From contig NZ_CP009438.1 in the NCBI RefSeq assembly GCF_000761215.1, positions 682,001 through 746,000 on the forward strand: DNA of 64,000 bases, written 5' to 3'. Shown here piece after piece: positions 1 to 64,000 of the stretch (the first letter of the stretch is position 1; the number at the start of each line of letters is the position of its first letter). The DNA comes from Streptomyces glaucescens. Lineage in GTDB: Bacteria > Actinomycetota > Actinomycetes > Streptomycetales > Streptomycetaceae. The notes below the pieces were generated by a model. That model searched no databases. It saw only the letters and a program-made list of their open reading frames with translations, and was not told the origin of the DNA. Both the position numbers and the translations under genes were made by a program.

Positions 1-793
1 CGCGCTGGATCATGCCCAGCAGCAGCGCGTCCAGGTACACCGCGCGGGCCTGGACGGCGGCGAACTCGTAGAAGTCGCCGGCGCCGCGGTCGGGCCGGTG
101 GCCGAGGAAGGCCGCGCCGTGCCGGCCGACCAGGGCGCTCCAGTCGGCGGATATGCGGATCGCCTCGGCGGCCACGCCCGCGAGGCGTTCCGGCGGGGAC
201 GGGTTGTCGGTCTCCGTCGACCGCGAGGCCAGCTCGCGCAGCCGGTGGTCGGCCGATGCGGGCAGCGCGCCGTCGGCGTCCCGCAGGACGGCGGTGTGCG
301 TGGCGCAGGGGGTGAGGAAGGCCACGGTGTACGGCCGTGACAGGGCGAAGGGCGCCCGGGGCGGCGCGGTGTCGGCGACGCCGCCGAACAGGACGGCCGG
401 GTCCAGTGGCCCGGTCAGCGGATCGGGGCCCGCCCCGGTCCGGTGCCCGATCGCCCGCAGCACGTCCAGGAGAGGGGCGCCGTGGACGGCGAGGTGGAGC
501 ACGCCGAGTGCCTGCCGGGGCTGCCGGGGCGTGGCCACCCGCAGCAGTTCGAGTCCCTCCAGCACCAGCGGGCCCGCGGTGACGGACGTCCTGCGGTGCC
601 GGCGCCCTCCGTACAGCGCGCGGGCCGCCGCGGGCGCGAAGTAGCCGCGGCGCCGCTCGGCGTCCCACGGCCGCTGCTCGGTGCCGAACGGCAACGGCCC
701 CTCGTCCCAGTCCGGTTCGCCGTGCAACAGCAGCGGCAGCACCACCGACACCGTCTGCCGTGCCCCCGCCGCCTCGCCCGGAGTGCCGCTCAC
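1..793 (-). CDS. Unidentified protein, C-terminus cut off by window edge
   Basis: This reading frame opens with GTG at 793 and runs off the left edge with no stop, so at least 264 residues are visible. The start is supported by a strong AGGAGG eight bases upstream. The product is rich in Ala, Arg, Gly and Pro and shows no signal peptide or membrane segment. A histidine-rich middle (VLHLAVHGAPLLD) and an aromatic stretch (GAGDFYEFAAVQARAVYL) look like folded protein, but I do not recognise the family. It lies 34 bases downstream of the acyl-CoA ligase on the same strand, so the two are probably co-transcribed and it may act on an acyl substrate; that is inference from position only. Confidence 0.6.
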   Translation of the reverse strand, partial: MSGTPGEAAGARQTVSVVLPLLLHGEPDWDEGPLPFGTEQRPWDAERRRGYFAPAAARALYGGRRHRRTSVTAGPLVLEGLELLRVATPRQPRQALGVLHLAVHGAPLLDVLRAIGHRTGAGPDPLTGPLDPAVLFGGVADTAPPRAPFALSRPYTVAFLTPCATHTAVLRDADGALPASADHRLRELASRSTETDNPSPPERLAGVAAEAIRISADWSALVGRHGAAFLGHRPDRGAGDFYEFAAVQARAVYLDALLLGMIQR

Positions 794-827
794 CCGCCGT
801 GTCCTCCTTCGCCGTACGTCCGCCGTG

Positions 828-2327
828 TCATGCCGTGCCGAAGCGGTCGCGCAGCTCCCGCTTGAGGATCTTGCCGCTGGCGTTGCGCGGCAGGGCCTCG
901 ACGAACACGACGCGTTTGGGTGCCTTGAAGGAGGTCAGGCGCTCGCGGGCGTGGGCGATCAGTTCCGCCTCGGTGGGCTCGCCGCGCGGGACGACGAACG
1001 CGGTGATCGCCTCGATCCACTTCTCGTCGGGCAGACCGACGACGGCCGCCTCGGCGACGCCGTCGTGGGTGTAGAGGGCGTCCTCGACCTGCCGGGAGGC
1101 GACCAGCACACCACCGGAGTTGATGACGTCCTTGACCCGGTCGACGACGGTGAAGTAGCCGTCGGCGTCGCGGACCGCGAGGTCGCCGGAGCGGAACCAC
1201 CCGTCGCGGAAGGCGGCCGCGGTCTCCTCGGGCTTGTCCCAGTAACCCTCGCACAGCTGCGGGGAGCGGTAGACGATCTCGCCGGGGGTGCCGTCGGGCA
1301 CGTCCTCGCCGTCCTCGTCGACGACGCGGGCGTCCACGAACAGCACCGGCCGGCCGCAGGAGTCGAGGCGGCCCTCGTGCTCGTCGGGGCCGAGGACGGT
1401 GGCCAGCGGGCCGATCTCGCTCTGCCCGAAGCAGTTGTAAAAGGCCAGCCGGGGCAGGCGCGCCCGCAGGCGTTCCAGGACGGGCACCGGCATGACCGAC
1501 GCGCCGTAGTACGCCTTGCGCAGCCCGTCGAGGTCGCGGGCCGCGAAGTCGGGGCGGCCCGCGAGGCCGATCCACACGGTGGGCGGGGCGAACAGGCTGT
1601 CGACCCGGCCGGCCTCGATCAGGTCGAACAGGCGGTCGCCGTCGGGGCCGTCGAGGATGATGTTCGTCGCGCCGACCGCGAGGTACGGCAGCAGGAACAC
1701 GTGCATCTGGGCCGAGTGGTAGAGCGGCAGCGCGTGCGCCGGGCGGTCCCCGGCGCTCAGGTCCAGGGCGGTGACGGCGCTCAGGTACTCGTGCACCAGC
1801 GCCCGGTGGGTCATCATCGCGCCCTTCGGCAGCGCGGTGGTGCCGGAGGTGTACAGCAGCTGCACCAGGTCCTCGCCGCGTGCCTCGGGACCCTCGTGGG
1901 GCGGGGCGGAGGGCAGCAGGTCGAGCAGTGATCCGCCGGTGTCGCGCAGCGGCAGCACGGGGACCGGGCCGGGCAGCCGGCCGGCCAGGTCCGGGTCGGC
2001 GAGGACCAGGGAGCTGCCGGACTGGCGGACGAGGTAGTCCAGGTCGTCGCCGGTGAGGTTCTGGTTGACGGGCACGTGCACCAGGCCGGCGCGGGCGCAG
2101 GCGAGGAAGCCGATGAGATAGGCGTCGGAGTTGTGGCCGTAGGCACCGACGCGGTCGCCGGGGGCGAGGCCCCGGCCGAGGAGCGCGCTCGCCGCGCGGG
2201 AGACGGCGTCGTCCAGCTCCTGGTAGGTCCAGCGGCGGTCACGGTACTCCACCGCCACGCGTGCCGGGGTGCGGCGGGCGCTGCGCCGCAGCACCCCGTC
2301 GACCGTGCTGCCGTGTCCGGGCCTCAT
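828..2327 (-). CDS. Class I adenylate-forming acyl-CoA synthetase
   Basis: A 499-residue enzyme of the ANL superfamily, expected to activate a carboxylic acid as acyl-AMP and transfer it to CoA in the cytoplasm. The phosphate loop LLYTSGTTALPKG is near residue 155, followed by YNCFGQSEIGPLATVL (the A5 region), the hinge DRVKDVINSGG and the C-terminal lysine motif PRNASGKILKREL that completes the active site. Length is normal for fatty- or aromatic-acid ligases of this group. The ATG at 2327 has a GAGGATC-type ribosome site. It is divergent from the acylase gene at 2460 and is followed closely by an unidentified gene on the same strand. The acid used cannot be read from sequence; a medium- or long-chain fatty acid is most likely. 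Confidence 0.88.
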   Translation of the reverse strand: MRPGHGSTVDGVLRRSARRTPARVAVEYRDRRWTYQELDDAVSRAASALLGRGLAPGDRVGAYGHNSDAYLIGFLACARAGLVHVPVNQNLTGDDLDYLVRQSGSSLVLADPDLAGRLPGPVPVLPLRDTGGSLLDLLPSAPPHEGPEARGEDLVQLLYTSGTTALPKGAMMTHRALVHEYLSAVTALDLSAGDRPAHALPLYHSAQMHVFLLPYLAVGATNIILDGPDGDRLFDLIEAGRVDSLFAPPTVWIGLAGRPDFAARDLDGLRKAYYGASVMPVPVLERLRARLPRLAFYNCFGQSEIGPLATVLGPDEHEGRLDSCGRPVLFVDARVVDEDGEDVPDGTPGEIVYRSPQLCEGYWDKPEETAAAFRDGWFRSGDLAVRDADGYFTVVDRVKDVINSGGVLVASRQVEDALYTHDGVAEAAVVGLPDEKWIEAITAFVVPRGEPTEAELIAHARERLTSFKAPKRVVFVEALPRNASGKILKRELRDRFGTA

Positions 2328-2459
2328 GGCTCCCGATCCTCGATCCCGGGGCCGGTGCGGTCAAGACAGCCCGGAGCACAGCGGACCGGACCACTGCGCC
2401 GGGCGCATACCCGCTGGTACGCTCAACGGCCCTTTCCCACCTCGATGTCGGGAGGCTCC

Positions 2460-4880
2460 ATGCGCGTGCGTCCGAGCAGGCTCGCGGTCGCGGCCGTCGC
2501 CCTGCTCACCGCGGCGACCGCCCTGCCCGCGGCCGCGGCCGAGCGGGGCGGCCGGGAGGACCGTCCCTCCCACGGCGGCCTGTCCGCCGTCATCCGGTAC
2601 ACCGAGTACGGCATTCCGCACATCGTCGCGCGCGACTGGGCGGGCCTCGGCTTCGGCACCGGCTGGGCGCAGGCCGCCGACCAGGTGTGCGTCCTCGCCG
2701 ACGGGTTCGTGACCGTGCGCGGCGAGCGGTCGCGGTACTTCGGGGCGGACGCCGCGCCGGACGCCTCGCTCTCCTCGGCGTCCGGCAACCTCGCCAGCGA
2801 CCTGTACTTCCGCGGCGTGCGGCAGGCGGGGACGGTCGAGGGGCTGCTCGCCCGGCCCGCCCCGGCGGGCCCGAGCCGGGCGTCCAGGGAGCTGATGCGG
2901 GGGTACGCGGCCGGGTACAACGCCTGGCTGCGCGAGAACCGGATCACCGATCCGGCCTGCGCGGGCGCCGCCTGGGTGCGGCCGGTCACGACGCTGGACG
3001 TGGCGGCACGCGGGCACGCCATCGCCGTGCTCGGCGGCCAGGGCCGCGCCGTGGACGGCATCACGGCCGCGCGGCCGCCCGCGCCGGCCACCGCGGCCGT
3101 GCCGGACGTGCGGGCCGTGCCCGGCCCGCGGGACGCCGCGCGCGCCGCCCGCGCCCTGTCCGCGGCGCCCGACCCCGGCATGGGCTCCAACGCGGTCGCC
3201 TTCAGCGGCGCGACCACGGCCGGCGGCCGGGGCCTGCTGCTGGGCAATCCGCACTACCCGTGGCAGGGCGGGCGGCGTTTCTGGCAGTCGCAGCAGACCA
3301 TCCCCGGCCGGCTGGACGTGGCGGGCGGCTCGCTGCTCGGTTCGCCCACGGTGACCATCGGCCACAACGCCCGGGTGGCGTGGAGCCACACCGTGGCGAC
3401 CGGCGTCCCCCTCAACCTGCACCAGCTCGCCCTGGACCCGGCGGACCCGACCGTCTACCTCGTCGACGGGAGGCCGGAACGGATGATCCGGCGTACCGTC
3501 ACCGTCCCGGTGAAGGACGGCGCCCCGGTCACCCGTACCCAGTGGTGGACGCGGTACGGCCCGGTCGTCACCGCGTTCGGCACCCTCCCGCTGCCGTGGA
3601 CCGCGACGACGGCCTACGCCCTGCACGACCCCAACGCGGCCAATCTGCGCACCTCCGACACCGCGCTCGGCCTCGGCACCGCCCGCGACACGGACGGCCT
3701 GCTGGACGCGCTGCGCCGCACCCAGGGCCTGCCGTGGGTGAACACCATCGCCGCCGACTCGGCCGGGCACACCCTGTTCACCCAGTCGCAGGTGCTGCCC
3801 CGCATCACCGACGACCTGGCCCGGCGCTGTTCCACCGCGCTCGGTGAGGTCACCTATCCGTCGTCGGGCCTCGCGGTCCTGGACGGCTCCCGCGGGGAGT
3901 GCGCCCTCGGCAGGGACCCCGGCGCGGTGCAGGCGGGGATCCTCGGCCCGGCGCGCATGCCGACGCTGAAGGACGCGCCGTACGCGGAGAACTCCAACAA
4001 CAGCGCCTGGCTGGCCAATCCGGACCGGCCGCTGACCGGGTACGAGCGGGTCTTCGGCGACCTCGGCACCCCGCGCTCGATGCGCACGCGCGGCGCGATC
4101 GAGGACGTGTCGGCGATGGCCGGGCGCGGGGGACTGACGGTGCGGGACCTCCAGCGGCAGCAGTTCGCCAACCGGGTCCCGGCGGGTGACCTGGCCGCGG
4201 CCGACGCGGCGGAGGCCTGTGCCGGGCTGCCCGGCGGCACGGCGACGAGCAGCGCGGGCGACGCGGTGGACGTCCGGGAGGCCTGTGACGTGCTCGCCGC
4301 CTGGGACCGCACCGCGGACACCGGCAGCAGGGGCGCCCTGCTGTTCGACCGGTTCTGGCGGAAGCTGACCGCGGCGGTGCCGGCGGACCGGCTGTGGCGG
4401 GTGCCGTTCTCCCCGGCCGACCCGGTCCGCACGCCGCACACGCTGAACACGGCGGCGCCGGGCTTCGCCACCGCCCTCGCCGACGCGGTCGGCGAGCTGC
4501 GGGCGGCGGGCGTGGAGCTCGGCGCGCCGCTCGGGCGGCACCAGTTCGTGGTGCGCGACGGCCGGCGCGTCCCGGTGCACGGCGGCACCGAGTCGCTGGG
4601 CGTGTGGAACAAGATCGAGCCGGTGTGGAAGCCGGCTCAGGGGGGCTACACGGAGGTGACCACGGGCTCCAGCTACATCCAGGCGGTCGGCTGGGACGGC
4701 AGCCGGTGCCCGGTGGCCCGGACCCTGCTCGCGTATGCACAGTCCTCGAACCCGAACTCGCCGCACCACGCCGACCAGACCCGGCTGTACTCCGGTGAGC
4801 GGTGGGTGACCTCCCGGTTCTGCGAGGAGGACATCCTGTCCTCGCCCGCCCTGCGGATCGTCCGGATCCGGGAACACTGA
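2460..4880 (+). CDS. Secreted penicillin acylase family amidohydrolase
   Basis: An 806-residue Ntn hydrolase precursor that should cleave an amide-linked acyl chain outside the cell. The start is the ATG at 2460, with GGGAGG just upstream; the open frame extends further 5' but that part overlaps the divergent ligase. A Sec-type signal runs through about residue 27 (LAVAAVALLTAATALPAAAA). The alpha chain is followed by the autoprocessing site G/S243-NAV; Ser243 would become the N-terminal nucleophile. TIGHNARVAWSHTV downstream is the usual beta-chain motif and NNSAW supplies the expected Asn region. Overall it resembles aculeacin A acylase and acyl-homoserine-lactone acylases more than classical penicillin G acylase. 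Substrate is inferred only: lipopeptides, lactone signals or acyl amino acids are all possible. Confidence 0.88.
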   Translation: MRVRPSRLAVAAVALLTAATALPAAAAERGGREDRPSHGGLSAVIRYTEYGIPHIVARDWAGLGFGTGWAQAADQVCVLADGFVTVRGERSRYFGADAAPDASLSSASGNLASDLYFRGVRQAGTVEGLLARPAPAGPSRASRELMRGYAAGYNAWLRENRITDPACAGAAWVRPVTTLDVAARGHAIAVLGGQGRAVDGITAARPPAPATAAVPDVRAVPGPRDAARAARALSAAPDPGMGSNAVAFSGATTAGGRGLLLGNPHYPWQGGRRFWQSQQTIPGRLDVAGGSLLGSPTVTIGHNARVAWSHTVATGVPLNLHQLALDPADPTVYLVDGRPERMIRRTVTVPVKDGAPVTRTQWWTRYGPVVTAFGTLPLPWTATTAYALHDPNAANLRTSDTALGLGTARDTDGLLDALRRTQGLPWVNTIAADSAGHTLFTQSQVLPRITDDLARRCSTALGEVTYPSSGLAVLDGSRGECALGRDPGAVQAGILGPARMPTLKDAPYAENSNNSAWLANPDRPLTGYERVFGDLGTPRSMRTRGAIEDVSAMAGRGGLTVRDLQRQQFANRVPAGDLAAADAAEACAGLPGGTATSSAGDAVDVREACDVLAAWDRTADTGSRGALLFDRFWRKLTAAVPADRLWRVPFSPADPVRTPHTLNTAAPGFATALADAVGELRAAGVELGAPLGRHQFVVRDGRRVPVHGGTESLGVWNKIEPVWKPAQGGYTEVTTGSSYIQAVGWDGSRCPVARTLLAYAQSSNPNSPHHADQTRLYSGERWVTSRFCEEDILSSPALRIVRIREH

Positions 4881-4886
4881 GTCGGT

Positions 4887-4918
4887 GGCCGGGCGGGTCC
4901 CACCGGCCCCGCCCGGCC
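4887..4918 (+). terminator. Stem-loop after acylase gene
   Basis: An 11-bp perfect inverted repeat (GGCCGGGCGGG at 4887-4897 and its complement at 4908-4918) with a 10-base loop begins six bases after the acylase stop codon. There is no T run, which is common for actinobacterial terminators. Confidence 0.6.
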
Positions 4919-5011
4919 GTCGCGCCGCCGTGAGGGCCCGTCATATTTACGGAGGCGGCCCGCTGGACATGCTTTCGAGTACATCGGCCGGCCACGTGCG
5001 GGAGGAACTCG

Positions 5012-6790
5012 ATGACCGAGGGCAGCGCAGACAGAGCGGTGACCCGCCGCGAGCTCGGGCGGACGGCGGTGGCGCTGGGCGGGGCGTTCGCCCTCGCCCC
5101 GCTCCCCGCGGCCAGGGCCGCGGCAGCCCCACCGGGCCCGGGGCGTCCGACGCTGCGCCGCGGCTCACCGGAGCGCGCCGGGCTGCTCGCGGAGCCGCTG
5201 CGCCGGCTCGTCACCGACGCCGAGGCGTTCCTCGGGCCGTCGCCCAGGCACCCCTGGTACGCGGGCGCCGTGCTGCTCGCCGGGCGGGGCGGCACGGTGG
5301 CGCTGCACCAGCCGATCGGGATGGCGGTGCGCTACGCGGCGTACGACGAGAAGACCGACACCGGCGTCGAACTGCCGCCCGAGCGGCAGATCCCGATGGC
5401 CGAGGACACCGTCTTCGACCTCGCCTCGGTGTCCAAGCTGTTCACCTCGCTGCTCGCCGTGCAGCAGATCGAGCGGGGCGCGCTGGGACTGGAGCGGACC
5501 GTCGCCTCGTACCTCCCGGAGTTCGGCGCGGCGGGCAAGCAGGGCATCACGATCCGGCAGCTGCTCACCCACACCTCGGGGCTGCGCGCCTGGATCCCGC
5601 TGTACGCCGCGCCGACGTACGAGGAGAAGCTGCGGCTGCTGTGGAACGAGGCGCCGCAGAGCCCGCCGGGCAGCCGGTACGTGTACTCGGACCTGAACCT
5701 GATCACGCTCCAGCTCGTCCTGGAGGAGATCACCGCCCGGGGTCTGGACACGCTGCTGCACGACGAGATCACCGCTCCCCTCGGGATGCACCGCACCCGG
5801 TACAACCCGCCCGCCTCCTGGAAGCCGGGGATCGCGGCCACCGAGGACGCCCGCAGACCCTGGTCGGGGCTGGACCGGGGCCTGGTCTGGGGTGAGGTGC
5901 ACGACGAGAACGCCCACTCCCTCGGCGGGGTCGCGGGCCACGCCGGGGTCTTCTCCACCGCCTGGGACCTCGCCGTCCTCGCCCGGACCCTGCTCAACGG
6001 CGGCTGCTACGGCCGTACCCGCATCCTGGCGCCGGAGTCGGTGGAGCTGATGTTCACCGACTTCAACACCGCCTTCCCCGGCGACGAGCACGGCCTCGGC
6101 TTCGAGCTGTACCAGCACTGGTACATGGGCGCGCTCGCCACCCCGCGCACCGCGGGCCACACCGGGTTCACCGGCACCTCGCTCGTCCTCGACCCGACGA
6201 CCGACTCGTTCCTCGTCGTGCTCGGCAACTCGGTCCACCCGGTGCGCGGCTGGCGTTCCGGCTCGGCGCCCCGGGTGGCCGCGGGGAACAACCTGGCGCG
6301 GGCGGTGCCGGTCCGTCCCGTGCGCGGGCGCACGGCCTGGTTCTCCGGCATGGCGAGCGCCACGGCCGCGACCCTCACCCTGCCCGCCCTGGACACCTCC
6401 GCCGGCGGCGCCCGGCTGCGCTGCCTGCTGTGGTGGGACACCGAACCGGGGGCGGACTCCCTCGTCCTTCAGGCCTCGGCGGACGGCGGCGCCTCCTGGC
6501 AGCCGGTGCCGTTCACCACCTCACGGCCGGGCGACGATCCCACCGAGCGGCCGTCCGGCGCGGTCGGCGGCTGGTCCGGCCGCGTCTGGCACCGGCTCAC
6601 GGCCGCCCTCCCGGCCGCCCGGGCACTCACGCTGCGCTGGCGCTACGCCACCGACCGGCTGTACGTCGGCCGGGGCGTCTACGTGGACGCGGTGCGGGTC
6701 GCGGCGGGCGGCGCCGTCCTGTTCGACGAGGCGCGGCCCGCCGACGCGGCGCGGATCGCGGCGGCCGGCTGGTCGGCGTCCGCCGACTGA
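5012..6790 (+). CDS. Exported serine hydrolase, beta-lactamase/PBP4 fold
   Basis: A 592-residue protein of the class C beta-lactamase-related family. The N-terminus has a twin-arginine-like signal (TRRELGRTAVALGGAFAL) ending near residue 34, so export by Tat is likely. The SxxK motif is S139-V-S-K142, the Tyr motif is YSDLN around residue 230, and a GHTGFTG motif near residue 385 fills the KTG-like position. After about residue 430 there is a separate region (STSAGG to the end) with beta-sandwich character, probably a carbohydrate- or wall-binding appendage. The ATG at 5012 has GGAGGAA at good spacing. It could be an esterase, D-aminopeptidase or beta-hexosaminidase-linked partner; sequence alone does not decide. 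Confidence 0.82.
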   Translation: MTEGSADRAVTRRELGRTAVALGGAFALAPLPAARAAAAPPGPGRPTLRRGSPERAGLLAEPLRRLVTDAEAFLGPSPRHPWYAGAVLLAGRGGTVALHQPIGMAVRYAAYDEKTDTGVELPPERQIPMAEDTVFDLASVSKLFTSLLAVQQIERGALGLERTVASYLPEFGAAGKQGITIRQLLTHTSGLRAWIPLYAAPTYEEKLRLLWNEAPQSPPGSRYVYSDLNLITLQLVLEEITARGLDTLLHDEITAPLGMHRTRYNPPASWKPGIAATEDARRPWSGLDRGLVWGEVHDENAHSLGGVAGHAGVFSTAWDLAVLARTLLNGGCYGRTRILAPESVELMFTDFNTAFPGDEHGLGFELYQHWYMGALATPRTAGHTGFTGTSLVLDPTTDSFLVVLGNSVHPVRGWRSGSAPRVAAGNNLARAVPVRPVRGRTAWFSGMASATAATLTLPALDTSAGGARLRCLLWWDTEPGADSLVLQASADGGASWQPVPFTTSRPGDDPTERPSGAVGGWSGRVWHRLTAALPAARALTLRWRYATDRLYVGRGVYVDAVRVAAGGAVLFDEARPADAARIAAAGWSASAD

Positions 6791-6824
6791 CGCCACGGGA
6801 CACCGCCGGCCCGGCGGCGCCGCG

Positions 6825-8438
6825 TCACCGCGACTCCTCCAGCACCGCCATCGCCGCGTTGTGTCCCGGTACCCCGCTCACCCCGCCGCCGCGCACCGCG
6901 CCCGCCCCGCACAGCAGGACGTTGCGGTGGCGGGTCTCCACGCCCCAGCGGCCGGTGCCGTCCTGGGCGTGGGGCCAGGACAGGTCGCGGTGGAAGATGT
7001 TGCCGCCGGGCAGTCTCAGTTCGCGTTCCAGGTCCAGCGGTGTCCTGGCCTCGATGCAGGGGCGGCCGTCGGCGTCCTCGGCGAGGCAGTCGGCGATGGG
7101 CTCGGCGAGGTGGGCGTCGAGCCGGCCGAGGGTGCGGCTCAGCAGCTCGTCGCGGACGGCGTCGTGGTCGCGGGCGAACAGCCGGGCGGGGGTGTGCAGG
7201 CCGAACAGGGTGAGGGTGTGGCAGCCGCGCCCGGCCAGTTCGGGGCCGAGGATCGTCGGGTCGGTCAGGGAGTGGCAGTAGATCTCCGAGGGCGGGGCGG
7301 CGGGCAGCCGGCCGGCGGTGGCCTCGGCGTGGGCGGCGGCGAGCTGCCGGTAGCCCTCGGCGATGTGGAAGGTGCCGGCGAACGCCTCACGCGGGTCCGT
7401 GCCGGGATCGCGCAGCCTGGGCAGCCGCTCGAGCAGCATGTTGACCTTGAACTGGGCGCCCTCGGCCGGCTCGGGCGGGGCGTCGCCGGTGAGGGCGGCC
7501 AGTTCCCGCGGGGAGGCGTTGACCAGGACGTGCCGGGCGGCGGCGACGCCCTCCGCGTCGGCGCTGCGGTAGGTGACCTCGGCGGCCCGGCCGTCGGTGG
7601 TGATGCGCACGGCCTCGTGGCCGGTGGCCAGGACGGCGCCGGCCGCGCGGGCGGCACCGGCGAGCGCGTCGGTCAGGGCGCCCATGCCGCCGACGGGGAC
7701 GTCCCACGCGCCGGTGCCGCCGCCGATCACGTGGTAGAGGAAGCAGCGGTTCTGCCGCAGCGACGGGTCGTGGGCGTCGGCGAAGGTGCCGATCAGGGCA
7801 TCGGTGAGGACCACGCCCCGCACCAGGTCGTCCGCGAAGTGCTCCTCGATGGCGATGCCGACGGGCTCCTCGAACAGCATCCGCCAGGCGTCCTCGTCGT
7901 CGATGCGGCGGCGCAGCTCGGCCCGGCCCGGCAGGGGCTCGGTCAGCGTGGGGAACACCCGCTCGGCGACCCGCGCGGTCCTGCCGTAGAACCGCCGCCA
8001 GGCCGCGTACTCCCGGTCCGTGCCGGTCAGCCGGGCGAACGATTCCCGGGTGCGCTGCTCGCCCCCGCCGACCAGCAGCCCGGTGGGCCGGCCGTCGCGC
8101 TCGACGGGCGTGTACGAGGAGACGGTGCGGGTGCGGACCCGGAAGTCCAGGCCGAGATCGCGCACGATCTTCTTCGGGAGCAGGCTGACGAGGTAGGAGT
8201 AGCGGGAGAGGCGCGCGTCGACCCCGGGGAACGGACGGGTGGAGACGGCGGCGCCGCCGGTGCGGCCGAGCCGCTCCAGGACCAGCACCGACCGCCCGGC
8301 CCGGGCGAGGTAGGCGGCGGCGACCAGGCCGTTGTGGCCGCCGCCGACGATGACGGCGTCGTAGGCGCGCGCGGGGAGGGGCGGGGTGCCGTGGGCGCGA
8401 GCGGTGCCGTCGGCGGGTGTGGCTCCGGGTGCGGGCAT
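6825..8438 (-). CDS. Phytoene-desaturase-like FAD oxidoreductase
   Basis: About 537 residues, NAD(P)/FAD-dependent, of the group containing phytoene dehydrogenases and the PYROXD2 proteins. The FAD dinucleotide fold is clear at the N-terminus (AVIVGGGHNGLVAAAYLARAG, then VLERLGRTGGAA). The C-terminal signature, CGAGAVRGGGVSGVPGHNAA, closes the FAD site and is more like PYROXD2 than a carotenoid desaturase. No carotenoid genes are nearby, so a carotenoid role is unlikely. I chose the ATG at 8438; a GTG at 8453 in the same frame is an alternative, and neither has a strong ribosome site. The gene is convergent with the serine hydrolase, 34 bases apart. Confidence 0.82.
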   Translation of the reverse strand: MPAPGATPADGTARAHGTPPLPARAYDAVIVGGGHNGLVAAAYLARAGRSVLVLERLGRTGGAAVSTRPFPGVDARLSRYSYLVSLLPKKIVRDLGLDFRVRTRTVSSYTPVERDGRPTGLLVGGGEQRTRESFARLTGTDREYAAWRRFYGRTARVAERVFPTLTEPLPGRAELRRRIDDEDAWRMLFEEPVGIAIEEHFADDLVRGVVLTDALIGTFADAHDPSLRQNRCFLYHVIGGGTGAWDVPVGGMGALTDALAGAARAAGAVLATGHEAVRITTDGRAAEVTYRSADAEGVAAARHVLVNASPRELAALTGDAPPEPAEGAQFKVNMLLERLPRLRDPGTDPREAFAGTFHIAEGYRQLAAAHAEATAGRLPAAPPSEIYCHSLTDPTILGPELAGRGCHTLTLFGLHTPARLFARDHDAVRDELLSRTLGRLDAHLAEPIADCLAEDADGRPCIEARTPLDLERELRLPGGNIFHRDLSWPHAQDGTGRWGVETRHRNVLLCGAGAVRGGGVSGVPGHNAAMAVLEESR

Positions 8439-8711
8439 GATCCTTGGTAGCACGGGCGACCGGCTGCCGCCAGGGCCGCGTTCCGCCGTCGCCGGCCGCC
8501 GGCCCGCGGCCTCCTCCGGCGGGTTTCCGGTGCCCGGGCCGCGGGCCGGCCTCGTACGGCGCCGGCCGGGTGCCGGTGCCGAGTCCGCCGTCGCGGCACC
8601 GCACGATGCGCGCCGCCGCCTGCATGATCGTGCGCCGGCCGTGCGGCGCCGGGCAGCTCCGCGCGGCGGCGGGCGCCGGGCGGGCCGCCGCGTGGTGAGT
8701 GCGGGCGCCGC

Positions 8712-9086
8712 TCAGGTCAGGCCGGCCAGGAAGTCCGTGCAGGCGCGGGCGCAGGCACGGCAGGACGCGGCGGCCTCCTCCGCCCCGGGCCGGCTGTCGA
8801 AGACGTGGGCGCTCTCCAGGCAGACCGACCGGCACCACTCGAGCTGGACGCGCAGACCGGTCTCGTCGAGCTGGCTCTGCTCGGCCAGCATCCGGCACGT
8901 GGCGTCACACACCTCGGCGCACATGATCCCCTTGCGCCGGACCAGCTCCTGCTCTTCCGTGCCGTCCGGGTCCACCAGGCTCGCGCGCAGCGCGCAGGCT
9001 CGCGCACACTCCGTGCAGGCCTGCGCGCAGACGAACCGGTCCTCCAGGAACCGGATGAGTTCTGCTTGCGATGGCGTCGAAGTCAC
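8712..9086 (-). CDS. Cys-rich four-helix bundle protein (DUF326-like)
   Basis: A 124-residue all-helical protein from the GTG at 9086; the frame stays open to a GTG at 9134, but the extra residues are Gly-rich and unlike the family. It carries ten cysteines in helix-spaced pairs (CAQACTECARAC, CAEVCDATC, C...CLES, CRACARAC). This pattern is typical of the four-helix copper-binding/storage proteins annotated as DUF326. Expected role is cytosolic Cu(I) binding or ferredoxin-like metal storage, inferred from family. No signal peptide is seen. It stands alone, divergent from the ChaB-like gene at 9212. Confidence 0.75.
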   Translation of the reverse strand: MTSTPSQAELIRFLEDRFVCAQACTECARACALRASLVDPDGTEEQELVRRKGIMCAEVCDATCRMLAEQSQLDETGLRVQLEWCRSVCLESAHVFDSRPGAEEAAASCRACARACTDFLAGLT

Positions 9087-9211
9087 ACTGCGCGGGTAGC
9101 CCCCGCCCCCCGCGCCAAACGCCATCCGGGCCACCGGGGGCGGGTTTTCCCGCCCTGCCGCCGGGCACTCGGGCGGCGCCCCGCACGGCCTTCGAGGGAG
9201 GTGGCGGCCGG

Positions 9212-9616
9212 ATGCCCGGACGACAGGAGCTGCCGTCGACGCTGGAGCGCTCGTCCCGGGACGCCCAGCGCACCTGGATCAGGGCGCACGACTCGGCGGT
9301 GGAGCAGTACGGCGAGGGCGAGCGGGCGCACCGCGTCGCCTACGGCGCGCTGAAGCACTCGTACGAGAAGGTCGGCGACCACTGGGAACGCAAGGAGGGC
9401 GGCCGTCGGGGGCCCTCGGATCCGCGGTCGGCCCGGCCGCGCGGGGCCGGCGGACGCAGCGGCGAGGGCGTCGACGAGAACGCCTCGAGGGAGCACCTGT
9501 ACGACCTGGCCAGGCGGCTGGAGGTGCCGGGCCGGTCCCGGATGTCCAAGGCGGAGCTGCTGGACGCGATCCGCAAGGCCAACCGGTCGGCGACGCGCGG
9601 GGCCCGCTCACAGTGA
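9212..9616 (+). CDS. ChaB-domain protein with C-terminal Rho-N/SAP-like motif
   Basis: A 134-residue protein from the ATG at 9212, preceded by GGGAGG. Residues 1-60 (PGRQELPSTLERSSRDAQ, then AYGALKHSYEK and W) match the ChaB fold, originally linked to cation-transport regulation in E. coli but of uncertain function. A basic linker of about 35 residues leads to a C-terminal segment (LYDLARRLEVPGRSRMSKAELLDAIRK) that matches the Rho-N/SAP helix-extended-helix used for nucleic-acid binding. The pairing suggests a nucleic-acid-associated stress protein, which is inference. It precedes a small membrane protein, 37 bases away. Confidence 0.8.
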   Translation: MPGRQELPSTLERSSRDAQRTWIRAHDSAVEQYGEGERAHRVAYGALKHSYEKVGDHWERKEGGRRGPSDPRSARPRGAGGRSGEGVDENASREHLYDLARRLEVPGRSRMSKAELLDAIRKANRSATRGARSQ

Positions 9617-9653
9617 TCGGATTCACGACCGATTTCAGGGGTATTCAGACGAT

Positions 9654-10022
9654 ATGAGTACCGCAACGATGCAGTTGGCCGAGCCGAGCGGACTGCTCAG
9701 CATCGGGATGTTCGTCGTCCCCGTCGCCTTGCTGGTCCTGTTGCTGGGCGGATTCTGGCTCGGCACGCGTATCAGGTCCCGGCAGTCGCGACCCCGGCCC
9801 GAGGAACAGCCGCACCTGCCGCCGGGCGGCGCGGTGCACGAGACCAGGGAGCGCCGGGAACCCCGCGAGGTGCCCCGGGTCCCGAAGGGCGGACGTCCGC
9901 TCCTGCCGCACGAGATGGGCGGCTTCGGCAACTCGTCGACCCAGCCGGGCCAGGAGCAGTCGCGGCCCCGCTGGTCCCCCGGCAACAGCGGGGCGTGGGG
10001 CGGCGGCGGCCCCGGCCGCTGA
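9654..10022 (+). CDS. Small single-pass membrane protein (DUF6479-like)
   Basis: A 122-residue protein with one hydrophobic helix near residues 14-38 (LLSIGMFVVPVALLVLLLGGFWLG) followed by an Arg/Pro-rich, Gly-rich cytoplasmic-looking tail ending in GAWGGGGPGR. The arrangement fits the streptomycete DUF6479 family. Function is not known. The ribosome site before ATG 9654 is weak. It lies downstream of the ChaB-like gene and is followed by a strong stem-loop at 10076. Confidence 0.7.
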   Translation: MSTATMQLAEPSGLLSIGMFVVPVALLVLLLGGFWLGTRIRSRQSRPRPEEQPHLPPGGAVHETRERREPREVPRVPKGGRPLLPHEMGGFGNSSTQPGQEQSRPRWSPGNSGAWGGGGPGR

Positions 10023-10075
10023 CCGGGGGCCGGTCCACCGCAGGGCCCTCCTCCCCCGGAAGGGCACGCAGCATC

Positions 10076-10118
10076 CGCCGGTGTGCGGGACCACGAGGCA
10101 GGGTCCCGCACACCGGCG
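10076..10118. terminator. Bidirectional stem-loop terminator
   Basis: A perfect 17-bp inverted repeat (10076-10092 and 10102-10118) with a nine-base loop sits between two convergent genes. The plus-strand side is followed by TTTCT. It can serve both the membrane-protein gene and the RpiB-type gene. Confidence 0.85.
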
Positions 10119-10122
10119 TTTC

Positions 10123-10587
10123 TCATGCCCCGGGAACGGTGCCCCGGGCGTCGTCCAGACCCGCCACCCGGGCCAGGTTCTCGCGGTCCTCGGCGTCCTC
10201 GCCGGGCGCGCCAGCGAACCAGGCGTCGAGGATCTCCCCCAGCACCGGCCCGGAGGTCAGCCGCAGGCTGAGCGCCAGCACGTTGGCGTCGTTCCAGCGG
10301 CGGGCGCCCTCCGCGCTGTAGGCGTCCGTGCACAGGGCGGCCCGCACACCGGGGACCTTGTTGGCGGCGATCGACGCGCCCGTGCCGGTCCAGCAGCACA
10401 CGACCGCCTGGTCGGCCGTGCCGTCGGCGACGTCCCGGGCCGCCGCGGCGGAGCAGACGGCCCACCGGGAGTCGTCCCCGGGCCGCAGGGCCCCGTGGGT
10501 GAGCACCTCGTGGCCGCGCTCCCGCAACGCGGCGACCAGCAGCCGGGCCACGGGTTCGTCCATGTCGGAGGAGACGGAGATCCGCAT
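10123..10587 (-). CDS. rpiB: RpiB/LacAB family sugar-phosphate isomerase
   Basis: A 154-residue protein with the RpiB fold, expected to interconvert ribose 5-phosphate and ribulose 5-phosphate or a related sugar phosphate. The diagnostic stretch CWTGTGASIAANKVPGVRAA corresponds to the family motif around the active-site base and anion hole; the usual Cys-Gly is Cys-Trp here. SSDMDEP at the start and NDANVLALSLR later also fit. It lies 38 bases downstream of the PPOX gene on the same strand, so a two-gene operon is possible. The exact sugar is uncertain, because actinomycetes often carry more than one RpiB paralogue. Confidence 0.85.
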   Translation of the reverse strand: MRISVSSDMDEPVARLLVAALRERGHEVLTHGALRPGDDSRWAVCSAAAARDVADGTADQAVVCCWTGTGASIAANKVPGVRAALCTDAYSAEGARRWNDANVLALSLRLTSGPVLGEILDAWFAGAPGEDAEDRENLARVAGLDDARGTVPGA

Positions 10588-10625
10588 GCCCGCGAGCCTA
10601 CTCCCGTCCCGGGCCGCCGGTCCGC

Positions 10626-11051
10626 TCAGCCGGACGCCTGGTCGTTGTCCTTCATCGCGCCCCAGCCGTGCCAGCGCTCCACCTCGATCCAGGCGCTGAC
10701 CCGGGGCCGCGCCCGCTCCGGGTAGGGCTTGCCGGTGTAGTGGGCGGAGAGGCGGTCGATGTCGGCCAGGTCCTCGTCGTCGTACATCTCGGTGACCCGG
10801 CCGAGGAGGGTGACGTGGGTGTACCAGTCGTCCTCGGCGAGGACCGTCAGGGTGACCCGCGGGTCACGGCGCAGGTGCTTCAGGCGCACCCGGCCCGCGT
10901 CCAGGTTGACCAGGACGCGGTGGTCGCTGTCCCAGAGGTACCAGGTGGCCGTGGAGACGGGCGCGCCGTCGGACCGCACGGTCGCCATCACACAGGGGTT
11001 GGGGCGGCGCAGCAGTGCGTGCGCCTCGGGCGGCAGCGGGGGCTTGGACAT
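10626..11051 (-). CDS. PPOX-class flavin/F420-dependent oxidoreductase
   Basis: A 141-residue split-barrel protein of the pyridoxamine-phosphate-oxidase-like family. Typical features are the N-terminal CVMATVRSDGAPVSTATWY strand pair, the VRLKHLRRDPRVTLTV segment that contacts the cofactor phosphate, and the YTHVTLLGRVTEM strand. Actinobacterial members of this size usually bind F420, less often FMN or haem. AAGGAA precedes the ATG at 11051. The substrate is unknown. Confidence 0.82.
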   Translation of the reverse strand: MSKPPLPPEAHALLRRPNPCVMATVRSDGAPVSTATWYLWDSDHRVLVNLDAGRVRLKHLRRDPRVTLTVLAEDDWYTHVTLLGRVTEMYDDEDLADIDRLSAHYTGKPYPERARPRVSAWIEVERWHGWGAMKDNDQASG

Positions 11052-11288
11052 GCGGGGTTCCTTTCCTGGTCGTGACGGGGGGTACGGGTACCGGGAGCTC
11101 GGCCGGTGACTCCTCCCGGGGCGGCCTCGGACGGGAGCGCACGGCCGGGCCCGGTGGCCGTCGGTCTCGCGTGCGGTGTGCGCGGCCGGTTCCGCGTGGT
11201 CACGGGGGAAGTCCTTGCGTGGGCCCGGTCCCGGACCGCGTGCCTCCGACGGTAGGCGCGGCGGTCCGGCCGGGCCGGGCGGACGCGC

Positions 11289-13658
11289 TCAGTCCGGCAG
11301 CACCAGCCGGCCCGTCTCCCCCGGCTGGAGCCGTACCGCGCGGTCCGGGAGCCGGACGTCGATGGCCGTGGTGTCGGAGGCCGGGAGGGTGATCTCCAGC
11401 TGGGAGTGGCGCAGCCGCAGGCGGACGCCCCAGTTGCCCTGGTAGCGCAGGGAGAACCCGTAGGTGGACAGCTCGGGAAGCGGCACCGGGTCGAGCCAGA
11501 GGGCACCCTGCCGGGTGGTGAGGCCGGTGAGGCCGCGCTGCACGAGGTCGAGGGTGCCGGCCATGGCGCCCAGGTGGATGCCCTCACCGGTGGTGCCGCC
11601 CTGCACGTCGGCGATGTCGCCGCGCAGCGCCTCCTGGCAGAACTGCCAGGCCTCGGCGCGCCGGGCGCGGGCCAGCACCCAGCCGTGCACCAGTCCGCTG
11701 AGTGTGGAGCCGTGGCTGGTGCGGTGCAGGTAGTGGTCGACGGTGCGGTGCCAGGTCTCCTCGTCCAGCCGCAGTCCCAGCCGGTCGAACAGCCCCTGGA
11801 GCTCGGGCGGCGAGAAGAGATAGCCGAGCATGAGGACGTCGGCCTGCTTGGAGGCCCGGTAGCGGTTGACGGTGTCGCCCTCGGCCTCCAGGATCCGGTC
11901 GAGGCGGCGGATGTCGCCGTACCGCGCCCGGTACGTGGCCCAGTCCAGTTCGGTCAGCTCGCCGTAGCCCTCGAACTGGCTGATCACGCCCTCGTGGAAC
12001 GGCACGTGCAGGGTGCGGGACACCTCGTCCCAGCGGTCCAGTTCCCGCGCGTCGAGGCCGGTGCGCTCGGTGAGCTCGCGGCGGCGCGGCTCGGGCAGGG
12101 CGGCCAGCAGTTCCAGGGTGCGGGTGAGCACCCAGGCGGCCATGACGTTGGTGTACGCGTTGTCGTCGAGGCCGGGTTCGGTGGCGTCCGGGTAGGCGTC
12201 GTGGTACTCGTCGGGACCCATGACGCCCTTGATGCGGTGCCGTCCCAGGCGCTCGTCCCAGGTCGCCGTGTCCGCCCAGAAGCGGGCGATCTGGAGCAGC
12301 ATCTCGGCGCCCTTGGCCTGCCGGAACTCGGTGTCGCCGCTGGCCTCGCAGTACTCCCACACGTTGTACGCGATGGCCGAGCCGACGTGGTACTGGAGGT
12401 GGGAGTGGTCGGGCAGCCAGCGGCCCGAGCGCGGGTTGAGGTGGAGCTGCTGGGTCTCCTCCCGGCCGTCGCTGCCGCTCTGCCAGGGGTACATGGCACC
12501 CCGGCGGCCGGCTTCCCGGGCGGCGGTGCAGGCCTGTTCCAGGCGCCGGTGCCGGTAGTGCAGCAGTGCCCGGGAGACCTCGGGGAACCGCAGGTTGAGG
12601 TACGGCAGCACGAACAGCTCGTCCCAGAAGACGTGCCCGCGGTAGGCCTCGCCGTGCAGCCCGCGCGCGGGGACGCCGACGTCGAGGTCGGCGGTGTGCG
12701 GCGAGAGGGTCTGCAGCACGTGGAACAGGTGCAGGCGCAGGATGCGGCCCGCCTCCCCGGGCACGTCCAGGTCCGCCCGGCGCCACAACTGGGACCAGGC
12801 CACGCGGTGGGTGGCGAGCAGGTCGTCGAAGCCGGGGGCGCGGCCGACCCGGGCGATCGCGGCGTGCAGCGGGTCGCTGATCGCCGGGTCGCGGGAGGTG
12901 TGCAGCGCGATGGTCTTGTCGACGGTCGCCGGAGTGCCGGGCGCCAGCCGCAGCCTGGCCCGCTGCGTGGTGCGAGGCCGGGCGTGCCGGACCGTGACGG
13001 GCCCCTCGGTGGTCAGCCGGGAGGCCATGCCGACGCGGATGTCGGAGGTGCGGGTGCGGCAGCGCAGCCACACCGTGTCCCCGGCGGCGGTGCCGGTGTG
13101 GGCGTGGGTGAGGTGCCGGCCGTCCAGGTCCCGGTAGCGGGGGACCCCCGCGTTGGTGACGCCGGCGTCGAGGGCGGCTTCGACATGGAGTTCGCCGCCG
13201 AAGCCGGTCGCGGTGAACTCGGTGCGCAGCGCGGCCAGATGGGGGTCGGCCATATGGACCAGGCGCTCCTGGCGGACCGTCAGGGAGCGCCCGTTGCCGA
13301 GGCCGTAGCGGGTCACGCGTTCGAGGACGCCCGAGGCGAGGTGCACGGTCTGGCGGTGTTCGAGCACGGTCGCGGTGTCGGGGCTCAGCCAGGACCGGCC
13401 GCGCAGCCGGAAGCGCAGGGGGAGCCAGTTGGGCAGGTTGACCAGGTCCTCGTTCTCGACGCCGCGCCCCGCCACATGGGAGGTCAGCCGGTTGTAGCAG
13501 CCCGCCGCATAGGTGCCCGGGTAGTGGATGTCGTCCGCCACGCACTCGGGGAACGCGCCGCGCGTGGCGAAGTAGCCGTTGCCGAGCGTGCACAGCGACT
13601 CCCGCAGTCGCTCGTCGGCGGGCTCGTAGCCCTCGTACGTCCAGGTCCAGCCCGTCAC
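11289..13658 (-). CDS. Glycoside hydrolase family 65 enzyme
   Basis: A 789-residue GH65 protein, the family of maltose, trehalose, kojibiose and nigerose phosphorylases and acid trehalase. The N-terminal beta-sandwich starts at WTYEGYEPADERLRESLCTLGNG. The (alpha/alpha)6 barrel has GHVFWDELFVLPYL and the catalytic-acid motif VMGPDEYHD, with Glu484. HGSTLSGLVHGWVLAR near residue 640 is the region that shapes the phosphate site in phosphorylases. A small C-terminal sheet ends at VLPD. GGAGG lies eight bases before the GTG at 13658. No beta-phosphoglucomutase gene is next to it, although such a partner is common, so the disaccharide cannot be inferred from context. Confidence 0.9.
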   Translation of the reverse strand: MTGWTWTYEGYEPADERLRESLCTLGNGYFATRGAFPECVADDIHYPGTYAAGCYNRLTSHVAGRGVENEDLVNLPNWLPLRFRLRGRSWLSPDTATVLEHRQTVHLASGVLERVTRYGLGNGRSLTVRQERLVHMADPHLAALRTEFTATGFGGELHVEAALDAGVTNAGVPRYRDLDGRHLTHAHTGTAAGDTVWLRCRTRTSDIRVGMASRLTTEGPVTVRHARPRTTQRARLRLAPGTPATVDKTIALHTSRDPAISDPLHAAIARVGRAPGFDDLLATHRVAWSQLWRRADLDVPGEAGRILRLHLFHVLQTLSPHTADLDVGVPARGLHGEAYRGHVFWDELFVLPYLNLRFPEVSRALLHYRHRRLEQACTAAREAGRRGAMYPWQSGSDGREETQQLHLNPRSGRWLPDHSHLQYHVGSAIAYNVWEYCEASGDTEFRQAKGAEMLLQIARFWADTATWDERLGRHRIKGVMGPDEYHDAYPDATEPGLDDNAYTNVMAAWVLTRTLELLAALPEPRRRELTERTGLDARELDRWDEVSRTLHVPFHEGVISQFEGYGELTELDWATYRARYGDIRRLDRILEAEGDTVNRYRASKQADVLMLGYLFSPPELQGLFDRLGLRLDEETWHRTVDHYLHRTSHGSTLSGLVHGWVLARARRAEAWQFCQEALRGDIADVQGGTTGEGIHLGAMAGTLDLVQRGLTGLTTRQGALWLDPVPLPELSTYGFSLRYQGNWGVRLRLRHSQLEITLPASDTTAIDVRLPDRAVRLQPGETGRLVLPD

Positions 13659-13802
13659 TTCGGTGCTCCTCCCGCGTGCGGCGCGCCGGCCCAGCCGAGT
13701 GCGGCGGGGCCGGCGCCGTGCGGGAGCAGTCTCTCCCCGCGGGCGCGTCCGGCCGTGCGTCCACGCCGGGTCACGGGGTGAAGCGGCGAAACCGCGGCGG
13801 GC

Positions 13803-14207
13803 TCAGCAGGGCGTGGCCGTGCCCGCCGGGTCGCGCGGCAGGACGGTGACCCGGCGGAAGTTGCAGCCGCCGGGCGGCAGGTCCTCCGGGGCCGGGCCGC
13901 CCTGGTGGGCCTTGAGGGCCATGCTCACCAGGCTCTGCAGCAGGTCGATGTCGGTGTCGCAGTCCAGGTGGACCGTCACCCACCGGGAGCCGGGCAGCAC
14001 GCGTATCGCCGTCGACTCCTGGAGGTCCGCGGCGAAGCGCCGCAGGGCCCGGCTGGTGAGGTGGAGGTCCACGTCGCGGTCGGAGTGGAAGTGGGCGATC
14101 TCGCTGTGGGCGGTGCGAAGTGCCCGTCCCGTGCCGCAACTGGCCGGTCCCGCCGTGAGGTCGGGCCAGGCCGCGAGTCGCTCCAGGGCGCGCTGGGCCA
14201 GAGTCAT
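13803..14207 (-). CDS. DUF5519 / luciferase-domain protein
   Basis: A 134-residue protein. The core EIAHFHSDRDVDLHLTSRAL, followed by GSRWVTVHLDCDTDIDLLQSLVSMA, matches the small family annotated as luciferase-like DUF5519, whose function is unsettled. There is no signal peptide or membrane helix. The last residues (RRVTVLPRDPAGTATPC) look disordered. The ATG at 14207 is acceptable, with a GATGGGG ribosome site. It stands between the GH65 gene and the ATP-grasp gene, all on the minus strand, with gaps of over 100 bases. Confidence 0.65.
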   Translation of the reverse strand: MTLAQRALERLAAWPDLTAGPASCGTGRALRTAHSEIAHFHSDRDVDLHLTSRALRRFAADLQESTAIRVLPGSRWVTVHLDCDTDIDLLQSLVSMALKAHQGGPAPEDLPPGGCNFRRVTVLPRDPAGTATPC

Positions 14208-14289
14208 GGCCCCATCGTCACCTCCTCACCGCGCTGATACCAGAGGTTGCACGTTTCGTAACCCAGGCGTGAGGTTCCTCGGCCCGGCC

Positions 14290-14334
14290 GGGCATCCGCC
14301 GGCCGGGCATCCGCTAGGCGGGCATCCGCCGGTC
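14290..14334. repeat. Three 15-bp tandem repeats over a stop codon
   Basis: Three consecutive 15-base units start at 14290, 14305 and 14320, each beginning GGGCATCCGC and differing only in the last five bases. They cover the stop codon and the last codons of the ATP-grasp gene, whose TAG (14314-14316) lies inside the array. Confidence 0.85.
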
Positions 14335-15282
14335 GGGGGACGGATCGCGGCGGGCGGCGAGGGCGCCGAGGTGCGCCTGGACGTACGGCACGGCGACCAG
14401 GGGGAGTTCGCCGGCCACGAAGGCGGGCTGCACATTGACCTCGAACACCACCCCGCCGTGCTCGCTCGCCAGGTCGACACCGGCGAACGGCAGCCCGACC
14501 GAGGCGGTGGCGGCGACGGCGAGCCGGGCGAGCGGCGCCGGCAGGTCGGCGGGGGCGATGGGCACGGGGGTGGCGCCCTGGCAGGTGTTGCAGGGGGTGT
14601 CGGGGTCCGGCTGGATGTGCTCGCGGGCGTGGAGGACCCGGTCGTGCAGCACGAAGACCCGGAACTGGTGGCGGCGGCCGTCGGGCCGGAAGTTGCCCGC
14701 GTCACGGGACAGCAGCCAGTCGGTGCCGCGCTCGGCGTAGTAGGCGGCGGCGTGCTCCAGTTGCTCCTCGGTGGTGATGTGGAAGGTGTCGTCGCCGCCC
14801 GTGCCGACGACGGGCCGGGCCCAGGTGTCGCGGCCGAGCTTGTCGAAGGCGGCGGCCGCCTCGTGCGGTGCGGGCCGGGACAGCACGGTGGTCTCCATGT
14901 GGGCGATGCCGTCGCGGCGGAACCGCTCCACGGTGCGGTCCTTCTCGGTGGCCGTGCGCCAGGCGGCGGTTCCGGTGCCGAGGGTGACGACGTCGTGCCG
15001 TTCCAGCAGCCGCTGGAAGCCGGCGAGGGAGCGGCGGCGGTGCGGCGGGATCTCGTAGAGCACGACGACGTCGGGCACCACGTCGAGGCGCTCCTCGGGG
15101 ACCCGCAGCCGTAACCGGTCCCCGGCGCGGACGGCACGGCCGGGTCCGCCGTCCGCGAAGTGCCGTGAGTCGATCCGGACGGGCGGGGCGCCGGTGAGCA
15201 GTTCGACGGCGCGGGCCAGGTAGTCGGCACAGCCCTCGGTCGAGGTGGGGTCGGCGAGCAGGGCGATGCGCGGTCGGGACAC
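14314..15282 (-). CDS. ATP-grasp domain protein
   Basis: A 322-residue RimK/glutathione-synthetase-like protein expected to form a bond between a carboxylate and an amine or thiol with ATP. The N-terminal Rossmann-like lobe begins RPRIALLADPTSTEGC. ATP-grasp features include TEKDRTVERF, WARPVVGTGGDDTFHI, RRHQFRVFVLHDRVLHAREH and the metal-binding end GVDLASEHGGVVFEVNVQPAF. GTG at 15282 has GGAGG six bases away. No partner gene for a peptide or cofactor pathway is adjacent, so substrate is unknown. The C-terminus ends within a 15-bp repeat array. Confidence 0.8.
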   Translation of the reverse strand: MSRPRIALLADPTSTEGCADYLARAVELLTGAPPVRIDSRHFADGGPGRAVRAGDRLRLRVPEERLDVVPDVVVLYEIPPHRRRSLAGFQRLLERHDVVTLGTGTAAWRTATEKDRTVERFRRDGIAHMETTVLSRPAPHEAAAAFDKLGRDTWARPVVGTGGDDTFHITTEEQLEHAAAYYAERGTDWLLSRDAGNFRPDGRRHQFRVFVLHDRVLHAREHIQPDPDTPCNTCQGATPVPIAPADLPAPLARLAVAATASVGLPFAGVDLASEHGGVVFEVNVQPAFVAGELPLVAVPYVQAHLGALAARRDPSPDRRMPA

Positions 15283-15847
15283 GGCGGCCTCCAGTGGCTC
15301 TCCGAGCGCACGGTGCCGCGCACACTCGGTCGCGCGGCCCGAGCGAACTCACGGGGTGGTGTCTGGTGCGCGGGCGGTCGGCGGCCCGGCGCTGATGGCT
15401 GCTCCGCCCGCGTCGGACGGCGGGTGCGGAGCCGTGCCGCCACACTGTAGGCGCCGGGCGGACGCCGCGGACAGGGCGCATGCGTGGGCGGCCGGCTGCT
15501 CCGGTTCGCGCCGTACGCCACCGAGCGTGCGCCGTCCCACGCCCGGCGGCGGGTCAGGCTCCCGGCGCCGGTGCCGTGCAGCGGCGCACGACGCCCGGGG
15601 CGCCGTCAGGGCTTCTGCGGTCCGAGGCCGGGGGTGTCGGTGAGCCGGCCGCGGCCGGTGGCGGTGGCGTGCCGTCACCGGTGACGGCAACGGCGGCAAG
15701 ACCCTCGGCGGCCTTCGTGAAGCGCTCCCCCGCTTCCGTGGCCGGTCGTGCCCCGAACGGGCCAGCGCGGGCAGCGCCGCGGGCGGGAGCGGGTACGGAT
15801 AGCCACCCGTCACGGACAGCGCACTCGTACCGAGCGAGGAGACGAAC
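15283..15847. other. 565-base intergenic region, no convincing gene
   Basis: Between divergent genes. The open frames here are Arg/Pro-rich and lack family motifs and good ribosome sites. The only clear structure is the 20-bp palindrome at 15670-15689. Promoters for both flanking genes probably lie here. Confidence 0.5.
15670..15689. promoter_or_regulatory. 20-bp perfect palindrome, possible operator
   Basis: TGCCGTCACCGGTGACGGCA reads the same on both strands. It lies about 160 bases before the membrane-protein gene at 15848 and could be a dimer-binding operator. No regulator is adjacent, so the reader is unknown. Confidence 0.45.
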
Positions 15848-16351
15848 GTGCAGCCCTCGAATCAGCCCTGCGGTCCGCAGCAGATGCCGTACGGCGACGG
15901 TCCCGCCGCGGACGACGCCCCGCCGCCCGCGCCCCGGCTCGACACCGCCCGGCTCTGGGCCGGCGGCGTCCTGACCGCCGGGGTCGCCGGACTGACCGCC
16001 ATGGGCGCCGTGCTGCTGGTGCGCGGAGTGCTCGGCATCGCGGTGTTCGCCCCGGAGGGCGACGGCGCGGAGGGCGACGGCTCGACCGGACTGCTGGCGG
16101 CCGGCGCGGCGGCGACCGCCCTCGCCGCGACCGCGCTGCTGCACGTGCTGCTCCTCAGCGCCCCGCACCCGGTACGCTGCTTCACCTGGATCGTCGCGCT
16201 GGTCACGGCCGCGATCGTGCTGCTGCCGTTCCGGACGGCGTCGGGCCTGGAACCGAAGGTGGGCAGCGGAGCGGTGTACCTGGCGATCGGCGCGGCCGTC
16301 GGATCCCTGCTGTCGGCGGTCGCCCGGGGGGCCACCCGGCGTGCCGCCTGA
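15848..16351 (+). CDS. Four-helix membrane protein (DUF6069-like)
   Basis: A 167-residue protein with a Pro/Ala-rich N-terminal tail of about 33 residues and four predicted membrane segments: LWAGGVLTAGVAGLTAMGAV, LLAAGAAATALAATALLHVL, CFTWIVALVTAAIVLLPF and AVYLAIGAAVGSLLSAVA. The layout fits the streptomycete DUF6069 family, whose role is unknown. GTG at 15848 follows GAGGAG at good distance. Its 3' end overlaps the start of the channel gene by 11 bases, which suggests translational coupling. Confidence 0.72.
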   Translation: MQPSNQPCGPQQMPYGDGPAADDAPPPAPRLDTARLWAGGVLTAGVAGLTAMGAVLLVRGVLGIAVFAPEGDGAEGDGSTGLLAAGAAATALAATALLHVLLLSAPHPVRCFTWIVALVTAAIVLLPFRTASGLEPKVGSGAVYLAIGAAVGSLLSAVARGATRRAA

Positions 16352-17798
16352 GAAAGGGGCGCGCCCTGGACCGGCCCGGCAGGGAACCGGCGCCGAGCCG
16401 GCCGGGAGGGGGGCGGGAGGCGCACCGCCTCCGGGGGCGTCGTCCGCGGCCGCCGCGACAGGCGGGCCGGCGTTGCGGTCGGCGTTGCGTGAGCGGGGCT
16501 ACGTCCGGCTGCTGCTGCTCTCGCCGCTGCTGGGGGTGCCCGTCTCGGTGGCCTGCTTCTTCCTCGTCGGCTTCCAGCAGGAACTCCAACACTGGGTGTG
16601 GGAGTCGCTGCCCGAGGCCGCCGGACACCGCACCCCGCCCTGGTGGTGGCCGCTGCCCGCGCTGCTGCTCGCCGGGCTGGTCCTCGCGCCGATCGTGACG
16701 CGGCTGCCGGGCGCCGGCGGCCATGTGCCGGTGCACGGGCTCGGCGGTCCGCCGGCCGGCCCGCGGGCGGTGCCCGGGGTCGTCCTGGCGGCCCTCGTCA
16801 CCCTGCCGCTCGGTGTGGTGCTCGGCCCGGAGGCGCCGCTGATGGCGTTGGGCAGCGGGCTCGCGCTGCTCGCGCTGCGCGGCGGCCCGGCGGGCGACCC
16901 CCGGACCGTGGCCGTGGTCGGCACCGCCGGGTCGACCGCGGCCATCTCCACGATCCTCGGCGGACCGCTGGTCGCGGCGGTGCTGACCCTCGAAGCGGCG
17001 GCGCTCGGCGGCAGCCGGATGGTGCTCCTGCTGCTGCCCTGTCTCATCGCCAGCGCGGCGGGCGCGCTCGTCTTCACCGGTTTCGGCCACTGGACCGGGC
17101 TGGACATCGGTGACCTGTCCCTGCCGGCCGTGCCGCCCGGCACGGCTCCGGACGCGGGCGACTTCCTGTGGGGCCTTCCGGCGGCGGCCCTGATCGCCGT
17201 GGTGATCGCGGCGGCACGCGGGCTCGGCCTGCGCACCCTGCGGTGGACGGGGCGGTACACCGCGGTCCGCACCGTCGTCTGCGCCACGGCGGTCGGCGGC
17301 TGCGTCGCGGTGTACGCACTGCTGACCGGCCGCTCCCCGGCGGAGGCGGCGCTCTCCGGCCAGAACGCGATCGGCGGGCTCGCCGCCGATCCGCACGCCT
17401 GGCCGGTGGCGGCTCTCGTCGCCCTCGTCGCCTGCAAGGGCGTCGCCTGGGGAATCGCCCTGGGCAGTCTGCGGGGCGGTCCGATCTTCCCGGCGGTGCT
17501 GCTCGGGGCGGCGTCGGCGCTGGCCTGTTCCGGACTGCCGGGCTTCGGCACCACCCCGGCGCTCGCCCTGGGCATCGCCGCGGCCGCCGCCGCGGTGACC
17601 GGTCTGCCGCTGAGCAGCGCGGTGCTCGCGGTGCTGCTGATGGGCCGCGCCGCGCACGACCAGATGCCGCTGATCGTGGCGGGGTCGGTGGTGGCGTTCG
17701 TCGTGGCCCAGCTCGTGCGGCGGGAGGAGGCGGGGGCGGCACCCGACGCGCGGACGACGCCCGACGCGGGGGTGCGGCCGGGAGCCGGTGCGGACTGA
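16341..17798 (+). CDS. ClC-type chloride channel/transporter
   Basis: A 485-residue integral membrane protein of the ClC family, with a disordered N-terminal extension of about 50 residues and roughly ten or more hydrophobic segments. Two family signatures are visible: LGPEAPLMALGSG, a variant of GxEGP, and GGPIFPAVLLGAA, the GxFxP region that lines the anion path. TGLPLSSAVLAVLLMG ends the second repeat. The family's gating glutamate is kept in GPEAP, but the following Gly-Pro is Ala-Pro. The GTG at 16341 overlaps the upstream gene; a downstream start close to LRERGYVRLL (about 16490) is also possible. Whether it is a channel or an H+/Cl- exchanger is not clear. Confidence 0.83.
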   Translation: MPPEKGARPGPARQGTGAEPAGRGAGGAPPPGASSAAAATGGPALRSALRERGYVRLLLLSPLLGVPVSVACFFLVGFQQELQHWVWESLPEAAGHRTPPWWWPLPALLLAGLVLAPIVTRLPGAGGHVPVHGLGGPPAGPRAVPGVVLAALVTLPLGVVLGPEAPLMALGSGLALLALRGGPAGDPRTVAVVGTAGSTAAISTILGGPLVAAVLTLEAAALGGSRMVLLLLPCLIASAAGALVFTGFGHWTGLDIGDLSLPAVPPGTAPDAGDFLWGLPAAALIAVVIAAARGLGLRTLRWTGRYTAVRTVVCATAVGGCVAVYALLTGRSPAEAALSGQNAIGGLAADPHAWPVAALVALVACKGVAWGIALGSLRGGPIFPAVLLGAASALACSGLPGFGTTPALALGIAAAAAAVTGLPLSSAVLAVLLMGRAAHDQMPLIVAGSVVAFVVAQLVRREEAGAAPDARTTPDAGVRPGAGAD

Positions 17799-17968
17799 GG
17801 GGCGCGGCCATGGGGGCCCGCCGGTCCGGCGTCGGGCCCAAGGGGGCGGCGGAGGCCGCCGGTCCGGCGCGCGCGACTCCCCCACGGCCAGTACGGTGCT
17901 GTGCAAGCGCTGTCCAGGTGTGCGCTCCAGGGTGCGCCCGGGCGTACACGCCCGAGCGGGGAGACGCC

Positions 17969-18772
17969 ATGGCCGGCAAGCAGGCGGCGAAGCTGCCGCG
18001 CAAGAGGTACGAGAGGGAACTGCTGCGCCTGCAGACGGAGTTGGTCCGGCTCCAGGAGTGGGTGCGCACCGAGGGCGCCCGGCTGGTCGTGGTCTTCGAG
18101 GGGCGGGACGCGGCCGGCAAGGGCGGCACCATCCAGCGGGTCACGGAGCATCTCAACCCGCGCGTGGCCCGGATCGCGGCGCTGCCCAAGCCGACCGAGC
18201 GCCAGCGCACCCAGTGGTACTTCCAGCGGTACGTCGAGCACCTGCCGGCCGGCGGGGAGATCGTGCTGTTCGACCGGAGCTGGTACAACCGGGCCGGTGT
18301 CGAGCGCGTGATGGGCTTCTGCACCCAGGAGGAGTACCGGCTGTTCCTGCGCCAGTGCCCGATCTTCGAGCGGATGCTGGTGGAGGACGGCATCCTGTTG
18401 CGCAAGTACTGGTTCTCGGTGAGCGACGCGGAGCAGCAGGACCGCTTCCGGCGCCGCCTGGAGGATCCGCTGCGGCGCTGGAAGCTGTCCCCCATGGACC
18501 TGGAGTCGATCACCCGCTGGGAGGCGTACTCCCGGGCCAAGGACGAGATGATGGTGCACACCGACATCCCCGAGGCACCGTGGTACGTCGTGGAGAGCGA
18601 CGACAAGCGGCGGGCCCGGCTGAACATGATCGCCCATCTGCTGGACTCCGTTCCGTACCACGACGTCCCGCCGCCGGTGCTGGAGCTCCCGGAGCGTCCG
18701 CCGTCCACCGGTTACCAGCGCCCGCCGCGCGACCTCCAGACGTACGTCCCCGACCACGCGGCCGGTCTCTGA
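17969..18772 (+). CDS. ppk2: Polyphosphate kinase 2
   Basis: A 267-residue single-domain PPK2, which transfers phosphate between polyphosphate and a nucleotide. The Walker A motif is GRDAAGKGG at residues 45-53, Walker B is VLFDRSWYNRAGVERVMGF near residue 105, and the lid helix appears in EDPLRRWKLSPMDLESITRWE. YVVESDDKRRARLNMIAHLL closes the fold. Size fits class I (NDP-using) enzymes. ATG at 17969 has GGGGAGA upstream; open frame 5' of this is not coding. The gene follows the ClC gene with a 170-base gap, so a shared transcript is possible but not shown. Confidence 0.93.
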   Translation: MAGKQAAKLPRKRYERELLRLQTELVRLQEWVRTEGARLVVVFEGRDAAGKGGTIQRVTEHLNPRVARIAALPKPTERQRTQWYFQRYVEHLPAGGEIVLFDRSWYNRAGVERVMGFCTQEEYRLFLRQCPIFERMLVEDGILLRKYWFSVSDAEQQDRFRRRLEDPLRRWKLSPMDLESITRWEAYSRAKDEMMVHTDIPEAPWYVVESDDKRRARLNMIAHLLDSVPYHDVPPPVLELPERPPSTGYQRPPRDLQTYVPDHAAGL

Positions 18773-18844
18773 CCGCGCCCGGCGCGACGCCGGGCGGGGT
18801 GCCGCCGCGTCGGCGGCCCGGTTCCGGGCCCGTTCGGCTCGGGT

Positions 18845-18877
18845 GGCGCCCGGCCCTCCGCCGGAGGGCTCGGCGCC
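18845..18877. terminator. Stem-loop between convergent ppk2 and GST genes
   Basis: Arms at 18845-18859 and 18863-18877 pair with two mismatches in 15 bases around a three-base loop. A smaller 8-bp stem sits at 18776-18796, just after the ppk2 stop. Together they probably end both convergent transcripts. Confidence 0.6.
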
Positions 18878-18887
18878 GGGACGGGGG

Positions 18888-19775
18888 TCAGGGACAACAG
18901 AGCGCCGAGGGCCGGCCGGTGCCGTCCGCGATGTGGGCCGCCCAGTCCAGGATCTGCACCGCCGCACCGGCGGCCTCCAGTCCCTGGCAGCGGGCGTGGT
19001 GGCGGCGGGCGATGCCCGGCAGGTCGAGGTGGCGGCCGAAGTCGGGGTGGCCGGCCAGCCGCCGGGCGTAGGCCCACAGCCGCGGGTGGCCGGCGATGCG
19101 GTGGACGGCGTCGGCGTCCAGGTGCCGGCGGTGCACGGTGTCGAGCTGCACCAGGGTCACCCAGACGTGGACGTCGGCGACGGTCATGCGGTCGCCCAGC
19201 ACGAACTCCTGGAAGCTGAGCCGTCCCTCCCACTGCCGCAGTGTGCCCAGCAGCACCGCCAGCGCGGCGCGGCGCTCGCCGGCGTCGGCTCCGGGCCGCC
19301 CCGCGCGCTGCGCGGCCTCGTCGACGCCGTGCTCACAGAGGTGTTCCACGGCGGCGATCTCCGCCTCGGCACCGCGCGGGTGGAGCCCGCGGCGGTCGCT
19401 GCCGAAGTGCCGGGCCAGGTCCCGCAGGATGTCCGGGGCGTGGGTGCTGACGATGCGTCCGGTCCAGTCGTCGCTGAGCACGGGTGCCGTGGCGGGGCCG
19501 GGGTGGCGGTGGGACGTGGCCTCGTAGAGCGGGCGCAGTGCGGTGTGCCCGCCGTCGGGCCCGTCGGGCACGGACGGCAGCAGGGTCACCGGCAGGGTGT
19601 GGTGCAGACCGAGCAGGCTGTGGGTGATGGCGAGTCGCAGGGAGTGGGGGCAGGACGGCGAGAGGTGGAGGCGGTAGCGGCGGGCGACGGCGTAGTAGCC
19701 GCTGCTCGCGTCGCAGCCGATCCTGCCGCGCAGCGGGGGCGCGGGCGGCAGGCTGGTCGAGGGTGCGGCGGGCAT
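18888..19775 (-). CDS. Xi-class glutathione S-transferase-like protein
   Basis: A 295-residue protein of the Ecm4/YqjG type, the glutathionyl-hydroquinone reductases. The thioredoxin-fold half contains SPSCPHSLRLAI, where Cys corresponds to the catalytic Cys of the family CPWA motif. STHAPDILRDLA and the all-helical C-terminal domain (GRLSFQEFVLGDRMTVADVHVWVTL) follow. Streptomycetes make mycothiol rather than glutathione, so the in vivo thiol is probably different. A sulfur leader peptide (19920-20042) lies 144 bases upstream on the same strand, suggesting cysteine-linked control. AGGGAGA precedes the ATG at 19775. Confidence 0.85.
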   Translation of the reverse strand: MPAAPSTSLPPAPPLRGRIGCDASSGYYAVARRYRLHLSPSCPHSLRLAITHSLLGLHHTLPVTLLPSVPDGPDGGHTALRPLYEATSHRHPGPATAPVLSDDWTGRIVSTHAPDILRDLARHFGSDRRGLHPRGAEAEIAAVEHLCEHGVDEAAQRAGRPGADAGERRAALAVLLGTLRQWEGRLSFQEFVLGDRMTVADVHVWVTLVQLDTVHRRHLDADAVHRIAGHPRLWAYARRLAGHPDFGRHLDLPGIARRHHARCQGLEAAGAAVQILDWAAHIADGTGRPSALCCP

Positions 19776-19919
19776 GTGTCTCCCTGGATCCTGGGCCGGC
19801 TTCTGGGTGCGCGGGGCGGCGGGCGGCGCGCGGGCGGCGCACGGAGGGGGGTGGGGGACGCGTGACGGCGTCGGCGTCCACCCGTGCGCGCGGGCATGGG
19901 GTGCCGTGGGGACCGTTGG

Positions 19920-20042
19920 TCAGTTCGGCGCGCTCGCCGCGCTGCAGACGCGCAGCAGATCGATGTGGCGGCGGGAGGTCAGGAGCAGGGCCGGCCGCCC
20001 CGCGCGTACTGCGCGGTCGGTGGACGACTCCGCACGCTCCAT
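19920..20042 (-). CDS. Sulfur-type leader peptide upstream of GST
   Basis: A 40-residue ORF from ATG 20042, too short for most gene callers. It contains TSRRHIDLLRVCSAAS, the conserved actinobacterial leader-peptide core (RRHIDL-R-V-SA with a Cys) found before sulfur-assimilation genes. AGGAAA precedes the start. The likely role is in cis: ribosome progress through the Arg/Cys codons tunes downstream expression. No stable product need accumulate. The next gene is the Xi-class GST. Confidence 0.75.
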   Translation of the reverse strand: MERAESSTDRAVRAGRPALLLTSRRHIDLLRVCSAASAPN

Positions 20043-20045
20043 CGT

Positions 20046-20068
20046 TTTCCTACCCATCCGCTAGGGAA
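20046..20068 (-). promoter_or_regulatory. Sulfur operator copy A (TTCCCTA-N9-TAGGAAA)
   Basis: A 23-bp dyad with one arm mismatch ends three bases before the leader start, so its right arm doubles as the ribosome site. The same motif occurs at 26768 and 28742 before the two other leaders. A bound repressor would cover the translation start region. Confidence 0.6.
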
Positions 20069-20318
20069 CCTGTAGGGAGTGTCGGGCGGGCCCGAGGGCC
20101 CGTCAAGGGGGCCGTCACGGATCCCGCCCGCCGTCTCACATGCCGGATGGAACACGGAAGGACGTGTCAGGCCGTCCGGTCCGCCCGTCCGCGTCCCGCA
20201 TGACCCTCGGCGGCCCGCCCGGCGACGTCGTCGTGGCCGCCCGGCGGGAACCCCTGGCCGGGGGGACGCGCCCGCCCCCGCGGGCCTCCGCTCGTCGCCG
20301 CCGGCCGCGGCGGGCCGC

Positions 20319-20876
20319 TCATCCGGCCGTCGCCAGCAGGGCCGTACGGCCGTCGAGGGCCGCGGCGAACCGGTCGACGACCTGGGCCAGGGCCTCCGCC
20401 GCGCCCGGCGCGACGGACAGGTGGCCGTCGTCGGTCACCGCGATGTCCCTGTCGAGGGTGAACCAGCCCTGGACGATGTGCCCGGCGCCCATGGAGCTGA
20501 GGACGGGGCGCAGCGCGTAGTCGATGGCGAGGACGTGCGCGGTGCTGCCGCCGGTCGCCAGCGGCAGCACCGTCTTGCCGGCCAGGGCGTACTGCGGAAG
20601 CAGGTCGAGCAGCGACTTCAGCAGCCCGGAGTAGGCGGCCTTGTAGACGGGGGTGCCGATGACGATGCCGTCGGCGCGGTCGAACAGGGCGGCCGCCCCG
20701 GCGATCGCCGGGTGCCGCACGTCGGCGCCGAGCAGGGCCTCGGCGGGCAGCGTACGGACGTCCAGGGGGATGACCTCGTGCCCCTGGGCGGTGAGCCGGC
20801 GGTCCAGGTGGCGCAGCAGCCGGGCGGTGCGGGAGGTGGCGGAGGGGCTTCCGGAGACGGACAGGACGGTGGCCAT
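20319..20876 (-). CDS. NADPH-dependent FMN reductase, SsuE-like
   Basis: A 185-residue flavodoxin-fold reductase. The FMN phosphate loop SGSPSATSRTARLL is at residues 8-21, and the family motif GTPVYKAAYSGLLKSLLDLL follows around residue 78. It should supply reduced FMN to the flavin monooxygenase encoded at the head of the same operon, as SsuE does for SsuD. GAAGGA precedes ATG 20876. It is the last gene of a seven-gene minus-strand operon, 55 bases after the second binding-protein gene. Confidence 0.9.
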   Translation of the reverse strand: MATVLSVSGSPSATSRTARLLRHLDRRLTAQGHEVIPLDVRTLPAEALLGADVRHPAIAGAAALFDRADGIVIGTPVYKAAYSGLLKSLLDLLPQYALAGKTVLPLATGGSTAHVLAIDYALRPVLSSMGAGHIVQGWFTLDRDIAVTDDGHLSVAPGAAEALAQVVDRFAAALDGRTALLATAG

Positions 20877-20931
20877 GGCGAATCCTTCGGAGTGCGGGAC
20901 GGGCGGGGACGGCGGGAACGGGCGGGACGGT

Positions 20932-21912
20932 TCAGCCGTCGGTCCTGGGCAGGCCGGGCGGGTTGATCTGCGACCTGGTCACGGCCTCGTCGGACAGTCC
21001 CCAGCGCGCCAGGACCTGGGCGTAGGTGCCGTTCTCGATGACCTCGTTCAGCGCGGCGGCCAGGGGCTTCACCAGGCCGCTGTCCTTCTTGGTGGTGGCG
21101 GCGATGAGGCCCTGGAGGCCGGCGCCGGCCCCGGAGTAGGTGCCCACGACCTCGGTCTTGCCGGAGGTGGCCGCGTGGTAGGCGGCGGTCGGGTTGGGGC
21201 CGAGGTAGAGGTCGATGCGGCCGGACTGGAGGGCGAGGTAGGTGTCGGTGTCGTTCTGGTAGTACTTGATGTCCACCGGTTCGCGGCCGGCCTTCTCGTT
21301 CGCCTTGCTCCACTCGATGAGCAGCTTCTCCTGGTTGGTGCCGCTGCCGACCGCGACCGTCCGGCCCGCCACGTCCTCGGGACCGTCGACCTTCAGGCCG
21401 CTGCCCTTCTTCGCCTCGAAGCCGAGGTTGTCCTCGCGGTAGGTGGCGAAGTCGTACTTCTCCTTGCGCTCCTCGGTGACGGTGATGTTGCTGAAGCCGA
21501 CGTCGTACTTGGCGCTGTCGAGGCCGACGAAGACGTTCTCCCAGGAGACGGTGTTGAAGTGCGGCTTCAGTCCGAGCACGTCGGCCACCAGATGGGCGAT
21601 GTCGGGTTCGACGCCGATCAGGGTCCTGTTGTCGGTGGCGTGGAAGGTGAGCGGCGCGGCGGAGCCGGAGGAGTCGGCGATCTCCAGGGTGCCTCTCTCG
21701 CGGATCTCCCGCGGGACCTGGGCGGCTATGGAGTCGACCTTCCCGGTGGTGACGCGGTCCTGGTCGGGGCTGGTGTTGATCTTCGTCGTGGTGCCCCTGG
21801 CGTCCGCGACCTCGGTGGTGCCGCCCTCGTCGGGGTTGGCGCAGGCGGCGAGGACGAGGGCGCCGGCGAGTCCGAGGGCCGCTGCGACGGTACGGCGGGT
21901 GAGGGTGGGCAC
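20932..21912 (-). CDS. Solute-binding lipoprotein, amino-acid ABC type
   Basis: A 326-residue periplasmic-binding-like lipoprotein (family 3). The signal ends in the lipobox LVLAAC near residue 24. The mature part has IGVEPDIAHLVADVLG, KYDVGFSNITVTEERKEKYDF and SGRIDLYLGPN, the usual ligand-cleft features of polar amino-acid or cystine binders. AAGGAG precedes the GTG at 21912. It is the second binding protein of this operon; the transporter may therefore accept two ligands. Cystine or another sulfur amino acid is the favoured ligand because of the operon's company. Confidence 0.9.
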   Translation of the reverse strand: MPTLTRRTVAAALGLAGALVLAACANPDEGGTTEVADARGTTTKINTSPDQDRVTTGKVDSIAAQVPREIRERGTLEIADSSGSAAPLTFHATDNRTLIGVEPDIAHLVADVLGLKPHFNTVSWENVFVGLDSAKYDVGFSNITVTEERKEKYDFATYREDNLGFEAKKGSGLKVDGPEDVAGRTVAVGSGTNQEKLLIEWSKANEKAGREPVDIKYYQNDTDTYLALQSGRIDLYLGPNPTAAYHAATSGKTEVVGTYSGAGAGLQGLIAATTKKDSGLVKPLAAALNEVIENGTYAQVLARWGLSDEAVTRSQINPPGLPRTDG

Positions 21913-21959
21913 GGTGGTTCTCCTTGCTGGGGGTCGGGCTGGGGTCGGGCCGGGGCGGG

Positions 21960-22724
21960 TCAGAGGACCTTGGAGAGGAAGGCGCGGGTGCGTTCGTGGC
22001 GCGGGGTGTCCAGGACCGCCGCGGGCGGCCCCTGCTCCACGACGAGGCCGCCGTCCATGAACACCACGGTGTCGGCGACCTCGCGGGCGAAGCCGATCTC
22101 GTGGGTCACGACGATCATGGTGGTGCCGGTGGCGGCCAGGTCCCTGATGACTTCCAGGACCTCGCCGACCAGTTCGGGGTCGAGCGCCGAGGTGGGCTCG
22201 TCGAAGAGCAGCACCTTCGGTTCGAGGGCGAGCGCGCGGGCGATGGCGACGCGCTGCTGCTGGCCGCCGGAGAGCTGACGCGGGTAGGCGTCGGCCTTGT
22301 CCTCCAGGCCGACCCGGGCGAGCAGCCGGCGGGCCGTCCCGGCGGCCTCCTTGCGGGGGCGGCGCAGGGCCGAGACGGGGGCCTCGGTGACGTTCTCCAG
22401 CACGGTCAGGTGCGGGAAGAGGTTGAAGTTCTGGAAGACGAACCCGATGTGGGTGCGCTGCCTGAGCACCTCCTTCTCCCTGAGTTCGTGCAGCTTGTCG
22501 CCGGAGCGGCGGTAGCCGATGAGTTCACCGTCGATGCTGATCCAGCCGCGGTCGACCTTCTCCAGGTGGTTGATGGTGCGCAGCAGCGTGGACTTGCCCG
22601 AGCCGGACGGGCCGAGGATCACGGTGACCTCGCCGGGGCGGACCTGCAGGTCCACGCCGCGCAGCACCTGGAGCGCGCCGAAGCTCTTGTGGACGCCGTG
22701 CACGTCCACCATCACCTGACTCAT
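21960..22724 (-). CDS. Amino-acid ABC transporter ATPase
   Basis: A 254-residue ATPase. Walker A is GPSGSGKST, the Q-loop is FVFQNFNLFPHLTVLENV, the signature is LSGGQQQRVAIARAL, and Walker B is VLLFDEPTSALD followed by the switch His in VVTHEIGFA. Sequence matches the polar-amino-acid/cystine group (GlnQ, TcyN type). The ATG at 22724 overlaps the permease stop by four bases (ATGA), so the two are translationally coupled; the longer open frame upstream is not coding. Confidence 0.93.
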   Translation of the reverse strand: MSQVMVDVHGVHKSFGALQVLRGVDLQVRPGEVTVILGPSGSGKSTLLRTINHLEKVDRGWISIDGELIGYRRSGDKLHELREKEVLRQRTHIGFVFQNFNLFPHLTVLENVTEAPVSALRRPRKEAAGTARRLLARVGLEDKADAYPRQLSGGQQQRVAIARALALEPKVLLFDEPTSALDPELVGEVLEVIRDLAATGTTMIVVTHEIGFAREVADTVVFMDGGLVVEQGPPAAVLDTPRHERTRAFLSKVL

Positions 22725-23659
22725 CGGCTGTCTCCCAGGGTCTTGAGGGCGCGCCGGGCGCGCTGGAGCGGGGTGGGCGGCGGGGTGCGGTCGGCGCCGC
22801 GGGCGTAGTGCCGTTCGACGTAGTACTGGGCGACCGAGAGCAGGGAGGTCAGGACCACGTACCAGGCGGTGGCGACGAGCAGCAGCGGGATGACCCGGCC
22901 GTTGCGGCCGTAGATCACCTGCACCTGGTAGAACAGTTCGCCGATGGCCATGACGTAGACCACCGAGGTGCCCTTGAGCAGGCCGATGATCTCGTTCCCG
23001 GCCGTGGGCAGGATGGCCCGCATGGCCTGCGGCAGCACGATCCGGCGGATCTGGCGCAGGCGCGGGATGCCGAGCGCGGCGGCGGCCTCCCGCTGGCCGG
23101 GGTCGACGGCGAGGACACCGCCGCGGACGATCTCGGCGGCGTAGGCGGCCTGGTGGAGGGTCAGTCCGATGACGGCGGCGCCGATGGTGCCGATGAGGCT
23201 GTTGCTGTCGACGGACCAGAACACCGGCCCGAAGGGGATGCCGACGCCCAGCCGCTCGTACAGGGCGCTGAGGTTGAACCAGAACACCAGCTGGACGATC
23301 ATCGGGATGGACCGGAAGACCCAGATGTACGTCCAGGCGACGGTCCGCAGCACCGGGCTGTGCGACAGCCGCATGAAGGCGATCACGGTGCCGAGGAGGA
23401 ACCCGAGCACGGTGGCGTAGGCGGTGAGCTGGAGGGTCACCCACACGGCCTGCACGATCGTCTCGGAGAAGACGTACTCGGCGAAGACGTGCCATTCCCA
23501 GACGGGGTTGGTGGCCAGGCCGTGGGCGAACTGGGCGACCAGCACGAGCACGGCGACGGCGGCGGCCCAGCGGGCGTAGTGGCGGGCGGGGACGACGGTG
23601 AACTCGGCGGGCCGGCCGTCCAGCCGCTCCGCGGGCGGGGTCAGGGTGTCGCTGCTCAT
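22721..23659 (-). CDS. Amino-acid ABC transporter permease
   Basis: A 312-residue permease of the HisM/TcyL type with about five membrane helices after a 30-residue cytoplasmic start. The EAA loop is EAAAALGIPRLRQIRRIVLPQAMRAILP, placed near residue 200, which contacts the ATPase. Only one permease gene is present, so a homodimeric channel is expected. Three bases separate it from the upstream binding-protein gene. Confidence 0.92.
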   Translation of the reverse strand: MSSDTLTPPAERLDGRPAEFTVVPARHYARWAAAVAVLVLVAQFAHGLATNPVWEWHVFAEYVFSETIVQAVWVTLQLTAYATVLGFLLGTVIAFMRLSHSPVLRTVAWTYIWVFRSIPMIVQLVFWFNLSALYERLGVGIPFGPVFWSVDSNSLIGTIGAAVIGLTLHQAAYAAEIVRGGVLAVDPGQREAAAALGIPRLRQIRRIVLPQAMRAILPTAGNEIIGLLKGTSVVYVMAIGELFYQVQVIYGRNGRVIPLLLVATAWYVVLTSLLSVAQYYVERHYARGADRTPPPTPLQRARRALKTLGDSR

Positions 23660-23662
23660 GGA

Positions 23663-24607
23663 TCACCTGTGCTCGGGTGGATTGATCCGCGACGCGTCGA
23701 TCGCGGAGGCGGTGGTGCCCCACTTGGCCAGGATCCGGGCGTAGGTGCCGTCCTCGATCAGCCGGTTGACCGCGGCCTGGAAGGCCTTGGTGAGCGGGGA
23801 GCCCTTCTGGAAGGCGAAGCCGACGTCGAGGCGGTGGTACTCGCCGAGGAAGACGGTCCCCGACGCGGGCTGGGCGGCCTGGTGGCGCAGTCCGTTGATG
23901 GTGGACATGATGACGTCGACACGGCCCTGCTGGAGGGCGGTGAGGGTGGCCGCGTTCTCGGAGTAGACCTTCACGTCGTAGGGCTCGCGGCCCGCCTTGG
24001 CGCACACGCCCTTCTCCGCTTCGAGGGTGGCCTCGAAGGTGGTGCCGGCGCCGGTGCCGACGGTCAGCCCGCACAGCTGGACCAGGTCGGTGACCCTGCC
24101 CTTGAGCGCGGTGCCGCCCTTCCTGACCGCGAAGCCCTGGCCGTCGTTGATGTACGTGACGAAGTCGACCCGCTTCAGGCGTTCGGCGGTGACGCCGAAG
24201 TTGCCCGTGCCGACGTCGAACTTGCCGCTGCCGAGGGCCGGCAAAATCGACTCGAACGACGCCTCCTGGCGTTCCAGCTTCACGCCGAGGACCTTGGCGA
24301 CCGCGTCGGCGAGGTCGATGTCCAGTCCCGCGGGCTCGCTGCCGGGGCCGTCCGGGTAGTAGGCGCCGGGCGGGAAGCCGATGGAGCTGCCGATCCGCAG
24401 GGTGCCGGCGGCACGCACGTCGGCGGGCAGCAGCGCGGCGGCGGCCTTCACCTCGCGCACGTCGGCCACCGGGTCGTCGGCCGGCGCGGGGGACGCCTGG
24501 GCGCCGGCCGGGGACGTGCCGGGCGTACCGCCGGAGCCGCAGGCCGTGAGCGCCAGCACCGGCAGGAGCGTGCCGACGAGCCGGATCGCGGTGCCTCGGA
24601 GGTTCAC
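23663..24607 (-). CDS. Solute-binding lipoprotein, amino-acid ABC type
   Basis: A 314-residue family 3 binding lipoprotein. The signal ends at LALTAC, near residue 22. Cleft features include GLDIDLADAVAKVLGVKLE, FDVGTGNFGVTAERLKRVDF and GRVDVIMSTINGL. Two mature cysteines (LCGLTVG and GVCAKAG) could form a disulfide. The GTG at 24607 overlaps the GNAT stop by four bases (GTGA). It pairs with the permease immediately downstream. Confidence 0.9.
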   Translation of the reverse strand: MNLRGTAIRLVGTLLPVLALTACGSGGTPGTSPAGAQASPAPADDPVADVREVKAAAALLPADVRAAGTLRIGSSIGFPPGAYYPDGPGSEPAGLDIDLADAVAKVLGVKLERQEASFESILPALGSGKFDVGTGNFGVTAERLKRVDFVTYINDGQGFAVRKGGTALKGRVTDLVQLCGLTVGTGAGTTFEATLEAEKGVCAKAGREPYDVKVYSENAATLTALQQGRVDVIMSTINGLRHQAAQPASGTVFLGEYHRLDVGFAFQKGSPLTKAFQAAVNRLIEDGTYARILAKWGTTASAIDASRINPPEHR

Positions 24608-25131
24608 TGGGTGGCCGCCTCTCGGGTCGGTGCGGTGGTACGGGGGGACCGCGGCAGGTGCTTCTCGAAGGGCAGCGGGCCGAGGGTCTCCGGGTCGGCG
24701 CCCGTGTCGAACAGCGGGGTGTAGCCGGTCGCCAGGTACAGGGCGCGAGCCTCCGGCTGGCGGGGCCCGGTGGTGAGGAAGACCCGCCGGTAGCCGCGGC
24801 CGGCGGCCTCGCGCTCCAGCTCGGCGACGACCCGCCGGGCGAGTCCGCGCCGCCGGTGCGCGGAGTGCGTCCAGATCCGCTTCAGTTCGGCGGTGGCCGC
24901 GTCGTACCGGCGGAAGGCACCGCCCGCGACCGGCTCGCCCGCTTCGAGGAGGAGCAACAGGACGCCTCCGTGGGGCGCCGTGAACTCCTCGTCGGGGTAG
25001 CGGGCCAGTTCCTCGTGGGCGTCCTTGCCGTAGCGGCGGGAGTACTCGTCGCCGAGTTCCCGCAGCAGGGGCCGCACCCTCGGGTCGGAGACCGGGACGT
25101 GGACGACCGTCAGGTCCGGTGCGGAGGTCAT
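24604..25131 (-). CDS. GNAT N-acetyltransferase
   Basis: A 175-residue GNAT protein. The acetyl-CoA pyrophosphate loop is HSAHRRRGLARRVV near residue 90, followed by LTTGPRQPEARALYLATGY, typical of the last helix-strand pair. Its overlap with both neighbours (ATGA with the monooxygenase, GTGA with the binding protein) places it firmly in the sulfur operon. In Bacillus, comparable transporter operons carry an acetyltransferase that N-acetylates S-modified cysteines before oxidation; a similar role here is inference. Confidence 0.88.
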   Translation of the reverse strand: MTSAPDLTVVHVPVSDPRVRPLLRELGDEYSRRYGKDAHEELARYPDEEFTAPHGGVLLLLLEAGEPVAGGAFRRYDAATAELKRIWTHSAHRRRGLARRVVAELEREAAGRGYRRVFLTTGPRQPEARALYLATGYTPLFDTGADPETLGPLPFEKHLPRSPRTTAPTREAATQ

Positions 25132-26258
25132 CCCTGCACCGCCGCCAGGGGCTGGACCCCGCGGGCCGCCTCGCGTGCGGCGTCACGCTTGGCGACCTCC
25201 TCGCGGACGATCGGGATGACGTGCCGGCCGAAGTCGATCGCGTCGCCCAGCAGGTCGTAACCGCGCGCGGAGAGGATGTCGACGCCGAGGTCGTGGTAGT
25301 CGAGCAGGGCCTGGGCGACCGTCTCCGGCGTGCCGACCAGGGCGTTGGAGTTGCCCGCTCCCCCGGTGGCGGCGGCGGTCGGGGTCCACAGGGCGCGGTC
25401 GTAGCGCTCCCCCGCCTCCGCGATGGCGAGCAGCCGCTGCGAGCCGGTGTTCTCGGGCGCGTTGTCGCGGTGGTGGCGGACCAGGCCCGCCTCGCGGCGC
25501 CTGCGGATCGCGCCGACCGTGCGGTGGGCCTTCTCCCAGGCCAGTTCCTCGGTGGGGGCGATGATCGGCCGGAACGCCACCTGGATGCGGGGCACGTCGG
25601 TGCGGCCCGCCGCCTTCGCCGCGGCCTTCACGGCCTCGATCTGCTCGGCCGTCCGCTCCAGGGGCTCGCCCCACAGGCAGTAGATGTCGGCCTCCGCGCC
25701 GCCGGCGGCGTACGCGGCGGGTGAGGAGCCGCCGAAGGAGACGTCCGGGCGGGGCTGCTGGACGGGGAAGACGTCGCTGACGAAGTCGTGGAAGCGGTAG
25801 TGGTCGCCTTCGTGGTCGAAGGGCTCGTGGGTGGTCCAGATCTTCTTGACGATCCGGATGTACTCGCGGGTGCGCTCGTAGCGCTGGTCCTTGGTGAGGG
25901 TGTCTCCCTCGCGGCCCTGCTCGTGGTCGTTGCCGCCGGTGATGAAGTGCACGGTCAGCCGGCCCTCGCTGATCTGGTCGAGGGTGGCGAACGTCTTCGC
26001 GGCGAACGTCGGGTAGGAGACGTTCGGGCGGTGGGCGAGCAGGATCTGGAGCCGCTCCAGCCTGCTCGCCACGTAGGCCGCGGCGGGCGCGGGGTCGGGC
26101 GATCCCGAGCCGTAGGCGAACAGCACCCGGTCCCAGCCGTGGTCCTCGTGGGCACGGGCGAGACGGAGTGTGTACTCCTTGTCGAAGGCGGCGCCGGAGC
26201 GCGGGGTGGTCTCGGAGCCGTCGTTGGTGGCGGCGATGCCAAGGAACTCCACGGGCAT
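25128..26258 (-). CDS. SsuD-like FMNH2-dependent monooxygenase
   Basis: A 376-residue luciferase-like monooxygenase, near the length of alkanesulfonate monooxygenase SsuD. Matching regions are RPNVSYPTFAAKTFATLDQIS, GRLTVHFITGGNDHEQ, QQPRPDVSFGGSSPAAY, YCLWGEPLE and the C-terminal ALVGTPETVAQALLDY. It should use FMNH2 from the SsuE-like reductase to cleave a C-S bond and release sulfite. ATG 26258 has GAGGAAAGG upstream. It heads a seven-gene operon behind leader peptide 2. Because the transporter is an amino-acid type rather than SsuABC type, the substrate may be an amino-acid-like organosulfur compound. Confidence 0.9.
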   Translation of the reverse strand: MPVEFLGIAATNDGSETTPRSGAAFDKEYTLRLARAHEDHGWDRVLFAYGSGSPDPAPAAAYVASRLERLQILLAHRPNVSYPTFAAKTFATLDQISEGRLTVHFITGGNDHEQGREGDTLTKDQRYERTREYIRIVKKIWTTHEPFDHEGDHYRFHDFVSDVFPVQQPRPDVSFGGSSPAAYAAGGAEADIYCLWGEPLERTAEQIEAVKAAAKAAGRTDVPRIQVAFRPIIAPTEELAWEKAHRTVGAIRRRREAGLVRHHRDNAPENTGSQRLLAIAEAGERYDRALWTPTAAATGGAGNSNALVGTPETVAQALLDYHDLGVDILSARGYDLLGDAIDFGRHVIPIVREEVAKRDAAREAARGVQPLAAVQG

Positions 26259-26585
26259 GGGAGAGGGCCTTTCCTCGGGTTCGCCGGGGGCGCCGGGCGC
26301 GTCTGCCCTCGCATGCGGGCAGGCGGGCACGGCCGGGCGGCCCCCGGTGCGGAACCGGGTGGTGAACGGGTGTGAGCGGTGCTGCTGGGTGGTGAAGGGT
26401 GTGACGCCGCCGGGGCGAGGACGTGGCACGGCCGGGAGGACCGGCGTCGGGGCCTCGCCGGGAGGCGGGGACGCCGGGAAGCCGGACGGCGGCGGGCCGG
26501 GAGGCGGGGAAGAAGCGGTGGCGGGCCCCGTCAGGGGCTGGCAGCCGAGAGCGTGAGCGGGCCGGTCAGTCGGCCCGTCGTGGCA
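26259..26585 (-). other. 327-base leader-to-operon region with direct repeats
   Basis: This stretch separates leader peptide 2 from the monooxygenase gene and should be transcribed. It holds two imperfect direct-repeat pairs: GGGTGGTGAA(C)GGGTGTGA at 26357-26375 and 26387-26404, and GCCGGGAGGCGGGGA near 26456 and 26494 (plus-strand reading). These could allow alternative RNA pairings for attenuation. I see no further gene. Confidence 0.4.
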
Positions 26586-26663
26586 TCAGGCGCGACACGC
26601 GGCGGACCACACGCGACCGAAGTCGATGTGGTCACGGGTGACCAGGCGCTGCTCGGCGTTCAT
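26586..26663 (-). CDS. Sulfur-type leader peptide, HIDF variant
   Basis: A 25-residue ORF from ATG 26663. Its sequence contains TRDHIDFGRVWSAACRA: the usual RRHIDL core has become RDHIDF, but spacing to the S-A-C end is kept. An AT-rich stretch (CAATTAAT) lies just upstream of the start. It lies 327 bases before the monooxygenase operon on the same strand and presumably controls it in cis. Confidence 0.7.
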   Translation of the reverse strand: MNAEQRLVTRDHIDFGRVWSAACRA

Positions 26664-26767
26664 GCGATTAATTGAGCAGTACATCGCCCGTCCCGTCAAC
26701 TGCGGCCCGGATGACGGACGGTGCGGCTCGGCCTCCGTCCCGTCCCTGCTCAGCCATCTTCCCTAGA

Positions 26768-26790
26768 TTTCCTATCGATTTACTAGGAAA
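26768..26790. promoter_or_regulatory. Sulfur operator copy B (perfect dyad)
   Basis: TTTCCTA-N9-TAGGAAA on the minus strand, with perfect 7-bp arms. It lies 104 bases before leader 2 and 30 bases before the divergent acyl-CoA-dehydrogenase-like gene, so one site could control both directions. An extra CTAGGG follows on the minus strand, as in copy C. Confidence 0.7.
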
Positions 26791-26820
26791 GTATTGACGG
26801 TGGTTCAGGGGGTGCGCAGG

Positions 26821-28059
26821 ATGAGGCGCATGGCCACTGCCCCCGCACCGCCCCAACCGACCGCGGAGCCCCGGCGCACCGGGCCCGGCCGTGCGCACTG
26901 GCTGCGCGTGATCCGTGAGACGGCGGACGACCTCGCCACCGACGCGGTGGAACGGGAGCAGGCGGGGAAGGCGCCGTTCGACGAGGTGTCCCGGCTGCGC
27001 GAGGCGGGGCTGCTGACCCTGCTGATACCGGCCGAACTCGGCGGCGGGGGCGCGGACTGGCCCACGGCGTACGCCGCCGTCCGGGAGATCGCCGCCGCCG
27101 ACGGCGCCGTCGCCCAGCTCCTCGGCTCCCACACCTTCCTGTCGTGGAGCGCCCGGTTCCTGGGCGAGCCCGCGCTCGCCGCCCGCATCGGCCGGCGGTC
27201 CGCCGCCGAGCAGTGGTGCTGGGGCGGCGGCCTGGCCCGCCAGGAACCCGCGCTCGCCCTGACCCCCTCGGCCGGCGGCCAGGTGCTGGACGGGCGGCAG
27301 AGCTACGTCACCGGTGTGCTGGTGGCCGACCGCGTCGCCGTCCGGGCGGTACGCGCCGACAGCGCGGAACCCGTCGCCGTCCTCGTCGACCCCGCGGCGC
27401 CCGGCGTGCGCGTCGACAACGATGCCGAGGCCTTCGGCCAGCGGCTGGCGGCCGGCGGCAGCGTGGAGTTCGACGCCGTGCCGGTGGCCGCCGACGACAT
27501 CCTCGGCTCGCTGTCCACGGAGGAGGACGCCCTCTCCCCGCGGACCGCGCTGATCTCGCCGGTCGGGCGGCTGCTCTCGGTCCAGCTGCGGCTCGGCATG
27601 GCCGAGGGGGTGCTCGCCGAGGCCCGCGACTACAGCCGGACGGGCCACGCGCCCTGGCACCCCGCCTGGCCGGTCGGCTCCCCGCACGATCCGCAGGTGC
27701 TGACCACGTTCGGGGAACTCACCGTGCTCGTGCGCGCCGCCTCCGCCCTCGCCGACCAGGCACTGGCCGCCGTGTGCGCCGGGCTGTCCCTCGGCGACGA
27801 CCTCACCTTCGAGGAGCACGCGGACATCGCCGTCCTGGTGGCCATGGCCGAGGCCGCGGCCGCCCGGGCGGCGCAGGAGTCGACCACCCGCGCCCTCGAC
27901 GTCGTCGGCGCCCGCTCGACCCCGGCACGGCTCGGCCTGGACCGCTTCTGGCGCGACGCGCGCACCCACACCCTGTACGAGCCCGTCGCCCCTCGTCTCC
28001 GCGACGTCGGGGACTACTTCCTGAACGGCGCGCACCCGGCGCTGGTCCTGCCCATGTGA
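26821..28059 (+). CDS. SfnB/DszC-like acyl-CoA dehydrogenase family oxidoreductase
   Basis: About 412 residues of the acyl-CoA dehydrogenase fold, in the branch that includes DszC and SfnB, flavin-dependent enzymes of organosulfur use. Visible features are LLIPAELGGGGADWPTAYAAVREIA in the N-terminal helices, the mid beta-domain (VLDGRQSYVTGVLVADRVAVRAV) and the C-terminal helix with DVVGARSTPARLGLDRFWRDAR. The usual catalytic Glu of fatty-acid dehydrogenases is not evident, consistent with an oxygenase role. I chose ATG 26821 (AGGGGG upstream); ATG 26830 and an upstream TTG at 26794 are alternatives. It is divergent from the sulfur operon across operator copy B. Confidence 0.82.
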   Translation: MRRMATAPAPPQPTAEPRRTGPGRAHWLRVIRETADDLATDAVEREQAGKAPFDEVSRLREAGLLTLLIPAELGGGGADWPTAYAAVREIAAADGAVAQLLGSHTFLSWSARFLGEPALAARIGRRSAAEQWCWGGGLARQEPALALTPSAGGQVLDGRQSYVTGVLVADRVAVRAVRADSAEPVAVLVDPAAPGVRVDNDAEAFGQRLAAGGSVEFDAVPVAADDILGSLSTEEDALSPRTALISPVGRLLSVQLRLGMAEGVLAEARDYSRTGHAPWHPAWPVGSPHDPQVLTTFGELTVLVRAASALADQALAAVCAGLSLGDDLTFEEHADIAVLVAMAEAAAARAAQESTTRALDVVGARSTPARLGLDRFWRDARTHTLYEPVAPRLRDVGDYFLNGAHPALVLPM

Positions 28060-28107
28060 CACCGGCCCGCGGCCCGCGGGAGGGCCTGCCCTCCCCCGCG
28101 CCACCGG

Positions 28108-28159
28108 GCGGTGTCCCGTCGATCGCGCCGGGCTCCCGGCGCGATCGACGGGACACCGC
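28108..28159. terminator. 25-bp perfect stem-loop
   Basis: Arms at 28108-28132 and 28135-28159 are perfectly complementary over 25 bases with a two-base centre. No T run follows. It lies between the SfnB/DszC-like gene and the Rrf2 regulator, both on the plus strand, and probably insulates them. Confidence 0.75.
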
Positions 28160-28212
28160 TCCTGGCCCCACCCGCCGCGGGACACGGCCGGGACCTGCGG
28201 GATAATGGCTGC

Positions 28213-28671
28213 ATGCGGATCTCAGCCAGGGCGGACTACGCGGTACGTGCCGCACTGCAGCTCGCCGCGTCACGCGACGACGGGCCCTTGAAGGCCGAGG
28301 CGATCGCGGCCGCCCAGGACATCCCGCACAAGTTCCTCGAAAGCATCCTGAACGACATGCGCCGCGGCGGTCTGGTGCTCAGCCAGCGCGGCGGGAACGG
28401 CGGCTACCGGCTGGCCAAGCCCGCCGAGTCCATCAGCATCGCCGACGTGATCCGCACTGTGGACGGCCCCCTGGTCTCCGTGCGCGGGGTCCGGCCCCCC
28501 GAGCTGTCCTACACCGGGCCCGCCGAGTCGCTGCTGCCCCTGTGGATCGCGCTGCGGTCCAATGTGCGGGAGATCCTGGAGGGGGTCTCGCTCGCCGATG
28601 TCGCGTCCGCCCAACTTCCTTCCGCCGTCTCGGAGTTGACCCATGCACCGAACGCCTGGGTGAACCCCTGA
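28213..28671 (+). CDS. Rrf2 family regulator, cysteine-free (CymR-like)
   Basis: A 152-residue winged-helix regulator. The Rrf2 signature is intact: ISARADYAVRAALQLAA at the start, IPHKFLESILNDMRRGGLV as recognition region and SQRGGNGGYRLAKPAESISIADVIR as wing. It contains no cysteine at all, so it cannot hold the Fe-S cluster of IscR or NsrR. This matches CymR, which senses sulfur status through a complex with cysteine synthase. Position between sulfur units with a shared dyad supports that role; direct binding is inference. GATAAT ends seven bases before ATG 28213, so the mRNA may be leaderless. Confidence 0.88.
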   Translation: MRISARADYAVRAALQLAASRDDGPLKAEAIAAAQDIPHKFLESILNDMRRGGLVLSQRGGNGGYRLAKPAESISIADVIRTVDGPLVSVRGVRPPELSYTGPAESLLPLWIALRSNVREILEGVSLADVASAQLPSAVSELTHAPNAWVNP

Positions 28672-28741
28672 TCTCACTCTTCGGGATGACGACGTCCACC
28701 ATGTGAACAACCTCTTGGGGTGGGGGCGTCCTTCTGCCACG

Positions 28742-28764
28742 ATCCCTAGCAACCAGGTAGGAAA
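28742..28764 (+). promoter_or_regulatory. Sulfur operator copy C
   Basis: ATCCCTA-N9-TAGGAAA lies 24 bases before leader 3. Without gaps it aligns with copies A and B over 25 columns. It is also nested in a second inverted repeat, GATCCCTAG (28741-28749) and CTAGGGATC (28766-28774). Confidence 0.65.
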
Positions 28765-28788
28765 ACTAGGGATCCGTGGGGGGCCGGC

Positions 28789-28890
28789 ATGCGCACGCAC
28801 AGCCACACGGATCTCGTCCTGCCGCGACTGACCTCACGTCGCCACATCGATCTCGGCCGCACGTCCAGCGCCATCTGTCGGCTCGTCTGA
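28789..28890 (+). CDS. Sulfur-type leader peptide upstream of ssuABC
   Basis: A 33-residue ORF from ATG 28789 ending at TGA 28890. It contains LTSRRHIDLGRTSSAICR, the standard form of the actinobacterial sulfur leader, with one Cys near the end. A run of six G bases serves as ribosome site. It lies 118 bases before the sulfonate transporter genes and is expected to act in cis on them. Confidence 0.8.
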   Translation: MRTHSHTDLVLPRLTSRRHIDLGRTSSAICRLV

Positions 28891-29008
28891 GACCGTCCGC
28901 AGCACCACGGCATCCCTGCGGGAGCCCTGTCGTGCTCGCCCTGGGCTGCCCCTCCTTCTTAAGTACTCGCGTACCTCCGTGATCGCCCTTCCCCGAGAGG
29001 ACACCTCC

Positions 29009-30115
29009 GTGTCTGCCGCAAGACCGCTCACCACCCTGCGCGCCCTCGCCGCCATAGCGGCCCTCCCCCTGCTGCTGACCGCCTGCGGCTACGGCGCCGA
29101 CTCCACGGACGACGACAAGCGCGCCGAGGTCGCGGCGGACGCCGAGAAGCTGTCCGCCGACGAGGTGCGGATCGGCTACTTCCCCAACCTCACGCACGCC
29201 ACCGCCCTGGTCGGCGCCGAACAGGGCTTCTTCCAGAAGGAACTGGGCGGCACCGAGGCGAAGTACGCCACCTTCAACGCGGGCCCGTCGGAGATCGAGG
29301 CGCTGAACTCGGGATCCATCGACATCGGCTGGATCGGCCCCTCCCCGGCCATCAACGGCTACACCAAGTCCGGCGGCAAGAACCTGCGGATCATCTCGGG
29401 TTCGGCGTCGGGCGGCGTCAAGCTCGTGGTCGACCCCGACAAGATCAAGTCCCTGAAGGACGTCAAGGGCAAGAAGATCGCCACCCCCCAGCTCGGCAAC
29501 ACCCAGGACGTCGCGTTCCTCAACTGGATCGCCGAGCAGGGCTGGAAGGTCGACGCGCAGAGCGGCAAGGGCGACGTCTCGGTCGTCCGCACCGAGAACA
29601 AGGTGACCCCGGACGCCTACAAGGCGGGCTCGATCGACGGCGCGTGGGTGCCCGAGCCGACCGCGTCCAAGCTGGTCGCCGAGGGCGCGAAGGTGCTGCT
29701 CGACGAGGCCGACCTGTGGCCGGACAAGAAGTTCGTGATCACGAACATCATCGTGTCCCAGGAGTTCCTGAAGAAGCACCCGGACGTCGTCGAGGCCGTG
29801 CTGCGCGGCGCGGTCAAGAGCAACGCCTGGATCAACGCCAACCCCGACAAGGCGAAGGCCGTCGCCAACCAGGCGCTGAAGCGGGACTCCGGCAAGGCGC
29901 TGCCCGCCGAGATCATCGATCCGGCCTGGAAGTCGATCACCTTCCTCGACGACCCGCTGGCCGCCACCCTCGACAGCCAGGCCGAGCACGCGGTGCAGGC
30001 CGGCCTGCTGGAGAAGCCCGACCTGACGGGCATCTACGACCTCACCCTGCTCAACAAGGTCCTCAAGGCCGAGGGCGGGGCAGCGGTCGACGACGCCGGT
30101 CTCGGCGTCCGGTAA
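29009..30115 (+). CDS. ssuA: Sulfonate ABC transporter binding lipoprotein
   Basis: A 368-residue lipoprotein of the SsuA/TauA type. The lipobox LLLTAC is near residue 22. The mature protein begins the fold at VRIGYFPNLTHATALVGAEQGFF, then has SIDIGWIGPSPAINGY and GKKIATPQLGNTQDVAF, all typical of sulfonate/nitrate/taurine binders. I chose GTG 29009, which follows GAGAGGAC; the GTG at 28979 lacks a ribosome site. First structural gene of ssuABC, behind leader 3. Confidence 0.9.
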   Translation: MSAARPLTTLRALAAIAALPLLLTACGYGADSTDDDKRAEVAADAEKLSADEVRIGYFPNLTHATALVGAEQGFFQKELGGTEAKYATFNAGPSEIEALNSGSIDIGWIGPSPAINGYTKSGGKNLRIISGSASGGVKLVVDPDKIKSLKDVKGKKIATPQLGNTQDVAFLNWIAEQGWKVDAQSGKGDVSVVRTENKVTPDAYKAGSIDGAWVPEPTASKLVAEGAKVLLDEADLWPDKKFVITNIIVSQEFLKKHPDVVEAVLRGAVKSNAWINANPDKAKAVANQALKRDSGKALPAEIIDPAWKSITFLDDPLAATLDSQAEHAVQAGLLEKPDLTGIYDLTLLNKVLKAEGGAAVDDAGLGVR

Positions 30116-30149
30116 TCCCCACCCGATCAGTTCCCAGGAGGTGACGACC

Positions 30150-30941
30150 ATGGCCACCCTGTCGGCCCCGGTCGAGGAGCACGCCACAGCAGCGGTGCGG
30201 CACGCCGCCCGGATCGAGCACGTCTCGAAGTCGTTCCCGGGCCCGGCCGGGCAGCAGCTCGTACTGGACGACATCAGCCTCGATGTCGCGCCCGGCGAGT
30301 TCGTCACCCTCCTGGGGGCCTCCGGCTGCGGCAAGTCCACCCTGCTCAACCTGGTCGCGGGACTGGACCGGCCGTCCGCGGGCTCGATCGCCACGGACGG
30401 CCGTCCCGCCCTGATGTTCCAGGAGCACGCCCTCTTCCCGTGGCTGACCGCCGGACAGAACATCGAGCTGGCGCTGAAACTGCGCGGGGTCGCCAAGCCG
30501 CGCCGACGGCCCGAGGCGGAACGTCTGCTGGAGCTGGTCCGGCTGCGCGACGCGCACGGCAAGCGGGTGCACGAGCTGTCCGGCGGCATGCGCCAGCGCG
30601 TCGCGCTGGCGCGGGCCCTCGCCCAGGACAGCAGGCTGCTGCTGATGGACGAGCCGTTCGCGGCGCTCGACGCCATCACCCGGGACGTGCTGCACGACGA
30701 ACTGACCCGCATCTGGCGCGAGACCGGCCTGTCGGTGCTGTTCGTGACGCACAACGTGCGCGAGGCGGTCCGGCTGGCCCAGCGCGTGGTGCTGCTGTCC
30801 TCCCGTCCCGGCCGCATCGCCCGCCAGTGGAGCGTGGACATCCCGCAGCCGCGCCGGCTGGAGGACACCGCGGTCGCCGAACTGTCCGCCGAGATCACCG
30901 AAGAACTGCGTGGGGAGATCCGCCGCCATGGCCAGCACTGA
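30150..30941 (+). CDS. ssuB: Sulfonate ABC transporter ATPase
   Basis: A 263-residue ATPase. Walker A is GASGCGKST, the Q-loop is LMFQEHALFPWLTAGQNIEL, the signature is LSGGMRQRVALARAL, and Walker B is LLLMDEPFAALD, with the switch His in FVTHNVREAV. PWLTA after the Q-loop is characteristic of SsuB/TauB. AGGAGG lies eight bases before ATG 30150. Its 3' end overlaps the permease gene by 14 bases. Confidence 0.92.
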   Translation: MATLSAPVEEHATAAVRHAARIEHVSKSFPGPAGQQLVLDDISLDVAPGEFVTLLGASGCGKSTLLNLVAGLDRPSAGSIATDGRPALMFQEHALFPWLTAGQNIELALKLRGVAKPRRRPEAERLLELVRLRDAHGKRVHELSGGMRQRVALARALAQDSRLLLMDEPFAALDAITRDVLHDELTRIWRETGLSVLFVTHNVREAVRLAQRVVLLSSRPGRIARQWSVDIPQPRRLEDTAVAELSAEITEELRGEIRRHGQH

Positions 30942-31836
30942 CACACCCGTCGACGCGCCCGGGAAGCCCGGGAAGGACGCCGGCGACCTGGCCGGCCTGG
31001 AGGCCGGGCTCGACGCCCTGGACTCGGTCGAGGTCCGCCGTACGCCGCTGCGCGAGACGCTGCTGCGCAAGGCGCTGCCGCCGGTCGTCGCGGTGGGGCT
31101 GGTGCTGGTGGTCTGGCAGCTGCTGGTGTGGGCGGAGGTGGCGCCCGACTACAAGCTGCCCTCTCCGGCCGCCGTGTGGGGCGAGGTGGAGGCCGCCTGG
31201 CTCCAGGGCACTCTGCTCGACTACATCTGGACCTCCGTCTCGCGCGGCCTGCTCGGCTTCCTGCTGGCGCTCGCCATCGGCACCCCGCTGGGCCTGCTGG
31301 TCGCCCGGATCGGCTTCGTCCGGGCGGCCATCGGACCCATCCTGTCCGGGCTGCAGTCCCTGCCCTCGGTCGCCTGGGTGCCCCCGGCGGTGATCTGGCT
31401 GGGCCTGAACGACTCGATGATGTACGCGGTGATCCTGCTCGGCGCGGTCCCGTCCATCGCCAACGGCCTGGTCGCGGGCATCGACCAGATCCCGCCGCTG
31501 TTCCTGCGTGCCGGTCGGACGCTGGGCGCGACCGGGCTGCAGGGGGCCCGGCACATCGTGATGCCGGCCGCGCTGCCCGGCTACCTCGCGGGGCTGAAGC
31601 AGGGCTGGGCGTTCTCCTGGCGGTCGCTGATGGCCGCCGAGATCATCGCCTCCTCCCCCGACCTCGGCGTGGGCCTCGGCCAGCTCCTGGAGAACGGGCG
31701 GAACAACGCCAGCATGTCCCAGGTCTTCCTGGCGATCTTCCTGATCCTGCTGGTGGGCATCGCCATCGATCTGCTGATCTTCAGTCCGCTGGAGCGACGG
31801 GTGCTGCGCGGGCGCGGTCTGCTGGTGAAGAACTGA
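30928..31836 (+). CDS. ssuC: Sulfonate ABC transporter permease
   Basis: A 302-residue permease with six predicted helices after a long polar N-terminus of about 50 residues. The EAA loop appears as LRAGRTLGATGLQGARHIVMPAALPGY. GWAFSWRSLMAAEII and LGQLLENGRNNASMSQVFLAI are typical of SsuC/TauC. GGGGAGA precedes ATG 30928. The set ssuA-ssuB-ssuC lacks its own monooxygenase; the SsuD-like and SfnB-like enzymes to the left could process the imported sulfonates. Confidence 0.92.
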   Translation: MASTDTPVDAPGKPGKDAGDLAGLEAGLDALDSVEVRRTPLRETLLRKALPPVVAVGLVLVVWQLLVWAEVAPDYKLPSPAAVWGEVEAAWLQGTLLDYIWTSVSRGLLGFLLALAIGTPLGLLVARIGFVRAAIGPILSGLQSLPSVAWVPPAVIWLGLNDSMMYAVILLGAVPSIANGLVAGIDQIPPLFLRAGRTLGATGLQGARHIVMPAALPGYLAGLKQGWAFSWRSLMAAEIIASSPDLGVGLGQLLENGRNNASMSQVFLAIFLILLVGIAIDLLIFSPLERRVLRGRGLLVKN

Positions 31837-31957
31837 CGGTGCACAGCCCGGCCCGTCGTCCCGTCGACGCCGCTGCGCGTGCCGGGCTCGGCGGGCCGCC
31901 CGCCCGCCGCACCGACGACTCCGGTACGGCGGACGAGCGGCCGGCGAGCGGCGCGCG

Positions 31958-32431
31958 TCAGGCGAACTGGCCGGGCCGGTAGTCCCCCGCGGGCTGCTGG
32001 ACGATGACGTTCGCCCGGTTGAAGGCGTTGATGAGCGCGATCAGGGACACGAGCGCTCCGAGCTGCTCCTCGTCGTAGTGCTTGGCGGCACGGGCCCACA
32101 CCTCGTCCGGGACACCGCCCGCCGCGTCCGCGATGCGGGTGGCCTCCTCCGTCAGTTCCAGCGCGGCACGCTCGGCGTCGGTGAAGACCGTGGCCTCACG
32201 CCAGGCGGCGACCAGGTTGAGCCGCACCGCCGACTCACCGGCGGCGGTGGCCTCCTTGGTGTGCATGTCGGTGCAGAAGCCGCAGCCGTTGATCTGGCTC
32301 GCGCGGATCTTCACCAGCTCCTGCGTGGCGGCGGGCAGTGGGGACTTGGCGATGACCTGGCCCGCCGCGACGAAGTGCTTCAGGGCGGCGCTCGCGGTGG
32401 CGTTGCCGAAGATGTTCAGACGGGCGCTCAT
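31958..32431 (-). CDS. AhpD-like carboxymuconolactone decarboxylase family protein
   Basis: A 157-residue helical protein of the AhpD/CMD fold. The peroxidase-type site is NGCGFCTDMH, with Cys50, Cys53 and His57, preceded by Glu in TQELVKIRAS. Such proteins act as alkylhydroperoxidases or disulfide reductases. The pairing of Cys, Cys and His argues for redox activity and against a true lactone decarboxylase. It is convergent with ssuC. Confidence 0.88.
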   Translation of the reverse strand: MSARLNIFGNATASAALKHFVAAGQVIAKSPLPAATQELVKIRASQINGCGFCTDMHTKEATAAGESAVRLNLVAAWREATVFTDAERAALELTEEATRIADAAGGVPDEVWARAAKHYDEEQLGALVSLIALINAFNRANVIVQQPAGDYRPGQFA

Positions 32432-32665
32432 GGCGTTGCTCCTTCGCGGTTCTCGATGACGTCACCCCTATGACGGAGCGGCCGCCCGCGATGTGACAGC
32501 GGAGGATGTGACCTGCGTCTCCTCGACGCTCCGGGGAGGTGTCCGGGCGGCGGAGGGCCGCGAGCGCTCCCCGTCGTGGAGCCGGGGCCGACGGCCCGTC
32601 AGGCCGGCACCGGGCACCGGCGCGCCCCTCCCGGACACGCGCGCTCCGCGCGGGATAGGGTGACC

Positions 32666-32679
32666 ATTGGTCTAGACAT
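32666..32679. promoter_or_regulatory. DasR/GntR-like site before MocA-type gene
   Basis: ATTGGTCTAGACAT matches the core TGGTCTAGAC of the streptomycete DasR (dre) consensus, with the right half imperfect. It lies 18 bases before the GTG at 32697. TAGGGT at 32656 could be a -10 element, placing the site near the transcription start. Confidence 0.5.
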
Positions 32680-32696
32680 CTGACGAAGGGCGCACG

Positions 32697-33626
32697 GTGG
32701 AACCGGTGGAACCCGCAGCACACACCCCGGCCGACGGCGGCCTCCCGGTGGCCGTGATCGGCCTGGGCGGCATCGCGCAGAAGGCGTACCTGCCCGTGCT
32801 GGGGGCACTGCCGGGACTCGACCTGCGGCTGATGACCCGGGACCCGGGGAAGCTCGCCCGGATCGGCAGCGCCTACCGGGTCCGGCACCTGTTCACCGAC
32901 CTGGACGACGTCATCGCCTCCGGCGTCCGCGCGGCCTTCGTGCACGCACCCACCGAACACCACCACGCCCTCGTCACCCGCCTCCTCGAAGCGGACGTCG
33001 ACGTGCTCGTGGACAAGCCGCTGTCGTACTCCCTGGCCGAGAGCCGGCGAATGGCCGAGACGGCCCGGGAGCGCGGCCGGTCCCTCATGGTGGGCTTCAA
33101 CCGCCGCTACGCCCCCGCCTACACCCGCGCACTCGACGGCCCGCGCGACCTGGTCGTGCTGCAGAAGGACCGGCACGCCGGCACCGGTGACGTGCGGACC
33201 ATCGTGCTGGACGACTTCATCCACCTGGTCGACACCCTGCGCATGCTCGCTCCGGCGCAGGTCGCGCTCGACGTGCACGGGAAGGTCGTGGACGGGCGGC
33301 TGCACCACGTGGTCCTGCGGGCCGCGGCTCCGGGATTCACCGGACTGGCCGTCATGAACCGGTCCGGCGGTTCGGCGGGCGAGGTGCTGCAGACCGCGGG
33401 CGGCGGCCGCCGCCGCGACGTCGTCAACCTGACCGACGTCACCGAGCACGACGGCGTGCCCGTGCTGCGCCGCGGCTCCGACTGGGAGCCGGTCGGACGG
33501 CGCCGCGGCTTCGAGGCCATGTGCCTGCGCTTCCTCGACGCGGTGCGCACCGGGGAACGGCTCGACGCGGGGGACGCGCTCGTCACGCACGAGTGGTGCG
33601 AGGAGATCGTCACGCGCCTGACGTGA
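32697..33626 (+). CDS. Gfo/Idh/MocA family oxidoreductase
   Basis: A 309-residue NAD(P)-dependent oxidoreductase acting on a sugar or inositol-like substrate. The dinucleotide loop is VIGLGGIAQKAYLPVL at residues 19-34; the family motif follows as DVLVDKPLSYSLAESRRM (EKP variant DKP) and VGFNRRYAPAY. The C-terminal sheet domain contains DDFIHLVDTLRM, where His is the usual catalytic residue. Start GTG 32697 has GAAGG upstream. A DasR-like site before it hints at aminosugar control, but the substrate is unknown. Confidence 0.85.
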   Translation: MEPVEPAAHTPADGGLPVAVIGLGGIAQKAYLPVLGALPGLDLRLMTRDPGKLARIGSAYRVRHLFTDLDDVIASGVRAAFVHAPTEHHHALVTRLLEADVDVLVDKPLSYSLAESRRMAETARERGRSLMVGFNRRYAPAYTRALDGPRDLVVLQKDRHAGTGDVRTIVLDDFIHLVDTLRMLAPAQVALDVHGKVVDGRLHHVVLRAAAPGFTGLAVMNRSGGSAGEVLQTAGGGRRRDVVNLTDVTEHDGVPVLRRGSDWEPVGRRRGFEAMCLRFLDAVRTGERLDAGDALVTHEWCEEIVTRLT

Positions 33627-33692
33627 CGGCTCGACCGCGGCGGGCACCCACCGCGGTGGCGCGCAGGGCGCGGGCACCGCGGGCACGAAGGC

Positions 33693-33708
33693 GGCGCCCC
33701 GGGGCGCC
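33693..33708. terminator. GC-rich palindrome between convergent genes
   Basis: GGCGCCCCGGGGCGCC is a perfect 16-bp palindrome between the oxidoreductase and VOC genes. It could act as a short terminator hairpin, although the perfect centre leaves little loop. Confidence 0.4.
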
Positions 33709-33725
33709 GGCCGGTCCCCACGAGA

Positions 33726-34160
33726 TCAGTCGAGACAGAACTCGTTGCCCTCGACGTCCTGCATCAGGAGGCACGACTCGTTCTCCTCATCGGCGGGCAG
33801 CAGTCGCACGCGTACCGCTCCGAGCGCGACCAGCCGCGCGCATTCGGCCTCCAGCGCGGCCAGGCGCTCCTCGCCGACGAGTCCGGTGCCGACCCGCACG
33901 TCGAGGTGCACCCGGTTCTTGACGACCTTCCCCTCGGGAACGCGCTGGAAGTACAGCCGCGGGCCCACGCCGGAGGGATCACTGCACGCGAACCACGCGT
34001 CCCGGTCCTCGGGCGGCAGCGAGTGCCGGTAGTCGTCCCACCTCGCGAATCCCTCCGGCGGCGGGGGTGCGGCATACCCCAGCACCTCGCACCAGAAGCG
34101 GGCGACACGCTCGGGTTGCGCGCAGTCGAAGGTGACCTGGAATTGCTTGATCGCTGCCAT
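33726..34160 (-). CDS. VOC family (glyoxalase-like) protein
   Basis: A 144-residue protein of the vicinal-oxygen-chelate fold. FQVTFDCAQPERVARFWCEVLGY is the first beta-alpha-beta-beta-beta unit, and VHLDVRVGTG with LLMQDVEGNEFCLD the second. His and Glu in the second unit could be metal ligands; the first unit's His/Gln is less clear. Many such streptomycete proteins are of unknown substrate or confer drug binding. I chose ATG 34160 over an upstream ATG because the extra residues lack homology to the fold. Confidence 0.8.
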   Translation of the reverse strand: MAAIKQFQVTFDCAQPERVARFWCEVLGYAAPPPPEGFARWDDYRHSLPPEDRDAWFACSDPSGVGPRLYFQRVPEGKVVKNRVHLDVRVGTGLVGEERLAALEAECARLVALGAVRVRLLPADEENESCLLMQDVEGNEFCLD

Positions 34161-34418
34161 CCGCCCACCGTAGCAGGGGCGCACGGGTGCTCAATTCCCC
34201 TTATACGCACGCCTGGTGGCGCATGGATGACTCTTTCGCGCTGCCCATGGCGGATGGCAAAAGCGCTCCGCATATGAAATCGTCCGGCACATGTTGAACG
34301 AATGTGACCGTTCGGTCCTGGCTCTTTTCTGGCCACCCGGCCACGGCTAATCTCACCGGCAGTTCGCAGTCCGGCCTCCGATCGGCCGCGGCTGCACCGG
34401 GGAGCCGGGGGGCGGGTC

Positions 34419-35003
34419 ATGGGATTTCTGGTGCGCAAGTCCGCGACCGCGACAGTGGCAGTGGCAGTGGCAGTGGCGGCGATATTGCTGACGGGTTGCG
34501 GTGGCGGCGACCCGGGCCGGCCGGACGGCTCGTCCGAGACGACCACGCCTGCCGACGACGGCCCGGACGGACCCACCGAGCCACCGACACCTCCGGCACC
34601 GGTCCCGGCCACGCCGGACCCACCCGCACCCGGTCCGTCCACCACCCGCCCTCTCACCACCGCCCCCTTCACCCCGGAACCGCCTCCCGTTTCCTCGGCT
34701 CTCCCCGCGGCCGACATTCCGGAAGAGCTGAAGGGTGAATGGGACGGTGACGGGGACGGCGCCGCGCGTCTCGACAAAATCGTCTTCACCGCCGACGGCG
34801 TAGCGGAACTGCATTACAACAACGGGCGGGTGCTCACCGGCCCGGCGGTGGCCGACGGATCGTCCCTGACCATTCACGTCCAGGGCGGGCCGATCACCTA
34901 CGCACACTGGTCGATCGAGGAATTCGACGCCGGCTACGGATACACGTTCGAGAACTTGCTGCTGGACGGAGTCAGTTACGTCCGGCAGACCAGCGGGGGC
35001 TGA
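34419..35003 (+). CDS. Pro/Thr-rich lipoprotein, unknown function
   Basis: A 194-residue lipoprotein with a signal ending in ILLTGC at residue 27. A Pro/Thr/Asp-rich linker of about 65 residues leads to a compact C-terminal domain starting at IPEELKGEWDGDGDG, rich in beta strands (KIVFTADGVAELHYNNG, SLTIHVQGGPITYAHW). This resembles lipocalin- or META-like domains but I do not recognise a family. It is the first of three tightly spaced plus-strand genes ending with an M48 protease. Confidence 0.75.
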   Translation: MGFLVRKSATATVAVAVAVAAILLTGCGGGDPGRPDGSSETTTPADDGPDGPTEPPTPPAPVPATPDPPAPGPSTTRPLTTAPFTPEPPPVSSALPAADIPEELKGEWDGDGDGAARLDKIVFTADGVAELHYNNGRVLTGPAVADGSSLTIHVQGGPITYAHWSIEEFDAGYGYTFENLLLDGVSYVRQTSGG

Positions 35004-35035
35004 GGCGTGCTCCACGACTGCGAAGGATGGCGCTG

Positions 35036-35644
35036 ATGGGCAAGGACACCACCGGGCCGGCCGCGGGGGCCGTGGACGAGGAGCTGATCCGCGAGGTCGC
35101 ACGGGACGTGATCGAGCGCGCGGCTCCCGGCGAGCTGGCGGTGTTCCGGCGCCGCAGCAGAGCCTACTTCCGTGATCCCGACGGGGAGCTCAAGGCGGCG
35201 CGCAGGAGTCTCGACGGCAAGGCCAGGGACGAGCTGCTGGGCTCCGGCGCCGGTGAGGTGATCGTCGTCGTCGCTCCCTTCGTGCTCGCCATCGTCCAGG
35301 GAGTGCTCACGTCCCTGGCCCAGGACTTGGCGGCCTCGGCCGTCGACCGAAGCCAGGAGGCGGTGAGAAGGCTGCTGCGACGAGTGCTGCGACGCCCTGG
35401 GCCGACCGCCGACGGCACACCCGCCGTCGCCCCGGAACCGCCCCCTGCTCCGGCCCCGGGACCGGCACCCGAGGAGTCGTCCGGCGGAGTGGACGCGGAC
35501 CCCGCCGGGGAGCAACAGGCCCTCACCGAGGAACAGCTCCGGGCCATCCACCGCACGGCCCGCGCCACCGCACTCGACCACGGGCTGCCGGAGGACCGTG
35601 CCCGGTCGGTGGCGGACGCGTTGGTCGACGCGCTGAGGGGCTGA
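35036..35644 (+). CDS. Unknown helical protein in M48 cassette
   Basis: About 202 residues. Residues 10-60 (DEELIREVARDVIERAAP, then FRRRSRAYFRDPDGEL) and 70-115 are helical; VIVVVAPFVLAIVQGVL may be a membrane or re-entrant helix. A Pro-rich linker leads to a C-terminal helical hairpin (EEQLRAIHRTARATALDHG). No family recognised. I prefer ATG 35036, which has GAAGG at a workable distance; ATG 35027 is nine bases upstream. Seven bases separate it from the protease gene, so the two are likely partners. Confidence 0.7.
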   Translation: MGKDTTGPAAGAVDEELIREVARDVIERAAPGELAVFRRRSRAYFRDPDGELKAARRSLDGKARDELLGSGAGEVIVVVAPFVLAIVQGVLTSLAQDLAASAVDRSQEAVRRLLRRVLRRPGPTADGTPAVAPEPPPAPAPGPAPEESSGGVDADPAGEQQALTEEQLRAIHRTARATALDHGLPEDRARSVADALVDALRG

Positions 35645-35651
35645 GGGCGCG

Positions 35652-38261
35652 GTGCTTCCGGCCCCGTCCGCGCGGCCCGATCCGTTCGCCCTTCCCGACG
35701 GCGTGAGGTTCCGCTTCGTCCTGCTGCTCACCGCGCTGCTGGGAACGTCGGCCTTCGTCTACAACCTGCTGTATTACGCCGTGTCTCCCGGCGCCGACGA
35801 CGCCTTCGCCGACTACCAGGCGTGCATTGCGGCGCCCGGGGCCGGCGCACCCGCCGCGGATCCGGGCGCCTACGCGCGCGGCGTCCTGTCCTGCACGGCG
35901 TCCCACGAGCGGGAGAAGGCGTGGTGGATCCTGGCGGGCCTGGTGCTGCTGGCCCTCGCGGCCGTGGCCGTCTACCTGGCCGCCCCGCGGCTGCGGACCT
36001 GGCGCCAGAAGCTGGAGCCCCTCGAGCCGGAGGACGACCCCGAGGACGCGGCGCTGCTGCGCGAACTCCGGTCGCTGGTGGCGGAGGCCGGACTGCGCAC
36101 GGCGCCGCGCTTCCTCGTGGCCGTGGGCCGCTGGGACGTGGGGGCACGCGCCTTCGGGCGCGCCGGCGACTACCGCGTGCAGCTGAACGAGACACTGCTC
36201 ACCCGGGGACGGGAGGACCCGGCGCTGCTGCGGGCCTTCGTGCGGCACGAACTCGCGCACATCAGGAACAAGGACGTCGACATCACGCAGCTGACGGTGG
36301 CGCTGGCCGTGGTCTTCGTCCCGCTGGGCCTCGCCCCGCTGGCCGTGGCCCTGGCGGGCACCGATCCGCAGGACCTCTTCGGCGTGACGTGGCGGGCGGC
36401 CGTGCTCGTCGCCCTCGTCTACCTCACGGCTGCCGCGGTCTCGCGCGCCCGCGAACACGCGGCCGACGTCCGCGCCGCGTCCTGGGGCGACGCGCGGGCC
36501 CACCTGCGGAGGGTGCTCGGCGTCCCGGCGGGCCGGCCCTGGTGGTCCCGCGGACCGCTGCGGCTGCACCCCCGTGCGGAACGGCGCGTCGCCGCGATCG
36601 AGAGCCCGGAGGTGCTGTTCCGCATCGGCTTCGGCGAGTGCTTCGCGGCGGGGCTGGCGGCGACGGTCGCCGCCGCCGGACTGCACACGCTGCTCTGGCT
36701 CGGCTTCAACCATCTCGGTCCCCGCGACTCCCGGTGGGTGGTCGCGCTGGTGCTCGCCCCCGCCGTGGTCGCCGTGGTCGCCACCGGGCTGTGGCGCGCG
36801 GCCCTGTGGGCGCGCAGCGATGCGGCGCCGCCGGGCACCGGCGGCCCCCGCACGCTGCTGCCGGCGCTCGGCCTGGCTGCCGGGCTCGTGCTGGGACGGC
36901 TCGTGCCCGCGGAGAACGGGATCCTGCGCTCCGGGTCCTCGCCCCTGCCGACCGCGGCGGCGACCGCGGCGTCCCTGGGGCTCTGTCTGTTCGTCGTGCT
37001 CTTCCTCCGCTGGGTCGTCCGGGGCGCGACGCTCTGGCTCCCCGCGTCGGGACGGCTGGGCAGGGGCACCTGGGCGGCGGGGCTGGCGGCGATGGCGGTC
37101 CCGTTGTCGGTCCTGCTCGGCTGGTGGCTGATGCTGTACGACATGGCCGACGGGCTGGGGCCGGTGCACGACGGCGCGCGGGCCGACCACCGCGCCGTCG
37201 CGGCGGTCGCCGCCCTGGAGCCGTTCTGGCCGTGGGCCGTCCTCGAACACCCACTGGCCCGGCTCTTCCACGAGTGGACTCCCGCCGTGCTCGCCGTGGT
37301 GGTGCTCTGGGCCTTCCCGCTCGCCGCGCTGGGGCGTCGGGGTGCGGCGGGCCCGGACTCCGGCTGGGCGCGGTGGGTCGTCGTCACGGCGCTCGCGGGC
37401 ACCGCCGTTCTCGCCGCGGCCCTCCTCGGGACCCGGGCGTGGGCGCACGCGCACGTGGCGGAGGAACTGCGGCGGCAGGGTGCGTACCGCGTCGCCTTCC
37501 ACCACTGGTCCGTCGCCGCCGCCGTGGTGCTCCAGGGCGTGGTGGCGGCGGTCGTCACGGCGGGCCTGGCCCGCTCGCACCGGTCCCTCGGCCGTCCGGT
37601 GGTGCCGTTCGCGCTGCTGGCCGCCTTCGTCACCGGCTGCCTGGCCACGGGAGTGATCTTCGCGGGGTCCGTGGCGGGCGGCTGCTGGGACGCCCTCGCC
37701 CTGGTGTCCGGCCCCTGCGAGGCCGGTCTCGACGCCGGCTTCGTGCGCGACACCTTGCTGCGGACCGTGGTGGCCGGTGCCGCGAGTGCCCTGGTGGGGG
37801 CGGGGATCGCCGCGGCGGTCGTGTCGCTGCGGGCCCGGCGTCCCGGTGCCGCGCCCGCCGCCGTGTCCGTTCCCGTCTCCCGGGAGCAGCGGGGTCTGCT
37901 CGCCCTGGCCCTGCTCCTGGCCGTCGCCGTGGCCACCACGGGGCTGGTGGCGGGTACGCCGGGGGCGGCCACGGCCGGAGCCCCGCCCGCCGCACCGCCG
38001 GCGGGGGTGCCGGGCGGTGCCGCCCGGGCCTGCGAGCGGTTCGACGAGGTCATGGGCTCCGGGGCGAGCAGCGCGGACCGGAACGCCGGCCTCTTCGACG
38101 CCGTACGGCTCGCCGTCGAAGGCGGCAACGCCGCCCTGGCCGTGGCGATCCAGGACCTGGTGCGTGCCGTGCCCCGAGGTGACCTGTCCGCGTTCACGGA
38201 CGCCGGTGACCGGATCCGGGCGCAGTGCGCGCGGGAAGGAGCGCCCCTGCGTCGCTTCTGA
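35652..38261 (+). CDS. Large multi-spanning M48-type metalloprotease
   Basis: An 869-residue membrane protein. The zinc motif H199-E-L-A-H203 lies in VRHELAHIRNKDVD, and the third ligand is probably the Glu of AREHAADVRAA, spaced as in M48 (HtpX/Ste24) proteases. Two helices precede the site and at least nine more hydrophobic segments follow, well beyond HtpX length (about 290). The last 90 residues (ACERFDEVMGSGASSADRN onward) are soluble. GTG 35652 follows the unknown gene closely. A role in processing the lipoprotein or neighbour is inference. Confidence 0.8.
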   Translation: MLPAPSARPDPFALPDGVRFRFVLLLTALLGTSAFVYNLLYYAVSPGADDAFADYQACIAAPGAGAPAADPGAYARGVLSCTASHEREKAWWILAGLVLLALAAVAVYLAAPRLRTWRQKLEPLEPEDDPEDAALLRELRSLVAEAGLRTAPRFLVAVGRWDVGARAFGRAGDYRVQLNETLLTRGREDPALLRAFVRHELAHIRNKDVDITQLTVALAVVFVPLGLAPLAVALAGTDPQDLFGVTWRAAVLVALVYLTAAAVSRAREHAADVRAASWGDARAHLRRVLGVPAGRPWWSRGPLRLHPRAERRVAAIESPEVLFRIGFGECFAAGLAATVAAAGLHTLLWLGFNHLGPRDSRWVVALVLAPAVVAVVATGLWRAALWARSDAAPPGTGGPRTLLPALGLAAGLVLGRLVPAENGILRSGSSPLPTAAATAASLGLCLFVVLFLRWVVRGATLWLPASGRLGRGTWAAGLAAMAVPLSVLLGWWLMLYDMADGLGPVHDGARADHRAVAAVAALEPFWPWAVLEHPLARLFHEWTPAVLAVVVLWAFPLAALGRRGAAGPDSGWARWVVVTALAGTAVLAAALLGTRAWAHAHVAEELRRQGAYRVAFHHWSVAAAVVLQGVVAAVVTAGLARSHRSLGRPVVPFALLAAFVTGCLATGVIFAGSVAGGCWDALALVSGPCEAGLDAGFVRDTLLRTVVAGAASALVGAGIAAAVVSLRARRPGAAPAAVSVPVSREQRGLLALALLLAVAVATTGLVAGTPGAATAGAPPAAPPAGVPGGAARACERFDEVMGSGASSADRNAGLFDAVRLAVEGGNAALAVAIQDLVRAVPRGDLSAFTDAGDRIRAQCAREGAPLRRF

Positions 38262-38617
38262 GGGTGTGGCAGACGGCCTGGCTCCGGTCGGCCGGCTCGT
38301 CCTCGTCCGCCGCGCGCCCCGGACCGCGGGCAGGGCGTCGCCGGCACCGGCTCCCGGGACCCGGGCGTCCCGTTCACGGGCGCACCCCGGCAGGTCGCGG
38401 GCGGTCCGCGCGGGGAGGGCCGGGGCCTTGCCCGGAGCAGCGCGCGGGCCGAGGTGGCGTGACCTTCACGGTCACAAGGTCAATACTGCCCTGGAGAGGA
38501 AACGCAGTCGTCCCCCGGCCGATCACCCGCAGTACCTGGCGTCCGGTCGCCGAAGTGGCCGTCGGATCAGTACCCGCAGGTTCAGGACTCGCCTGCTCAT
38601 CTCGTCAGGAGGTACCG
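38262..38617. other. 356-base region before dhaK, with dyad
   Basis: No gene is seen. It contains the dyad at 38459-38475 and a likely promoter for dhaKLM downstream of it. Open frames here are extensions of neighbours without family features. Confidence 0.45.
38459..38475. promoter_or_regulatory. Dyad GTGACC-N5-GGTCAC upstream of dhaKLM
   Basis: Perfect 6-bp arms around TTCAC, about 140 bases before dhaK and followed by another GGTCA half-site. It could be the operator of a glycerol/dihydroxyacetone regulator; no regulator gene is adjacent. Confidence 0.45.
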
Positions 38618-39610
38618 ATGAAGATGCTCATCAACGTCCCGGAGACCGTCGTGTCCGACGCCCTGCGGGGCATGGCCGCCGCGCATCCGGAGCTGACCGT
38701 CGACGTGGAGAACCGGGTGATCGTGCGGCGGGACGCGCCGGTCGCCGGGAAGGTGGCCCTGGTCTCCGGCGGAGGATCGGGACACGAGCCGCTGCACGGC
38801 GGGTTCGTGGGGCCCGGGATGCTCTCGGCGGCCTGCCCCGGGGAGGTGTTCACCTCGCCGGTGCCCGACCAGATGGTGCGGGCGGCGGCCGCGGTGGACA
38901 GCGGCGCGGGGGTGCTGTTCGTCGTGAAGAACTACACCGGGGACGTGCTCAACTTCGACATGGCCGCGGAGCTCGCCGAGGACGAGGGCATCCAGGTCGC
39001 CAGGGTCCTGGTCGACGACGACGTGGCGGTCACCGACAGCCTGTACACGGCCGGCCGGCGGGGCACCGGCGCCACGCTGTTCGTGGAGAAGATCGCGGGC
39101 GCCGCCGCCGAGGAGGGGCAGCCGCTGGAGCGGGTGGAGGCGATCGCCCGGCAGGTCAACGACAGCTCCCGCAGCTTCGGCGTGGCCCTCGCCGCCTGTA
39201 CGACCCCCGCGAAGGGCAGCCCCACCTTCGATCTGCCGCCGGGCGAGCTGGAGTTGGGCATCGGCATCCACGGCGAGCCGGGCCGGGAGCGGCGGGCGAT
39301 GATGACGTCCGGGGAGGTCGCCGACTTCGCCGTGCACGCCGTCCTGGAGGACCTGGAGCCGCGCAACCCCGTGCTGGTGCTGGTCAACGGCTTGGGCGCG
39401 ACGCCGCTGCTGGAGCTGTACGGGTTCAACGCGGAGGTGCAGCGCGTGCTGTCGGAGCGCGGCGTCGCCGTGGCCCGTACCCTCGTCGGCAACTATGTGA
39501 CCTCCCTGGACATGGCGGGCGCCTCCGTGACCCTGTGCCAGGTCGACGAGGAGTTGCTGCGGCTGTGGGACGCGCCGGTGCACACGCCGGGCCTGCGATG
39601 GGGTATGTGA
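38618..39610 (+). CDS. dhaK: Dihydroxyacetone kinase subunit DhaK
   Basis: A 330-residue substrate-binding subunit. GGGSGHEPLHGGFVGPGML forms the dihydroxyacetone site near residue 50, and the covalent hemiaminal histidine is His218 in GIGIHGEPG, the same number as in E. coli. VKNYTGDVLNFDMA is also conserved. AGGAGG lies before ATG 38618; the open frame further upstream is not coding. First gene of dhaKLM, 46 bases before dhaL. Confidence 0.96.
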   Translation: MKMLINVPETVVSDALRGMAAAHPELTVDVENRVIVRRDAPVAGKVALVSGGGSGHEPLHGGFVGPGMLSAACPGEVFTSPVPDQMVRAAAAVDSGAGVLFVVKNYTGDVLNFDMAAELAEDEGIQVARVLVDDDVAVTDSLYTAGRRGTGATLFVEKIAGAAAEEGQPLERVEAIARQVNDSSRSFGVALAACTTPAKGSPTFDLPPGELELGIGIHGEPGRERRAMMTSGEVADFAVHAVLEDLEPRNPVLVLVNGLGATPLLELYGFNAEVQRVLSERGVAVARTLVGNYVTSLDMAGASVTLCQVDEELLRLWDAPVHTPGLRWGM

Positions 39611-39656
39611 CCCGGCGGCCGACGCGTTCATCCGACCTCTCACGCAAGGAGATCCC

Positions 39657-40256
39657 GTGCTCGATGCCGCTTTCTTCCGCCGTTGGATGACGGCGACCGC
39701 CGTGTCCGTGGACCGCGAGGCGGAACGGCTCACGGCCCTCGACTCCCCCATCGGGGACGCCGACCACGGCAGCAATCTGCAACGTGGTTTCGCCGCCGTC
39801 ACCGCGGCGCTGGACAAGGAGGCCCCGGCCACGCCGGGGGCGGTGCTGGCCCTGGCCGGACGGCAGCTGATCTCGACGGTCGGCGGGGCGTCCGGTCCGC
39901 TGTACGGCACCCTGCTGCGCCGCACCGGCAAGGCGCTCGGCGACGCCGCCGAGGTGAGCGAGGAGGACCTGGCCGGGGCGCTGCGCACGGGGGTGGACGC
40001 GGTCATGGCCCTGGGCGGTGCCGCGCCGGGCGACAAGACCATGATCGACGCGCTGGTGCCGGCGGTGGACGCGCTCGGTGAGGGCTTCGGCGCGGCGCGG
40101 GCCGCCGCCGAGCGGGGCGCGGTCGCGACCACGCCGCTGCAGGCCCGCAAGGGACGGGCGAGTTACCTCGGCGAGCGGAGCGTCGGCCATCAGGACCCGG
40201 GCGCCACCTCGGCGGCGCTGCTGGTCGCGGGACTCGCGGAGGCGGCAGGTGAGTGA
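39657..40256 (+). CDS. dhaL: Dihydroxyacetone kinase subunit DhaL
   Basis: A 199-residue ADP-binding subunit. GDADHGSNLQRGF near residue 33 carries the Asp residues that coordinate Mg-ADP, and GGASGPLYGTLLRR forms the nucleotide lid. The end (GHQDPGATSAALL) is typical. In PTS-dependent enzymes the bound ADP is recharged by DhaM rather than exchanged. AAGGAG precedes GTG 39657. Its stop overlaps the dhaM start by eight bases. Confidence 0.95.
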   Translation: MLDAAFFRRWMTATAVSVDREAERLTALDSPIGDADHGSNLQRGFAAVTAALDKEAPATPGAVLALAGRQLISTVGGASGPLYGTLLRRTGKALGDAAEVSEEDLAGALRTGVDAVMALGGAAPGDKTMIDALVPAVDALGEGFGAARAAAERGAVATTPLQARKGRASYLGERSVGHQDPGATSAALLVAGLAEAAGE

Positions 40257-40668
40257 CGTGACGAACGAGAAGGTCGTGGGCATCGTGCTGGTGTCGCACA
40301 GCGCGCAGGTCGCCGCCGCCGTGGCCGACCTCGCGCGGGGGCTGGCCGGTGGCGAGGCGGCGGTGCCCGTCGCCGCGGCGGGCGGCACCGAGGGCGGAGG
40401 GCTGGGCACCAGCGCGGAGCTGATCGCCGCGGCCGCGGCGTCGGTGGACCGGGGCGCCGGTGTCGCGGTGCTCACCGATCTGGGCAGTGCCGTGCTCACC
40501 GTGAAGGCCATGCTCGCCGAGGGTGACGACCTGCCCGGGCACACCCGCCTGGTGGACGCCCCGTTCGTGGAGGGCGCCGTCGCGGCGGTCGTCACGGCGG
40601 CCACCGGCGCCGGTCTGGACGCGGTGGCCGCCGCGGCGATGGAGGCGTACGACTACCGCAAGGTGTGA
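40249..40668 (+). CDS. dhaM: Dihydroxyacetone kinase phosphodonor DhaM (EIIA domain)
   Basis: A 139-residue EIIA-Man-like protein. The phospho-histidine is in GIVLVSHSAQVA (His17 from the chosen start), and GTSAELIAAAA with TDLGSAVLTVKAML are conserved. It lacks the HPr and EI-like domains fused in E. coli DhaM, so it must receive phosphate from the general PTS proteins. GTG 40249, with GGAGG six bases upstream, overlaps dhaL; GTG 40258 is an alternative. Confidence 0.93.
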   Translation: MSDVTNEKVVGIVLVSHSAQVAAAVADLARGLAGGEAAVPVAAAGGTEGGGLGTSAELIAAAAASVDRGAGVAVLTDLGSAVLTVKAMLAEGDDLPGHTRLVDAPFVEGAVAAVVTAATGAGLDAVAAAAMEAYDYRKV

Positions 40669-40672
40669 GCCC

Positions 40673-40714
40673 CGCGGCGGCGGGACACCGGGCGCGCCTC
40701 CCCGCCGCCGCGGC
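40673..40714. terminator. Stem-loop ending dhaKLM
   Basis: A perfect 13-bp inverted repeat (40673-40685 and 40702-40714) with a 16-base loop starts five bases after the dhaM stop and also lies beyond the 3' end of the convergent chitosanase gene. Confidence 0.7.
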
Positions 40715-40780
40715 CGGCCCTGCACCGGCGGGTCCCGCGGCTCGCGTCGCGCACACCGCCGTGGACATCGGACGGGGCGC

Positions 40781-41830
40781 TCATCGCCCGGCGGCTCGTG
40801 TCGCGCACGCCGCCGGCACCGCGAGGGCTGCGGAGCCCGGGGAGCAGGCCGCCGCCCTCGTCCTCGTCGCCCGGGAGGCGGCGAGCGCCGTCAGGGATGT
40901 GGGGCTGCCCTCGGGTGACGGCCGGCCGGCGGTCCGGTGTCCGTCCGGCGCCGGGTCGTGGGCCGGACGGGCGGGTGCCGGCCGAGCGGCCGTGCCGACC
41001 CACTCGCGCGCCAGCCGCTCCCCCGCCGCCGCGACGGCGGCGTGGCTCTCCACCGGGGACTTCCCGGAGTCCTTGAAGACGATGTAGGTGACGCCGGAGG
41101 CGGTTCCGCCGCCGCGCGGGTCGGGGTCGATGCCGAGTCCCGCGGCCGCGGCGTACGACGCCTCGCCGATGATGTGGCCGGGGCCGACGTCGCCGACGAC
41201 CGCGTACCGTACCCGGTCGCGGTACACGATCGCCGCGACCGAGCCGCCGCGTACGCCGTGCGCGCGGTGGTCCCAGACGCGGCTCGGGGCGGGGACGACG
41301 ACGTAGGGCAGCCGTTCGGCGTCGGGCCGGCGGCCGTCGGACCCGGTGAAGGCCGTCACGGCGGAGAAGGAGGGGTCGGTGCGGCGGTTGCAGCGGCGGC
41401 CGGGGCGGCCGTCGCAGTCGATGTCCATGTCCGCCTTCCAGAACACGGCGTCGCGCGTGCCGCAGACCGCGATGTCCGCGGGTGCGCCGGCGTCGCTGCG
41501 GTAGCGCCCGCGGGAGACGGGGACGCAGTTCCGCGCCCTGGCGAGGAGGTCGGCGGCGCGTACGGCGCGCTCGCGCGCGGCGGCCGGCTCGGCGCGCGCC
41601 CCGGCCGGGCCCGCGGCGGGAGCCCCGTGGGCCGCGGGAGCGGCTGGGCGGGCGGCGGCCGCCGGAGCGACGGGGTGCGCGGGGCCAGGAGGGGCTGCGG
41701 GGGGTACGGGGCCGGCGGGGGACACGGGGGCCGCGGGAGCGGCCGGGGCGGCGGCGCCCGAGCCGGGGAGTGCCGTGGGAGCGAGCAGGGCGGCGCCGGC
41801 CGCGACCAGGGTGAGCGACTGGAGACGCAC
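40781..41830 (-). CDS. Secreted GH75-type chitosanase
   Basis: A 349-residue precursor. A signal peptide (LTLVAAGAALLAPTALPGSG) precedes about 70 residues of Ala/Pro-rich linker. The catalytic module begins near RARNCVPVSRGRYRSDAG and contains AVFWKADMDIDCDGRPG, AFTGSDGRR, LPYVVVPAPSRVWDHR, YAVVGDVGPGHIIGEASYA and VTYIVFKDSG, the conserved run of GH75 endo-chitosanases; Asp in DMDID and Glu in GEASYA are the likely catalytic pair. The last 70 residues are low-complexity and unlike the family. GTG 41830 has GGAAGG upstream. The 364-base gap to the divergent FnIII gene holds a DasR-like palindrome. Confidence 0.87.
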   Translation of the reverse strand: MRLQSLTLVAAGAALLAPTALPGSGAAAPAAPAAPVSPAGPVPPAAPPGPAHPVAPAAAARPAAPAAHGAPAAGPAGARAEPAAARERAVRAADLLARARNCVPVSRGRYRSDAGAPADIAVCGTRDAVFWKADMDIDCDGRPGRRCNRRTDPSFSAVTAFTGSDGRRPDAERLPYVVVPAPSRVWDHRAHGVRGGSVAAIVYRDRVRYAVVGDVGPGHIIGEASYAAAAGLGIDPDPRGGGTASGVTYIVFKDSGKSPVESHAAVAAAGERLAREWVGTAARPAPARPAHDPAPDGHRTAGRPSPEGSPTSLTALAASRATRTRAAACSPGSAALAVPAACATRAAGR

Positions 41831-42148
41831 GATGAGTAGCCTTCCAGGGGTGCTGACGGGTCATCAGGTGCATCTGTGCCCCGCGGGGCCCGCGTCGGCA
41901 CCCCATGGCGACCGGGCGGCCCAAGCGTCCGGGACCGGAGGGGCGGGGGCGGAGCGCCTCGACCGCCGCGGCCGTCCGGGCGCCGGCACCGGCGCGGTGC
42001 GGTCCGGACTACGGCGGCCTCCCCGCGCCGCGTCCGCGGATCGCCGCGCGGACGGGGCGCGTTCGGCCGCCGCACGGTGCGGCGTGGGCACCCCGCGGTG
42101 ACGGCACCTGCGGCCGCCCTCTTGATGTGATCGCGTCGGGCGCGTCAT

Positions 42149-42164
42149 ATTGGTCCGGACCAAT
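42149..42164. promoter_or_regulatory. DasR-like 16-bp palindrome at chitosanase/FnIII gap
   Basis: ATTGGTCCGGACCAAT is perfectly palindromic and matches the dre form TGGTCTAGACCA with CG for TA at the centre. It lies 30 bases before the FnIII lipoprotein start and about 320 bases before the divergent chitosanase. Aside from this site I see nothing in the 41831-42194 gap. Confidence 0.55.
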
Positions 42165-42194
42165 TCGTCACCCGTCCGCCCGGGAGGCCGACTC

Positions 42195-43166
42195 GTGCCC
42201 CGCGTTCCCCTGCCCGCGCTGCTGGTCTGCGGCACTCTGACGCTCGTGGTGTCCTGCGGCTTGAGCCAGGAGGGCGGGGACGGCGCGGCGCCCGGCGCGC
42301 CGACCGGGGTCACCGCGGCGGCCGGCAGCGCGACCAGCGTGCACGTGATGTGGAACGCCGTCTCGGCGGAGGCGGGCGTCCGCGTCTACGAGGTGTACCG
42401 CGGCACCGCCAAGGTGGACGAGGTGCCGGCGTCCCGGCACATGGTCGACGTCACCCGGCTGCGGCCGTCCACCACCTACGTCTTCACCGTGCGCGCCCGG
42501 GACGCCGACGGACGCCTCGGACCGCCCAGCAGGGAGGTGCGGGCCACCACCCCCGCGGCCGTCGCCGCCGACCGCTCGGCACCCTCGCGGCCGGCCGCGC
42601 CGCGGGGACGCACCGCAGGGAGCCGGGCCGTCCAGCTCACCTGGGACGCGTCGACGGACGACCGGGGCGTGGTGTCCTACGACATCCACCAGGGCGGCAC
42701 GAAGATCCACAGCGTCGGCGGCTCGCAGACCGGGACGGTCGTCACCGGGCTGCGGCCGGGCACCCGCTACAGCTTCACGGTGCGGGCCCGGGACGCGGCG
42801 GACAACGTCTCCGCGCCGAGCGCCGCCGTCCGGCTCACCACCGCGCCCGGTGACGACGACGGCCGTGGCACCGCACCGACCGGTTTCCGGGCGGCGGCCC
42901 GTGCCGAGGACGGCGCCCACTACCTCCACCTCTCCTGGGTGCCGCCCCGCGCCGACGGGGTGATCACGGAGTATCAGATCCACCTGGACGGACGGGCGGC
43001 CACCTCCCTCGTGTGGGGCGGGACCGCGCCGCGGGAGAAGGCGACGTACAGCTTCTACCTGGGCCGCGAGGACGGCGTACGGCACCGGGTGCGCATCCGC
43101 GCCAAGCTGCCGGACGGCACCTGGGGCGGATTCTCGGCGGAGCGCACGGTGACGACCGGCGGGTGA
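42195..43166 (+). CDS. Lipoprotein with three fibronectin type III domains
   Basis: A 323-residue lipoprotein; the signal ends in TLVVSC near residue 19. Three FnIII-like units follow: about residues 32-118 (VHVMWNAVSAEAGVRVYEVYRG), 130-220 (VQLTWDASTDDRGVVSYDIHQG) and 230-320 (LHLSWVPPRADGVITEYQIHLDG). There is no catalytic domain, so it may present binding modules at the surface. GGGAGG precedes GTG 42195. FnIII domains of this type commonly accompany streptomycete chitinases, and the divergent chitosanase makes a polysaccharide role plausible. Confidence 0.82.
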   Translation: MPRVPLPALLVCGTLTLVVSCGLSQEGGDGAAPGAPTGVTAAAGSATSVHVMWNAVSAEAGVRVYEVYRGTAKVDEVPASRHMVDVTRLRPSTTYVFTVRARDADGRLGPPSREVRATTPAAVAADRSAPSRPAAPRGRTAGSRAVQLTWDASTDDRGVVSYDIHQGGTKIHSVGGSQTGTVVTGLRPGTRYSFTVRARDAADNVSAPSAAVRLTTAPGDDDGRGTAPTGFRAAARAEDGAHYLHLSWVPPRADGVITEYQIHLDGRAATSLVWGGTAPREKATYSFYLGREDGVRHRVRIRAKLPDGTWGGFSAERTVTTGG

Positions 43167-43347
43167 CCGGGGACCCGTTCCCGGCCGGGCCGTTCACCCG
43201 GACGGGCCGGTCCGTCACCCGCACGGGGGCCGCCCGCATGCGGGACACGCGCCGGAGCCGTTGGCTGGCTCCGAGGCAGCACGGGCGTTCCCCGACCCAG
43301 GCGGCGCAAGGGATGTACCGCCAACCGTGCCGCCGGAGGACACTTCC

Positions 43348-43884
43348 ATGCGCAGAACTCAGCCACTTCTCCGCTGCGGACTGGCCGTGGCAGCCGCCGC
43401 CGCGCTGCCGCTCGGCCTGGCCGCCCAGCCGGCCGGCGCGGTCTCCGGGATCTCGGTGAGCACCAGCGGCTCCACCGTCTCGGTGACGACCAGCGCCTGC
43501 ACCCAGGTCGGCGGCAGCTGGGGCAACGCCTCGCTGCTGACCAGCAGCCAGGCGAACTTCGCCCAGGGCCGTCAGACGGCGCTCACCGGCACCGCCGGCC
43601 TTCAGTCCGCGGCCTGGTCCAGCGTCAGCCCGGGGACGTACACGGTCATCGTGGTGTGCTCCAACGGCAGCACCGCGGGCAGCCAGTCCGTCATCGTCTC
43701 CGCGCCCGCGACCCCCACCGTCTCCCCCACGGCCACGCCCTCGCGGGGCGTGATGGGCGGCGTGGGCGGCGGCACCAAGGACTACGGCACCGTCACCATG
43801 GTGGCGGGCGGTGTGCTGGTCGGCACCGGCGCCATCGCGGCGGGCTGGTTCCTGCGCCGCCGCGGCAAGCCCTACCGGCTCTGA
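43348..43884 (+). CDS. Surface protein with C-terminal membrane anchor
   Basis: A 178-residue exported protein. The signal (CGLAVAAAAALPLGLAAQPAGA) ends near residue 31. The mature domain is Ser/Thr/Gly-rich and beta-like (GISVSTSGSTVSVTTSACT) with two cysteines that may pair. A Pro/Thr linker leads to a C-terminal helix (VTMVAGGVLVGTGAIAAGWFL) and a basic RRRGKPYRL tail, which suggests membrane anchoring. No sortase LPxTG is present. GGAGGAC precedes ATG 43348. Function unknown. Confidence 0.72.
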   Translation: MRRTQPLLRCGLAVAAAAALPLGLAAQPAGAVSGISVSTSGSTVSVTTSACTQVGGSWGNASLLTSSQANFAQGRQTALTGTAGLQSAAWSSVSPGTYTVIVVCSNGSTAGSQSVIVSAPATPTVSPTATPSRGVMGGVGGGTKDYGTVTMVAGGVLVGTGAIAAGWFLRRRGKPYRL

Positions 43885-44423
43885 TCCGCGGGCAGATCGG
43901 CGAACTCCGCCAGCGCGTGGGCCAGCCACCCGGTCCAGAACGTCTCCAGGTCGATGCCCGCCCGCAGGACGAGGTGCCGCAGCCGGTCCTCGGTGCTGTC
44001 CCGGCCGGGCGGGAAGTCCCTCTTCTCGATCTCCCGGTACTCGGCCAGCTGCCGCCGGTGCAGCTCAAGATGGCGGCGCAGGTCGTCCTCCAGGCCCTCG
44101 GTGCCGACCACGGCCCCGGCGCGCAGCCGCAGCAGCAGGGTGTCACGCAGCGGCTTGGGATCCTGGGGCGCGGCGGTCCAGCGGGCGAGTTCGGCACGGC
44201 CGGCGGGCAGCACCTCGTAGCTCTTCCGCTGCCCGCGGGCCGGCTGCTCGCTGGGCAGCGCCCGGATCAGGCCGTCGGCCTCCAGCTTCGCCAGCTCGCG
44301 GTAGATCTGCTGATGGGTCGCCGACCAGAAGTAGCCGATCGACTTGTCGAACCGGCGGGTCAGCTCCAGCCCCGAGGACGGCTTTTCGAGCAGAGCGGTG
44401 AGGATGGCGTGCGGGAGTGACAT
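43872..44423 (-). CDS. PadR family transcriptional regulator
   Basis: A 183-residue regulator. The winged helix begins SLPHAILTALLEKPSSGLELTRRFDKSIGYFW and contains THQQIYRELAKLEADGLI, the PadR recognition and wing region; the C-terminal helical dimer domain is EDDLRRHLELHRRQLAEYREIEKRDF. ATG 44423 is preferred, with ATG 44432 as an alternative. Its last 13 bases overlap the end of the convergent surface-protein gene. FadH lies just downstream (33 bases past its start, divergent reading not shared), so regulation of FadH is only a guess. Confidence 0.85.
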   Translation of the reverse strand: MSLPHAILTALLEKPSSGLELTRRFDKSIGYFWSATHQQIYRELAKLEADGLIRALPSEQPARGQRKSYEVLPAGRAELARWTAAPQDPKPLRDTLLLRLRAGAVVGTEGLEDDLRRHLELHRRQLAEYREIEKRDFPPGRDSTEDRLRHLVLRAGIDLETFWTGWLAHALAEFADLPADQSR

Positions 44424-44456
44424 GGGGGCCATCCTAGGGACGGCCCCCCGTCCGGC

Positions 44457-46643
<2,187 letters not shown>

Positions 46644-47015
46644 TCAGCGGCTCTCGAGCACCAGGTGCAGTTCACGCTCCTGGTCGCCGGAGGCCGTGCT
46701 CTGGTCGTGGACCGTGAACAGCGAGTCCAGGGTCGTACGGAACCGGTCGATCGCCCAGTAGCCGCCCTGGACGTCGGCCGTCACCGGGGCCGAGAGCCGG
46801 GCGGGGCGGGCGGTGCCCTCGTGCCGCTCGGACACGTCGAACGTGCCGAGCCAGACCATCGGACGCGTCTCGTGCCACTGCTCGGGCACGTCGTCCTCGC
46901 ACCGGTCGGACGCGAAGCTGGCGCACAGGGTGTCGAAGACCACCCGGGCGTCCTCCTTGCTGCACCCGCTGATCTCCACGGAGACGGACTCCGGGTGCGA
47001 CCGTTCGCCGTTCAT
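46644..47015 (-). CDS. Unknown small protein
   Basis: A 123-residue protein from ATG 47015, which follows GAGAGGAG. It is acidic and soluble, with three cysteines (SGCSKEDARVVFDTLCASFASDRCEDD) and a central WLGTFDVSER strand. The layout (helix-strand alternation, ERELHLVLESR end) suggests a small alpha/beta fold. I do not recognise the family. It is monocistronic, with a strong terminator right after it. Confidence 0.65.
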   Translation of the reverse strand: MNGERSHPESVSVEISGCSKEDARVVFDTLCASFASDRCEDDVPEQWHETRPMVWLGTFDVSERHEGTARPARLSAPVTADVQGGYWAIDRFRTTLDSLFTVHDQSTASGDQERELHLVLESR

Positions 47016-47320
47016 GGTGACCGCTCCTCTCATGGCAGTGCCGGGGATGCGCGAGTGCCCCGCGCGGCCGACCGCACTCCTCACCTCAGGAAATCACCGG
47101 CTTCGGCGGAGCACCACCGGCGGCGGCCACGGGGTGCGAAACCGCCTTGTGTGGGACATAACACCTCTCGTACACCGCGCCCGGGTGATTCTCCCGGCTG
47201 GTGGGCCCATGTCGGGGGATGGTGGAGTAGGGCGGGGTGGCGTAAGAGAGATGGTTGAGCGCAGGACGACATGGGGAGTCGGCACGGGGCGGGCGTGCCG
47301 AGGCGAAGGCGGTGCGTGGG
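47016..47320. other. 305-base divergent intergenic region
   Basis: It separates the unknown small gene from the SpoIIE-type phosphatase gene and must hold both promoters. I see only short imperfect repeats. The phosphatase frame is open back to 47255, so a longer N-terminus cannot be excluded. Confidence 0.4.
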
Positions 47321-49429
47321 ATGAGTGCGACCGGGCCACCGGCGGCCGGCGGAACCGGGCCGGGCCGTGCGGCGGGACGGCCCGGCGGGCCGGACCGCGG
47401 CGCGGAACGCCCCAGCGGGCTGCTGGACGTGCTGGGCGTCGCCTCGGTGGTCCTCGACGCCGAGGGCCGCATCGTGCTGTGGAGCCCCCAGGCCGAGGAA
47501 CTGTTCGGCTATCCGGCCCACGAGGCGCTGGGCCAGTACGCGGCCCGGCTGATGGTCCACGAGGAGCATCTCGGCCTGGTGATCGAGCTGTTCGCGGACG
47601 TGATGGCCACGGGTCGGGGCTGGGCGGGGGCCTTCCCCGTGCGGCACAAGGACGGCAGCACCCGGCTGGTGGAGTTCCGCAACATGCGGCTGCTGGACGA
47701 CCGGGGCGACGTCTACGCCCTGGGCCTCGCCGCCGACCAGTCGACCGTGCGCCGGCTGGAGCGGGACGTGGCGCTGTCGTCACGGATGGTGGCGCAGTCG
47801 CCGATCGGACTGGCCGTGCTGGACACCGGACTGCGCTACGTCTCCGTGAACCCGGCGATGGAACGGATCGACGGCCTGCGGGCCGAGGAGCACCTGGGCC
47901 GTACGGTGCACGAGGTGCTGCCGATGATGGACGCCGAGGCGCTGGAGGCCGCGGCACGCCGGGTGATGGATACCGGACGGTCGGTCGTCGACCGGAGCTC
48001 GGTCGGGCGCACCCCAGCCGACCCCGGCCGGGACCACGTCTGGTCGGTCTCGCTGTACCGGCTGGAGGACGCGTTCCAGACCGTGCTGGGCGTGGCCGTT
48101 TCGGTGGTGGACGTCACCGAGCAGCACCGGGCGGGCGTGGAGGCGGAGACGGCCCGGCGCCGGCTCGCCCTGATCGCCGACGCCTCCGCGCGGATCGGCA
48201 CCACCCTGGACCTGGAGCTGACCGCCCGCGAACTGGCCGAGGTCGCGGTGCCGGAACTGGCCGACGTGGCCGCCGTGGATCTGCTCGCGGCGGTGGTGGA
48301 GGGACGGCGCAGCAGTCTCGGTCCGGCCGAGGCCGCGGTCATCCGGGCGCTCGCGGTGCGCGCGAAGGAGTCACCGGACGCGCTGGCGGCCGCGGACCCC
48401 CCGGGGCAGGTGGCCCGCTACGGGCCCGACCGGCTCGTCACCCAGTGCGTGCGCACGGGCCGCCCCGTGCTGGTGCCGCGGGTCAAGGACGAGGACCTGC
48501 CCCGGATCGCGCGCTCACCGGAGGCGGCCGTGCTGCTCGGCCGGGCGGGCGTCCACTCGTACCTCGCCGTGCCGCTGATCGCCCGCGGCGAGGTGCTGGG
48601 CGCCCTGGACCTGAAGCGGACCGGCAACCCGGTCCCGTTCGGCCAGGACGACCTGCTGCTGGCCCGGGAACTGGCGGCCCGGGCGGCGGTGCAGATCGAC
48701 AACGCGCGCTGGTACCAGAACGCCCGGGACACCGCCCTCGCCCTCCAGCGCAGCCTGCTGCCCAGCCACCCACCGGTCACCGGCGGCCTGGAGGTCGCCT
48801 CCCGCTACCAGCCCGCCGGGGCGACCACCGAGGTCGGCGGCGACTGGTTCGACGTGATCCCGCTGGAGGACGGCAGGACCGCGCTGGTCGTCGGCGACGT
48901 GATGGGCAGCGGGATCAACGCCGCCGCGACCATGGGCCGGCTGCGCACCGCCACCAACACCCTGGCCGTGCTGGGCCTCGACCCGGCCCGGCTGCTGGGG
49001 CACCTGGACCGGATCACGGAGGGGCTGGACCACTCCATCGCCACCTGCCTGTACGCCGTCCACGATCCCCGGCGGCGGCAGTGCCGGATCGCCAACGCCG
49101 GGCACCTGCCACCGGTCCGGGTGCGCGCAGGCCGCGGACCGGAGCTGCTGGACCTGCCGACCGGGGCGCCGCTGGGCGTGGGCGGGGTCGCCTTCTCCAC
49201 CACGGAGTTCGACCTGGATCCGGGCGACGAGCTGGTGCTCTACACGGACGGCCTGGTCGAGACCCGCAGCCACTCCCTCGACGAGCGCCTCGGCACCCTG
49301 CTGAGCCTGCTGGACGGTCCGGCCCGCCCGCTGGACGAGATCTGCGACCTGCTGCTGCGCACCTTGCACCACCCCGACAACCACGACGACGTGGCCGTCC
49401 TCATCGCCCGCGTGCGCACCGGGACCTGA
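47321..49429 (+). CDS. PAS-PAS-GAF-SpoIIE protein phosphatase
   Basis: A 702-residue PP2C-type signalling phosphatase. PAS 1 covers about residues 32-140 (VVLDAEGRIVLWSPQAEELFGY), PAS 2 about 155-270 (SPIGLAVLDTGLRYVSVNPAMERI), the GAF domain about 285-470 (VHSYLAVPLIARGEVLGALDL) and the phosphatase domain about 490-700. Metal ligands are in GGDWFDVIPLEDG, VGDVMGSGINAA, YTDGLVE and PDNHDDVAV. It has no kinase-like ATPase domain. In streptomycetes such proteins dephosphorylate anti-anti-sigma factors, but no sigma-factor gene is adjacent. ATG 47321 was chosen; 47255 is possible. Confidence 0.9.
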   Translation: MSATGPPAAGGTGPGRAAGRPGGPDRGAERPSGLLDVLGVASVVLDAEGRIVLWSPQAEELFGYPAHEALGQYAARLMVHEEHLGLVIELFADVMATGRGWAGAFPVRHKDGSTRLVEFRNMRLLDDRGDVYALGLAADQSTVRRLERDVALSSRMVAQSPIGLAVLDTGLRYVSVNPAMERIDGLRAEEHLGRTVHEVLPMMDAEALEAAARRVMDTGRSVVDRSSVGRTPADPGRDHVWSVSLYRLEDAFQTVLGVAVSVVDVTEQHRAGVEAETARRRLALIADASARIGTTLDLELTARELAEVAVPELADVAAVDLLAAVVEGRRSSLGPAEAAVIRALAVRAKESPDALAAADPPGQVARYGPDRLVTQCVRTGRPVLVPRVKDEDLPRIARSPEAAVLLGRAGVHSYLAVPLIARGEVLGALDLKRTGNPVPFGQDDLLLARELAARAAVQIDNARWYQNARDTALALQRSLLPSHPPVTGGLEVASRYQPAGATTEVGGDWFDVIPLEDGRTALVVGDVMGSGINAAATMGRLRTATNTLAVLGLDPARLLGHLDRITEGLDHSIATCLYAVHDPRRRQCRIANAGHLPPVRVRAGRGPELLDLPTGAPLGVGGVAFSTTEFDLDPGDELVLYTDGLVETRSHSLDERLGTLLSLLDGPARPLDEICDLLLRTLHHPDNHDDVAVLIARVRTGT

Positions 49430-49575
49430 GGCCGCGTCGCCCCGGCTCCCGGCCGGGCCCGCGCGGCGGGGCGAGCGCGCCGCTCCCGCTCCACCGCGCG
49501 AGCAGGCCCCCGGCGGCCCTCCGACGGCCGGGGAGGCGCACGGCACCCGGCGAGGCCCGGCCGCGCCCGCGGTGG

Positions 49576-50370
49576 TCAGGCCACCCCGATGACGACCTGG
49601 GCGTACAGCTCCTCGGAGACCGCCAGACGGGCCGTCAGGCCCGCCTCGGCGAACGCCGCCAGCGCCGCCGGGGCCTGGCGTTCGCTGGTCTCGGTGAGCA
49701 GGCAGCCGCCGGGGGCCAGCCAGTGCGGGGCCTCGGCGGCGACCCGGCGGGCGACGTCCAGGCCGTCGGCGCCGCCGTCCAGGGCGGTCAGCGGCTCGTG
49801 GTCGCGGGCCTCGGCGGGCAGCAGTCCGACCTCGCCGGTGGGGACGTACGGCACATTGGCCGCGAGGATGTCGATGCGCCCGCGCAGCGCGGCGGGCAGC
49901 GCCTCGAACAGGTCCCCCTCGTACACCCGGCCGCCGGCACCGGCGAGGTTGCGGCGGGCGCAGCGCACCGCCGCCGGGTCGATGTCGGCGGCGTGCAGTT
50001 CGACCGGGCCGAGTCCGTCGGCGAGGGCGGCGCCGACCGCGCCGGAGCCACAGCACAGGTCGACGACGACGCGCGCGTCCGGCGCCTGCGCGAGGGCCTG
50101 CTCGACCAGGAACTCGGTGCGGCGGCGGGGGATGAAGACGCCGGGTTCGACGGTGATGCGCAGGCCCCGGAACCCGGCCCAGCCGAGCACGAGTTCCAGC
50201 GGGAGGCCGGAGACCCGGCGGTCCACCAGGGCGGTGAGTTCACCGGGGGTGCGGGCGGCGTCGAGCAGCAGGTCGGCCTCGTCCTCGGCGAAGACGCAGC
50301 CCGCGGCGCGCAGGGCGCCGACGACGGACGCACGGGAGGAGGGGGACGGGACGGAACGAGAAGCGGGCAT
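49576..50370 (-). CDS. HemK/PrmC-like N5-glutamine methyltransferase homologue
   Basis: A 264-residue SAM-dependent methyltransferase. The N-terminal helical part is followed by PLELVLGWAGFRGLRITVEPGVFIPRRRTEFLVEQAL, close to the PrmC linker; motif I is VVVDLCCGSGAVGAALA and the catalytic motif is AANVPYVPT, i.e. NVPY in place of NPPY. This Val-for-Pro change and the gene's isolation suggest a paralogue of true PrmC, which normally sits next to prfA. Target protein unknown. Confidence 0.82.
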   Translation of the reverse strand: MPASRSVPSPSSRASVVGALRAAGCVFAEDEADLLLDAARTPGELTALVDRRVSGLPLELVLGWAGFRGLRITVEPGVFIPRRRTEFLVEQALAQAPDARVVVDLCCGSGAVGAALADGLGPVELHAADIDPAAVRCARRNLAGAGGRVYEGDLFEALPAALRGRIDILAANVPYVPTGEVGLLPAEARDHEPLTALDGGADGLDVARRVAAEAPHWLAPGGCLLTETSERQAPAALAAFAEAGLTARLAVSEELYAQVVIGVA

Positions 50371-50549
50371 GTACCCAGAAGCCTTTCGGGAACCGAAGGG
50401 CGCCCTCGTGGTCAGCCGGGCCGGCGGTCCGCGCCGGGGCGAAGTGAGGGCACCCGTGCCGTTGCAGCGGTAATGGGTCTCACCTCCCTGGTGCGGCGCG
50501 GCCGGGTCCGTCCACGGCCGACGGCAACCCTACCCCAGGGGCCGAACGG

Positions 50550-51581
50550 TCAGACCCCGACCGCCTCTTCGGCCTCCTCCGCGGCCGCGTCCGCCGGGTC
50601 GCGGCGCGCCGGGGATGCCGGGGTGGCCCGGTGCCGCTCGCAGGCGCCGGCGACCGCCGTGACGGCGAGGCCCGCCACCAGCCAGGCGGCCAGTGTCCAC
50701 AGGGTGCGGCCGAGCCCGTCGCCGTCGAAGTAGAGCAGGCTGCGGGCGCCCTCCACGAACCCGGCGCCGTTCCAGAAGGCGTGCAGGGTGCCGAAGAAAC
50801 CGTTCTGCAGCTCGGGCCGGAACAGGCCGCCGGAGCTGGTGAAGTTGAGCATCACGAACAGGACCATCATGGCGAGCGTGGTCCAGCGCTTGAGGAAGGT
50901 GTGCAGGCCGACGCCGATCAGCAGGATGCCCGCCGAGTACAGCCAGGCCAGCCCCCAGATCCCGGCGAGGTCGTGGTGGGCGAGGTGGAAGACGGGTCCG
51001 GCGAGGAGCGTGCCGATGCCGCTGACCGCGACGGAGACGCCGAGGGTGAGCAGCGCCCGCAGCCGCATCGGCAGCGGGGCGCCCACGCCGCCGAGGACCG
51101 CGACCGAGGCGTAGGAGCCGATGCTGACCGCGATCATGAGGAAGAACAGGCCCTGCCCGGTCGGGTCGTCGGCGACCGGCTCGGCGACGTCGGTCACCTG
51201 GGGCGGGACACCGCGGGCCGCGGCGACGGGCGTGAAGACCTTCTCGACCGCCATGGCGCCCATGTCGGAGGCGGCGGTGGCGACCAGGATCTCGGGCGCC
51301 CCGGGATCCGGGACGTAGGCGCCGGTGATGTCACGGGACTCCAGCAGGGCGACGGCGCGGGCCCGGTCGGGGACGGTGCGCACGTCGAGCGCGTCGCCCG
51401 CCTCGTCCTGGACGGACCGGGCCAGCGCCTCGGCCTCGGCGCCGCTGCCGACGACGGCGACGGGCAGGTGGTTCGGCTCGGGGGTCACGAACGCCCCCAT
51501 GTAGGCGAGCCCCATGCCCACGCACATCAGCAGGGGCGTGACCAGGTGCGTGAGCACGTGGCGCAGCGCGGGTGACCGCAT
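50550..51581 (-). CDS. Membrane permease, YhgE/Pip or ABC-2 type
   Basis: A 343-residue protein with one N-terminal helix (HLVTPLLMCVGMGLAYMGAFV), a roughly 110-residue extracytoplasmic domain and five further helices (QGLFFLMIAVSIGSYASVAVL onward). This one-plus-five layout is typical of YhgE/Pip or DUF3533-like exporter subunits. No ATPase gene is adjacent. GAAGGAGG precedes ATG 51581. It is divergent from a MarR gene across two tandem operators, so it is probably repressed by it and may export a toxic ligand. Confidence 0.8.
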   Translation of the reverse strand: MRSPALRHVLTHLVTPLLMCVGMGLAYMGAFVTPEPNHLPVAVVGSGAEAEALARSVQDEAGDALDVRTVPDRARAVALLESRDITGAYVPDPGAPEILVATAASDMGAMAVEKVFTPVAAARGVPPQVTDVAEPVADDPTGQGLFFLMIAVSIGSYASVAVLGGVGAPLPMRLRALLTLGVSVAVSGIGTLLAGPVFHLAHHDLAGIWGLAWLYSAGILLIGVGLHTFLKRWTTLAMMVLFVMLNFTSSGGLFRPELQNGFFGTLHAFWNGAGFVEGARSLLYFDGDGLGRTLWTLAAWLVAGLAVTAVAGACERHRATPASPARRDPADAAAEEAEEAVGV

Positions 51582-51621
51582 CCTCGGGTCCTCCTTCGGT
51601 CCGCCAGCCGGCCCGGAGAAC

Positions 51622-51663
51622 CAGTTGGCATATACAACTTGTTTTCAGTTGTACTATACAACT
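51622..51663. promoter_or_regulatory. Two tandem 18-bp MarR operators
   Basis: CAGTTG-N4-ATACAACT occurs at 51622-51639 and again at 51646-51663, exactly 24 bases apart, in the 98-base gap between the permease and marR starts. They would cover both promoters, as in typical autoregulated MarR systems. Confidence 0.75.
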
Positions 51664-51679
51664 GACTGGAGGAGGTCCC

Positions 51680-52120
51680 GTGACAGCAGCCGAGGCCGTG
51701 GAGGCCGTCCAACGCGAGATGACAGCCTTCGCCCGCCGCGCCCGGGCCTCGGCGGGGCGCATGCACCCCGAGCTGTCGCTGGTCTCGTACACCCTGCTCG
51801 GCCATCTGGAGGAGCGGGGCGGCTGCCGCGCCACCGATCTCGCCGCGCACTACGCCCTGGACAAGTCGACGGTCAGCCGCCAGGTCGGCGCCCTGGAGCG
51901 GGCCGGGCTGATCGAGCGGCGGGCCGACCCGGACGACCACCGGGTACAGGTGCTGCACCTCACCGGCACCGGACGGCGGCTCCTCGCCCAGGTCACCGAG
52001 AGCCGCCGGGCGGCGTTCCGGGAGCGGCTGGCGGACTGGCCGGAGGAGGACCTGGCCCGGTTCGCCGCGTACCTGATCCGCTACAACGCCTGGACGCCGC
52101 CGGACGCACCGGACGCCTGA
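51680..52120 (+). CDS. MarR family transcriptional regulator
   Basis: A 146-residue regulator. The winged helix has CRATDLAAHYALDKSTVSRQVGALERAGLIERRADPDDHRV, with the Asp-Asp-Arg wing of MarR, and LTGTGRRLLAQVTE at the start of the dimer helix. GTG 51680 follows GGAGGAGG. Expected to repress itself and the divergent permease through the two tandem sites upstream. Confidence 0.92.
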   Translation: MTAAEAVEAVQREMTAFARRARASAGRMHPELSLVSYTLLGHLEERGGCRATDLAAHYALDKSTVSRQVGALERAGLIERRADPDDHRVQVLHLTGTGRRLLAQVTESRRAAFRERLADWPEEDLARFAAYLIRYNAWTPPDAPDA

Positions 52121-52191
52121 CCGCGGCCCGCCGGGGTCACCCGGTCACCCCGGGCGCCGGACCACCCGCCGGGGGCACGTACGGTTTAACC

Positions 52192-52789
<598 letters not shown>

Positions 52790-52797
<8 letters not shown>

Positions 52798-53548
52798 GAC
52801 CACCTTCACTCCGCCGACCCGGTTCGCCATCCCGGGCCGGATCGCCGTGACCCACCAGGGCGCGAACGTTTGGCAGACCGCCACCCTCACCGAGATCCGC
52901 CGGGAGACCCCGCGCGCCGCCACCTTCCGGTTCGCGGTGCCCGCCTGGGTGGGCCACGTCCCCGGGCAGCACCTGCAGCTGCGGCTGACTGCCGAGGACG
53001 GCTACCGCGCCCAGCGCCACTACTCGCTGGCGTCCGCGCCCGACGACTCGGGGCACATCGAGCTGACCTTGGACCACGTCGAGGGCGGCGAGGTCTCCGG
53101 CTGGTTCCACGGCGAGGCCCGGCCCGGCGACCGGGTCGAGGTGCGCGGCCCGGTCAGCGGCTTCTTCGCCTGGCCCGGCGACCGGCCCGCGCTGCTGATC
53201 GGCGCGGGTTCCGGTGTCGTACCGCTGATGTCGATGGTCCGGCACCACCGGGCGCGCGGCCTCGGCGTGCCGCTGCGGCTGCTGGTGTCGGCGCGCAGCC
53301 CCGAGGAGCTGATCTACGCCCGGGAGTACGGCGCGGAGACCACACCGGTGTTCACCCGGAGCGCCCCGCCGGGCACGCCGGTGGGGCGGATCGCCGCCGC
53401 GCACCTGGAACCGGTGCTCGCCGAGGCGCCGCCGGGCGGCTGGGAGGCCTACGTCTGCGGGTCCAACGCCTTCGCCGAGCACGCCTCCCGGCTGCTGGTG
53501 GCGGCCGGCCAGCCGGTGGACCGCATCCGCATCGAGCGCTTCGGCTGA
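52790..53548 (+). CDS. FAD/NAD(P)-binding ferredoxin-reductase-like protein
   Basis: A 252-residue flavoprotein of the FNR fold. The FAD motif is RHYSLAS near residue 83 and the NAD(P) phosphate loop is IGAGSGVVPLMSM. AYVCGSNAFAEHASRLL is the conserved C-terminal CG motif. It has no 2Fe-2S domain. GTG 52790 lies inside the end of the sulfite-oxidase-like gene, so the two are translationally coupled and likely form a redox pair. Confidence 0.9.
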
Positions 53549-53646
53549 GCCGCCTCCCGCCTCTCCCGCGTGCGTGAGCGAACCCCCGCGGACGGGGTAC
53601 CGGGAGACACAGGGTGCTCGCACGCGAGGCGGCGAGGAGGCGGCGG

Positions 53647-54231
53647 ATGCGGACCTCGGTGGGCGGCCGGTGCCGGCGGCGCAATCCGCTGCGGCGCCGG
53701 TCGGACGTCGTGGAGGCGTGGACGGTGCTGGCCGTCGCCGTCCTGCTGGTGCTGGGGGCACCGCTGGCGGGGGCGGGAACGGCCTGGTGGGCGTACCAGG
53801 ACGCCCGGGCGACGGCGGCCGAGCAACGCGCGGAGCGGCACCGCGTGCGGGCCGAGGTGACCGGCGCCGGCCCCCGCTCGGCGTCCGCGCCGCACGGCGG
53901 CCGGGCGTACGCGTACCGGGCGACCGTGCGCTGGACCGACCCGCGGGACGGGGTGCGCACGGCGGTCGCCCGGGTCCCGGCCGGCACGGAGGCGGGCGAC
54001 CGCGTCGAGGTGTGGTTCGACGCCCGGGGCCGCGCGGTGCCGGCGCCGCCGGACGGCGGCCTGATCTGGCAGCACACCCTCACCCTGGGCTTCTGCGCGG
54101 CGGGCGCCACGGCCGGGACCGTGCTGCTGGGGCACGCACTGGTCCGGCGGGCGGCGATGCGCCGCAGGCTCGACGAGTGGGAGCGGGAGTGGGCCCGGAC
54201 CGAGCCGGAGTGGACCCGGCGGCGGGCGTGA
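53647..54231 (+). CDS. Rv1733c-like two-helix membrane protein
   Basis: A 194-residue protein with an Arg-rich N-terminus, one helix near residues 24-48 (AWTVLAVAVLLVLGAPLAGAG), an extracytoplasmic domain of about 85 residues with YAYRATVRWTDPRDGVRTA, and a second helix (TLGFCAAGATAGTVLLGHAL) before a basic tail. This matches the actinobacterial Rv1733c family, unknown in function though related to a mycobacterial dormancy antigen. ATG 53647, with GAGGAGG upstream, is preferred to GTG 53614. Confidence 0.82.
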   Translation: MRTSVGGRCRRRNPLRRRSDVVEAWTVLAVAVLLVLGAPLAGAGTAWWAYQDARATAAEQRAERHRVRAEVTGAGPRSASAPHGGRAYAYRATVRWTDPRDGVRTAVARVPAGTEAGDRVEVWFDARGRAVPAPPDGGLIWQHTLTLGFCAAGATAGTVLLGHALVRRAAMRRRLDEWEREWARTEPEWTRRRA

Positions 54232-54373
54232 GGGGCGGCCGGACTCGCGCCGGGCGGCCACGAGGTTCGAGATGCCGGACGCCGTCCGAAAGCTGGGCCG
54301 GGTCTGGCGAGCGGTCAGGGCGTGAACATACGGTGCGATCATCAGCACCCCCTCTCCACCGAAGGCGGTCTCC

Positions 54374-55342
54374 ATGGCCTTGTTCGACCTCCCGCTCGAC
54401 GAACTGCGCGAGTACCGCAGCGACTCCACCGAGCCCGAGGACTTCGATGCCTTCTGGTCCAAGACGCTGCAGGAGGCCCGCGAGCACGACCTGGACGCCC
54501 GGTTCGAGCCCGTCGAGACGGGCCTGTCGACCGTGCGGGTCCACGACGTGACGTTCGCCGGGTTCGGCGGCCACCCGGTGAAGGGCTGGCTGGTCCTTCC
54601 CGCGGCGGCCGGGGAACCGCTGCCGCTGGTGGTGGAGTTCGTCGGCTACGGCGGCGGCCGCGGCCTGCCGCACGAGCATCTGCTGTGGGCCTCCACCGGA
54701 CGCGCGCACTTCGTGATGGACACCCGTGGCCAGGGCAGCGCCTGGGGCGGCGGGGGCGGCACCGCCGACCCGGTGGGCGGCGCCCCCGCCTACCCCGGCT
54801 TCATGACCCGCGGCATCGACGCGCCGGAGAACTACTACTACCGCCGGGTCTTCACGGACGCCGTGCGGGCCGTCGAGGCCGCGCGCTCGCACCCGCTCAC
54901 CGACGCCTCCCGCACCGTCGCCCTCGGCGGCAGCCAGGGCGGCGGCATCGCCCTCGCGGTGGGCGGGCTGGTGCCCGACCTGGTGGCCGTGGCACCGGAC
55001 GTGCCGTTCCTGTGCGACTTCCCGCGCGCGACGACCCTGACGGACCGCAACCCGTACCGGGAGATCGGCCTCTACCTCAAGACGCACCGCGGACGCACCG
55101 CGGACGCCCTGCGCACCCTGTCCTACTTCGACGGCGTGCACTTCGCCGCCCGCGGCCGGGCACCGGCGCTGTTCTCGGCGGCGCTGGAGGACCAGACCTG
55201 CCCGCCCTCGACGGTCTTCGCGGCGTTCAACGCCTGGGCGCACGAGGAGAAGGCGATCGAGGTGTACGACTTCAACGACCACGAGGGCGGCGGGCCGTAC
55301 CAGGACCGGGCCAGGCTGGACTGGCTGCGGTCGTACGCCTGA
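54374..55342 (+). CDS. CE7 acetylxylan esterase / cephalosporin-C deacetylase
   Basis: A 322-residue alpha/beta hydrolase of carbohydrate esterase family 7. DTRGQGSAWGG is the family RGQ motif, the nucleophile is Ser187 in GGSQGGG, the Asp is in LEDQTCPPST and the His in NDHEGGG. Family members remove acetyl groups from xylo-oligosaccharides and cephalosporin C. There is no signal peptide, so it acts inside the cell on imported substrates. GAAGG precedes ATG 54374. No xylan genes are nearby. Confidence 0.92.
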   Translation: MALFDLPLDELREYRSDSTEPEDFDAFWSKTLQEAREHDLDARFEPVETGLSTVRVHDVTFAGFGGHPVKGWLVLPAAAGEPLPLVVEFVGYGGGRGLPHEHLLWASTGRAHFVMDTRGQGSAWGGGGGTADPVGGAPAYPGFMTRGIDAPENYYYRRVFTDAVRAVEAARSHPLTDASRTVALGGSQGGGIALAVGGLVPDLVAVAPDVPFLCDFPRATTLTDRNPYREIGLYLKTHRGRTADALRTLSYFDGVHFAARGRAPALFSAALEDQTCPPSTVFAAFNAWAHEEKAIEVYDFNDHEGGGPYQDRARLDWLRSYA

Positions 55343-55450
55343 TCCGAGACGCCTCCTTCCCTCCGGTCCGACCAGTCGGTACGTTCGGCGGCGGCCCGGT
55401 GCGCAGCGGCGCGCCGGGCGTTCCGACGGACGACGGACGACGGAGGGTGC

Positions 55451-56614
55451 ATGTCCGAGCCAGGGCCCGTGGTGCACGGCCACTGCGACAGCCGCTTCAC
55501 GGCGGTGCGCACGGCATTCGAGGAGAACTTCCGCGACCGCGGCGAGCTGGGTGCCGCGGTCGCCGTCACGGTCGACGGAGTGCGGGTGGTGGACCTGTGG
55601 GGCGGCTGGGCCGACCCGGGCCGCAGCCGCCCCTGGGAGCGGGACACGGTGGTCACCGTCTGGTCCACCACCAAGGGCCCGGTGGCGCTGTGCGCCCACC
55701 TGCTGGCCGACCGCGGTCTGCTCGACCTGGACGCGCCGGTGGCCGCCTACTGGCCCGAGTTCGCCGCCGCCGGCAAGGAGAAGGTGCTCGTCCGGCACCT
55801 GCTGTCGCACCGGGCCGGACTGTCCGGGCCGCGCGAGCCGCACTCCTTCGCGGACCTGTGCGACTGGGAGCTGACCACGGGCCGGCTCGCGGCCATGGAG
55901 CCCTGGTGGGAACCGGGCACCCGGTCCGGCTATCACGCCCTGACCTACGGCCACCTCGTCGGCGAGGTGGTCCGGCGGATCTCCGGACTGCGGCCGGGCG
56001 CCTTCCTGGAGCGGGAGGTCACCGGTCCGCTCGGCATCGACTTCACCATCGGCCTGCCGGAACGGGACGCCGGGCGCGCCGCCCGGCTGGTGCACGCGTC
56101 GGCACCGCGCGGCGAACAGGCCGCGGCCTTCAGCCGGCCGGCGCCCGCCGCGCTGGCCGCGCTGACCAACCCGGCGGTGGGCGCGCGGGAGGCCGGCACA
56201 CCCGAGTGGCGGGCCGCCGAGATACCCGCGGCCAACGGCCACGGCACCGCCCGGGCGGTCGCCGACCTGTACGGCGTGCTGGCGGGCCTGGGCGCCCCCG
56301 GCGGGCGGCGCCTGCTCTCCGCCGGCGCCGCCGAGCGGGTGCGCGAGGGGCAGGGCGCCTGCCGGGACCTGGTGCTCGGCGCCGGGTTCGCACGGGACAC
56401 GGAGGCCGGGCTCGGGTTGTGGCTGAGCGGCGCCAACGGCTCCTACGGGCCGAACCCGCGCGCGTTCGGCCATGACGGCTTCGGCGGCTCCTGCGGTCTC
56501 GCGGACCCGGAGGCGGGGCTCTCGCTGGGCTATGTGATGAACCGCATGGGCCCGCGCATCGCGGACGACCCGCGGAAGATGGCCCTGGTGGAGGCCCTGT
56601 ACAGCGCCCTGTGA
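55451..56614 (+). CDS. EstB-like serine hydrolase, beta-lactamase fold
   Basis: A 387-residue cytoplasmic member of the class C beta-lactamase-related family. S72-T-T-K75 is the SxxK motif, the Tyr motif is YHALTYGHL near residue 162 and HDGFGGS lies at the KTG position. It resembles EstB and LACTB-type esterases more than true beta-lactamases. GGAGGG precedes ATG 55451. It lies 108 bases after the CE7 esterase on the same strand, possibly co-transcribed. Confidence 0.87.
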   Translation: MSEPGPVVHGHCDSRFTAVRTAFEENFRDRGELGAAVAVTVDGVRVVDLWGGWADPGRSRPWERDTVVTVWSTTKGPVALCAHLLADRGLLDLDAPVAAYWPEFAAAGKEKVLVRHLLSHRAGLSGPREPHSFADLCDWELTTGRLAAMEPWWEPGTRSGYHALTYGHLVGEVVRRISGLRPGAFLEREVTGPLGIDFTIGLPERDAGRAARLVHASAPRGEQAAAFSRPAPAALAALTNPAVGAREAGTPEWRAAEIPAANGHGTARAVADLYGVLAGLGAPGGRRLLSAGAAERVREGQGACRDLVLGAGFARDTEAGLGLWLSGANGSYGPNPRAFGHDGFGGSCGLADPEAGLSLGYVMNRMGPRIADDPRKMALVEALYSAL

Positions 56615-56697
56615 CGGCATCGCGGGGGCGGCCCGGCGCGTCGGCGGAGCGGTCCGCGCGGTCCGGTTTCGGCCGAACCGCCGGGCCACCCTTCCCT

Positions 56698-56713
56698 AGT
56701 GGTTTAGACCAAT
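56698..56713. promoter_or_regulatory. DasR/GntR-like site before gntR gene
   Basis: AGTGGTTTAGACCAAT differs from the DasR consensus AGTGGTCTAGACCACT at two positions. It lies 63 bases before the GntR/UTRA gene, which suggests autoregulation or control by DasR. Confidence 0.6.
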
Positions 56714-56776
56714 GCTAGATGTGGTGGCGCAATGAGCCCGAGTGGCTACGGCACGTCACCAACAGGAGGGCGCGGC

Positions 56777-57547
56777 ATGGCCCGCCACACCCCGCACGAT
56801 CACCCGCACACCGCCGGCCGGCCCGCGCACCGGTCCGGCGACCGGCCCCTCTACTGGCGGATCGCCACCGAACTGCTCGGCGAGCTGCGCGACGGCACCA
56901 TCCCGCCCGGCGAACGGCTGCCCGGGGAGCGGCAGCTCGCCGAGCACTTCCGGGTCAGCCGGGAGACGGTACGGCAGGCGCTCGACGTCCTGCGCCGCGA
57001 CGGCCTGGTCGCCACCGACCGGCGGGGCAGCCACGCCACCCTCCCCGGCCCGCCGGTCGAGCACCCCACCTCGCTCGCCTTCCCGGTCGGCGCCCGCCGC
57101 CCGGCCGACCCGCGCGCCGTCGACCGGGCCACCGTCGCCTGGGAGGCTCCGCCGCCCGGGCACGCCGAGGCGCTCGGGCTGGCCCCGCACCGGCCCACCC
57201 TGGTGCACCGCTACGAGTCGGCCGGCGCGGACGGCCGGGGCCGGCGCCGCGCGGTGTCCTCCTTCTCGGCGGTGGCGCTCGCCGAGGTCGCGGAACTGGG
57301 CCGCTACCGCGACCGCGCCGACGGCACGTCCTCCGTACAGCTGCGGCGCGCCTACGACTGGATGCGCCGGGCCGGCCTGACCCTGCACCACCGGGACACC
57401 ATCACCCGCCTCCCGGACGCACCGACGGTCCGGGTGACCCGGCTGGTGCAGGACCAGTACGCCCGGCCGCTGGAGATCACCGACCTCGTCGTGGACGCCC
57501 AGCGGGACGCGCTGGTCTACGAGTTCACCCTCCCGGCGGCGGTCTGA
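56777..57547 (+). CDS. GntR family regulator with UTRA domain
   Basis: A 256-residue regulator of the HutC subfamily. The winged helix includes LYWRIATELLGELRDGTIPPGERLPGERQLAEHF and VSRETVRQALDVLRRDGLV. The UTRA-type effector domain spans about residues 95-250 (THEIR features: RYESAGADGRGRRRAVSSFS and ALVYEFTLPAA). DasR belongs to the same subfamily. GGAGGG lies seven bases before ATG 56777; ATG 56732 is an upstream alternative with a poor site. Confidence 0.88.
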   Translation: MARHTPHDHPHTAGRPAHRSGDRPLYWRIATELLGELRDGTIPPGERLPGERQLAEHFRVSRETVRQALDVLRRDGLVATDRRGSHATLPGPPVEHPTSLAFPVGARRPADPRAVDRATVAWEAPPPGHAEALGLAPHRPTLVHRYESAGADGRGRRRAVSSFSAVALAEVAELGRYRDRADGTSSVQLRRAYDWMRRAGLTLHHRDTITRLPDAPTVRVTRLVQDQYARPLEITDLVVDAQRDALVYEFTLPAAV

Positions 57548-57584
57548 CCCGGTCCCGCCGCGCGCTACGGGAGCCGCCGGGCCC

Positions 57585-58293
57585 TCACCGTCCGGACCCG
57601 AGGGCTCCCGTCCCGCCGGTGCCCGGCCTCCGGCAGGCGGGCAACTCCACGGCGAACCCGGCCCGTTCCGGCTCGCGCCGGACCCGTCCGAGCCCGAAGG
57701 TCCGGCAGTACATCACGAACGGCGGCCGCCGGACGGCGTCGCGCACCCGCATCACCGCGTCGAAGCCCAGCCGCGTCCAGCAGATCCGTGAACCGGGCCG
57801 CGGCGGGGCGACGAGCGGGAAGGCGAACCGGCCGCCCGGCCGCAGCACACCGTGCACCTGCGCGACAGGCCCGGCAGCTCCGCCGGGAGGAAGTGGCCGA
57901 ACGTCCCGGGGCCGGCCACGAGGCCGAAGGCGGGCCCGAACGGCAGCGCGCGGGCGTCCGCCCCGACTCAGGCGAGGCACGGACCGCCCGCGGGCGGCGG
58001 GACCCGCCGCCGGGCCACCGCCAGCATGCCCGCGCTGAAGTCCACCCCGGTGCCGCTCCGCGTGCACGGCCGGGTCAGCACGGTCACGCCCGCGCCGGTG
58101 CCGCAGCACAGGCCGAGCCCGGTCCCGTACGGGCCGGTCCGGGCCAGTGCCCGCGCGACGGCGTCCGGGACGGAGTCCGGGCGCGGAACGGGGTGTGGTC
58201 GAACCCGGGCGCGAGCAGGTCGTAGCCGCGCTCGACCGACGACAGCGCCTGGACGGCGAGTTCGCGCAGACGGGCCCCTCCGGGACCGAACAT
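57585..58293 (-). pseudogene. Broken class I SAM-dependent methyltransferase
   Basis: Reading from ATG 58293, frame 1 gives a normal start (FGPGGARLRELAVQALSS). Near 58185 a one-base loss shifts the frame; the next frame carries GLGLCCGTGAGVTVLTRP, the SAM-binding motif, and VDFSAGMLAVARRR. A TGA at 57968-57970 interrupts it where Trp is expected. Near 57866 a second one-base loss moves to a third frame with QVHGVLRPGGRFAFPLVAPP and VMYCRTFGLGR to the stop at 57585. Three lesions make this a pseudogene unless the sequence contains errors. It was probably a small-molecule methyltransferase. Confidence 0.85.
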
Positions 58294-58317
58294 CACCGCC
58301 GGCTTACGGCGCCTGCC

Positions 58318-58860
58318 TCACCCGGCCCGGCCGGACAGGTCGGCGGGGCGGATCCGGTAGACCTGCAGGCGCAGGTCGTAGTACTTGGCCGTCTCGCCGA
58401 CCCACTGCATGCCGAGCCGTCGCGCGGTCGCGACGGCACGCCGGTTGGCGGGCCGGGCGACCGCGAACAGCTCGTCGGTGTCGTGGTCGAACGCCCAGCC
58501 GATCAGGGCCCGGGCGGCCTCGACGGCGTACCCCCGGCCCCAGGCCTCGGGCGCCAGTTGCCAGCTGACCTCCAGGTCGTCCTCGTACGGCGGCAGCAGC
58601 CGGATGCCGAGTCCGCCGACGACCGTGCCGTCGTCTCGGCGCTGCACCGCCCAGCGTCCCCGGGGCGGCACCAGGTTCGGCCGGCTCTCCTCCCACGCCT
58701 GGAGCAGACAGCGCATGGCGGCGGTGTCCCGGACCCGGTCCATCGCGGGCGTGAGCCAGTGGGCGACGTCCGGTGAGCCGTAGATGCCCAGGGCGGCGTC
58801 GGCGTCGGCGACGGTCCAGTCACGGACGACCAGCCGGTCGGTGGTCAGCACAGTGTCCAT
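58318..58860 (-). CDS. GNAT acetyltransferase, RimJ/RimL type
   Basis: A 180-residue GNAT protein. It begins TDRLVVRDWTVADADAAL, typical of RimJ/RimL-like acetyltransferases, with the acetyl-CoA loop LAPEAWGRGYAVEAARALIGWAF and the following NRRAVATARRLGMQWVGET. Target (ribosomal protein, amino acid or antibiotic) cannot be told. ATG 58860 chosen. It lies 24 bases beyond the start of the broken methyltransferase on the same strand and may have been co-transcribed with it. Confidence 0.88.
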   Translation of the reverse strand: MDTVLTTDRLVVRDWTVADADAALGIYGSPDVAHWLTPAMDRVRDTAAMRCLLQAWEESRPNLVPPRGRWAVQRRDDGTVVGGLGIRLLPPYEDDLEVSWQLAPEAWGRGYAVEAARALIGWAFDHDTDELFAVARPANRRAVATARRLGMQWVGETAKYYDLRLQVYRIRPADLSGRAG

Positions 58861-59297
58861 GGTCCGAGGTGTACCGCGCCGGCGGCCCGGCCGCCCCGCC
58901 GGGCGGGCGGCCGGGGCGGGCTGCGTGCAGTCACCGGGAGCGGGACACGCCGCGGGGAACGGGGGCGCGTCCGGGGGCGTTCGCCCACCGCCCTCGCGAC
59001 GGCGCCGGCGGGGACCGGCTCCCGGGGGCCGCCGCGTACCCCGTCGAGGAGAGAGCACCGGCGGCACGGAGCCGCGCCTCGGCCGCGCCCTCGCCGCGCG
59101 CCGGCTCTCCCGGTCGCGCCGTCCTGCCGCGGAGGCGCGAGACCCCGGGCGACGCGGCGTTCCCGCGACGCGGCCGGCCGGCGCCGCCGGCCCGATCCGG
59201 ACGGCGGGACCGGCCGCGTGCGGCATCCGGGTGCACGCGCTCCGGGCAACGGCCCGGGCAGCGCGGCGCACGCCGGAAGCGTTCCTAGGTTGCCTGT
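58861..59297. other. 437-base divergent intergenic region, no gene seen
   Basis: Open frames here are Arg/Gly/Pro-rich without motifs. TAGGTT at 59286-59291, seven bases before the ATG at 59298, is a good -10 candidate for the D,D-carboxypeptidase gene, suggesting a leaderless mRNA. Otherwise I see nothing. Confidence 0.45.
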
Positions 59298-60518
59298 ATG
59301 ACGATCGGATTCTCATCCCGGATGTCGGTGGCGACCTGCGGTTTCTGCCTCGTCGGCGTCCTCGGCCTGGCGCCCGCCGCCGTGGCCGCCCGGGCCGCCG
59401 CCGACCCCGGCGCGCCGGGCGGACCGGCGGCGGCCCCGCGGCCGTCGCTGCTGTACCGGCCCGGGACGCACGTCCGGCCGCGCGCCGGCGCACCGAGGCT
59501 TCCGGACGTCTCCGCCCGGTCCTGGCTGGTCGCCGACGCCCGCACCGGCGAGGTGCTCGCCGCGCACGACGCACACCGCAAGCTGCCGCCCGCGAGCACC
59601 CTGAAGACCCTGTTCGCGCTCACCGTGCTGCCGTCGCTGCCCGGCGGCATCCGGCACCGGGTCGGACCGGAGGAACTCGAGGGCATCGGCGCGGGCAGCA
59701 GTCTGGTCGGCGTCGCCGAGGGCCGCGCCTACCGGGTCACCGATCTGTGGCGCGGGGTCTTCCTCAGCTCCGGCAACGACGCCGTGCGGGTGCTCGCCGC
59801 GCTCAACGGCGGCTGGCGGACCACCGCCCGGCGGATGCAGGCCAAGGCCCGCTCGCTGGGCGCGCTCGACACGCGGGTGGTGTCACCCGACGGGTACGAC
59901 GCGCCGGGCCAGGTGTCCTCGGCCTACGACCTGACGGTGTTCGGGCGGGCCGGGCTGCGCAGCGCGGACTTCGCGCGGTACTGCGCCACGGTCGAGGCCG
60001 ACTTCCCGGGGCGCGGCGGCCGGGTCTACCCGATCCGGAACACCAACCGGCTGCTGACCGGCGCCGACGGCGTGGAGCGGTACCGGGGGCTGATCGGCGT
60101 CAAGAACGGCTACACCAGCCGCGCGGGCCACACCCTGGTCGCCGCGGCGCGCAAGGGCGGGCGGACCCTCGTGGTCACGGTGATGAACCCGCGCGAGGGC
60201 GACGGGTTCGCCGTCTACGAGGAGGCGCGGTCACTGCTGGACTGGGGGTTCGGCGCGGCGGGCCGGGTGGATCCGGTGGGCTCGCTGGACGCCCTGCGGA
60301 CCCCGCCCCGGCCGGGTCCCGACCCGGCGCCGGCCGTGCCGGCCGGTGCCGCCCCCGGTTCCGGGCCCGGCTGGGCGAGGCCGGCGGCGGTCGTGGGCGC
60401 CGCCGGGCTGGGCGCCGGGGCGGTCGCGCTGGTGCTGCGGTTCCTGGACGCGCTGGGCCTCCGGGGCGGCCGGGGCGGCCGCGCGGTCAGAACACCGACA
60501 GACCCGTCAGGGTCGTGA
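59298..60518 (+). CDS. D-alanyl-D-alanine carboxypeptidase, S11 family
   Basis: A 406-residue exported penicillin-binding protein that trims D-Ala from peptidoglycan stems. The signal peptide ends near residue 35. Active-site motifs are S100-T-L-K103, S158-G-N160 and K269-N-G271, the last a KTG variant common in actinobacterial DacA-like enzymes. A Pro-rich linker precedes a C-terminal helix (PAAVVGAAGLGAGAVALVLRFL) that would anchor it in the membrane. The 3' end overlaps the convergent glutaminase gene by 32 bases. Confidence 0.92.
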   Translation: MTIGFSSRMSVATCGFCLVGVLGLAPAAVAARAAADPGAPGGPAAAPRPSLLYRPGTHVRPRAGAPRLPDVSARSWLVADARTGEVLAAHDAHRKLPPASTLKTLFALTVLPSLPGGIRHRVGPEELEGIGAGSSLVGVAEGRAYRVTDLWRGVFLSSGNDAVRVLAALNGGWRTTARRMQAKARSLGALDTRVVSPDGYDAPGQVSSAYDLTVFGRAGLRSADFARYCATVEADFPGRGGRVYPIRNTNRLLTGADGVERYRGLIGVKNGYTSRAGHTLVAAARKGGRTLVVTVMNPREGDGFAVYEEARSLLDWGFGAAGRVDPVGSLDALRTPPRPGPDPAPAVPAGAAPGSGPGWARPAAVVGAAGLGAGAVALVLRFLDALGLRGGRGGRAVRTPTDPSGS

Positions 60519-61410
60519 AGCGGTCCAGGGCCGCCACCCCCGCCACCGAGTTGCCGCGCTCGTCGAGCCCCGGGCTCCAGACGCAGAGCGTGCAGCGGCC
60601 CGGGACGACCGCGATGATGCCGCCGCCGACGCCGCTCTTGCCGGGCAGGCCGACGCGGTAGGCGAAGTCGCCCGCCGCGTCGTAGGTACCGCAGGTCAGC
60701 ATGACCGCGTTGACCTGCTTGGCCTGGCTGCGGCTCAGCAGCCGGGTGCCGTCCGCGCGGACGCCGTGCCGGGCCAGGAAGGCAGTGGCCAGGGCCAGGT
60801 CGGCGCAGGACGCCCGCAGGGAGCACTGCCGGAAGTACTGCTCCAGCAGCACCGGCACCGGGTTGTCGATGTTGCCGTACGACGCCATGAAGTGGGCGAG
60901 GGCCGCGTTGCGGTCACCGTGCGCGGCCTCGGAGGCGGCGACCTCCTCGTCGTACGACATCCGCGGGTTGCCCGACTCGGCGCGCAGGAACTCCAGGAGG
61001 GTGCCCGACGCGTCACCGGTACGGGTGTGCAGGCGGTCGGTGACCACCAGGGCGCCCGCGTTGATGAACGGGTTGCGCGGGATGCCGTCCTCGTACTCCA
61101 GCTGCACCAGCGAGTTGAACGGGTTGCCGGACGGCTCGCGGCCCACGTGCTCCCAGAGTTCGTCGCCCTCCCGGGCCAGGTCCAGGGCGAGGGTGAAGAC
61201 CTTGGTGACGGACTGGGTGGAGAACGGCTCGCGCCAGTCCCCCACGCCGTACACCGCGCCGTCCGGTTCCGCCACGGCCATGCCGAAGCGGCGCGGGTCG
61301 CAGGCGGCGAGCGCCGGGATGTAGTCGGCGGGCCGGCCGCGGCCGGGGGTGTGCTCGATCTCCTCGGCGATGCGCTCCAGGACCGGCAGGAAGGTCGTCG
61401 GCGACGTCAT
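60487..61410 (-). CDS. glsA: Glutaminase A
   Basis: A 307-residue glutaminase of the serine-dependent beta-lactamase-like fold, converting glutamine to glutamate and ammonium. The catalytic Ser-Lys pair is in FSTQSVTKVFTLAL near residue 64; EPSGNPFNSLVQLE, NPFINAGALV and PGKSGVGGGI are conserved. Length matches the bacterial GlsA2/YbaS group. GGAGGAAG precedes ATG 61410. It is followed 5' by aspA on the same strand with a 64-base gap, so both may share a transcript. Confidence 0.95.
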   Translation of the reverse strand: MTSPTTFLPVLERIAEEIEHTPGRGRPADYIPALAACDPRRFGMAVAEPDGAVYGVGDWREPFSTQSVTKVFTLALDLAREGDELWEHVGREPSGNPFNSLVQLEYEDGIPRNPFINAGALVVTDRLHTRTGDASGTLLEFLRAESGNPRMSYDEEVAASEAAHGDRNAALAHFMASYGNIDNPVPVLLEQYFRQCSLRASCADLALATAFLARHGVRADGTRLLSRSQAKQVNAVMLTCGTYDAAGDFAYRVGLPGKSGVGGGIIAVVPGRCTLCVWSPGLDERGNSVAGVAALDRFTTLTGLSVF

Positions 61411-61474
61411 GACCGGTATTCTTCCTCCGGGTCGTTCCTGGCGCGCATCGGTGTGCCGGTCGGGGTCGCGCGGG

Positions 61475-62884
61475 TCAGACGGTGGGTGAGCCGTTGCCGG
61501 CGAGCACCTCGGGCCGCAGGAGCGCGGTCAGCTTCTCCTGGGGCAGCAGGCCCTTCTCCAGGACCAGTTCGGCCACGCCCCGGCCGGTGGCGAGGGCCTC
61601 CTTGGCGATGCCGGTGGCGGCCGTGTACCCGATGTGCGGGTTCAGGGCGGTGACCAGGCCGATGGAGTTCTCCACGCTCGCCCGCAGCACCTCGGTGTTG
61701 GCGGTGATGCCGGCCACGCAGCGTTCGGCGAGGGTGACGCAGGCGTTGCGCAGGTGGGTGACGGACTCCGAGAGGGAGTGCAGGATGATCGGCTCGAAGG
61801 CGTTCAGCTGGAGCTGGCCCGCCTCCGCCGCCATGGTGATGGTGACGTCGTTGCCGATCACCTCGAAAGCGACCTGGTTGACGACCTCCGGGATCACCGG
61901 GTTGACCTTGCCCGGCATGATGGACGAACCCGCCTGCACCGGGGGCAGGTTGATCTCGCCGAGGCCCGCGCGCGGTCCGGAGGACAGCAGCCGCAGGTCG
62001 TTGCAGCTCTTGGAGAGCTTGACGGCGATCCGCTTGAGCACGCCGGACATCTGGACGAAGGCGCCGCAGTCCTGGGTGGCCTCGACCAGGTTGGCGGCGG
62101 TGACCAGGGGCAGGCCGGTGATGTCGGAGAGGTGGCGGCGGGCCGACTCGGCGTAGCCGCGGGGCGCGTTGAGGCCGGTGCCGATGGCGGTGGCGCCCAG
62201 GTTGATCTCGTGGATCAGCTCGACGGCCTCCGCGAGGCGGCTGCGGTCCTCGTCGAGCATGACGGCGTAGGCGGAGAACTCCTGGCCGAGCGTCATGGGG
62301 ACGGCGTCCTGGAGCTGCGTGCGGCCCATCTTCAGGACGTCGCGGAACTCGACCGCCTTGCGGGCGAACGCGTCCTGGAGCACCGACATCGCCTTGAGCA
62401 GGCCCCGTACCGCGAAGACCGTCGCGATCTTGACCGCGGTCGGGTAGACGTCGTTGGTGGACTGGCCGAGGTTCACGTCCTCGTTGGGGTGCAGGTGCGC
62501 GTACTGGCCCTTCTCGTGGCCCAGCAGCTCCAGTGCCCGGTTGGCGACGACCTCGTTGGCGTTCATGTTGGTCGAGGTGCCGGCGCCGCCCTGCACCACG
62601 TCGACCACGAACTGGTCGTGCAGTTCGCCGGCGCGGATCTCGCGGCAGGCCGCGACGATCGCGGCGGCCTTGCGCGGCTCCAGCAGGCCCAGTTCCTCGT
62701 TGGCGAGCGCGGCGGCCTCCTTCACCGCGGCCAGGGCGGTGATCAGGTGCGGGTAGGCGGAGATCGGGGTGCCGGTGATGGCGAAGTTCTCCGTGGCGCG
62801 CAGGGTGTGCACGCCCCAGTAGGCGTCGGCGGGGACGTCCCGGTCGCCGAGGAGGTCGTGTTCGCTGCGGGTGGCGGCGGTCAT
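61475..62884 (-). CDS. aspA: Aspartate ammonia-lyase
   Basis: A 469-residue lyase that splits aspartate to fumarate and ammonium. The superfamily signature GSSIMPGKVNPVIPE, with the catalytic Ser, lies near residue 320; TSTNMNANEVVANRA and HPNEDVNLGQSTNDVYPTA form the other substrate loops. The N-terminus RSEHDLLGDRDVPADAYWGVHT is aspartase-like rather than fumarase-like. ATG 62884 has GAGGA upstream; the open frame 5' of it is low-complexity. It forms a nitrogen-releasing cluster with the asparaginase and glutaminase genes. Confidence 0.95.
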   Translation of the reverse strand: MTAATRSEHDLLGDRDVPADAYWGVHTLRATENFAITGTPISAYPHLITALAAVKEAAALANEELGLLEPRKAAAIVAACREIRAGELHDQFVVDVVQGGAGTSTNMNANEVVANRALELLGHEKGQYAHLHPNEDVNLGQSTNDVYPTAVKIATVFAVRGLLKAMSVLQDAFARKAVEFRDVLKMGRTQLQDAVPMTLGQEFSAYAVMLDEDRSRLAEAVELIHEINLGATAIGTGLNAPRGYAESARRHLSDITGLPLVTAANLVEATQDCGAFVQMSGVLKRIAVKLSKSCNDLRLLSSGPRAGLGEINLPPVQAGSSIMPGKVNPVIPEVVNQVAFEVIGNDVTITMAAEAGQLQLNAFEPIILHSLSESVTHLRNACVTLAERCVAGITANTEVLRASVENSIGLVTALNPHIGYTAATGIAKEALATGRGVAELVLEKGLLPQEKLTALLRPEVLAGNGSPTV

Positions 62885-63187
62885 GGGTGTCTGGGTCCTC
62901 TTCGAGGGGTGCGGGTGCCGGTGCGGTGCGGCTGGGGTGAGGGTGGGGCGGGTGGGGTGCGGCGGTGAGGGTGCCGGGGCCCCGCGGCGGTCTGCGCAGG
63001 GTATGCCGTGGCTCGTGCGGCGTCCGTCGACCGTGGGGTGGGGCCGCGGCGGGGGGTGTCCGTTCCCGGTCCGGCGGCTCGGTGGGACGTCAGGTGCCGG
63101 CGTCGGCACCGGCCGCCGTGGGCGGACGCCCCCGCCGGGTGTCCCGATCGCCGTGCCCGGCCGCGGGACGCCCGGCGGGGAGGAACG
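62885..63187. other. 303-base gap between asparaginase and aspA
   Basis: Very GC-rich, no gene or clear repeat. The plus-strand frames are shadows. It probably holds the aspA promoter and ribosome site. Confidence 0.4.
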
Positions 63188-64000
63188 TCACGGCGTGGGC
63201 GTCAGCGGGTCCAGGGCTCGGGCCGGGCGGATCTCGCCCACCGGGATGCCACCGCCGAGCAGGGGCTCGCCGGCGAACTCCTTGAGCCGGGACGGGTCGA
63301 CGCCTGCCCGGGCCAGGGCCGCGGCGGCCACGGGGACGCGCGCCCGGCCCGCGCCGTCGGCGATCTTGACGGCGATCGCACGGCCGTCGGGCAGCGCTGC
63401 CACCTGGACGCCCTCGAAGCCGTCCTTCGCCAGCAGACCGGGGACGGCCCGCATCAGGGCGGCCACGTCCCGGGCGGAGCCGGAGGCCATCTCGGCGTGC
63501 TCGCGCATCGCGTCGGCGACGCGTGCCTCCGGTGTGCCGGGCGCGGCGGTGGTGATGCGGGCGGCGGCGCGGGCGAGGCCGTGCAGCGAGACGGCGAACA
63601 GCGGTGCGCCGCAGCCGTCGACGGTCACGTGGGCGATCCGCTGGCCGGTCAGGTCCTCCACGATCTCGGCGATCGCCTGCTGGAGGGGGTGGGCCGGGTC
63701 GAGGTAGTCGTCCAGGGGCCAGTCGTTGAGCTTGCAGGTGTACAGCATGGCCGCGTGCTTGCCCGAGCAGTTCTGCGCCAGGCGCGACGGCGGCCGGTTC
63801 TCGCGCACCCAGACGTCCCTGACCGCCGGGTCGAACGGCAGGTCCGGCGTGTTGCGCAGGTGGTCCTCGGTGAGCCCGGCGAGTTCCAGGATGCGGCGGG
63901 TGCCGGCGAGGTGGCGTTCCTCGCCGGAGTGGCTGGCGGCGGCGAGCGACAGCAGTTCGCCGTCGAGCGGCAGGCCGGCCCGGACCATGGCGACGGCCTG
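63188..64000 (-). CDS. Asparaginase, N-terminus cut off by window edge
   Basis: At least 270 residues of an asparaginase of the Rhizobium etli type II (thermolabile) family, unrelated to the classical AnsA/AnsB fold. The visible part has SHSGEERHLAGTRRIL, QNCSGKHAAMLYTC and VTVDGCGAPLFAVSLHGLARA. The Ser-Lys pair in NCSGKHA is the likely catalytic site. It should hydrolyse asparagine to aspartate, feeding the aspartase next to it. The start lies beyond position 64000. Confidence 0.9.
   Translation of the reverse strand, partial: QAVAMVRAGLPLDGELLSLAAASHSGEERHLAGTRRILELAGLTEDHLRNTPDLPFDPAVRDVWVRENRPPSRLAQNCSGKHAAMLYTCKLNDWPLDDYLDPAHPLQQAIAEIVEDLTGQRIAHVTVDGCGAPLFAVSLHGLARAAARITTAAPGTPEARVADAMREHAEMASGSARDVAALMRAVPGLLAKDGFEGVQVAALPDGRAIAVKIADGAGRARVPVAAAALARAGVDPSRLKEFAGEPLLGGGIPVGEIRPARALDPLTPTP

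Follow-up and report, generated by a model that had tools for sequence, protein, structure and literature searches.

A sulfur-type leader peptide and an operator-like element ahead of a divergent GST-fold gene in Streptomyces glaucescens

Why does a short leader peptide of the type that precedes sulfur genes stand ahead of a gene for a glutathione transferase (GST)-fold protein in Streptomyces glaucescens, and what would such a protein do under sulfur control? We analyzed the locus in a window of 64 kb (the whole stretch of DNA studied, to which all plain coordinates refer) from a genome consisting of a 7.45-Mb Streptomyces chromosome and one smaller contig, 7.6 Mb in total. The minus strand carries, in order, a promoter-like pair (-35-like TTGACG, 20101..20106, 17 nt from the -10-like GACACT, 20078..20083), an operator-like element (CCCTAGCGGATGGGTAGGAAA, 20046..20066) with inverted half sites CCTA-N9-TAGG, a 40-codon leader (MERAESSTDRAVRAGRPALLLTSRRHIDLLRVCSAASAPN, 40 aa, 19920..20042), a 144-nt spacer (19776..19919), and the GST-fold gene (295 aa, 18888..19775). 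The conserved core of the leader, TSRRHIDLLRVCSA, lies at 19938..19979 and includes a Cys codon (19944-19946), and the C-rich, G-poor spacer ends in AGGGAG, a Shine-Dalgarno (SD)-like sequence for the GST gene. The encoded protein matches Pfam GST_C_2 with 42.1 bits (cut-off 24.9) and belongs to a divergent Xi-derived clade with an altered active site. Comparison with relatives shows that a promoter-like pair, an inverted-repeat element, a putative leader carrying TSR(R/L)HIDLxR(V/I)xSA, and a GST-fold gene stand together amid predicted organosulfur genes. Our main reading, to which we assign a probability of roughly 55%, is that this would be a transcription unit of the sulfur regulon with two layers of control, an Rrf2-type repressor and an arrest leader, and that its GST-fold enzyme would help release sulfur.

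The minus strand upstream of the GST gene begins with a second sulfur-type leader (MNAEQRLVTRDHIDFGRVWSAACRA, 26586..26663), which is followed by an SsuD/SfnG-like LLM monooxygenase (25128..26429; PF00296 over its cut-off, PRK00719 at 200 bits under its cut-off) and a GNAT acetyltransferase (24604..25131; PF00583, 60.6 bits). An importer comes next, comprising a substrate-binding protein with a predicted start (23663..24604; an open frame whose equivalent spot in relatives is matched by the query of the other substrate-binding protein), an ABC permease (22721..23659; closest model cystine permease, under cut-off), an ABC ATPase (21960..22733; closest model TcyN, under cut-off), and an amino-acid/cystine-type substrate-binding protein (20932..21912; PF00497 over cut-off, the best transporter model, cystine substrate-binding protein, under cut-off). 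An SsuE FMN reductase (20319..20876; TIGR03567, 220 bits, over cut-off) then precedes the GST leader. Divergent from these genes, on the plus strand, are an SfnB/DszC-like protein of the acyl-CoA-dehydrogenase fold (26794..28059; below NCBIfam cut-offs), an Rrf2-family regulator that is the candidate binder of the element (28213..28671; TIGR00738, 109 bits, over cut-off), a third leader (MRTHSHTDLVLPRLTSRRHIDLGRTSSAICRLV, 28789..28890), and an ssuA/ssuB/ssuC-like ABC transporter (28979..31836; SsuA_fam at 202 bits over cut-off, the other two genes under equivalog cut-offs).

For comparison, homologues of the GST-fold protein were collected from 246 sampled Streptomyces genomes. Among the matches listed there were 122, of which 121 were divergent and 1 canonical; with near orthologues defined by a score of 240 bits or more, the listed divergent homologues fell into 94 near orthologues and 27 others. 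Canonical Xi-class genes served as controls (22 in all, including 20 from the same listing and the paralogue in the S. glaucescens genome). Neighbourhoods were counted for the 64 listed near orthologues with 4-kb flanks, the 30 closest (1.5 kb) being left out. Genes for organosulfur metabolism, amino-acid ABC transport, or Rrf2 regulators were found within 4 kb in 56 of these 64 and in 14 of 16 far homologues, compared with none of 20 canonical genes among the matches listed. With a stricter set (ssuE, SfnB, LLM, NtaA-like, TauD, SsuA, and SsuC), the listed matches gave 32/64, 7/16, and 0/20, respectively. A permease and substrate-binding protein pair lay downstream of the GST gene in the same direction in 26 of the 64 near orthologues listed. 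The arrangement shifts among relatives, and the same guild of genes stays.

These neighbours suggest that the GST-like protein looks like an enzyme of sulfur acquisition and less like an ordinary detoxification enzyme, and, from the company it keeps, the GST unit would respond to sulfur. A part in sulfur release is favored as the reaction because the enzyme would be switched on in sulfur shortage alongside importers and monooxygenases. The most likely substrate would be an organosulfur compound that is taken up or recycled (an S-conjugate, a mixed disulfide, or an alkylthio compound), and the enzyme would help to release its sulfur in partnership with the LLM monooxygenases, the SfnB-like protein, and the amino-acid-type ABC importers encoded nearby. 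If so, an enzyme fold known for detoxification would take its place in sulfur scavenging. The sequence-only reading had taken sulfur control as a sign that the enzyme works with a thiol whose level follows that of cysteine. This does not follow, because control by supply tells when a protein is needed and not what its co-substrate is; in addition, 6 of 93 near orthologues among the matches listed lack both N-terminal Cys residues. As set out in the available part of PMC10863075, cysteine is salvaged from S-alkylcysteine by acetylation and two flavoenzymes. This CmoO/CmoJ pathway shares flavin monooxygenases and an acetylation step with the present locus, where the LLM and GNAT proteins are candidates for these roles, but that part of PMC10863075 mentions no GST-fold member. 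Our search of the open-access literature turned up no article that deals with a GST in a sulfur regulon of Streptomyces.

The fold and the ancestry of the protein were examined together with its active site. The nearest PDB sequences were Xi/GHR-type enzymes, and the AlphaFold model (mean pLDDT 76.6; residues 1-16, 21-31, 86-92, and 286-295 under 50) gave Foldseek hits of which the first 32 were Xi/GHR-type or closely related chains, with TM values of about 0.6-0.7. A tree built from 75 sequences placed the divergent proteins in one clade apart from canonical Xi proteins (support 0.853); the near orthologues alone formed no clade, because seven sequences classed otherwise (partial or HDDC-type) fell among them. 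The Xi class is described in PMC6345682 as strictly conserving both CPWA and three tyrosines. The window protein has CPHS at the N-terminal motif, and CPW was found in none of the 121 divergent homologues listed, whereas the canonical controls have CPWA. At the places of Tyr189, Tyr247, and Tyr290 (NmGHR numbering), the listed near orthologues have Gln (92/94), His (94/94), and His (91/94), respectively. The fold and ancestry are thus shared with MstX of Corynebacterium glutamicum (PMC6815410), NmGHR (PMC6345682), and Escherichia coli YqjG, but the leader-linked protein has neither CPWA nor equivalents of the three tyrosines. On sequence and fold grounds, the ancestor was Xi-like and the active site has been rebuilt, and therefore the class name is unfit for the leader-linked protein; the earlier assignment as a Xi-class GST stood for fold and ancestry and failed for the CPWA motif and the Tyr triad. 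The S. glaucescens genome also contains a true Xi/MstX-type gene (L079, G000:C1:6823926-6824735) with CPWA and the Tyr triad, no leader, and a strong MstX-type structure match. Canonical Streptomyces Xi copies differ from the leader-linked gene in neighbourhood as well, and the two copies in one genome would make a natural before-and-after pair for studying how an active site is rebuilt.

The near orthologues carry C147, Q156, H215, H218, H259, and C263 (among the matches listed, C147 in 90/94, H218 in 93/94, and C263 in 91/94). This His/Cys set is confined to them; in the other homologues, position 147 is mostly Leu, and positions 215, 259, and 263 are mostly unaligned. The N-terminal motif is looser. 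C42 is present in 74 of the 94 near orthologues listed, and among the 93 listed sequences readable at this motif, 26 have CxxC, 48 only C42, 13 only C45, and 6 neither. The motif is often CPHC (for example, in L008-L011, L022, and L024) and drifts to CPDG or DPDC elsewhere. CPHC is the motif of DsbA. Such drift at the N terminus, together with neighbours that vary between genomes, is what one might see if the protein were a nonenzymatic or redox helper of the neighbouring monooxygenase system, such as a chaperone or an electron-transfer partner. We regard this as unlikely, because the near invariance of C147, Q156, H215, H218, H259, C263, and other residues in the near orthologues is expected for catalysis or metal binding.

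The coupling of the leader to the GST-like gene was evaluated in the same homologue set. A leader motif was present within 700 nt upstream of 109 of the 121 divergent homologues listed and of none of the 22 canonical Xi-class genes; by group, the TSR(R/L)HIDLxR-type motif preceded 86/94 near orthologues, 23/27 other divergent homologues, and 0/22 canonical genes among the matches listed. A pattern limited to R-R-H misses the R-L-H leaders and found 81/94 near orthologues and 4/27 others (3/10 and 1/17) among the listed matches. Control regions amounting to 352,284 codons did not contain the motif once. Its residues are fixed while third codon positions vary: in 59 distinct regions, Asp is encoded by GAT (35) or GAC (24), and Arg by CGC, CGT, or CGG. 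As these regions were chosen by the motif, only the Leu before it and the Val, Ser, and Ala after it were unselected residues, and that Leu and the Ala at the motif end were present in 59/59. The coupling counts, the codon pattern, and the motif-free control codons led us to reject a chance open reading frame (ORF). A restriction of the leader to close kin was also rejected, since it is kept down to homologues of 35-50% identity.

The longest leader ORF in the window spans 20057..19920 on the minus strand (45 aa), and comparison with relatives favors a predicted start at 20042, which gives 40 aa. The position relative to the upstream element could be assigned for 76 of 81 leaders in relatives, and 54 of these 76 start 5 nt past the element; the window leader starts 6 nt past it. 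Between leader stop and GST start there are 144 nt in the window and 43 to 536 nt in relatives. The pairing of a 40-residue leader with the gene at this distance, as the sequence-only reading had described it, was therefore borne out, also by its conservation among relatives. Relatives that keep the GST gene without the leader had been named as the finding that would speak against the pairing, and these amount to a few natural losses only. Among the matches listed, 8 near orthologues have no leader at the usual place. Four (L014, L154, L162, and L170) lack the core and retain the upstream element with 8 or all 9 of its bases intact; in the other four, the leader lies 1,530 nt upstream (L169, identical to L056), the gene is behind SfnB (L024), the contig ends (L196), or the start is unreliable (L203). 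In 2 of the 86 motif-bearing near loci (L190 and L197), the frames after the motif are long or unclosed.

The window leader was also compared with known leader families. It scores 25.6-25.9 bits against NF042934 (cis_reg_atten, "putative leader peptide"; cut-off 27), a cut-off reached by the GST leaders of 5 of 10 relatives, in one case exactly, and 28.4-28.8 bits against NF042936 (Ms4527A), under the cut-off of 45. The core R-x-H-(I/V)-D-L-x-R and the position of a short ORF ahead of sulfur genes are shared with these families; a single, dispensable Cys and the tie to a GST-fold gene set the window leader apart. Leader hits across the S. glaucescens genome range from 37.8 bits down to chance, with 8 of the 18 exceeding the cut-off. 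Leaders of this family precede a cysteine synthase (370 bits), an O-acetylhomoserine sulfhydrylase (819 bits), and SfnG (633 bits), all over cut-off, as well as the sulfonate-transport genes, in agreement with the earlier statement that such leaders precede assimilation genes. Also led, with scores under the respective cut-offs, are genes for an NtaA-type monooxygenase, a nitrite/sulfite-reductase-type protein (sulfite reductase is supported at the family level only), a sulfurtransferase, a flavin reductase, and a dicarboxylate-type symporter. Of the 10 genes tested downstream of leaders in this genome, 2 had no profile match at 1e-20. Three provisional names were dropped: an "SsuD" behind one leader has the SfnG profile, a "TcyP-like" symporter matches dicarboxylate-symporter models, and a "cysteine-dioxygenase-like" protein has no profile match. 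The leader of the LLM gene at 26586-26663 (minus strand) is of the TRDHIDFGRVWSAAC type and has a close look-alike, TRSHIDFGRVWSASC, at G000:C1:1765924 (L103). At G000:C1:878587 (L089), the leader-like ORF SRRRAIDLMRVTTAVCS precedes a possibly secreted protein with no obvious sulfur role.

We examined whether the leader Cys codon is constant among relatives. The Cys place is occupied by Cys in 76, Ser in 9, and Arg in 1 of the 86 near leaders, and by Cys in 6, Ser in 15, and Arg in 2 of the 23 other divergent leaders, among the matches listed. No Cys is encoded between motif and stop in 8/86 near and 16/23 other leaders of the listed matches, and 14 of these Cys-free leaders end in the LTRRLHIDLLRVSSAY type. 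Homologues of 35-44% identity are preceded in L218-L221, L242-L250, and L252 by leaders that lack Cys and run up to the stop codon with LTRRLHIDL(L/Q/S)R(V/I)SSAY; the operator element is absent from these loci. Because Cys is missing from many leaders, a counter of Cys codons is unlikely as the general mechanism, and sensing of cysteine through these codons, as had been proposed from the sequence alone, is doubtful. The Mycobacterium smegmatis leader ORFs with contiguous Cys codons are cysteine-responsive attenuators (Canestrari et al. 2020, as cited in the available part of PMC9031893). Like the GST leaders, they are short actinobacterial ORFs with a presumed role in sensing how much cysteine is available, but, going by the same part of PMC9031893, their Cys codons are contiguous, whereas the GST leaders have one Cys, sometimes Ser, and in most distant leaders none.

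These data bear on the alternative of a detoxifying Xi-class transferase that works with mycothiol, or with some other thiol dependent on cysteine, and is governed by an attenuator that reads Cys codons. It would fit the Cys codon at a conserved place in 76 of 86 near leaders among the matches listed, the attenuating M. smegmatis ORFs of PMC9031893, and MstX, a mycothiol-using Xi enzyme of Corynebacterium reported in PMC6815410. We consider it quite improbable all the same: many leaders are Cys-free, the neighbours are sulfur-scavenging genes, and the leader-linked clade has neither CPWA nor the Tyr triad, both of which belong to the different, leaderless MstX-like gene of this genome.

Attenuation by an intrinsic terminator or an SD-masking hairpin was rejected as unsupported. 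The spacers of 77 relatives showed no folding excess (mean z 0.17 versus shuffles), T-runs occurred in only 3 of 81 relatives, and no terminator-like site was found in the 144-nt spacer of the window; an Rfam search of positions 16000-32000 of the window returned nothing. A hairpin follows the leader stop in several relatives and is weak in the window. Because the distance from motif to stop varies, arrest at the stop codon is improbable. Conservation at the peptide level suggests that the leader is recognized within the ribosome tunnel. We thus suggest, with moderate confidence, peptide-dependent ribosome arrest by the leader. Leader translation would be a second gate, at which the nascent RRHIDLxR peptide would stall the ribosome under sulfur limitation by arrest and not by counting Cys codons. 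The stall would let RNA polymerase pass across the C-rich, weakly structured spacer, or let the GST start be used, and a spacer without a stalled ribosome would be open to termination, possibly by Rho.

Rho termination in the spacer is a guess from base composition. The window spacer has C 0.52 and G 0.28, with C minus G at the 99.2nd percentile of 144-nt stretches in the window. Spacers of 79 leader loci have C 0.480 and G 0.288, versus 0.339 and 0.365 before the 22 canonical genes, and C exceeded G in 12 of 12 leader units tested in this genome. The Rho step is weakened by the first part of the GST gene (0.470 and 0.293), because it is about as C-rich as the spacer. If the main reading is right, actinobacterial sulfur leaders of this kind would not have to rely on Cys codons for any sensing of cysteine, and the natural Cys-free and leader-deleted variants would make what leaders sense directly testable.

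The transcriptional signals upstream of the leader were compared in the same way. Among the matches listed, the promoter-like pair TTGACN-N16-18-GANACT stands ahead of the gene in 79 of the 86 relatives with a leader and in none of the 22 canonical controls; a plain sigma-70 scan of the window did not pick it up. For the element, the pattern TCCTAG-NNN-AAC-N-GGTAGG gave no site in this genome, and a looser pattern was then applied. In 7.6 Mb of genome, YCCTAG-N8-TAGGRAA is matched perfectly at exactly three places, each of them in the window and ahead of a leader: the GST copy at 20046, a second between the LLM and SfnB-like genes (26768..26788, minus strand), and a third at 28744..28764 (plus strand). 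At up to two mismatches, the window has 7 hits, both strands counted, versus 0.44 expected. Among relatives, exact CCTA-N9-TAGG occurs in 80 of 113 distinct leader-upstream regions, and the element, counted when at least 8 of its 9 bases match, lies upstream of 84/94 near, 5/27 other divergent, and 0/22 canonical genes of the matches listed.

The presence of the element was compared with that of the regulator. Across the 246 sampled genomes, an exact site was found somewhere in 94 of the 147 with an Rrf2 match at 1e-50 and in 5 of the 99 without one. Among the 86 leader-bearing near orthologues listed, the element was present in 79 of 81 with a genome Rrf2 and in 1 of 5 without (Fisher p 3e-5, ignoring shared descent), the Rrf2-less genomes being few and not all independent and the weaker matches (66-72%) possibly a second Rrf2 gene. 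The exception (G224, which has the element and no Rrf2 at 1e-50) has an Rrf2-like gene beside its GST. Such co-occurrence is not proof of Rrf2 binding, because the element and the Rrf2 gene are both parts of these gene clusters. The Rrf2-type repressor encoded nearby would bind CCTA-N9-TAGG and would open the unit when a cysteine or sulfide signal falls. The Rrf2 family and the sulfur setting are shared with the CymR/Rrf2 cysteine regulators as described in the part of PMC8557817 available, but the window protein scores 84.5 of the 195 bits of the CymR model NF047409 and thus does not reach it; the comparison covered the family and setting.

Rrf2 control would not be general, because the element is missing from 22 of the 27 other divergent homologues listed, of which 13 sit in genomes with an Rrf2 match; 23 of the same 27 have the leader. 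Conversely, at least six genomes (L014, L154, L162, L170, L208, and L213) have the element without the leader motif. Because each occurs without the other among homologues, element and leader evolve separately. An incidental leader, with sulfur control purely transcriptional through the operator, would suit these six homologues but is the least probable of the alternatives, as leader residues are conserved while codons vary and distant homologues retain the peptide without the element. We put forward only tentatively a fuller version of the main reading, in which a new GST-fold subfamily with a rebuilt His/Cys, possibly metal-binding, site would release sulfur, a Cys-independent arrest peptide would act on Rho-type termination, the element would be a previously undescribed candidate Rrf2 operator, and the switch would be common to about a dozen Streptomyces operons. 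The element copies at 26768-26788 (minus strand) and 28744-28764 (plus strand) are each followed within a few bases by a third half site, CTAGGGA, that the GST copy does not have, and the element of L162 is a more fully palindromic version, CCCTACTGAACCAGTAGGG.
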